DNA of 34,201 nucleotides from Bacteroidales bacterium. GTDB taxonomy: Bacteria > Bacteroidota > Bacteroidia > Bacteroidales > UBA10428. The stretch spans positions 1-34,201 of the forward strand of contig JAFGIP010000106.1 in the NCBI GenBank assembly GCA_016929525.1, given 5' to 3'. The notes under the pieces were generated by a model. It was given only the letters and a program-made list of their open reading frames with translations, made no database searches and was not told the DNA's origin. Below are positions 1-34,201 of this stretch, piece by piece. Both the position numbers and the translations under genes were made by a program. Each line of letters opens with the position of its first letter. Position 1 is the stretch's first letter.

Positions 1-65
1 AAAACAATCTGAAAACTCTTCTTAACCCAAAGTTACAAATGGTTGAACCTTTTAAATCATTTGTA

Positions 66-1979
66 ATGAGTTTTTTAAAAAAACATTTTGCCATTATATG
101 TCTGGCTATTATCTGGCAAATAGCTGCAAATGCAGCAATTAACGATTCAATCTACTCAATTCCGGAAATTGAAATCAGGTCAGACCGGTTCTATTCCTAT
201 CTTATTGGAAGTTCTGTACAACAAATAGATTCTCAGATTTTGAATACGTATAATATTCATTCTGTAGCTGAGATCTTAAACCGCGAATCGCTTCTTTCTG
301 TCAACATCTATGGCCCCGGCGGTGTTGCAACTGCTTCATGCCGTGGTGGCGGTGCTCAACATACAAGTGTTATTTGGAATGGTATTAATTTACAGAGCCC
401 AATGAACGGAGGAATTAATTATTCAACCCTTCCTGTATTTCTTATCGATGAAGTATACATTCAATATGGGGGTGCAAGTACTCTCTTCGGTTCGGGAACA
501 GCAACAGGCAGCATACATTTAAATAATTCACCTTTATTAAATTCAGGCTTAAGAACAGATGCAGCAGCTTATATAGGCTCAGGTAATAACTTTATACAGT
601 CAATAAAAATTTCACATGGTAACGAAAATATTGCCAGTATTACCAAATTCTACCACCAGGGAAATCAAAATAATTTCAGATACAGAAACACCGAACTAGA
701 AGGAAGCCCGTATGAAAATCTTGAACACGCCAACTATGAACAATATGCTCTCTCCCATTCAAATACAGTAAGAACAGGTAAAAACTCCTGGATTGGAATT
801 GATTTATGGTTTGTCGATTTTGATAAAAATATACCCGCCATGATGAATGCCGATTCAAGCAACGCTGCTCAAAAAGACAGGAATGCCATGTATTCCTTTT
901 ATTTTAAGTATGCCGGAACTAAATTAAATACCCGAATACAATCAGGTGGTTTTTACAATGAGAATCATTATGAAGATCCGGATTTTCTAATTAATACACT
1001 TAACCGATCATACACTTTTGTAAATCTTGCTGAATTTAAATATTCACTTATAAAACAATTGGATGTCGGGCTAATTCTTGAGCAAAAACATGAAAGAGCA
1101 AACTCGGATTCCTATACAGACTGGAAATTTCGGGATATTTTCACTCCTGTATTATCTGTCTGGTACAGACCTGCAAAAAATCTTTCAGCTATATTAAATG
1201 TTAGAGAAGAGATTGTTTCTGTGAACATCAATCCACTTGCCTTCTCATTTGGCATTGAATACAATGTAATCGATTTGTTAACTTTTAAAACTCATATCTC
1301 AAAAAATTATTCTCTCCCAACTTTTAATGATCTGTACTGGGAAAGAGATGCATGGTCGGAAGGCAACCCTGATCTTAAACCCGAATCAGGTTGGTCGACA
1401 AATGCTGGTACCTATCTTAGCTTCAACAGGGAAAATATTAAATGGAATTACAGTATTGTTGGTTATTACAGTTATATAGACAACTGGATACGTTGGGTAT
1501 CTGATGAAAGCTATTTTTGGACCCCGCAAAATATTCAGGAAGGAGAATCGAAAGGAATTGAAATTGCAGGAAATTTCAGTTGGAAATTAAATAAGATTAA
1601 TATAACTGGTAATGCCTTATATGGATATACAAAGGCAATTATTAAAAAATGGGATGATATGCTTACCGAAAATGCTAAGATGTGGTATATGCCGGAACAA
1701 CAGGTCAGGTGCAATCTTGGTATGCATGTGAAACATTTTGGACTTAATTATTCCCATTCAGCTTATGGTAGTAGAACTTATCCATACGCAGAAGAAGATT
1801 TACCGGCATACGGGATAGCAGATCTTACAACAGAGTATGGATTTACTTTTAACTCATTTGATATTCTTTTATTTCTGAGAATAAACAACCTGTACAATAA
1901 ACAATACCAGATTAAAGAATTTTATGCTATGCCCTTAAGGGAGTATTCCCTGGGAATTACATTTTCTTTCAAAAAATAA
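66..1979 (+). CDS. TonB-dependent outer-membrane receptor, BtuB-like
   Basis: This is a TonB-dependent receptor of the short type, about 637 residues, with no N-terminal carboxypeptidase-like domain. From the ATG at 66 the protein starts with a clean signal peptide (MSFLKKH, a hydrophobic run, then ANA). The in-frame ATG at 39 would add nine residues in front of it and is less likely. A plug domain follows at about residues 40-165, with RGGGAQHT, WNGINLQSP and GASTLFGSGTATGSIHL. The rest is an aromatic-rich 22-strand-type barrel ending in a terminal Phe-Lys-Lys strand (LGITFSFKK). The plug wording resembles Bacteroidota cobalamin receptors (BtuB), but substrate cannot be read from sequence. 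Only 38 to 65 bases of upstream DNA are in the window, too few to look for a cobalamin riboswitch. The gene ends at a hairpin terminator and looks independent of the PUL. Confidence 0.8.
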   Translation: MSFLKKHFAIICLAIIWQIAANAAINDSIYSIPEIEIRSDRFYSYLIGSSVQQIDSQILNTYNIHSVAEILNRESLLSVNIYGPGGVATASCRGGGAQHTSVIWNGINLQSPMNGGINYSTLPVFLIDEVYIQYGGASTLFGSGTATGSIHLNNSPLLNSGLRTDAAAYIGSGNNFIQSIKISHGNENIASITKFYHQGNQNNFRYRNTELEGSPYENLEHANYEQYALSHSNTVRTGKNSWIGIDLWFVDFDKNIPAMMNADSSNAAQKDRNAMYSFYFKYAGTKLNTRIQSGGFYNENHYEDPDFLINTLNRSYTFVNLAEFKYSLIKQLDVGLILEQKHERANSDSYTDWKFRDIFTPVLSVWYRPAKNLSAILNVREEIVSVNINPLAFSFGIEYNVIDLLTFKTHISKNYSLPTFNDLYWERDAWSEGNPDLKPESGWSTNAGTYLSFNRENIKWNYSIVGYYSYIDNWIRWVSDESYFWTPQNIQEGESKGIEIAGNFSWKLNKINITGNALYGYTKAIIKKWDDMLTENAKMWYMPEQQVRCNLGMHVKHFGLNYSHSAYGSRTYPYAEEDLPAYGIADLTTEYGFTFNSFDILLFLRINNLYNKQYQIKEFYAMPLREYSLGITFSFKK

Positions 1980-1999
1980 TATTTCTGAATATATCACGG

Positions 2000-2035
2000 C
2001 CGGTTTATAATTTTATGGTAAACCGGTTTTTATTT
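2000..2035. terminator. Bidirectional intrinsic terminator between convergent genes
   Basis: An 8-bp perfect stem, CCGGTTTA (2000-2007) with TAAACCGG (2019-2026), is followed on the + strand by a T-rich tail at 2027-2035. It lies just after the TonB receptor stop (1979). It overlaps the last codons of the minus-strand small gene (stop 2030-2032). On the minus strand the stem is not followed by a good U tract, so it is best as the terminator of the + gene. Confidence 0.75.
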
Positions 2036-2224
2036 TACAAGTCTGATAGTTTTATTGGCAATCATTTCCTGTAGTTGCACGAGAAGAGCCTGTTCATGAT
2101 TATCAATATGTCCGTCTTCCAGCGCCAGATTAAGAATTTCTTCATGTTCTGCTCTGCTCAGTTCATGGTCTTCAATAGCCTTCACTATCAACTCTTTTAG
2201 TTTATTTGCATGTATGTCACTCAT
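2030..2224 (-). CDS. Small, acidic, helical protein of unknown function (64 aa)
   Basis: I do not recognise the function. The protein has 64 residues and no signal peptide or membrane segment. It is rich in Glu, Leu and Ile in helical spacing, with the motifs LSRAEHEEIL and LEDGHIDNHEQALL near the middle. The DGHIDNHE stretch looks loosely like an EF-hand or TerB-type acidic helix-loop-helix, but it is too short to assign. It starts 22 bp after the stop of the upstream beta-barrel gene on the same strand, so it is probably the last gene of the beta-mannosidase operon. Reality is supported by consistent protein-like composition and the operon position. Confidence 0.65.
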   Translation of the reverse strand: MSDIHANKLKELIVKAIEDHELSRAEHEEILNLALEDGHIDNHEQALLVQLQEMIANKTIRLVK

Positions 2225-2246
2225 ATTATTCTAATTTGTCGTTAAT

Positions 2247-3032
2247 TTAAAACATTATACCCAGTTTGGTATAAAGACTTCGTGTATTAGATATATTTTG
2301 AAATTTTCTCCTGTGCAATCCATCACTCAGTTCACCACCCATCTCAGCAAAAAATGTAATCCTTCCGATATCGACATCAGAACCAATTGATATAAATATT
2401 GAATTTTGGGTACTTGAGAATTCAAATTCAGATGTTTCAAATTCAATGTATTCACCGTCGAATTCATATTTCGATTTAAAATCTGCTTCTTTATTAATGA
2501 AGTAAAAGAATGAATAACCACCAGTTATAAAAGGTTTTAATTTATTCCCGGATATTCCCATTATACTGTACTTTACCGAAATCGGTATCTTGATACCTTC
2601 CACATCGATATCCAGCTTGTTCAACAATGTGTCATAAGTCTGTTCTCTGTATGATCCGTAAGAGTATTTTGCAAACGAGGGTTCGATCTGAAAACCAAAA
2701 GCCTTACCCGTAAAATTCGGACTGTACAGTACTTTTATTCCCGCCATAATATATAGATCCGGTACAAATTCATAATATTTTGATTTTGTATAATATGGCC
2801 TTACCTCATCATCCAGAAAAAGTAATGAGTACCCTACTGTTCCTGTAATACCGAATTTGAATTTTCTCTGAACATCAGGTTCTTCCTGAAGTGATCCTGA
2901 GAAATATTGATATTTGTTCAGCGAAATGTTATCCGGTTTATAGTTATATTGAGCTTTCAGTATTGAGTTTATCGACAATAAACAAATTCCTGATACCAGT
3001 ATTTTAAATTTATTTCTAAGCACTGACATCAT
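2247..3032 (-). CDS. Predicted outer-membrane beta-barrel protein
   Basis: The protein has 261 residues. A signal peptide covers about residues 1-27 (hydrophobic run GICLLSINSIL, then LKAQ, with cleavage before Q). The mature part shows alternating hydrophobic and aromatic strands, with patterns such as FKFGITGTVGYSLLF, FITGGYSFFYF and IFISIGSDVDI. It ends in the strand LYTKLGIMF, whose terminal Phe is the usual outer-membrane insertion signal. It resembles the small 8-strand porin-like barrels common in Bacteroidota (outer membrane protein beta-barrel domain). Its start lies 2 bp after the stop of the GH2 beta-mannosidase-like gene, so the two are almost certainly co-transcribed. Its role is unknown; passive passage or anchoring of a sugar-related function is only a guess. 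Confidence 0.7.
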   Translation of the reverse strand: MMSVLRNKFKILVSGICLLSINSILKAQYNYKPDNISLNKYQYFSGSLQEEPDVQRKFKFGITGTVGYSLLFLDDEVRPYYTKSKYYEFVPDLYIMAGIKVLYSPNFTGKAFGFQIEPSFAKYSYGSYREQTYDTLLNKLDIDVEGIKIPISVKYSIMGISGNKLKPFITGGYSFFYFINKEADFKSKYEFDGEYIEFETSEFEFSSTQNSIFISIGSDVDIGRITFFAEMGGELSDGLHRRKFQNISNTRSLYTKLGIMF

Positions 3033-3034
3033 TA

Positions 3035-5638
3035 TTATACATCGTTCATGACTTTTAGCCGGATGTCTTCTTCTTTTATCTTATATCCCTGTTGTTTAAC
3101 ACTTAGAATAACTTCTTTCCTTTCCCCCGGAAGAAGATCGAAATAGTTATCACTTAATGTAATTTGCACATTTGGTATTGAGATCATTACATTTTTTGCT
3201 AGCTTGTCTGCAGATAATACTATTAAATATTGTACATCGCTCTTTTCTTCCAGTTCATATCTTATATTACACTTTTTAAGATCCAGTTCACACGGATATA
3301 CAAAATAGTGCAGACCAGTAAATATTGTTTCACGTCCTACTTTTAATTCTACTTTTAAAAGAGCTTTATTTAAAGGTAATTTACCTAATAGTTGAATGAT
3401 ATTGGCGTCAAATACTTTTGTAGATTTTTCAAAATCAAAATGAACAACACTTTTTTCATTGTGATATACATACCCTTCAAAATCCAATACTGTTATAATA
3501 AGTTCTGCATCCGAAAGATTTTTATCATCATTTAAAATATAACATCCTATCTGGTCATCCTGCTGCAAAGTCGTAACTGTTGTTTTACCAAAAGCATCTC
3601 TGGCTGCATAGTGCAAGGCTTTCCAGTTTCCGTAATAATCAATTCCCGCCCATGAAGGTCCCGGCCAGGTATCATTAAGTTGCCAGTACAACGAACCCAT
3701 GCAATAGGGTTTATTTAAGCGGTGATATTTTATACCTGATTCTATTCCGTATGCCTGTAAAAGTTGGCTCATATATATCAGGTCTTCAAATTTATCCGGA
3801 ACCTGAAAATATTTCTCCATATACTCTTTTATTTTCTGATTACCAATTGGGCTCCGCTGATGAGCCAGCATAACATCTGAGTAGATACCGTGGTCTTCAG
3901 GCTCAGTAAATCTTCTGATGGTGTTCATTTCCGGAAATGACTGAAAACCATATTCACTCATAAACCGCGGAATAACCTCTCCAAATCTTTCAAATGGTTC
4001 TCCTCCGTGCCATACTCCCCAATAATGAACATCACCTGATTTTGACTCATACCCTGATGATTTTCCTTCAGATTCTAAAGGTGACGAAGGCCAGTAAAAT
4101 TTATCTGCATCGTATTTCTGAACAATGTCCGGTAATATTTTATGAAATAATGTATCATATGCATCCCAGACTATCCTACGCTGTTCTTCATCATATCTCT
4201 GTTTCCATCCCCAGCCACAGTTTTCACTTTCCCGGCACCAGGCTGCATCATTTTCATTGTTGCCGCACCAAAGCGCAATGCACGGATGATTTCTTAACCT
4301 TACAACATTTTCTATAGCTTCTTCTTTTACATTATCAAGAAATTCCGGATTACCGGGGTACATGCTGCATGCAAACATAAAGTCCTGCCATACAAGAATT
4401 CCCAATTCGTCGCAGAGTTCATAAAATATATCATTCTCATAAATGCCACCTCCCCAAACCCTTAACATATTCATGTTGGCTTCAGCGGCTGAGGAGATAA
4501 TCGTTTTATATTTATCTTCACCGACCCTGGTAACAAAGCAGTCGTTCGGAATGTAGTTGGCTCCTTTTGCGAAAACCGGCACTCCGTTAACACTAAAATA
4601 AAAACTTGTTCCGACGCTATCTTTCTCTCTGATTACTTCAATCGTTCTAATGCCGGTTTTGGTAATTTCTTTATCTAATAATTTATCATCTTTATAAAGA
4701 CATGTTTTAAAAGAATATATATAAGGCTCACCATAACCATTTGGCCACCATAATTTGGGATCTTCAATCTTAAAATTAAGCTCAATATTTTCTGTATTAT
4801 CTTCTTCCAGCTTTATATTTTTCGCGGCAATTACTTTATCTGAACCATATTCTAAGATCTCAATTTTATAATCTCCGTCTTTAAAAGCAGTAGCTGATAT
4901 TTCGGCATTTATTTCAGCAACTTCCTTATTTACTTTTCGCTGTCTTAGAAAAATGTTTGTTATTTCCGCAGCATCTATGAACTGCAGTTCAACAGGTCGC
5001 CATATACCCATTGTCACAAAACGAGGGCCCCAGTCCCAGCCATAATGATAAGGTGCCTTTCTTGTAAAAACACTGACCCTCTTTTCACCAATACCCCCTA
5101 TTTGAGACTGATCATTCACTGCAGGAAGCGCAATACCATATTCATCAAGTTTATCCAGTCCGATCTTTATTGGTGAATAAATTTTCACTCTCAGGGTGTT
5201 TTCTCCTTTAGTTAAAATATGTTTAATATCAACCTTCCAGGAACGAAACATATTATTCGTTTGCAAAATCATTGAATCATTGAGAAACACGTCGGCATAG
5301 GTATCAATGCCTTTAAAAAGAAGGAATATTTTCTGTGATTCCAGCTGATTTCCGTTGATATTGAAACGGCAAGAGTATATCCAGTTTTCTTTGTCAATCC
5401 ACTGCAATTCTTTCTCGTTATCGCGATAATAAGGCGATGTTATTATATCTTGCCTTAATAAATCGGTATGTACTGTTCCTGGTACTTCTGCAACAATATC
5501 TTCTTCGCCGCCATCCATTTTAAGCAACCAGTTAGTTGTTAAATCCATATATGAATTAACCATTTTATCCTTCTTATGGCATGCTGTTAAAGATAAAATG
5601 ATCAGGACTTCCAAAACAAATTTTGTTGTTTGTTTCAT
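3035..5638 (-). CDS. GH2 beta-mannosidase-like lipoprotein
   Basis: This is an 867-residue glycoside hydrolase of family GH2, beta-mannosidase branch, expected to release mannose from the non-reducing end of beta-mannosides in the periplasm. The signal peptide ends in the lipobox LTAC, so it is a lipoprotein. Domain order is the usual one: sugar-binding jelly roll (about 30-210), immunoglobulin-like domain (about 215-335) and a TIM barrel. The motif LWCGNNEND carries the acid/base Glu462. RFMSEYGFQSFPE carries the nucleophile Glu562. The WCGNNEN wording is typical of beta-mannosidases rather than beta-galactosidases; an exo-beta-glucosaminidase is the main alternative. It heads a minus-strand operon with the barrel and small gene, divergent from the main GH operon across a 218-bp region. 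No operator facing this gene was seen. Confidence 0.85.
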   Translation of the reverse strand: MKQTTKFVLEVLIILSLTACHKKDKMVNSYMDLTTNWLLKMDGGEEDIVAEVPGTVHTDLLRQDIITSPYYRDNEKELQWIDKENWIYSCRFNINGNQLESQKIFLLFKGIDTYADVFLNDSMILQTNNMFRSWKVDIKHILTKGENTLRVKIYSPIKIGLDKLDEYGIALPAVNDQSQIGGIGEKRVSVFTRKAPYHYGWDWGPRFVTMGIWRPVELQFIDAAEITNIFLRQRKVNKEVAEINAEISATAFKDGDYKIEILEYGSDKVIAAKNIKLEEDNTENIELNFKIEDPKLWWPNGYGEPYIYSFKTCLYKDDKLLDKEITKTGIRTIEVIREKDSVGTSFYFSVNGVPVFAKGANYIPNDCFVTRVGEDKYKTIISSAAEANMNMLRVWGGGIYENDIFYELCDELGILVWQDFMFACSMYPGNPEFLDNVKEEAIENVVRLRNHPCIALWCGNNENDAAWCRESENCGWGWKQRYDEEQRRIVWDAYDTLFHKILPDIVQKYDADKFYWPSSPLESEGKSSGYESKSGDVHYWGVWHGGEPFERFGEVIPRFMSEYGFQSFPEMNTIRRFTEPEDHGIYSDVMLAHQRSPIGNQKIKEYMEKYFQVPDKFEDLIYMSQLLQAYGIESGIKYHRLNKPYCMGSLYWQLNDTWPGPSWAGIDYYGNWKALHYAARDAFGKTTVTTLQQDDQIGCYILNDDKNLSDAELIITVLDFEGYVYHNEKSVVHFDFEKSTKVFDANIIQLLGKLPLNKALLKVELKVGRETIFTGLHYFVYPCELDLKKCNIRYELEEKSDVQYLIVLSADKLAKNVMISIPNVQITLSDNYFDLLPGERKEVILSVKQQGYKIKEEDIRLKVMNDV

Positions 5639-5722
5639 TTTTAATTCTTATCACATCTCTTTCGAAAGTAGTGATTATGTTTTAACTAAACTTCTATCTA
5701 TCACCATTTAGTTTACAATTGT

Positions 5723-5759
5723 CCACATAGAAAGAAACATTCATCCACATCACCCGCAT
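5723..5759 (+). promoter_or_regulatory. Operator-like CCACAT direct-repeat array upstream of the GH operon
   Basis: Four similar 6-mers stand in a row: CCACAT (5723-5728), AAACAT (5735-5740), CCACAT (5745-5750) and CCGCAT (5754-5759). Their ends are spaced 12, 10 and 9 bp, roughly one helical turn each. The last CCACAT ends 19 bp before the -7 element TAAGTTTG at 5770-5777, where a -33 element would otherwise lie. The core AGAAACATnCnTCCACAT is repeated upstream of susC with identical spacing to its -7 element. Tandem, helically phased sites upstream of the promoter suit an AraC-type activator. The HTCS of this locus is the inferred binder. Confidence 0.7.
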
Positions 5760-5769
5760 TAAAGTGGAT

Positions 5770-5777
5770 TAAGTTTG
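5770..5777 (+). promoter_or_regulatory. Promoter -7 element (TAAGTTTG) of the GH operon
   Basis: TAAGTTTG matches the Bacteroidota -7 consensus TAnnTTTG exactly. No TTTG -33 element is present; the operator array occupies that place, as expected for an activator-dependent promoter. The start codon at 5857 leaves a leader of about 70 nt. Confidence 0.65.
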
Positions 5778-5856
5778 AATAACTAAATTGTTGTACTCTT
5801 TAATTATCATAACTGAACGTTTGGATTTTACGATTAAAACATCAACAATAAACAAA

Positions 5857-8295
5857 ATGAAATTATACATACATAGACTTGACTTTAAAATTATAAGCAT
5901 TCTGTTTATTGTTATAACTGTGACAGGATGTAATAAAGAATCAAAATTACCTCCCCGGGTGACTACTAGTTTCAACAACAACTGGAAATTTATACTTTCT
6001 GACAGTGATTCATTATTTGATTCAGATATCGATGACAGTAACTGGAGAAATCTGAACCTTCCGCATGACTGGAGTATTGAAGGGGAATTAAGCAATGATC
6101 ATCCTGCAACAGTTGGTGGCGGGGCATTACCTGGTGGCATTGGATGGTACAGAAAAACTTTTATAATTCCTGAATCCGATTCGCTAAAAAAACATTTCAT
6201 TCTTTTCGATGGTATTTACTGGGGCAGTAAAGTATATCTGAACGGTCATTTACTAGGGTACAGACCTAATGGATATATATCTTTTCAATATGATCTTAGT
6301 CCTTATTTAAATTATGGCCATAAAAAGAATGTTCTGGCAGTAAAGGTAGATAATTCAAATCAACCAAATTCCCGCTGGTATAGCGGATCAGGAATATATC
6401 GTAACGTTTGGTTAATAAAAAAAGAACCCGTTCATATCGACTTATGGGGAACGTATATCACAACGCCCGAAGTATACAAAAAGTTTTCTGTTGTTACTGT
6501 TTCAACAAAAGTTAAAAATACAACCCAGGATGCTGTAACCGTTGATGTCAAGATAGAAATTTATGACCATGAAAATTCATTGGTTGCAGACGTTAGTAAC
6601 AAATTGTCAGTAAATGCCAATAGTGATAACGTTATTAAACAAAACCTGACTGTTCCTTCACCAAAGCTCTGGTCGGTAAATAACCCTTATTTATATAAGG
6701 TGAAAACACTTATTAAAAATAAAGGAGTATTGATCGACAGTGATGAAGTTAATGCCGGTATCAGAAATTTCAGATTTGATGCTGAAAAGGGATTTTTCCT
6801 GAATGATGTCCCTCTAAAAATTTTAGGAGTTTGTAATCATCACGATCTGGGATGTCTTGGCTCGGCTGTAAATGAGAGAGCCATTGAACGACAACTGGGA
6901 ATATTAAGAGAAATGGGTTGTAATGCAATAAGAACCTCTCACAATCCGCCGGCTCCGGAATTGCTTGATCTTACAGACAGGATGGGATTTATTGTTATGG
7001 ATGAAACTTTTGATATGTGGAAAAAACCCAAAACTGAATATGATTATTCACAGTACTGGGATGACTGGCATATAAAAGATCTTACTGACCATATATTAAG
7101 AGACAGGAATCACCCTTCGGTTTTTATCTGGAGTATTGGCAATGAGATCATCGAACAATGGGACACCAGTGGTACCCGAATGACTAAAGAACTTGTCGCT
7201 ATCGTAAAGTCACTTGATAAATCACGCCCTATAACAACCGCGAATAATTACGCAGAGCCTGAAAATTATATTCTGAAATCGGAAGAATTTGAACTCATTG
7301 GTTACAACTATAAACACGATCAGTTTATAAATTTCCATGAAAAATTTCCCGGAGGAAAATTTATAGCAACTGAAACTACATCTGGTCTTATGACCCGTGG
7401 TTGCTATGATATGCCATCCGATAGTATTCGCCGCTGGCCATACCGTTGGGATAAACTCTTTACGGATGGTAATCCGGATAATACAGTTTCAGCTTATGAT
7501 AATGTTAGCACTTCCTGGGGTTCGACACATGCTGAAACCTGGAAGATTATCAGGAAATTTGATTTCCTTTCCGGTATGTTTATCTGGACCGGTTTTGATT
7601 ATCTCGGTGAACCCACTCCATATGTATGGCCATCGAGAAGTTCTTACTTTGGAATCATTGATCTGGCAGGTATTCCAAAAGATGTATACTACTTATACCA
7701 AAGCGAATGGACAGATAAACCAACACTGCATGTTTTTCCGCACTGGAACTGGCAGGAAGGACAGATTATCGATGTAATTGCCTATACAAACTGCATTGAA
7801 GTTGAACTTTTCCTAAATGGTAAATCTCTCGGCAAAAAAAATAAATCCGAAGATGATCTTAAATTAATGTGGAGAACCGAATTCATACCTGGTGAACTGA
7901 AAGCCTTAGGAATTCTGCCTGATGGAAATAAACTTGAAACGATAGTTAATACTTCCGGAAAACCGGCGAAGATCAGTTTAAAAGCCGATAGAAACCAGAT
8001 TAAAGCCAACGGAAAAGATCTCTCATTTGTAATTGTTGAGGTCTGTGATTCTATAAATAATATGGTACCGTACGCTGATAATTTAATAAACTTCAGGATT
8101 GATGGCGATGCTATCATTGCTGGTGTTGACAATGGTGATCCGGTAAGCCACGAACCCTTTAAAGTAAACTTCAGGAAAGCTTTTCATGGAAAATGCCTTG
8201 TTGTGATTCAATCGAAAAAAACGAAGAACAAGGTTCGTCTCACTGCCAGTTCAAAAGGACTGGAATCTGCAGAAACTACAATAACAATTGAATAA
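5857..8295 (+). CDS. GH2 beta-galactosidase-like lipoprotein
   Basis: This GH2 enzyme of 812 residues is expected to remove terminal beta-galactosyl residues from imported oligosaccharides, in the periplasm. I chose the ATG at 5857. The frame is open back to a TTG at 5788, but from 5857 the protein starts directly with a lipoprotein signal (MKLYIHR, hydrophobic run, lipobox VTGC). Domains: sugar-binding jelly roll with LPHDWSIEGE and GIGWYRKTF (about 30-195), Ig-like domain (about 200-305), TIM barrel (about 310-590), then DUF4982-like and Ig-like C-terminal domains. The acid/base is Glu430 in WSIGNE and the nucleophile is Glu506 in FIATETTSG. HNPPAPELLDL is a typical GH2 motif. It is the first gene of the operon, which suits a side-chain beta-galactosidase for xyloglucan. 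Other GH2 specificities (beta-glucuronidase and others) cannot be fully excluded. Confidence 0.85.
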   Translation: MKLYIHRLDFKIISILFIVITVTGCNKESKLPPRVTTSFNNNWKFILSDSDSLFDSDIDDSNWRNLNLPHDWSIEGELSNDHPATVGGGALPGGIGWYRKTFIIPESDSLKKHFILFDGIYWGSKVYLNGHLLGYRPNGYISFQYDLSPYLNYGHKKNVLAVKVDNSNQPNSRWYSGSGIYRNVWLIKKEPVHIDLWGTYITTPEVYKKFSVVTVSTKVKNTTQDAVTVDVKIEIYDHENSLVADVSNKLSVNANSDNVIKQNLTVPSPKLWSVNNPYLYKVKTLIKNKGVLIDSDEVNAGIRNFRFDAEKGFFLNDVPLKILGVCNHHDLGCLGSAVNERAIERQLGILREMGCNAIRTSHNPPAPELLDLTDRMGFIVMDETFDMWKKPKTEYDYSQYWDDWHIKDLTDHILRDRNHPSVFIWSIGNEIIEQWDTSGTRMTKELVAIVKSLDKSRPITTANNYAEPENYILKSEEFELIGYNYKHDQFINFHEKFPGGKFIATETTSGLMTRGCYDMPSDSIRRWPYRWDKLFTDGNPDNTVSAYDNVSTSWGSTHAETWKIIRKFDFLSGMFIWTGFDYLGEPTPYVWPSRSSYFGIIDLAGIPKDVYYLYQSEWTDKPTLHVFPHWNWQEGQIIDVIAYTNCIEVELFLNGKSLGKKNKSEDDLKLMWRTEFIPGELKALGILPDGNKLETIVNTSGKPAKISLKADRNQIKANGKDLSFVIVEVCDSINNMVPYADNLINFRIDGDAIIAGVDNGDPVSHEPFKVNFRKAFHGKCLVVIQSKKTKNKVRLTASSKGLESAETTITIE

Positions 8296-8305
8296 CTCCC
8301 TTGTT

Positions 8306-10210
8306 ATGATAAGAAAATCATTTACTATCTCGATATTATTAATTACCCTTCCAAAAATATATTCACAGGATACAAACTGCTTTTTAGTTGATCATTCACC
8401 TATAGATATTGTAGCACCGACATATATTGATGCAGTAAAACCGTCTGAGCAGTTTACTGTAGAGGTCAGCATCGATCCATACGATACTTTACACAAGGTA
8501 TCTAAATATGTGCTGGGAAATTCAGTTGCAACCTGGGCCGGTAATATAGGGACCGATCCTGATTTTGTCAATTATACCAGTCTCATGTCACCCACTCTTA
8601 TCAGGTATCCAGGAGGCAGCTGGGCTGACATATTTTTCTGGAATGCCAGCAACGAAGGTGATGTTCCGGGTATACCCGATTCGTTGGTCAATTCAGAGGG
8701 AGTCAAAGAACTTTTCTATCCGCAGTTCGGAGCAGCATTTGGTGGTAACTGGCGAATGACCATTGATAATTACTATTCTCTAAAAAGTTCAACAGGCACT
8801 CAGGGATTAATCTCAGTAAATTATGGATATGCACGTTATGGGAGAACGGAAGATCCTGTTGCAACAGCTGCCCACCTTGCTGCAGAATGGGTACGTTATG
8901 ACAACGGAAGAACCAGGTTCTGGGAAGTTGGGAATGAGACAGCAGGAACCTGGGAAGCCGGATGGAGAATTGATACATCATATAATCATGATGACCAACC
9001 AGAAATCGTTAGCGGTGAACTTTACGGTCAACATTTCCTGGTATTTGCCGACTCGATGCGAAAAGCAGCTTCAGAAGTCGGAGCAGAAATCTATATCGGA
9101 GCACAAATACTCCATTATGATGGAACCGGTAGCTGGAATTCAGCTGATCATGAGTGGAATATCGGAGTTTTTAATGCTATCGGCAATGCAGCAGACTTCT
9201 ACGTAATTCATAACTATTTTGGCACTAATTCAAACAGTGCAACCTCATTGTTGAATGAAGGTTATAATACGATTGGCGAAATGATGGATTTTATCCAGGG
9301 AGATATCGAAGATAAAGAAGCAACACCTCGTCCTGTTGCACTTACAGAATGGAACACTTTTGCAACAGGTGATAAAAGATCTTCAAGTATAAATGGTATC
9401 CAGGCAATTTTAGTATTTAATGAACTCAATAAATATGAATATGGTATGTCATGTCGTTGGCTTTTAGCCAACTGGGAAGATGACGGTATCCTTTATGTTG
9501 GTGACGATTCCTCAATTCCCGATTTCAGTCCGCGACCTGCCTTCTTCTATATTTATTATCTGAACAAATTTGTTGGTGATCATTTGATAGCCTCTGAATC
9601 AAACCTTAGTAATATAGTTAGTTATGCATATACTTTTACCACAGGTCATGTATCGGTTATTGTTGTTAACAAAGGTTCTACTAATGAAGTTGTCAGAATC
9701 CTGCCAGGAGAATTTGGGTGCAGCGATAAGTTTTATTTATTTTCTGTAGAAGGTGAGATAATTGGTGATGAAAGTGAAAATTTCCCTCAGGGGGTAAATG
9801 TAAACGGATATGGTCCTGTAAATGATTTCTTGGGCCCTATAGAAAATCTTGAAAGCATAGAAGCAAAAGGTTATGACACCGGCATTGAGATCAGATTTAA
9901 TTCACCGGCCTTTTCAGTTCAATATGTTCTTTTAGAACCCGGTGAAAATTTTTTATCTCCTGTAGAGAATACACTAATGAATAATGAACTGGCTGTATAT
10001 CCAAATCCGTTTGAAAGCCAATTCACAGTTGAACTTTCTGATAATATCAGAAAACTTGAAATTATCGATTTGCAAGGGTGCATTGTTTTTACCAAAGAAT
10101 TATTAAATAAAAAGATATTGCAGATTTCAACTGAATTAAATAGTGGTACTTATTTCCTTAAAGTATATACATCAGATGAAATTCTGATGCAAAAGATAGT
10201 AAAGAACTGA
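8306..10210 (+). CDS. Clan GH-A glycoside hydrolase with T9SS type A sorting domain
   Basis: The ATG at 8306 (634 residues) is preferred over the in-frame TTG at 8288, which overlaps the previous gene and precedes a normal signal peptide (MIRKSFTISILLITL, cleavage near IYSQ). The catalytic part is a TIM barrel of the GH-A clan. LIRYPGGSWAD forms an early strand, FWEVGNE carries a probable acid/base Glu211, and ALTEWNT carries a probable nucleophile Glu348. The overall layout recalls GH51, GH79 or GH30-like arabinofuranosidase or endoglycanase domains, but I cannot fix the family. Residues about 562-634 (VYPNPFESQF to ILMQKIVKN) form a T9SS type A C-terminal sorting domain, so the enzyme is exported across the outer membrane. 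It is the only gene in the operon with this export route, making it the best candidate for the extracellular, first-acting enzyme. Confidence 0.75.
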   Translation: MIRKSFTISILLITLPKIYSQDTNCFLVDHSPIDIVAPTYIDAVKPSEQFTVEVSIDPYDTLHKVSKYVLGNSVATWAGNIGTDPDFVNYTSLMSPTLIRYPGGSWADIFFWNASNEGDVPGIPDSLVNSEGVKELFYPQFGAAFGGNWRMTIDNYYSLKSSTGTQGLISVNYGYARYGRTEDPVATAAHLAAEWVRYDNGRTRFWEVGNETAGTWEAGWRIDTSYNHDDQPEIVSGELYGQHFLVFADSMRKAASEVGAEIYIGAQILHYDGTGSWNSADHEWNIGVFNAIGNAADFYVIHNYFGTNSNSATSLLNEGYNTIGEMMDFIQGDIEDKEATPRPVALTEWNTFATGDKRSSSINGIQAILVFNELNKYEYGMSCRWLLANWEDDGILYVGDDSSIPDFSPRPAFFYIYYLNKFVGDHLIASESNLSNIVSYAYTFTTGHVSVIVVNKGSTNEVVRILPGEFGCSDKFYLFSVEGEIIGDESENFPQGVNVNGYGPVNDFLGPIENLESIEAKGYDTGIEIRFNSPAFSVQYVLLEPGENFLSPVENTLMNNELAVYPNPFESQFTVELSDNIRKLEIIDLQGCIVFTKELLNKKILQISTELNSGTYFLKVYTSDEILMQKIVKN

Positions 10211-10232
10211 TCAACCCTAATTAAATAGCCCG

Positions 10233-12674
10233 GTGAAAATTTTTAGACATCAGATTACCTTAATCGCTTTTATACTGACCCTGCAATGTTATGGTGAATT
10301 AATATGCTCAGCATCAAACCCGGTAAAAGGATTCACCAGCTGGCTTCCTGCACGAACCTGGGATAACGCAATGCTTTGTGGTAACGGAACAATGGGAGCA
10401 ATGATATATGGGAATCCTCATGATGAAACAATTATTGTAAATCATGCATTGCTCTATCTGCCTAATACAGAACCTTTAAAACCTATTGATCAGATTTCTA
10501 TCCTTGATGAAATTAGGCAGGCGGGGTTAGATGGGGATTTTAAAAAAGCATCCCGTTTGCCATATGAATTGGCACTTAAAGAGGGCTATGGCGGTACACG
10601 TTGGCATGATCCTTATATCCCTGCTTTTGAAATTAAAATTCATATGGATGCAGGGAACATTGAAAAATATAAACGGAGTGTAAATTTTGAAACCGGTGAG
10701 GCCATCGTCAGCTGGTCACAGGATGGAAAAACTTTCAAAAGACAGGTGTTTACATCAAGGGCAGATACTGTTTTAGTCATTAAAATTTCAGGTACTGAAT
10801 CTTTTAACTGTCAGGTTGAATTAAAACAGCTTCCCGTCGAATGGGATCAGTGGGATTACATTAACAGTACCGTTAAAAAAACTGAAATAACAGCATACGA
10901 CAATACCCTAAGATATAGTTGTGAATTCAATAAAAAGTTTACAGAAAGCATAAGTGGCTTTGAGGGAGCAGGCAGGATATATCTCGTTGGCGGAAGTTCC
11001 AGGGTTAAGAATAATTCGCTGTATATCAACAATGCCAACGAGATTATCCTGCTTTTATCATTAAATCCTTACTCCCAAAATGATAGTTCTGCTTTTAATA
11101 CTGCTCTGAACAGGATTAATAAACTTAATCCTGATTATAAAGACATACTTTTAAAACATACTGAAATTCATGGTGAATTATTTAATCGTGTGAATTTCAA
11201 TTTATACGGTTCAGAGAGAGACAGGAACCTTGATGCTGAAGTAATGATGCTTCAGGCTAAAAATCGCTATAGCTGCGCTTTTATTGAAAAACAGTTCTAT
11301 GCTTCGCGGTACAATATTTTAAGTGCTACTGGTATTAAACCACCAAATCTGCAGGGAATATGGGGTGGTACATGGACACCTCCATGGTCATCGGTTTTTA
11401 CAAATGACGGCAATGTACCGGTAGCCATTTCTTCTTTCATGAGTTCAAATCTGGAAGAACTTATAATGGCTTATTTTCGATATCACGAAAGTCTTCTACC
11501 CCATTACAGGGAAAATGCTAAGAATCTTTTCGGATGCAGAGGTATCAATATTCCGGCCCATACAGGAACACACGGCTATTTAAATCATTTTGGCGACGTT
11601 TGGTGTTTATCTCTCTGGACGGCAGGAGCCGGCTGGGTTTCAAGTTTCTTTTTTGATTATTACTTGTATACAGGTGATATTACTTTCCTAAAAGAAAGAG
11701 CATATCCCTTTATGAAGGAGACTGCTCATTTTTATGAAGATTTTTTAATTGAAGGGCCAAATGGAAGATTTATTTTCAATCCTTCTTATTCTCCTGAAAA
11801 TAATCCGGCAAATAGTGAATCGCAGGCTGTAATTAACGCCACCATGGATGTTATGGTTGCCAGACAATTATTAAAAAACTGCATCAAAGCAGGAAACCTT
11901 ATCGGAGAAAATCCGGATAAAATAAAATTATGGAAAGAAATGCTGAATAAAATGCCGGCATATGAATTAAACGAAAAAGGAGAGTTGCGTGAATGGATAT
12001 GGCCCGAACTGGAAGAAAATCATGCACATCGTCATGTTTCACATTTATATGGTCTTTATGATATAATTGATCCTGACCTGGCAGCTGATCCGGAGCTGAT
12101 TGATGGTGCCAGAAAGGTATTGATGGAAAAACTTAAGGTTAGACAAGCCGATAATGGAGGAATAATGGTTTTTGGACTGGTGCAGTTAGCCTGGATTGCT
12201 GCCAGCCTTGGAAACGGGAAGACCGTGGAAGAAATTCTGCAATGGCTGTCTGCACAATACTGGTCAAACTCATTGGCTACATATCACGATCCGAACGGAC
12301 TTTTTAATATGGATTTGAGCGGAGGATTTCAGCAGGTTATTATCAAAGCTTTATTGTATTCCGAAACCGGAATGATTAGAATCCTGCCGGCGTTGCCACC
12401 GACCTGGAAACAGGGAGAAATTTCAGGCATCAAATTGCGCGGACAAATAGAGGTCAAACGGCTGTCATGGGAAGAAAATAGTATAAATGTTGACATGGTA
12501 TCTGATATTGATCAAACAGCTAGTATCAGTTTCCCTGATGAAGTCAAAAATATTGAACTGACCGAAGGACTGACAAAAAATGATTTTCAAAAGAAATCAA
12601 AAACTGAATATATCATTAAACTACAAAAATATAACCCCGTTTCCCTGCGTGTGCAATTAGATGTAATAAATTAA
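10233..12674 (+). CDS. GH95-family glycoside hydrolase, variant active site
   Basis: This is an 813-residue GH95 enzyme, a family of inverting alpha-L-fucosidases and alpha-L-galactosidases. The start is GTG at 10233, chosen because a signal peptide (MKIFRHQITLIAFILTL) follows at once. The N-terminal beta-sandwich has ARTWDNAMLCGNGTMGAMIYG. The (alpha/alpha)6 barrel has PPNLQGIWGG, TPPWSS, SYSPENN with Glu522 matching the family general acid, HRHVSHLYGLYD, and FNMDLSGGF with Asp694 at the place of the family base. Usual members carry NxN after the TPPW motif; an ungapped alignment gives Asp392-Gly-Asn394 here, so the first Asn is replaced by Asp. It lies 22 bp after the T9SS enzyme and 11 bp before the GH97 gene. 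Removing alpha-fucose from xyloglucan side chains would fit, but the altered residue leaves specificity open. Confidence 0.8.
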   Translation: MKIFRHQITLIAFILTLQCYGELICSASNPVKGFTSWLPARTWDNAMLCGNGTMGAMIYGNPHDETIIVNHALLYLPNTEPLKPIDQISILDEIRQAGLDGDFKKASRLPYELALKEGYGGTRWHDPYIPAFEIKIHMDAGNIEKYKRSVNFETGEAIVSWSQDGKTFKRQVFTSRADTVLVIKISGTESFNCQVELKQLPVEWDQWDYINSTVKKTEITAYDNTLRYSCEFNKKFTESISGFEGAGRIYLVGGSSRVKNNSLYINNANEIILLLSLNPYSQNDSSAFNTALNRINKLNPDYKDILLKHTEIHGELFNRVNFNLYGSERDRNLDAEVMMLQAKNRYSCAFIEKQFYASRYNILSATGIKPPNLQGIWGGTWTPPWSSVFTNDGNVPVAISSFMSSNLEELIMAYFRYHESLLPHYRENAKNLFGCRGINIPAHTGTHGYLNHFGDVWCLSLWTAGAGWVSSFFFDYYLYTGDITFLKERAYPFMKETAHFYEDFLIEGPNGRFIFNPSYSPENNPANSESQAVINATMDVMVARQLLKNCIKAGNLIGENPDKIKLWKEMLNKMPAYELNEKGELREWIWPELEENHAHRHVSHLYGLYDIIDPDLAADPELIDGARKVLMEKLKVRQADNGGIMVFGLVQLAWIAASLGNGKTVEEILQWLSAQYWSNSLATYHDPNGLFNMDLSGGFQQVIIKALLYSETGMIRILPALPPTWKQGEISGIKLRGQIEVKRLSWEENSINVDMVSDIDQTASISFPDEVKNIELTEGLTKNDFQKKSKTEYIIKLQKYNPVSLRVQLDVIN

Positions 12675-12685
12675 AAAACTTAGGT

Positions 12686-14665
12686 ATGAAGAGGAATATT
12701 TTGTTAACGCTGTTACTGACTATTGTTCTTATCTCTTGCAACAGACAATCACAGCTGTCAGTAGAATCGCCCGACGGGAATATTAAACTGGTGTTTTCAT
12801 CTTCAGAAAATTCAGTTCAGTATAAAATTTTCTATATAGATACCGAGATTATAAAAAACTCTGCTTTAGGTTTGGTCATTAAAGAAAATGACACATTAAC
12901 AAATAATCTTGTAATTACCAGTAGCCATAAAAATACTTACGATGAAACCTGGGAACAACCATGGGGTGAAAAAAGATTTATCAGAAATAACTACAATGAA
13001 ATATTTGTCTCGCTTAAAGAATCCAGCGGTAAACAACGACAAATTAATATAATCTTTCGGGTATTTAATGATGGAGTTGGTTACAGATATGAGATTCCTG
13101 AACAACCAAACCTTGACAGCATTATCATAACCGATGAGTTGACCGAATTTAAGTTTGCTGATAACCATGAAGGCTGGTGGATTCCTGCTTACAGAGACAA
13201 CAGATATGAATATCTGTATAAAAAGTCAGCACTTAGTGAAATAGATACCGTTCATACTCCTTTTACCATTGAAACAAATGATGGATTTTATCTGAGTATT
13301 CACGAAGCTAATCTTACTAATTATGCGAGTATGACACTTGCTTCCGTTGGTGATAATACTTTAAAATGTGACCTGGTCCCATGGGCCGATAGTACGAAAG
13401 TCAAAACTTCGGCTCCAATGGTCACTCCCTGGAGAACTATTCAAATAACAGATAAACCCGGTGACCTGATTACTTCATATCTGATATTAAACCTGAATGA
13501 ACCAAATAGGCTTGATGATATCTCTTGGATAAACCCTGTAAAATACATGGGAATTTGGTGGGGAATGCACATTGGTAGATATACCTTCTGGGAAAGCGAT
13601 AATCAGGGAGCAACCACAGCTAATGCAAAATACTATATCGATTTTGCATCAGAACAAGGTATTAAGTACTTACTGATTGAAGGGTGGAATACCGGGTGGA
13701 CCCCTTCATGGTATGAAAATCTACTGCATGTTTTTTCCTTTACCCAGTGCGCAAATAATTTCAGTTTTAATGAAGTAGTCGATTATGCTAAATCAAAAAA
13801 GGTAAACATAATCGGTTATCATGAAACCGGATCGAACCTCGAAAATTATCTGGCTCAGATAGATAGTGCTATGCAAATGTATGAGGATGCAGATATACAT
13901 AACATAAAAATCGGACAGGTAGGATCACGTCTTCAACTTAAAGAATGGCACCATGGACAATTTGGAGTTGAATATTACAGATATGTACTTGAAAAAGCTG
14001 CTGAGCACAAATTGACGGTAAATTTTCACGAACCGATTAAACCAACCGGGTTAAGGCGTACAATGCCAAATCTAATGACCGGAGAAGGAGCTCGCGGTCA
14101 GGAATATAATGCGTGGAGTGAAGGAAATCCGCCTTTACATACATGCATATTGCCTTTTACAAGATTGCTTGCCGGGCCAATGGATTTTACCCCTGGTGTT
14201 TTTAAAATTACTACAACGCGAGTACATACAACTCTCGCTAAACAACTGGCGTTATATGTAATTATATTTTCACCGGTACAAATGCTTGCTGATCTGCCTG
14301 AAAACTATGACAGTCATCCTGCCTTCCGTTTTTTAATTGATGTACCTGTCGACTGGGAAGATACAAAAGTACTGGAAGGTGAAATTGGCGAATACATTAC
14401 TATTGTCCGTAAAGACAGACACAGCAATGATTGGTATCTTGGAAGCATTACCAACAAAACTGCACGTGAAACCAAAGTTGATCTTTCTTTCCTGGAAGAT
14501 GGAGAAGTATATATCGCAACAATATATGCAGATGGTGAAGATGCCGAATATGATAAAAATCCGGAAAGTTACCGGATCGATACAATGAAAGTAACCAGCA
14601 CTTCATCAGTTGATTTGAAACTCGCCCCTGGCGGAGGATGCGCTATCCAGTTTATTAAACTTTAA
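12686..14665 (+). CDS. GH97 alpha-glycosidase, SusB-type inverting subgroup
   Basis: This GH97 lipoprotein of 659 residues has a signal peptide ending in the lipobox LISC. An N-terminal beta-sandwich (about 20-280) precedes the TIM barrel (about 285-560) and a C-terminal beta domain. The four glutamates of the SusB active site are present with matching spacing: Glu380 (YHET), Glu449 (NFHEP), Glu467 (TGEG) and Glu473 (QEY). Spacings of 69, 87 and 93 residues from the first equal those between SusB Glu439, Glu508, Glu526 and Glu532 as I recall them. The Asp nucleophile of the retaining alpha-galactosidase subgroup is not seen; the region reads KIGQVGSRLQ. I therefore expect an inverting, calcium-dependent alpha-glucosidase-like enzyme. 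Its exact substrate in this hemicellulose-like locus is not obvious. Confidence 0.85.
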   Translation: MKRNILLTLLLTIVLISCNRQSQLSVESPDGNIKLVFSSSENSVQYKIFYIDTEIIKNSALGLVIKENDTLTNNLVITSSHKNTYDETWEQPWGEKRFIRNNYNEIFVSLKESSGKQRQINIIFRVFNDGVGYRYEIPEQPNLDSIIITDELTEFKFADNHEGWWIPAYRDNRYEYLYKKSALSEIDTVHTPFTIETNDGFYLSIHEANLTNYASMTLASVGDNTLKCDLVPWADSTKVKTSAPMVTPWRTIQITDKPGDLITSYLILNLNEPNRLDDISWINPVKYMGIWWGMHIGRYTFWESDNQGATTANAKYYIDFASEQGIKYLLIEGWNTGWTPSWYENLLHVFSFTQCANNFSFNEVVDYAKSKKVNIIGYHETGSNLENYLAQIDSAMQMYEDADIHNIKIGQVGSRLQLKEWHHGQFGVEYYRYVLEKAAEHKLTVNFHEPIKPTGLRRTMPNLMTGEGARGQEYNAWSEGNPPLHTCILPFTRLLAGPMDFTPGVFKITTTRVHTTLAKQLALYVIIFSPVQMLADLPENYDSHPAFRFLIDVPVDWEDTKVLEGEIGEYITIVRKDRHSNDWYLGSITNKTARETKVDLSFLEDGEVYIATIYADGEDAEYDKNPESYRIDTMKVTSTSSVDLKLAPGGGCAIQFIKL

Positions 14666-14797
14666 ATTGATTATATATAGTTAAATACTTTCTTTAAGAA
14701 CTTCGCTCTTTCTTTGTGATCTCTGTAGTTTATCTTTATGCGAGATGATAAAAAAGCATTTCCGTTGAATTAAAAGAAATGATTAAATTTTTAAACA

Positions 14798-17209
14798 ATG
14801 AAAAATAAATTATTAAAAACATTATTATTAATAGTAATGGCCATTGCAGTTATCAGGGACTTGGTCTTTGCACAACTTCAGGGCTTCACTCTGCAGAACG
14901 AACCGATAGATATAAGCCCGGACTTCAGCAGTTTTAAAAATACGTATTATCTGGCTGATCAGTTGGCAAATTTTGATCCGTTAACGGGAAAAGGTGAAAT
15001 TCAATATGATCGTTATGAATATTCCACAAGAATGGCATTTAACAATATGCTTGGAAAATTAAATCCTGTTGTCCCGAATGAATTTCCCGGAATTGAATAT
15101 GCCGCTTCACCCCACCTCCCGTTTTCGGTTGAATTTATTTCTCCCCGAACAGTGCGGATTAAAGCAAAATCCGGCACAGAAGTTAATCCTGATGAAAAAT
15201 CGTTAATGCTGGTAAATGGAGTTGCGCCTGTCAGTGATGCATGGAAATATTCAAAAAGTGATGATAACCATGTGTATACGAGTGAATTCGGAAAAGTAGT
15301 AATCTCTTCAAAGCCTTTTCGGATATCAGTTTTTGATAATAAAGGAAAGCTGCTGACAAGTACAAATCATCATGAAGATAATGCACTTACAACATATACT
15401 CCTGTATTACCATTTTCATTTGTTCGTCGTGCATCGGATTATTCAAGAAGTTTTTCCGCAACCTTCAACCTTTCTCCCGATGAGAAGATTTTCGGCCTCG
15501 GTGAATCGTACACAGTATTTAATAAACGCGGACAAAAAGTAGTACTGTGGGTCGATGATCCGAACGGGGTGCAGAATGAAACTATGTACAAACCCGTCCC
15601 ATTCTTTATGAGCAGTCGCGGATATGGAGTATTCATGCATACCTCATCACCTGTTACCTGCGATTTCGGTAAATACTTTAATGGCGTTTCCTCTCTGATG
15701 ATTGGTGATGAAGCGCTGGACCTTTTCATCTTCATTGGAGAACCCAAAGACATACTTGATGAGTATACCGATCTTACAGGCAAGTCTCCACTTCCCCCAT
15801 TGTGGTCATTTGGGTTCTGGATGAGCCGGATAACATATTTCTCGGAAGATGATGGCAGGATTGTAGTTGATAAACTCAGGAAATACGAAGTCCCTGCCGA
15901 TGTTCTGCATTTCGATACAGGTTGGTTTGAAACTGATTGGCGCTGTGATTACCAGTTTTCTCCATCCCGGTTTAAAGATCCTGAAAAAATGATTACCGAT
16001 TTCAAAGAAAAAGGAATACATACATGTCTGTGGCAACTTCCCTACTTCGTTCCAAAGAATACATTGTTCCCTGAAATACTTGAAAAAGGGCTATATGTGA
16101 AGAACGATAAAGGTAATCTGCCCTATGAAGATGCAGTACTCGATTTTTCAAATCCTGAGACTGTTGATTGGTATCAGGCTAAGATAAAAGGACTTCTCGA
16201 CCTGGGTGTTGGAGCTATTAAAGTCGATTTTGGTGAGGCAGCTCCTGCCAAAGGAATTTATGCATCAGGAAAATCCGGTTTTTATGAACATAACCTGTAT
16301 CCATTGCGATACAATAAGGCTGTTTCGGATATTACTTACGAAACTCACGGTGAACGCATTATCTGGGCCAGAAGTACCTGGGCCGGAAGTCAAAGATATC
16401 CTGTACACTGGGGTGGCGATCCTGCTAATACATATTCAGCTATGTCAACAACGCTGCGTGGGGGTTTGTCAATTGGTCTGTCAGGATTTTCGTTCTGGAG
16501 TCATGATATCGGAGGATTCGTTTTAAAAACTCCTGAAAATATTTATAGGCACTGGACTCCTTTTGGAATGCTTACATCTCACGTAAGAAGTCATGGAACT
16601 CCTCCAACGGAACCATGGGAGTACAGCGAAGATTTTCTGAACGCATTTCGTGAAGCTGATAACATGCGCTATCGACTTATGCCGTATATCTATGCTCAGG
16701 CTAAGGATTGCTCCGAAAGAGGACTTCCTATGCTGCGTGCCCTTTTTATAGAATTTCCTGATGATCCCGGATCATGGCTGATAGATGATCAGTATATGTT
16801 TGGTACAAATATTCTTGTGGCACCATTATTCTCCGATGATAATAATAGAAATATTTATTTGCCACCGGGAAAGTGGATCGACTATCAAACTGGAAAAATG
16901 TATGAAGGAGGCTGGCACATGATTGAAGCAGGTGAAATACCAATTATAATGCTGGTGCGCAATGGCTCGGTTATACCACATATTAAACTGGCTCAGTCGA
17001 CAAAATTTATGGACTGGTCAGAAATTGAACTGGTCGTTTACAACGACCATAATAAAAAATCGGATGGAATTATCTTTCTGCCAGATGAAGATACTCTGAA
17101 GAAAGTAAGAATTATAACAGATAAAGAAGGTCTTAAACTTGTGCAGGATCCTTATAATAATAAAGTTACCTTGATACTTAACAGCTGTACTAACCGTTTA
17201 AATAATTAA
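14798..17209 (+). CDS. GH31 alpha-xylosidase (YicI-like)
   Basis: This 803-residue GH31 enzyme is expected to remove alpha-1,6-xylose from the non-reducing end of xyloglucan oligosaccharides. A Sec signal peptide ends near LVFAQ. An N-terminal beta-sandwich with FGLGESYTVFNKRGQ precedes the barrel with PPLWSFGFWMSR and LHFDTGWF. Asp477 in IKVDFGEAAP is the nucleophile and Asp541 in VHWGGDPANTY is the acid/base. The KxDFGE form and the conserved RGGLSIGLSGFSFWSHDIGGF region follow E. coli YicI, a known alpha-xylosidase, more closely than GH31 alpha-glucosidases. It is separated from the GH97 gene by 132 bp, the largest gap in the operon, and its stop is 2 bp from the GH3 start. Signal peptide implies a periplasmic location. 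Confidence 0.88.
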   Translation: MKNKLLKTLLLIVMAIAVIRDLVFAQLQGFTLQNEPIDISPDFSSFKNTYYLADQLANFDPLTGKGEIQYDRYEYSTRMAFNNMLGKLNPVVPNEFPGIEYAASPHLPFSVEFISPRTVRIKAKSGTEVNPDEKSLMLVNGVAPVSDAWKYSKSDDNHVYTSEFGKVVISSKPFRISVFDNKGKLLTSTNHHEDNALTTYTPVLPFSFVRRASDYSRSFSATFNLSPDEKIFGLGESYTVFNKRGQKVVLWVDDPNGVQNETMYKPVPFFMSSRGYGVFMHTSSPVTCDFGKYFNGVSSLMIGDEALDLFIFIGEPKDILDEYTDLTGKSPLPPLWSFGFWMSRITYFSEDDGRIVVDKLRKYEVPADVLHFDTGWFETDWRCDYQFSPSRFKDPEKMITDFKEKGIHTCLWQLPYFVPKNTLFPEILEKGLYVKNDKGNLPYEDAVLDFSNPETVDWYQAKIKGLLDLGVGAIKVDFGEAAPAKGIYASGKSGFYEHNLYPLRYNKAVSDITYETHGERIIWARSTWAGSQRYPVHWGGDPANTYSAMSTTLRGGLSIGLSGFSFWSHDIGGFVLKTPENIYRHWTPFGMLTSHVRSHGTPPTEPWEYSEDFLNAFREADNMRYRLMPYIYAQAKDCSERGLPMLRALFIEFPDDPGSWLIDDQYMFGTNILVAPLFSDDNNRNIYLPPGKWIDYQTGKMYEGGWHMIEAGEIPIIMLVRNGSVIPHIKLAQSTKFMDWSEIELVVYNDHNKKSDGIIFLPDEDTLKKVRIITDKEGLKLVQDPYNNKVTLILNSCTNRLNN

Positions 17210-17211
17210 TT

Positions 17212-19377
17212 ATGAAATCTGTTTTTATTACTTTCCTGGTAATATTCCAGATAAGTACCTGTACCTTTGAACTAAATGCCCAATATGAATATCCTTTTCA
17301 GGATCCGAATCTTGATGCAGAGTCACGTATCGACAACATCATTGAGTTGATGACGCTCGATGAAAAAATAAATTGTCTCAGTACCAATCCATCCGTAACA
17401 AGAATTAAAATTGAAGGAACCGGACATGTTGAGGGTCTTCACGGACTCGCAAAAGGAGGACCGAGTAACTGGGGCCAGATTAATCCTGCTCCTGCAACAA
17501 TATTTCCGCAGGCAATAGGTTTGGCAGAGACCTGGGATATAGATGCAATGAAAAGAGTTGCCGAAATTGAAGCTTATGAGGTTCGATATATGTACCAAAA
17601 TGAAAACTATACCCGAGGGGGATTGGTGGTAAGAGCTCCGAATGCTGATATTGGCCGTGATCCCCGCTGGGGAAGAACCGAAGAATGTTTTGGTGAAGAT
17701 GCCTGGTTCAATGCACAGATGGTTGTTGCCTTTATTAAAGGACTTCAGGGTGATCACCCAAAGTACTGGAAAACTGCCTCACTAATGAAACATTTTCTGG
17801 CAAACAGTAATGAAAATGATCGGGTCAACTCATCATCCGATTTTAATGAACGGTTATTTCACGAATACTATTCCTATCCGTTTTATAAGGGAATTACAGA
17901 AGGTGGTTCAAGGGCTTTTATGGCTGCTTATAATGCATACAATGGTATCCCGATGACAGTGCATCCGGTACTTAAAGATGTAACTGTTGATGAGTGGGGC
18001 AACAATGGAATAATTTGTACCGACGGAGGCGCTTTTAAATTATTGGTAAGTGCTCACAGGTATTATCCCGATCTCTACATAGCTGCTGAAGGATGCATTA
18101 AATCCGGTATCAACCAGTTCCTCGATGATTATCGTCTTGGAGTTTACGGAGCCCTGGCGTTTGGGTATATTACCGAACAGGATATCGATTCAGTGATCCG
18201 AGGAAATTTCAGGGTGATGATTAATCTGGGACAACTCGACCCTCCTGAAATGGTCCCGTATAAAACCATCGGTCAGCCGGGAGAAATTGAGCCGTGGCTT
18301 ACGGAAAAACATAAGCAGGCAGCATTGGATATAACACGTAAATCAGTCGTATTATTAAAAAACGAAGACAGCACACTTCCTCTGAAAAAGGAGAACCTGA
18401 AAACAGTAGCAGTAATAGGACCCTGGGCTGATACAGTGCTTCTAGATTGGTATAGTGGTACACCTCCATATTATGTATCACTTCTTGAAGGAATTAAAAA
18501 TAAATTAAATGGGTATGGAGAAGTATTATTTGTGCAAAATAATGATGACAACCGTGCTGTTGAAGCCGCACAGCAAGCAGATTTAGCAGTAGTTGTAGTC
18601 GGCAACCATACTACCTGCAATGCAGGCTGGGCACAATGCCCCACACCAAGCGATGGCAAAGAGGCTGTAGACAGGCAGGCTATCAATCTTGAACAGGAAG
18701 AACTTATAAAAGTCGTTAATGAGGCCAATCGAAATACTGTTGTAGTATTAATAAGTAATTTTCCTTACACCATTAACTGGACTAATGAAAATATCCCGGC
18801 AATTGTACATATTACCCATGCCAGCCAGGAACAGGGGAATGCTTTGGCAGATGTACTTTTTGGCGACTACAATCCGGCAGGCCGACTGGTACAAACCTGG
18901 CCAAAATCCATTGATCAGCTTCCGGAAATGATGGATTACGACATTACCAAAGGACGTACCTATATGTATTTTGATGGTGAAACATTATATGAATTCGGAT
19001 ATGGTCTGAGCTATACAACTTTTAGATACTCTAATCTCAAATTAAATAAGAAGAGCATTTCAGCAGACGGAGAAATTGAGGTTAGTGTTGATGTTGTAAA
19101 TACAGGTAAAATGGCGGGGGATGAAGTTGTACAATTATATATTCAGCATTTGAATTCAGCAGTAGATCGACCAAACATTGAGCTTAAAGGATTCAAAAGG
19201 ATAACCATTAATCCCGGAGAAACTGAAAATGTAAACATTACTTTAAAAGCTTCCGATCTGGCATACTGGAATGTTGATATGCATGATTATGTTGTGGAAC
19301 AGGATCAGATTAAAATAATGGTTGGAAGCTCATCAAAAAAAATTAAGCTTACAGAAAAAATAAATGTAGTACAATAA
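17212..19377 (+). CDS. GH3 beta-glucosidase/beta-xylosidase
   Basis: This GH3 enzyme has 721 residues. A signal peptide ends near FELNAQ. The order is the usual one: TIM barrel domain with APNADIGRDPRWGRTEECFGED, SLMKHFLANSNEN and GIICTDGG (Asp271 is the expected nucleophile); an alpha/beta sandwich with LPLKKENLKTVAVIGPWAD and VVVVGNH; and a C-terminal fibronectin III-like domain (from about residue 610, GEIEVSVDVVNTGKMAGDEVVQLYI). GH3 enzymes of this layout cleave beta-glucosides or beta-xylosides. After alpha-xylosidase and beta-galactosidase action, a beta-glucosidase that trims the xyloglucan backbone would fit. The gene begins 2 bp after the GH31 stop, so the pair is translationally close. 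Confidence 0.85.
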   Translation: MKSVFITFLVIFQISTCTFELNAQYEYPFQDPNLDAESRIDNIIELMTLDEKINCLSTNPSVTRIKIEGTGHVEGLHGLAKGGPSNWGQINPAPATIFPQAIGLAETWDIDAMKRVAEIEAYEVRYMYQNENYTRGGLVVRAPNADIGRDPRWGRTEECFGEDAWFNAQMVVAFIKGLQGDHPKYWKTASLMKHFLANSNENDRVNSSSDFNERLFHEYYSYPFYKGITEGGSRAFMAAYNAYNGIPMTVHPVLKDVTVDEWGNNGIICTDGGAFKLLVSAHRYYPDLYIAAEGCIKSGINQFLDDYRLGVYGALAFGYITEQDIDSVIRGNFRVMINLGQLDPPEMVPYKTIGQPGEIEPWLTEKHKQAALDITRKSVVLLKNEDSTLPLKKENLKTVAVIGPWADTVLLDWYSGTPPYYVSLLEGIKNKLNGYGEVLFVQNNDDNRAVEAAQQADLAVVVVGNHTTCNAGWAQCPTPSDGKEAVDRQAINLEQEELIKVVNEANRNTVVVLISNFPYTINWTNENIPAIVHITHASQEQGNALADVLFGDYNPAGRLVQTWPKSIDQLPEMMDYDITKGRTYMYFDGETLYEFGYGLSYTTFRYSNLKLNKKSISADGEIEVSVDVVNTGKMAGDEVVQLYIQHLNSAVDRPNIELKGFKRITINPGETENVNITLKASDLAYWNVDMHDYVVEQDQIKIMVGSSSKKIKLTEKINVVQ

Positions 19378-19382
19378 AAGAT

Positions 19383-19395
19383 ACCCTGACAGGGT
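19383..19395. other. Short inverted repeat between GH3 and GH27 genes
   Basis: ACCCT, GAC, AGGGT form a 5-bp perfect stem with a 3-nt loop in the 35-bp gap between the GH3 stop and the GH27 start. There is no U tract, so it is not a normal terminator. It could slightly stabilise or process the mRNA, or be chance. Confidence 0.3.
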
Positions 19396-19412
19396 GTGCT
19401 ATTTTAAAATAC

Positions 19413-20618
19413 ATGAAAACACCTTTCTTCCTGATTTTAATTTTTTTAAATGCTGAATTTACATCAGCACAAAAATTCGATAGCCTTGCTCTTACTCCGC
19501 CTATGGGATGGAACAGCTGGAACCACTTCGGCTGTAATGTGAACGAACAACTAATCCGTGAAACAGCAGAAGCCATGGTAAGCAGCGGAATGAAAGATGC
19601 CGGTTATGTTTATGTTAATATTGATGATTGCTGGCATGGTGATCGTGACAGCCTTGGCTTTATACATCCAAATTCTGAACGATTCCCTTCCGGAATGAAA
19701 GCCCTTGCAGATTATATCCATTCTCTTGGACTTAAGATCGGGATATATTCTGATGCCGGATGGAAAACCTGTGCAGGTTACCCTGGAAGCAGAGGGCATG
19801 AATACCAGGATGCATTGCAATATGCTGCATGGGGTATAGATTATCTTAAATACGACTGGTGTAATACCGATGGACTTGAAGCTGTCGGAGCATACCTTAC
19901 CATGCGAAATGCATTATATGAAGCAGGTCGCCCCATTGTATTCAGTCTATGCGAATGGGGTAATGACCAGCCCTGGGAATGGGGAGATACCATTGGGCAT
20001 TTATGGAGAATCAGCGGGGATATAGACGTATGCTTTGATTGCAAAGTAGATCACGGAACCTGGTCCTCCTGGGGAGTTCTGCAAATTATCGATATGCATG
20101 ACGGAATCAGACAGTATGTAGGCCCTGATCACTGGAACGATTATGATATGATGGAAGTTGGAAACGGCATGAGTACAAATGAAGACCGGGCACACTTTTC
20201 AATGTGGTGCATGCTTGCCTCACCTCTAATAGCCGGAAATGATCTGAGAAAAATGACCCCTGAAACACTTGAAATTCTTACTAAAAAAGAAGTTATTGCT
20301 GTCAATCAGGATCCTCTTGGGATATCAACCTTTAAGTATGATGCTATTGGAAAAACAGATGTCTGGATCAAACCTATGAGCAATAATGAATGGGCAGTTT
20401 GTTTTTTAAACAGAAGTACAGAACCTGTAGAATTTATTTTTCCCTGGAAAGAAAACCCGTTTAATGATAAATTATCGAATCGCTCGGCAGATTTTATAAC
20501 AGAAGAATTTTCAATAAAAAACCTTTGGACAAACAAAACTGAAGGAACAACCAAAGAGCCAATGGAAATAAAAATACCCGGGCATGATGTGCTTTTATTA
20601 GAATTATCACGGAAATAG
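19413..20618 (+). CDS. GH27 alpha-galactosidase
   Basis: This is a 401-residue GH27 enzyme, a retaining alpha-galactosidase. The signal peptide ends at TSAQ. The family motifs are clear: LTPPMGWNSWNHF at the start of the barrel, YVNIDDCW, LKIGIYSDAGWKTC, and DYLKYDWCN with the nucleophile Asp148. The acid/base Asp203 lies in RISGDID, spaced after the Arg as in the human enzyme. CMLASPLIAGNDL and AVNQDPLG close the barrel, and a short beta-sandwich follows. Family GH27 also holds some beta-L-arabinopyranosidases, which remain possible. Alpha-galactosidase is the activity expected for galactomannan side chains, so together with the beta-mannosidase at 3035-5638 it extends the likely substrate range beyond xyloglucan. 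It ends in TAG. Confidence 0.88.
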   Translation: MKTPFFLILIFLNAEFTSAQKFDSLALTPPMGWNSWNHFGCNVNEQLIRETAEAMVSSGMKDAGYVYVNIDDCWHGDRDSLGFIHPNSERFPSGMKALADYIHSLGLKIGIYSDAGWKTCAGYPGSRGHEYQDALQYAAWGIDYLKYDWCNTDGLEAVGAYLTMRNALYEAGRPIVFSLCEWGNDQPWEWGDTIGHLWRISGDIDVCFDCKVDHGTWSSWGVLQIIDMHDGIRQYVGPDHWNDYDMMEVGNGMSTNEDRAHFSMWCMLASPLIAGNDLRKMTPETLEILTKKEVIAVNQDPLGISTFKYDAIGKTDVWIKPMSNNEWAVCFLNRSTEPVEFIFPWKENPFNDKLSNRSADFITEEFSIKNLWTNKTEGTTKEPMEIKIPGHDVLLLELSRK

Positions 20619-20652
20619 ATAATTTTAAACTTACAATCAAAATACTAAAGAC

Positions 20653-22632
20653 TTGAAAACTTATATTCTCTTATTTGCAGTTGTAATTAATCTGTACTCC
20701 TGCACCAGGAACAAAGACATCTTTTTAGAAACATCCCCTATGTTTGGGAATAATATGGTATTACAAGCCAATAAACAAATTCCTGTCTGGGGTAAAGCAA
20801 CACCTGATGAAAGAATAAAAGTTAAATTTCACAATCAAAGAGTAAAAGCAAAATCTGATGAACATGGTAACTGGAAACTATTACTGAATCCGGAGAATTA
20901 CGGTGGCCCCTATCATCTGACTATTACATGTAAAGACACGAGAATTGAATTTAATAATGTACTGATTGGTGAAGTATGGCTATGCTCCGGACAATCAAAC
21001 ATGGAAATGCCCTTACTGAGTAATTGGGCTAAACTTAATAATGCCGAAAAGGAAGTTCGTGATGCTGATTATCCGAATATCAGACTTTACACTATTGAAA
21101 AAAATACCTCATTCTTTCCCATTGATTCGATAAATACACAAGGATGGAAAGAATGCATTCCTGAAACAGTAAAAGATTTTTCAGCAACAGCATATTTTTT
21201 TGGAAGAAAAATTCATGAAGAATTAAATGTACCTGTCGGATTGATACATTCCTCCTGGGGAGGAACTGTTGCAGAAGCCTGGACCAGTAATGAATCACTT
21301 GAGAAACTTGATGATTTCAAAGACCAGGTTCAAAAAATCAAAAGTCTTTCAATATCAATAGACAGTATTTACATAAAATATCAAAAAGACCTTGAGCAAA
21401 GAAATCGTGAAATAATTGAAGCAGATATAGGATTTGAGGACGGAGAAGCAATATTCGCAAAGGATAATATTGATACCCAAGGCTGGATGAAAACCGACCT
21501 TCCAATGATGTGGGAAAAAACTGAAATGGGAAATTTCGACGGATCAGCGTGGTTCCGGAAAGAAATTAATCTTTCTTCAAATATGGCTTCCGGTAAATTA
21601 ACTCTTTGTTATGGTGCCCCTGACGATCATGATGAAGCTTGGTTTAATGGAGTTAAAATCGGTCAAAACACCGAATGGGATGTACAACGTAAATATGCAA
21701 TACCTGATGGCCTGGCAAAATCAGGAAAGAATGTTATTCTTATCCGGATTTTAGATTACCAGGGAGATGGTGGATTTATGGGAGAAGAAAACGATTATGT
21801 CTTAAAATCGAACAGAGGTGATTCAATGAATCTTCATGCCGGATGGATGGCTATTAAAGGATTTGATCTTTCAGATATCAAAACAAAACCTTTTTCTCCT
21901 TTTGATCCTAATCAACCTGCTGTTCTGTTCAATGCTATGATTAACCCGGTAATCCCATATACAATTCAGGGAGTTATCTGGTACCAGGGCGAAAGCAATG
22001 CAAACAGGGCATATCAGTATCGTGAATTATTTAAAACTTTAATCACCGACTGGAGAAACCTATGGGGTGAAGAATTGCATTTCATGTTTGTGCAGCTTGC
22101 CAATTACATGCAGCAAAATTCGATTCCTGTTGAGGATTCATGGGCCGAACTCAGAGAAGCACAAACTATGGCACTTGAACTTCCAAACACCGGTATGGCA
22201 GTTACCATAGATATTGGCGATGCAAATGACATACATCCCGGTAACAAACAAGATGTTGGAAAACGACTTGCTTTAAATGCCCTGGCAAAGGTTTATAATA
22301 AAGATATTGCATATTCCGGGCCTGTGTTCAACAGCATGGAAATCATTGGTGATACTATAAAAATTAGTTTTGATCATGTTTATGAAGGTCTTCATACCAG
22401 CGATGAAAAACCTGTAACCGGTTTTTCCATTGCCGGGGATGACAGAATATTTTATTGGGCAATCGCTGAAATTAATGGCAATTCAGTATATGTAAGCTCG
22501 CCGGGAGTACGAGACCCGGTTACCATTCGTTATGCGTGGAGTGCAAATCCCGCATGCAATCTGGTTAATTCTGCTGATTTACCGGCATCACCCTTCAGAA
22601 CTGATGAATGGCCCGGCATAACAAAAAAATAG
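20653..22632 (+). CDS. Sialate O-acetylesterase / CE20-like carbohydrate acetylesterase
   Basis: This SGNH-type esterase has 659 residues. The start is TTG at 20653; no nearby ATG would keep the lipoprotein signal (MKTYILLF to lipobox LYSC), so the TTG is well supported. Catalytic parts: CSGQSNMEMPL with Ser115, IWYQGESNAN, and DANDIHPGN with Asp526 and His528. Between the Ser and the His blocks lies an inserted jelly-roll domain at about residues 265-385 (GNFDGSAWFRKEINL, DDHDEAWFNGVKIG, NVILIRILDYQGDGG). This architecture is the one I recall for the xyloglucan acetylesterase family CE20 described in Xanthomonas. It would remove acetyl groups from side-chain galactose before the exo-glycosidases act. 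Sialic acid deacetylation is unlikely, as no sialidase or sialate gene is nearby. It is the last enzyme of the operon and ends in TAG. Confidence 0.8.
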   Translation: MKTYILLFAVVINLYSCTRNKDIFLETSPMFGNNMVLQANKQIPVWGKATPDERIKVKFHNQRVKAKSDEHGNWKLLLNPENYGGPYHLTITCKDTRIEFNNVLIGEVWLCSGQSNMEMPLLSNWAKLNNAEKEVRDADYPNIRLYTIEKNTSFFPIDSINTQGWKECIPETVKDFSATAYFFGRKIHEELNVPVGLIHSSWGGTVAEAWTSNESLEKLDDFKDQVQKIKSLSISIDSIYIKYQKDLEQRNREIIEADIGFEDGEAIFAKDNIDTQGWMKTDLPMMWEKTEMGNFDGSAWFRKEINLSSNMASGKLTLCYGAPDDHDEAWFNGVKIGQNTEWDVQRKYAIPDGLAKSGKNVILIRILDYQGDGGFMGEENDYVLKSNRGDSMNLHAGWMAIKGFDLSDIKTKPFSPFDPNQPAVLFNAMINPVIPYTIQGVIWYQGESNANRAYQYRELFKTLITDWRNLWGEELHFMFVQLANYMQQNSIPVEDSWAELREAQTMALELPNTGMAVTIDIGDANDIHPGNKQDVGKRLALNALAKVYNKDIAYSGPVFNSMEIIGDTIKISFDHVYEGLHTSDEKPVTGFSIAGDDRIFYWAIAEINGNSVYVSSPGVRDPVTIRYAWSANPACNLVNSADLPASPFRTDEWPGITKK

Positions 22633-22633
22633 G

Positions 22634-22668
22634 GTTTTCTTAAAAAGTCTAAAAAAATATAAGAAAAC
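22634..22668. other. Hairpin after the GH operon, possible weak terminator
   Basis: GTTTTCTTA (22634-22642) pairs with TAAGAAAAC (22660-22668), a 9-bp AT-rich stem with a 17-nt loop. It sits 1 bp after the esterase stop. There is no T tract after it on the + strand, so any termination would be weak, and read-through into the membrane protein gene 50 bp downstream is possible. Confidence 0.35.
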
Positions 22669-22718
22669 TTCTGATCAACCCGTTATTATATATTAATTAA
22701 CCTTCCTAAATAATAATT

Positions 22719-23978
22719 ATGTTAAACAAATTAAGAGTAAACATCGAACACCCCGAAGTTCTCGAAGGTCTGTATAACTCTGATAAAAAAGCATTTGAAA
22801 AAGCATTCCGGTCAGTCTATAGTGAAATTGAAAATACTCCTTTTGCCAAATTCTGGAAAGCGAGAATTGATTTTAATAATGTAGAAAACAAGTCATTATT
22901 TTCTGCTCATAAAGATTTGTTTGTATTAGTGATATCCTGTATTGTTGCTGGAATATTAATTAAGATCCCCGCAATATTCAGCCTTGACATTGAAGATTAT
23001 TTCTATTACCAGAAAAACGGAGGAATAATATTATTTTTTGGTCTCTCCCTTTATACCATCTGGACAAATAAAAAGTTAAGGCCAATTGAATTAATTCTAA
23101 CATTTTCAATATTTATATTATCGGCACTGTATATAAACTACTTACCTTTTAAACCGGACAGCCAGTCCATTAACATAACATATATTCACGTTCCGCTATT
23201 TATTTGGTGTGTATATGGTCTGGTATATATTGAATTCGATATTTATGACTTATCCAAACGAATCAACTTTATCAAGCATAACGGTGATCTTGCTGTACTG
23301 GGATCCATTTTGCTTTTAGCAGGTATGATACTTACCGGAATTACCATTGGCTTGTTTTCAGCAATAGATATCAGAATTGAAGATTTCTATATAGAATACA
23401 TCGGTATTTGGGGCTTGGTCTCTGCACCGATTGTTGCATCTTTTATCATTAAGATATATCCTGTTTTAACAAATAAAGTTGCACCTGTAATCGCAAACAT
23501 TTTCAATCCTTTGGTGCTTATTACGCTTATAATCTACCTTATAACAATACCTTTTTCAGGAAGGGACCTGTACAATGATCGTGAATTTCTTCTGATATTT
23601 AATATAATGCTTCTGAGTGTTATGGGAATTATAGTATTTTCAATATCAGAGACATCAGTAAATAAAAAGCGAAAATACACTGAATTGATGCTTCTTGCAT
23701 TAACTGCCGTAACACTAATAATTGATTTTATTGCTTTGACAGCTATTTTTTATCGTCTGGGTGAATTTGGAATTTCACCAAACCGAATAGCAGTACTAGG
23801 TTCAAATTTGTTGATTTTTGGAAATCTGATCTGGATATTGACAGATCTGATAAAAATAAACTTTAAAAATTCTGATGAGACAATTGTTGAACAAACTGTA
23901 GCAATATATCTTCCTGTCTATGCAGCCTGGACGTTAGTTGTAACTTTTGGATTTCCTTTGTTGTTTAAAATGAATTAG
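22719..23978 (+). CDS. Polytopic inner-membrane protein, possibly DUF4153-like
   Basis: The protein has 419 residues, with a soluble N-terminal part (about 1-65) rich in Lys and Glu and then roughly ten predicted membrane spans, such as LFVLVISCIVAGILI, GSILLLAGMILTGITIGLF and PLVLITLIIYLITI. The segment LGEFGISPNRIAVLGSNLLIFGNL and the general layout resemble Bacteroidota DUF4153 membrane proteins; I hold this only loosely. No transporter or enzyme motif is visible. It starts 86 bp after the esterase gene and may be transcribed by read-through. Its stop codon directly abuts the stop codon of the convergent HTCS gene with no base between them. It may not belong to the sugar pathway. Confidence 0.7.
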   Translation: MLNKLRVNIEHPEVLEGLYNSDKKAFEKAFRSVYSEIENTPFAKFWKARIDFNNVENKSLFSAHKDLFVLVISCIVAGILIKIPAIFSLDIEDYFYYQKNGGIILFFGLSLYTIWTNKKLRPIELILTFSIFILSALYINYLPFKPDSQSINITYIHVPLFIWCVYGLVYIEFDIYDLSKRINFIKHNGDLAVLGSILLLAGMILTGITIGLFSAIDIRIEDFYIEYIGIWGLVSAPIVASFIIKIYPVLTNKVAPVIANIFNPLVLITLIIYLITIPFSGRDLYNDREFLLIFNIMLLSVMGIIVFSISETSVNKKRKYTELMLLALTAVTLIIDFIALTAIFYRLGEFGISPNRIAVLGSNLLIFGNLIWILTDLIKINFKNSDETIVEQTVAIYLPVYAAWTLVVTFGFPLLFKMN

Positions 23979-26900
23979 CTATGCCCCAGCCTTGTATTTT
24001 GAGGGCAACGTTTTAAATTCGGCTTTGAAATGTTTTGAAAAGTAACGCGGATCACTAAATCCAACCTGGTAAGCAATTTCGCTAACCGATAGCTGGCTCC
24101 TCTTTAAAAGCTGTGCTGCACGTTTTAGTCGGACCAGCCGGATAAATTCTACAGGACTTTTCCCTGTAAGTGATATCATTTTTTTATACAGATTTACTCT
24201 GCTCATTGCCAGATGCGAACTTAACCTTTCAACCGATAGTTCTGACTCTGCTATATTATCTTCAACATACTTAAGTGCTTTATTCATTAGTTTTTCATCC
24301 AGAGAGGTAATCCCTACCGCATTGGGTTCAATCTTAAAAGTTTTCTGATATGTCTGAATAAATTTCTGCCGTTGTTCAATCAGATAATTAATTCTCGATT
24401 CAAGAATTTCGAAATTGAAAGGTTTTACCAGGTATTCATCAGCACCAAGGTTGTACCCTTCAATTTTATCATTTACCTCAGTTCGGGCAGTAAGCAGAAT
24501 AACAGGTATATGAGATGTATTAGTGTTTGTTTTTATTTTCTTACAAAATTCATAACCATCAACCTCAGGCATCATAATATCGCTTACAATCAGATCCGGA
24601 TGTATTTGTTCAATATTATCAAGAGCTATTTTACCGTTTGGGGCTTCAGCAATATTAAATTTCGATGACAAATTATCCCGGAGATATGTCCTGAATTCAT
24701 CATTGTCTTCAACAAGCAGGATTGTTTTTTTATTAACAACCTGATCTTTGTTAAACGAAACTGACCTGTACCTGCCAAACTGAAAAATTGTTTTTACATC
24801 GTCGTCTTCCTGCAGTTGGACTATGTCACGATTTACCGGCAAGACGATTGTAAACCTGCTTCCCTCACCCTCTTTACTGGTTAATGTAATTTCTCCTCCA
24901 AGTAATCGCACAAAATCCCTTGTAAGTGATAAACCTATTCCACTCCCTTTGCTGATCATTGCTGAAGGAAGATTGCTCTGGTAAAATCTTTCAAATACTT
25001 TTTCCTGCCTGTCTTCCGGAATTCCAATCCCACTATCGATAACTTCTATATAAAGGTTTTCCTTCTTATCCGGTTTCTTCTCAATATGGGTTTTTACTTC
25101 TACATTTCCATTTTCAGGTGTAAACTTGAAAGCATTTGACAATAAATTGAAAATTATTTTTTCCAGTTTATCACGATCAAACTGCATAAATACTTCAGAA
25201 ATCTCATGCTGCTGATAAAGACTAACATTCTTGGATTCAGCCAGTTCAGTAAAAGAGCTTATCGTTCGTTCAATAAAACCAATTACATTGCCATAGCTAT
25301 AATTTACTGTCAGACGATTCTCTTCCAACTTCCTAAAATCCAGCAGCTGATTTACCAGATTTAACAGTCTTTTTGCATTTTGATAAATTATACCCAGCTG
25401 TCCCCCTGTAACAGGATCGCGGTTCGATTTAATCAGCTTTTCCAGGGGAGTAAGAACCAAAGTCAACGGAGTACGAAATTCATGGCTTACATTTGTAAAG
25501 AACCTGGTCTTTAAAATATTCAGTTCATGCTGCCTGTTCGATTCAAGAACTGCCTGCTCCTTTTGAAATCTCATTCTTTCCCGATAAAGTAAAGAACTTC
25601 TGAATAAAAGAAGTAACCCGGTCACGATCAATGCATAAATCATATAGGCAACTATCGATCTGTAATATGGTGGTTTAATAATAATCTGAATTCCGGCTTC
25701 TGCCAATTGCCAATTATCGCCGGACTCTGAAGCCTGAACTATAAACTGGTATTTACCCGGATTTAAGTTAGTGTATGTTGCCAGCCTGTTATTCCAATCG
25801 GTATATAGCCACTGATCATTAAATCCTTCCAGTTTGTAACGATATTTTATTTTCCTTGGATTCAGATAATCCAATGCTGCAAATTCAAATGAAAAGATGT
25901 TCTCTTTGAATTTAAGTCTCAGTTTTTTATTATTCAATAAATTCTGATCCAGGATTTTCCTGCCGTGTATTTCTTTTCCAACATCAACCTGCTCTCCAAA
26001 AATGTGAAGTCCTAAAATATATATATCCAAAGTCTTTGTAAATGCGTCAATATCTTCCGGATTAAAAATATTAAACCCGTTAGGACCGCCAAAAATCAAT
26101 TCTCCCTTTCTTGTTTTATAAGCTGCTCCTTCATTAAATTCCCTGCTTTGTAATCCGTCAGATTCATTAAAATTTGTTATGAAATGATTTTCATATTCTT
26201 CATCATCATTGAAAATCACTGTCATCTTTGATAATCCGTTTGAAGTACTTATCCACAGATCCCCCATATCCGATTCAATAATTGAGAGTATCGAGTTTTC
26301 TGCCAATCCGTTTTCTACTCCAAACTTCACAAATGCATTTGTGTTCTCATCATATAAATTCAACCCGTCACGTGTGCCTGCCCACATATTACCCCTATTG
26401 TCCTTTTTTAAAGCAAATACAACATTATGACTAAGCGACTGAGGATTATTTACTGACTGGCTTAAATGACTAATTCTCCCGGTTTGCCAGTCAATGATAA
26501 AGATCCCATTGTCAGTTCCTACCCATAAATTCCCTTCGCGATCTTCCTCCATATCTATCACAAAGTTGGATCTAATGGATGAAATATCATTGCCACTGTA
26601 GTGGTAAAAAACTTCACTTGATCTGTCAAACCTGTCAAGGCCCCCGCCAAGGGTTCCAATCCATAAATTATGTTCTGAGTCTTCATATATTTCCCAAACC
26701 CTGTTATCGGAAATACTTTTATTATTTTCCGGATCATGAAGAAATGTTTTAAAATACTTACCGTTATAAAGGTTCAAACCTCCATGATAAGTACCTATCC
26801 AAAGATTCCCATCGTTATCGATATATAAACTGACTATAACATCGTTGCTTAGACTATTCAGGTCGTTGTTGTGATGCCTGTAATTAATGAATTCTTCTTT

Positions 26901-28145
26901 TTTTCTGTCGAAATAAATAAGACCTTGTCCATTGGTACCAATCCATAAATTAGATTTCATATCTTCAACAAAACAGTTCACATCGTCATAAGAAAGGCTT
27001 TTAGGATCTGAGGGATGATGTGCATAGTGTTTAAATTTATATAAATCGGGATGGTAGAAGTTTACCCCCTGTTTATATGTTGAAGCCCATATTATACCTT
27101 GTGAGTCCCGGTACAGATTCGTTATTACGTCCTGACTTATACTATATTCATCCTCCGGATCGTGTTTCTGGTAATCTACTGTTCCGTATTTTTTGTCGAT
27201 TATATTAATACCACCATGATCGGTCCCTACCCATATTTTCCCATCACTATCCTGGACAATATTTGTTATAACATCAGAATTCAGTTTAAACTTTTTCGAT
27301 TTTCCCGAATAATGTTCAGTTAACTTTCCCTTCTTATCAATATAATATAATCCATAAGCTTTGTTTGAGGAATATACCCATATACCGCTTGTATTATCAA
27401 TATATAGTTCGTAGTTTGTGCCTTCATCTGCAGGGAGTAGTCCCTGTAATGCAAATATTCTGTTAGCAACCTTGTCCGTTTCAAGTCCGATTTTTTCAAT
27501 TATAAGATTTCTATGTATAACCCAAAGATTGCCTGAATTGTCTTTATCCATACCGGTTATCTGAGTCGAGTATATAGATGCAGAATCTTTAATTGAATGT
27601 GTTATCAGCCGTCTTTTATTGCTTATAATATTGTATTTAATTAAACCATATTCCGGACAATTAAGCCAAACAATGCTGTCCCCGACAGGTAAAACACCCG
27701 AGACATTTTGAAATGTAATTTTATGTTCCTCTGTTGAAACTGATAGTGACTTAGTAAATGTTTCCTTAACCGGATCGAAAATATAAAATTGTTGCCCTTC
27801 AATCCAGATTCTACCTTTCTGATCAAGTGTCAAAGACTGAATAACGTTGTCAGGCAATGAAAGGGTATCGAATGGATTGTTTTTAAAAATTTTAAAACTA
27901 TAACCGTCAAAACGGTTTAATCCCGAAACTGTTCCGAACCATATAAATCCACTGCTATCTTTTAATGTGCAGATAACCCTGTTATGAGAAAGCCCATCGG
28001 TATAATCGATATGTCCGAAATTATAATTTGTATTACGGGCCTGTATATTCAGAACCGAATGATAACAAACAAGAATTATTACAGTAGCAGTTTTAATAAT
28101 GCTACGTAATTGCTTACATTGAATATTTTTTTTAATAAATGCCAT
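23979..28145 (-). CDS. Hybrid two-component system sensor-regulator (HTCS)
   Basis: This 1388-residue one-protein two-component system is the expected regulator of the PUL. A signal anchor is at about residues 17-36. The periplasmic sensor has about twelve two-component beta-propeller repeats (for example GNLWIGTYHGGLNLY, NLWIGTLGGGLDRFD, GNLWVGTDNG) and a Y_Y_Y domain at about 745-825 (GFNDQWLYTDW, NLNPGKYQFIVQA). One membrane span follows at about 831-850. The kinase has phospho-acceptor His888 in NVSHEFRTP, and an ATPase domain with NLLSNAFKF, DSGIGIP and GSGIGLSL. The receiver has LLVEDNDEF and phospho-acceptor Asp1189 in VSDIMMP. An AraC-type DNA-binding domain covers about 1287-1388 (SVSEIAYQVGFSDPRYFSKHFK). 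All key residues are present. HTCS proteins bind an oligosaccharide directly and activate their PUL; the CCACAT arrays are the proposed DNA targets. Confidence 0.93.
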   Translation of the reverse strand: MAFIKKNIQCKQLRSIIKTATVIILVCYHSVLNIQARNTNYNFGHIDYTDGLSHNRVICTLKDSSGFIWFGTVSGLNRFDGYSFKIFKNNPFDTLSLPDNVIQSLTLDQKGRIWIEGQQFYIFDPVKETFTKSLSVSTEEHKITFQNVSGVLPVGDSIVWLNCPEYGLIKYNIISNKRRLITHSIKDSASIYSTQITGMDKDNSGNLWVIHRNLIIEKIGLETDKVANRIFALQGLLPADEGTNYELYIDNTSGIWVYSSNKAYGLYYIDKKGKLTEHYSGKSKKFKLNSDVITNIVQDSDGKIWVGTDHGGINIIDKKYGTVDYQKHDPEDEYSISQDVITNLYRDSQGIIWASTYKQGVNFYHPDLYKFKHYAHHPSDPKSLSYDDVNCFVEDMKSNLWIGTNGQGLIYFDRKKEEFINYRHHNNDLNSLSNDVIVSLYIDNDGNLWIGTYHGGLNLYNGKYFKTFLHDPENNKSISDNRVWEIYEDSEHNLWIGTLGGGLDRFDRSSEVFYHYSGNDISSIRSNFVIDMEEDREGNLWVGTDNGIFIIDWQTGRISHLSQSVNNPQSLSHNVVFALKKDNRGNMWAGTRDGLNLYDENTNAFVKFGVENGLAENSILSIIESDMGDLWISTSNGLSKMTVIFNDDEEYENHFITNFNESDGLQSREFNEGAAYKTRKGELIFGGPNGFNIFNPEDIDAFTKTLDIYILGLHIFGEQVDVGKEIHGRKILDQNLLNNKKLRLKFKENIFSFEFAALDYLNPRKIKYRYKLEGFNDQWLYTDWNNRLATYTNLNPGKYQFIVQASESGDNWQLAEAGIQIIIKPPYYRSIVAYMIYALIVTGLLLLFRSSLLYRERMRFQKEQAVLESNRQHELNILKTRFFTNVSHEFRTPLTLVLTPLEKLIKSNRDPVTGGQLGIIYQNAKRLLNLVNQLLDFRKLEENRLTVNYSYGNVIGFIERTISSFTELAESKNVSLYQQHEISEVFMQFDRDKLEKIIFNLLSNAFKFTPENGNVEVKTHIEKKPDKKENLYIEVIDSGIGIPEDRQEKVFERFYQSNLPSAMISKGSGIGLSLTRDFVRLLGGEITLTSKEGEGSRFTIVLPVNRDIVQLQEDDDVKTIFQFGRYRSVSFNKDQVVNKKTILLVEDNDEFRTYLRDNLSSKFNIAEAPNGKIALDNIEQIHPDLIVSDIMMPEVDGYEFCKKIKTNTNTSHIPVILLTARTEVNDKIEGYNLGADEYLVKPFNFEILESRINYLIEQRQKFIQTYQKTFKIEPNAVGITSLDEKLMNKALKYVEDNIAESELSVERLSSHLAMSRVNLYKKMISLTGKSPVEFIRLVRLKRAAQLLKRSQLSVSEIAYQVGFSDPRYFSKHFKAEFKTLPSKYKAGA

Positions 28146-28212
28146 TAACGTATTACCTTACTCAAAAATAGTAATGAATTGCTAATATTTTTATTTGTAA
28201 CATTACAGATAT

Positions 28213-28248
28213 AAATGGGTTGTCAAAGTATCGGCAACCCATTTTTTT
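28213..28248. terminator. Intrinsic terminator downstream of susD
   Basis: AAATGGGTTG (28213-28222) pairs with CAACCCATTT (28235-28244), a perfect 10-bp stem. The 12-nt region between can add two inner pairs. A run of seven Ts (28242-28248) follows on the + strand; on the minus strand the stem is followed by TTTATAT. It lies between the susD stop and the HTCS start, both on the minus strand, so its likely job is to end the susCD transcript and separate it from the HTCS promoter. Confidence 0.7.
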
Positions 28249-28274
28249 ATTTCCGGAAGTATGAAGCTCTTTAA

Positions 28275-29879
28275 CTATTGTGGCCAGCCCGGATTTTGAT
28301 ACAATGTACCGTTCGAAAGCTCAATTTGAGTTTCCGGTATGGCAAACAGTCCCATAGTCTCACGTCTGAAAGGCCTTTCATAAGGGCTTGTTGTATTTAT
28401 GGCTTCCTCCGTCACATCAATACCCTGTCGTAAAAGATCCCAGTACCTTTGCCCTTCTAAAGCCAGCTCCCAACGTCTTTCTTCCATAATTGTCTGAAAA
28501 CCATTTATATCGTTGGCTAAGACTATTCTGTGATCTATATTCTGAAATGCCCTGTCGCGCACACGGTCGAAATAATCCTGTGCTAATGTAAGATTGTCAT
28601 CCAGATGCAGTTCTGCACCCATAAGTAGAACATCGGCAAAACGAATTATTATATCGTCAAAGAAATTGTCCCACATAAAATTTCCATTCAGGCTATCTGT
28701 CTGCCTTTCTGTACTGTCAATTGTTGTAAGCGGGCAATATTTCTTCCAGTTATATCCCGTATATTCTCTCTGCGATTCAGGATGATAGTCTATTCCTAAT
28801 TCCTCCCATGCCAGAATTGTATTATCACGTCTTGTATCTCCTTCAGGCCATTCCGCATATAAACTCGGATTTACAGTCGCCAAACCCCATCCGTCGGAAA
28901 AGGGTGCAACTATTTCATCACGCAAACCTATCATCACCTGCCAGCGATTTCCATCGTGAATGTTCTGATCTCCCTGACCATGCCATGTATATTTAATAGC
29001 AAACACGGTTTCAGCATTGTCTTCACCTGCAAATGAACTTCCTTCAAATGGAGCAAATTGCCATAATCTTTTAAAATCGTCAAGTAATTCGTGTCCGCTT
29101 ACGTTTATTACGCTATCTATATATGATCTTGCTCTAGATTTTGTTAATTTATCAGTTATTCCTTCGGTATTATAATAACCGGTATAATATAAAAACACTC
29201 GTGCATAAAGTGACTGCGCAGCCCATTTGGTTGCTCTCCCCGATTCTTCGTTGGGCCCTGAATAAGGAGTACCGGGCAAATTATTACTGGCAATTATAAG
29301 ATCTTCAGCAATAAATTCATATACATCTTCCGGATCGGCTTGTGCAATATATGCATCTTCAGGGGCAATTGTTTCGGTTAGCAAAGGAACATTACCAAAC
29401 ATCCTTACTAAATTGAAATAAAAAAATGCGCGAAGGAAATGTGCCTCTCCTTTATATTTTTTTTCCAGATTATATGGATCGCTCCCCCAATCAATATCAT
29501 TGGCACTTTCAAGAAACAGATTTGCCCGATAAATACCACGATAAAACCTTTCCCATGATTGGGCATGCCCATCAAAAAAATTTATAAACTGATCCACATC
29601 CTGACAAAAAGCATTGTCGCTTGTACCAGCACCTCCATAGCAGTTATCGGAGGCAATTTCGGTTATTATATGAATATTGTTATAATCGTTTGAATTTTCT
29701 CCACCCCCCCACTGCAACATATCGTATACTGCTACAAGAGCTTCAAAACCATCTTCGGGGGTTTGGTAAAAGTTACCAACAACCCGCTGATCATAAGGTT
29801 TTCTGTCGAGGAAATCTTCGCTACATCCTGCGAAAATTAAAATTGTAGCTATAAATAAAATTGATATAATATTTTTCAT
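28275..29879 (-). CDS. susD: SusD-like glycan-binding lipoprotein
   Basis: This is a 534-residue SusD/RagB family protein, the surface lipoprotein lid of the SusC transporter that binds the incoming glycan. The signal peptide ends in the lipobox FAGC, followed by SEDFLDRKP as in most SusD proteins. The TPR-like helical part includes KGEAHFLRAFFYFNLVRMFGNVPLLT, a family hallmark. The C-terminal region has RDRAFQ, FQTIMEERRWELALEGQRYWDLLRQG and the end QNPGWPQ. It starts 12 bp after the susC stop. No second surface glycan-binding protein gene follows it; the next element is a terminator. Confidence 0.93.
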   Translation of the reverse strand: MKNIISILFIATILIFAGCSEDFLDRKPYDQRVVGNFYQTPEDGFEALVAVYDMLQWGGGENSNDYNNIHIITEIASDNCYGGAGTSDNAFCQDVDQFINFFDGHAQSWERFYRGIYRANLFLESANDIDWGSDPYNLEKKYKGEAHFLRAFFYFNLVRMFGNVPLLTETIAPEDAYIAQADPEDVYEFIAEDLIIASNNLPGTPYSGPNEESGRATKWAAQSLYARVFLYYTGYYNTEGITDKLTKSRARSYIDSVINVSGHELLDDFKRLWQFAPFEGSSFAGEDNAETVFAIKYTWHGQGDQNIHDGNRWQVMIGLRDEIVAPFSDGWGLATVNPSLYAEWPEGDTRRDNTILAWEELGIDYHPESQREYTGYNWKKYCPLTTIDSTERQTDSLNGNFMWDNFFDDIIIRFADVLLMGAELHLDDNLTLAQDYFDRVRDRAFQNIDHRIVLANDINGFQTIMEERRWELALEGQRYWDLLRQGIDVTEEAINTTSPYERPFRRETMGLFAIPETQIELSNGTLYQNPGWPQ

Positions 29880-29891
29880 GATTTCTTCAGT

Positions 29892-32800
29892 TTAAAATTT
29901 AACATTAAGTCCGAAAACATAAGACCTTGGTACCGGATAATACCCCAGATCGATCCCTGTTGACATGTTTGAATACCTTTCCCAATCATAATCGCCATAG
30001 CCAATTTCAGGATCGAGGCCTTTGTATTTGGTAAATGTGTAAACATTATTTACGGCAAAGTAGATACGCAATTGTGAAACAAACGTATTTTTGAGCAATA
30101 CTTTAGAGAAATCATATCCAAAAATTATGCTTCGGATTTTCAGGTATGATCCGTCTTCAATATACAATTCACTGAATCTAACATAGTTATGGTTTCGTTC
30201 ACTGTTATCAGTTACACGTGGAATAGTGCTACCATTGCTTTCTCCGGGATTAACTACTTCGTCACCATTTAAATCTTCCCATTGCCATCTTCCAAGAATT
30301 TCTGTTGAATAATTGCTGTAATATCTGTCAACAGTACGAATTCCGTTCACGATGTCATTTCCGTAAACCCCTTGTAACAATATTGAGAAATCAAATCCCT
30401 TATATTCCAGGTTCGCACTGAAACCATATGTAAAATCGGGATGTGGATTACCTATCATCGTTTTATCTTCAGCATCAATTACCCCATCGCCATTACGATC
30501 AACGAAAATTACATCGCCGGGTACAGCATCTGGTTGAATCAAACCTGTAGAGTCGTGAACATATGCATTAACCTCAGCAGTATCCTGGAAAACACCGGCA
30601 ACCTAATATCCCCAGAAATATCCTACCGGATATCCTTCCTCTGCCCGGTAAAATTCTTCACTTCCATTATAAAGAATGCTCGTTTCGCCGTGAATTACAT
30701 GCTCTTCATTAGGTATTTCAAGAACTTCATTCTTATTAAATGCAATATTCCCTCCGATACCAAATCGAAAATCACCGATATTATTATTATATCCTAATGC
30801 CAATTCCACACCCTTGTTCGAAATGAGACCCCCGTTTATAGTTGGGGCTTCAACAGCACCAACCAAAGCCGGCACCGGAGAAACTACCAGCCAATCTTTG
30901 GTTTTTTTAACATACCAGTCGAAATTAACTGAAACGGTATGGAACAAACGAGCATCAAATCCAATATCGATTTGTTCCGATTTTTCCCATCGAAGTTTTG
31001 GGTTAGGGACTTTTTCAGGAACAGTACCTATATATAATACCTCATTTGGACTACCAAAGTAGTAACTATTTCCTTCAGAACTTACAAGGGCTTCATAGGC
31101 AAAAGATCCTATTTTATCGTTTCCGTTCTGTCCCCAGCTACCCCTGATCTTAAGGAAGTCCATCCAGTTTGTATTAATAAATGGTTCTTCGGTTATTACC
31201 CAGCCTGCCGATACCGACGGGAATGTACCAAAACGGTTTTCAGACCCGAATTTCGAAGAACCATCCCTACGTAAAGTAAATGACAGCAAATATCTTTCTT
31301 TATAGTTATAGAAAATACGTCCGAAATAAGATATCCATCCTTCATCTTCTTTGGTACCCTCTGGTTTACGCGTATCCTCCTCCGTACCGTTATTAATAAT
31401 TGCGTAATCAAAATCATCAATGATCAGGTCCTGTTTTTCACCTCTGAGCCAGTATCTGTTATATTCCTGTACAGACATTCCGAGTAAAACATTAATGTTA
31501 TGTCCTCTTATTGATTTTGAATATGTAGTATAGTTTTCCCACAAGTAGGTCATTTTTCGTTCCATGCTCTGAATAGCCATATTATCACCATCGGCATTGA
31601 AGTTCTGTCGGGTTAAATAGTACAATGGTTCATATCCGTTTTCGTTTCTGAATGCAAGATCGAAGCCATAGTTGGTTTTAATTTTTAATCCTTTAATGAT
31701 CTCAAGCTCTAAAAATACATTTCCGAAAATTTTGTCATCAGTTTTGTCATTAAAATTACCATAATACATACTCGCCACCGGATTAATCTCAAATGGGAAA
31801 ATCCATGATTTACCAAAACCATCGTTATAAATTTCATCAGACACTAAATTGCTTGCATCGGTCACCCATGTTGTATCATACACAGGAAATGTCGGACTTG
31901 CATTTAAGAATGACCTTACACTATTATCATATATATTCCCTATACCAATTCCCGCGAAATTCTCATGGCTGTAAACCAGGTTTTCTCCAAAGGTTAAAAT
32001 TCCATTATAAAGTTTATGGTCAGAATTCAACCTTAGTGTAATTCTTTCAAAACGCGATTTATTCTGTGTACCAATGATACCTTCCTGATCGAAATATGAT
32101 ATCGATGCAGAATATGCGCTGTTTTCATTTCCTCCTGTAAAGCTTAGTACGTGATTTTGAATTTTGGCGTTTTCATTAAATATGTAATCCGTCCAGTCAG
32201 TTCCCTTACCTATTGTATCAATTATTTCGGGAGTAAATATTGTATCATCTCCCATATTATAGGCAACTTCATTCATGATCATCATATACTGCTCTGTATT
32301 AAGCAAATCCATGTTATTAACCGGATTTTGAAAACCATAATAGCTATCCAGTGAAACTTTGAGTTCGCCCGGTTTACCTTTTTTAGTAGTAATAAGTACA
32401 ACACCATTGGCTGCCCTGGCTCCGTATATCGCAGCAGATGCAGCATCTTTTAAAATATCCACCGATTCAACATCCGAAGGATTCAGGTAAGACACATCGT
32501 CGGTAGGGACACCATCAACTATATAAAGCGGATCGGAATTACCAACTGTTCCTACACCTCTTACTCTTACCTTCATACCTTCACCCGGTTGGCCGGAGTT
32601 TGCTGTAACAGTTACCCCCGGCGTATAACCCTGTAAAGTTTGTTCCAGTCTCAGATTATGATTTTTTGAGATTTCATCTTCTCCAACATTAACTGTTGCA
32701 CCTGTGGATAGTTTTTTCTTCTGCACACCATATCCAACAACTACAATCTCATCAAGCCCAATTATATCAGGCTTCAACTCGATATTAATTTCCGTCTGAT

Positions 32801-33125
32801 TACCAACTGCTATTTCCTGATCAAGGTATCCCACAAAACTAAAGATAAGGATGTCAGACTCCGTAACGTTGAGACTATAACTACCGGCAAGATCTGTAGA
32901 TGTACCCTTATTTTGTCCTTTTACTATGATTGAGACACCAGGAAGTGCTTCTCCGTTCGTGCCATCTTTAACCACTCCTTTGACCTGTTTTTCTTCATCC
33001 TGCAGCAACTGTTCACAAAATGCAGACTTTGGCAGAGTAAACAAGAGCAATAGTGCAGTGAACACTGGTACAAGCCTATAGCCTGTAAGCCAGTGCTTTC
33101 TAAATAAAGTATGATTTTTTTTCAT
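29892..33125 (-). pseudogene. susC: SusC-like TonB-dependent transporter, interrupted by an in-frame TAG
   Basis: This is the SusC partner of the SusD gene, importing oligosaccharides across the outer membrane. A signal peptide (ends near FCEQ) is followed by a carboxypeptidase-regulatory-like domain at about 46-125 (VKGVVKDGTNGEALPGVSI), then a plug at about 135-250 (LYIVDGVPTDDVSYLNPSD, SAAIYGARAANGVVLITTKKG) and the barrel. Codon 841 is TAG (30603-30605): the protein would stop after GYPVGYFWGY. The same frame then continues as VAGVFQDTAEV through GDVIFVDRNGDGVIDAEDK to the terminal strand YVFGLNVKF. Without the TAG the protein has 1077 residues, normal for SusC. Related proteins usually have Lys or a similar residue at this place, so a one-base change (for example AAG or CAG to TAG) explains it. 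As written, about 236 residues of barrel are lost and the transporter should not work. Confidence 0.88.
30603..30605 (-). other. Internal amber codon in susC
   Basis: The minus-strand codon is TAG. There is no frameshift: the distance from this codon to the downstream susC frame is a multiple of three and homology resumes at once. A TTG at 30540-30542 could in principle restart translation but has no signal peptide behind it, so it would not yield an outer-membrane protein. At least four other genes here (GH27, esterase, membrane protein, HTCS) end in TAG, so TAG is an ordinary stop in this genome. Confidence 0.9.
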
Positions 33126-33230
33126 TGCGATTAGAATGAGTTAATGGGTTAATATAATTCTGATTAAAGCTTTTATGCTATATTAAGTTAGTGCTAAATC
33201 GGCTTCTTTAAAAGCTAATTCGCTGAAATA

Positions 33231-33238
33231 TAAAGGTA
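33231..33238 (-). promoter_or_regulatory. Probable promoter -7 element of susCD (TACCTTTA)
   Basis: TACCTTTA on the minus strand matches TAnnTTTG in all but the last base. It lies 19 nt downstream of the last CCACAT of the operator array, exactly as in the GH operon promoter. The leader to the susC start is about 100 nt. Confidence 0.55.
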
Positions 33239-33257
33239 ATCGGACGCTTTATTAAAA

Positions 33258-33295
33258 ATGTGGAAGGATGTTTCTGAGATGTGGGTTAGATGTTA
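33258..33295 (-). promoter_or_regulatory. Operator-like CCACAT direct-repeat array upstream of susC
   Basis: Read on the minus strand, toward susC, four 6-mers follow each other: TAACAT (33295-33290), CCACAT (33284-33279), AAACAT (33273-33268) and CCACAT (33263-33258), with steps of 11, 11 and 10 bp. The CCACAT, AAACAT, CCACAT order and the 4-bp gap between the last two are identical to the array at 5723-5750. The inferred binder is the AraC domain of the HTCS. This array and the -7 element are the recognisable content of the 306-bp divergent region 33126-33431. Confidence 0.7.
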
Positions 33296-33431
33296 ATAGA
33301 TAAATTGAATAAATCTTTATACTTAGTGCAGACAAAGACAAATATTTTATACCCGTCCTGATAGATATATATAATAAACTTAAAAATTTCGTTATTCAAT
33401 TAATATCTTTAACAATAAAGGTGATAAATAA

Positions 33432-33992
33432 ATGATTGGAAAAAATCCGTGGTTCATTTTTATTATTCTCTTCTTCACGAGTTTTAATTATACAAACTCC
33501 CAACAAAACAGAATTGGAGGATCGTTACTTTACAATTTTAGCAACAAAGGTTTTGGGTTAGGTTTGCGGGCAGAATTTCCAGTTAAGCAGATAAATCTTC
33601 TTGAAGGTATCTCAGTAGTTCCCCAGGTTGCATATTACCCTTCATTTAATACGATTCATGAATTTTATATCGGTTCCAGCGTGAACCTAAATGCATATGT
33701 ATATGGTCGATGGACATTTTACGGATTATTGAATATTTCATATAACGGCTGGATAAATAATGAGAATACTGAATATCGTACCGGTAACTTTTCAAACTTC
33801 GAATTAGATTTGGGATTAGGCGTAAACAGAAAACTTTTTAAATGTCTGTATCCTTTCTTAGAGTTGCGGTATAGTTTTATCTGGAACGATCCCGTGTTGC
33901 ACCTCGGTATGATGTATACTTTACATTGTGACAGGAGAGGTATGGTGAAATGTTCAAAAATTCCTCCGCAGCCAGAGTTTTTTAAGCAATGA
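33432..33992 (+). CDS. Small predicted outer-membrane beta-barrel protein
   Basis: The protein has 186 residues. A signal peptide covers about residues 1-23 (WFIFIILFFTSF, cleavage near TNSQ). The mature part alternates hydrophobic and polar residues in strand-length blocks (RIGGSLLYNF, FGLGLRAEF, FYIGSSVNLNAYVYGRW, FELDLGLGVNRKLF, YPFLELRYSF), as in small 8-strand outer-membrane barrels of the Bacteroidota. A short basic and Cys-containing tail (HCDRRGMVKCSK) follows the last strand. Function is unknown. It is transcribed away from susC from a shared upstream region; the CCACAT array there faces susC, so co-regulation is uncertain. Confidence 0.65.
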   Translation: MIGKNPWFIFIILFFTSFNYTNSQQNRIGGSLLYNFSNKGFGLGLRAEFPVKQINLLEGISVVPQVAYYPSFNTIHEFYIGSSVNLNAYVYGRWTFYGLLNISYNGWINNENTEYRTGNFSNFELDLGLGVNRKLFKCLYPFLELRYSFIWNDPVLHLGMMYTLHCDRRGMVKCSKIPPQPEFFKQ

Positions 33993-34150
33993 TATTAAGT
34001 TAATTTGTTTGGAGATAAAGCCTCAGGTTTACCGATATTCCGTTAATACCTATCTTAAGTTTTATATATAAAATACTTTTCTAAATAACCAGGTAACTAA
34101 AACACCTTATTAATAAATTGGACATACCCCAATATTTCCTTTTGATTTTT

Positions 34151-34201
34151 ATGAGTTGTAGGTTTGACAATAGATCAGGAGATTTGATAACTGAAATTGA
34201 T
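34151..34201 (+). CDS. Possible start of a gene cut by the window end
   Basis: An ATG at 34151 opens a frame of 17 codons (MSCRFDNRSGDLITEID) that is still open at the window edge. The preceding 158 bp (33993-34150) hold no gene that I can see. With so few residues the call is weak and no function can be given. Confidence 0.25.
   Translation, partial: MSCRFDNRSGDLITEID

Follow-up and report, generated by a model that had tools for sequence, protein, structure and literature searches.

AraC-family proteins that activate in the class II manner, for example AraC at araI, use direct-repeat half-sites that adjoin the upstream promoter element or lie over it.

For the HTCSs of B. thetaiotaomicron, 16 motifs have been predicted, all of them direct repeats with an average distance of 21 bp, and the repeat has been interpreted as a dimer site that places both monomers on the same side of the DNA (Ravcheev et al., 2013; PMC3878776). 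ChIP-seq regions are available for BT0366 and BT1754 (PMC3404733), promoter fragments have been gel-shifted by BT4124, BT4663 and BT0366 (PMC11253607, PMC5061871) and an S/CHIP motif in the receiver domain has been linked to phosphorylation-gated binding (PMC11253607). Promoters of the primary sigma factor carry TAnnTTTG at −7 and TTTG near −33 (PMC7366714). These and the other papers cited are represented here by excerpts, to which our statements on them apply. An earlier note on the present DNA, made from the sequence alone, held that HTCS sites are rarely defined. This is half right: the predicted motifs, ChIP-seq regions and gel shifts listed above exist, and most HTCS operators in the literature covered by these excerpts are predictions.

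Here, we describe two sites that are very probably (at roughly 0.85, as judged from sequence) the operators of the HTCS encoded between them at 23979–28145.

The locus

The surroundings of the two sites are a polysaccharide utilisation locus (PUL), in which a run of glycosidase (GH) genes on the + strand is followed by HTCS, SusD and SusC genes on the − strand. Positions refer to the window, which is the whole stretch of 34,201 nucleotides that was analysed.

5857–23978, + strand: GH operon, likely target, presumably a single operon; its ATG lies 79 nt past the −7 box
23979–28145, − strand: HTCS, proposed binder of both operators
28275–29879, − strand: susD, likely target gene
29895–33125, − strand: susC, likely target gene; one TAG interrupts the frame

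The genes of the GH operon are, in order, GH2, a T9SS-tailed protein, GH95, GH97, GH31, GH3, a melibiase of the GH27 type, a SASA esterase and an unassigned last gene. The GH31 protein is most like chains named alpha-glucosidase 5f7c and YicI. The HTCS consists of a Reg_prop propeller, Y_Y_Y, HisKA and HATPase domains, a receiver with a SHIP motif (residues 1211–1214) and an AraC-type HTH_18 domain. From the set of functions that marks a xyloglucan locus (endo-xyloglucanase, alpha-xylosidase, HTCS and SusCD), HTCS and SusCD are present, and no endo-glucanase is recognised in the window PUL.

Two further features of the locus stand out. The TAG in susC is located at 30603–30605 (− strand) and the SusC profile matches at full length across it (29895–32990); it may reflect a sequencing error, decay or readthrough. 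The T9SS-tailed protein of the GH run (8288–10210, + strand) is 640 amino acids long with a Pfam match for the tail only, and is possibly an unrecognised enzyme.

Register of the two candidate operators

The 6-mers pointed out in the earlier note, together with the half-sites and −7 boxes to which we assign them, are located as follows.

5723–5728, 5735–5740 and 5745–5750, + strand: CCACAT, AAACAT and CCACAT before the GH operon
33284–33279, 33273–33268 and 33263–33258, − strand: CCACAT, AAACAT and CCACAT before susC
5713–5728, + strand: putative distal half-site of the GH-operon operator, TTACAATTGTCCACAT, −57 to −42 from the −7 box
5735–5750, + strand: putative proximal half-site of the GH-operon operator, AAACATTCATCCACAT, −35 to −20
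5770–5777, + strand: predicted −7 box of the GH-operon promoter, TAAGTTTG, a consensus match to TAnnTTTG (PMC7366714)
33280–33295, − strand: putative distal half-site of the susC operator, TAACATCTAACCCACA, −57 to −42
33258–33273, − strand: putative proximal half-site of the susC operator, AAACATCCTTCCACAT, −35 to −20
33231–33238, − strand: predicted −7 box of the susC promoter, TACCTTTA, an imperfect consensus match

The note had claimed that both promoters carry the same arrangement of 6-mers, an equal gap to the −7 box and a common 18-mer core. All of this is found in the sequence: the 6-mers occupy the positions and strands given above, the last of them, and with it the proximal half-site, ends 19 nt before the predicted −7 box in both promoters, and the core is identical at 16 of 18 positions.

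Both promoters were then aligned on the −7 box, with its T taken as zero. In this register each has WWACAW at −57 and −35, and ACA-N5-CC occurs at −55/−47 and again at −33/−25 in both, which makes these letters an exact 22-bp direct repeat. The apparent unevenness of the gaps between 6-mers (5 versus 6 bp) disappears, since the susC site carries one additional C (CCCACAT), which moves the apparent CCACAT by one. The fourth, degenerate copy mentioned in the note does exist (TTACAA at 5713–5718 and TAACAT at 33295–33290), but it is a part of the distal half-site. In place of an array of 6-mers every 10–12 bp, half-sites of about 16 bp in a 22-bp direct repeat describe the unit better.

When the half-sites of one promoter are compared with each other at the 22-bp spacing, 11 of 16 positions are identical in the GH-operon site and only eight of 16 in the susC site. 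Between the two promoters, 23 of 38 positions of the site agree (letter-shuffle P about 1.5e-4), against 17 of 60 in the flanks on each side and four of 19 in the spacer, which rules out a simply duplicated promoter. TTTG is absent from the 19-nt spacer of either promoter of the window.

Occurrence of the CCACAT pattern

The genome of origin (4.06 Mb in 122 contigs, 97.7% complete) was scanned with CCACAT-N5/6-AAACAT-N4-CCACAT. Exactly two matches are obtained, namely the two promoters of the window, and the reversed pattern gives none. No match appears in 100 dinucleotide shuffles of the window, nor, with gaps of N4–6, in 22 other genomes of the family. The strict pattern is also without a match in 392 other genomes of the order, where the fixed gaps used also missed the GH-operon site of the window itself. 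CCACAT itself is a local variant, seen elsewhere only in genome G042 and at a site on contig C44 of the genome of origin, while AACA and, more loosely, CCC are retained in aligned half-sites.

The spacing rule beside HTCS homologues

Two relatives served together with the window to define a more general form. In G042, which belongs to another family and has an HTCS of 49% identity, TTTACAATTGTCC...TACATTACACCACAT-N19-TTACTTTG precedes susC, and TTACAATTGTCC from the distal half-site of the GH-operon operator recurs in this promoter. In G225 (HTCS 38% identical), GAACAAATTAGCC...TAACATCTTACCC lies between the HTCS and GH31 genes at an equal distance from TATTTTTG. The form ACA-N5-CC and its spacing were set after the sites of the window, G042 and G225 had been manually realigned, and the looser form WWACAW was picked after inspection of the gaps behind the HTCS genes of relatives. 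A first repeat scan of ortholog intergenic regions was discarded, its candidates being mixed with low-complexity and palindromic tandem arrays; a scan anchored on the −7 box gave two matches at threshold.

The geometry was evaluated by counting WWACAW pairs at spacings of 10–39 with a −7-like box 20–59 nt behind the second start, which gives 1,200 cells. In the window, a second locus of the same genome (L258) and 46 ortholog loci, the cell for a spacing of 22 and a distance of 35 (22/35) holds eight sites, against a mean of 0.12 and three in the next cell. Four of the eight were known beforehand (the two window sites, L258 and G042), the others being those of G012, G014 and the near-identical G239 and G319. 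This first count is partly circular, because the WWACAW form was chosen after the intergenic sequences had been viewed. The reversed sequences of the same loci give zero at 22/35.

The test proper was made on a further set of loci. This test set comprises 40 loci from 21 HTCS-homologue clusters (HTCS identity 35–42%), centred on the Mediterranea genome G410, and represents 21 of 34 matched genomes. It excludes G442, which duplicates G185 in match positions and scores, a further 12 genomes of lower score and one second match each in G578 and G536. Again 22/35 is the commonest of the 1,200 cells, with five unique sites (six before overlapping stretches were counted once) against a mean of 0.07, and one of the five, the G410 site in locus L033, was known beforehand. 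The cells 22/36, 33/27, 22/57 and 22/56 hold three each. Reversed, the test set has zero at both 22/35 and 22/36 and a top cell of three. Zero is likewise obtained at 22/35 for 49 control loci, for 29 other HTCS-type loci (L034–L062) and for eight sensor loci of the genome of origin together with 18 short loci (L015–L032). The top cell of the controls, 22/46, reaches five, of which three come from a single coding homologue that related Mesonia loci share; counts of about three may therefore arise by chance or kinship.

The three sites of the 22/57 cell are three-copy arrays in G601, G587 and G615. In these loci (L315, L317 and L319) three tandem 22-bp copies, the third degenerate, lie upstream of a −7-like box, and GH31 follows the arrays of G601 and G615. 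In an intergenic region of G239 (L236:6151–6840), a unit like TTACCTTTCGGGTGACA occurs in no fewer than four 22-bp copies arranged head-to-tail, which may be another two-turn array. In G225, palindromic units like TTGTTGATAATTATCAACA are repeated with a 22-bp period at L242:13005–13613.

Strict sites, defined by a spacing of 21–22 and a distance of 34–36, number 19 in 17 of 48 clusters, and zero in the same sequences reversed. With the window and the rule-defining G042 excluded, 15 of 46 clusters have one (16 sites), so that the conservation at orthologous PULs that would be expected is partly borne out, while strict sites are missing from 31 of the 48 clusters; some clusters are located on short contigs (7.8 kb in G028 and 12.4 kb in G170). 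The recurrence beside HTCS homologues spans other genera and families.

Three less strict measures were also taken. In the clade loci, the DNA preceding 442 non-coding TAnnTTTG sites has 11 self-repeats at 22 bp versus zero to five at every other spacing between 10 and 40; the corresponding counts are zero at 22 bp and four at 21 bp in control loci (227 sites), and four at 21, two at 22 and five at 30 bp in other HTCS loci (140 sites). A leave-one-out PWM scan places 26 of 48 clusters above the second-best reversed score and only nine of 48 above the best, with near relatives kept in training. For this training G170, G560, G319 (a near copy of G239) and G615 (like G601) were left out, G225 was added and the G397 string, whose spacing is 21 bp, was padded by one base to match the 22-bp frame. 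The loose WWACAW rule applied to 11 whole genomes, partly picked for sites found earlier and thus not an independent test, gives 20 matches versus seven reversed; seven of the 20 lie inside small HTCS clusters and 13 outside. One match (G000:C112) was rejected as it falls inside an ORF.

Genes and sequence of the strict sites

In G012, G014, G001, G397 and G225, the site occupies the gap that immediately follows the HTCS gene. Among the 17 strict sites outside the window, that of G170 lies inside a + strand ORF, those of G642 and G560 overlap an ORF on the opposite strand and that of G042 overlaps the SusC frame solely via an upstream ATG. Pfam assigns ten of the downstream genes to GH31 (five: G012, G014, G001, G601 and G615), GH5-BACON (G642), SusC-like proteins (three: G438, G550 and G578) and an AraC-type regulator (G560). 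Further genes behind sites are GH3 in G239, GH94 in G397, GH5-BACON in G410 and SusC in G042; the G319 gene is assigned by likeness to G239 alone, and those of G170 and of one of the two G438 sites are without assignment. In all, 12 of 19 strict sites, the susC site of the window included, precede GH31, GH5 or SusC genes.

The 32 aligned half-sites of 16 sites have the consensus WAACAWWT-N3-CCCC-T, with C in 14–17 of 32 at positions 12–15. ACA is invariant in this alignment because it was selected for.

The DNA-binding domain most similar to that of the window HTCS among those found (74%) belongs to G004, of the same genus. A different 21-bp repeat with ACCCTGTTTT and without a fitting −7 box is present there before susC (L115:16826–17213, − strand), which may represent operator turnover despite a very similar DNA-binding domain.

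A third candidate site on contig C44

The pattern ACA-N5-CC-N12-ACA-N5-CC-N23-TWNNTTTR was run on 393 genomes of the order and gives 11 matches in nine of them, versus two reversed. Three are in the genome of the window. The third, at C44:18060–18122 (L258:10059–10123), retains CCACAT and a TTAAGTTTG box and is a weaker candidate. It is outside ORFs of at least 100 amino acids, and 60 nt further on begins the gene for a 311-amino-acid protein with a signal-like N-terminal stretch and a T9SS sorting tail, for which fold and substrate searches gave no clue beyond the tail. The eight matches in 392 other genomes put the chance of a match at about 0.02 per genome, which makes the C44 site a fair but unproven third target and its gene, on sequence grounds, a possible unlinked member of the regulon.

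Seven of the matches in other genomes were set aside. Those of G049, G364, G317 and G386 lie inside ORFs (by ORF position, the genes being unannotated), that of G070 is a simple 22-bp tandem, and those of G026 and G212 have no ORF of at least 100 amino acids close behind in the right direction.

Alternative explanations

That the two sites are targets of the adjacent HTCS, as the note had predicted, is well supported by their uniqueness in the genome, their orientation at two PUL promoters and the recurrence of the geometry beside homologues. The locus also shows what is expected of a direct-repeat HTCS operator, with two conserved sites, a spacing of 22 bp compared with the published average of 21 bp and a position upstream of PUL genes near an HTCS. 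Against this reading count the 31 clusters free of strict sites, the off-rule repeat of G004, the zero at 22/35 in the 29 other HTCS-type loci, the moderate separation in the PWM scan, the 13 loose matches outside HTCS clusters, and the low agreement of the susC halves together with the imperfect −7 box of that promoter. Another regulator shared between PULs could in principle bind the repeat, a CRP-like global one such as BT4338 (Cur/MalR) being an obvious example as AACAT is half of its consensus wwwTATGTTnTAnAACATAwww (quoted in the excerpt of PMC11501099). We regard this as quite unlikely: the palindrome TATGTT-N4-AACATA finds a best match of 9/13 in each promoter, as it does in shuffles (mean 9.6), the copies in the window are direct and not inverted, and the loose rule places seven of its 20 matches in small HTCS clusters.

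The constant distance to the −7 box and the predicted position of the proximal half-site over −33 would also suit elements that are part of the core promoter (−33 or UP-like) rather than an operator. Two copies at an exact 22-bp spacing across 38 bp fit a −33 element poorly, and the control loci lack both the 22/35 pair (zero of 49) and the 22-bp self-repeat (zero, though four at 21 bp), which makes this slightly less probable still. Least probable is a chance resemblance or a copied promoter retained from a recent duplication. The motifs are short, the DNA is AT-rich, the loose WWACAW form also matches reversed genomes and one control cell rose to five; against this, the strict CCACAT pattern is confined to two places in the genome, both in the window, the 22/35 geometry came back in the test set, and mismatched flanks on each side speak against duplication.

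Proposed mechanism and promoter code

With the HTCS taken as the binder of both operators, we infer binding, phosphorylation control, activation and polymerase contact. A periplasmic oligosaccharide would lead the HTCS to phosphorylate its own receiver domain, and phosphorylation would lift the inhibition of the AraC-type domain by the receiver and so free it, a mechanism taken from PMC11253607. Each 16-bp half-site would be occupied by one AraC domain, so that two domains would lie head-to-tail on the same face of the helix, two turns (22 bp) apart. The inner half-site would sit where a −33 element would otherwise be, and the bound dimer would contact RNA polymerase in the class II style; the predicted location of the proximal half-site over the −33 position would make class II activation likely. 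The susCD genes and the glycosidase operon would be switched on together.

More generally, we put at even odds that the HTCSs of this clade follow a strict promoter code, kept between families as flanks and inner motif bases diverge. Under this code, a pair of AACA...CCC half-sites would be spaced by exactly 22 bp, and the inner half-site would begin 35 (36) nt upstream of TAnnTTTG and replace the −33 element. If so, sequence alone would suffice to find operators and also members of the regulon that are unlinked, for instance the secreted protein of C44. An Aequorivita MAG has, immediately after its HTCS match, AAACAT and GAACAT at a spacing of 21 bp, with TAATTTTG following downstream (L039, about 12050–12116, + strand). 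With AACAT copies at a similar distance, the code may reach beyond Bacteroidales.

Comparison with known systems

The base-level register and the fixed distance to the −7 box provide constructs ready for probing activation by a membrane-bound hybrid kinase. The spacing rule could also allow regulons to be drawn in uncultured Bacteroidales and is a design guide for sugar-responsive promoters.

Xyloglucan utilisation loci are known that combine GH5-BACON with GH31 genes. In L033 of G410 the HTCS homologue adjoins GH31 and the 22/35 site precedes GH5-BACON, whereas the window PUL is without a recognised endo-glucanase. The layout of half-sites in the window resembles that of AraC at araI, and differs in having a TAnnTTTG −7 box and a transmembrane hybrid kinase as the proposed activator.

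The element is of a known kind; the apparent novelty lies in the motif of this clade and in the constant distance that separates it from the −7 box. Among the titles and abstract openings covered, none states such a fixed distance for an HTCS site, although the supplementary alignments of PMC3878776 might, and neither an HTCS half-site nor a rule for the spacing to the −7 box appears in the excerpts of PMC12596196, PMC11501099, PMC6874557, PMC10766802 and PMC12125979. The motifs of PMC3878776 are similar to the window sites in being direct repeats upstream of PUL genes near an HTCS; they differ in belonging to B. thetaiotaomicron HTCSs and, in the excerpt, have no stated distance to a −7 box. 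BT4124, BT4663, BT0366 and BT1754 are, like the HTCS of the window, AraC-type HTCSs at PUL promoters, and the S/CHIP motif is shared. They have been studied by gel shift or ChIP on fragments, while the window sites are defined by sequence evidence only, but at base resolution.
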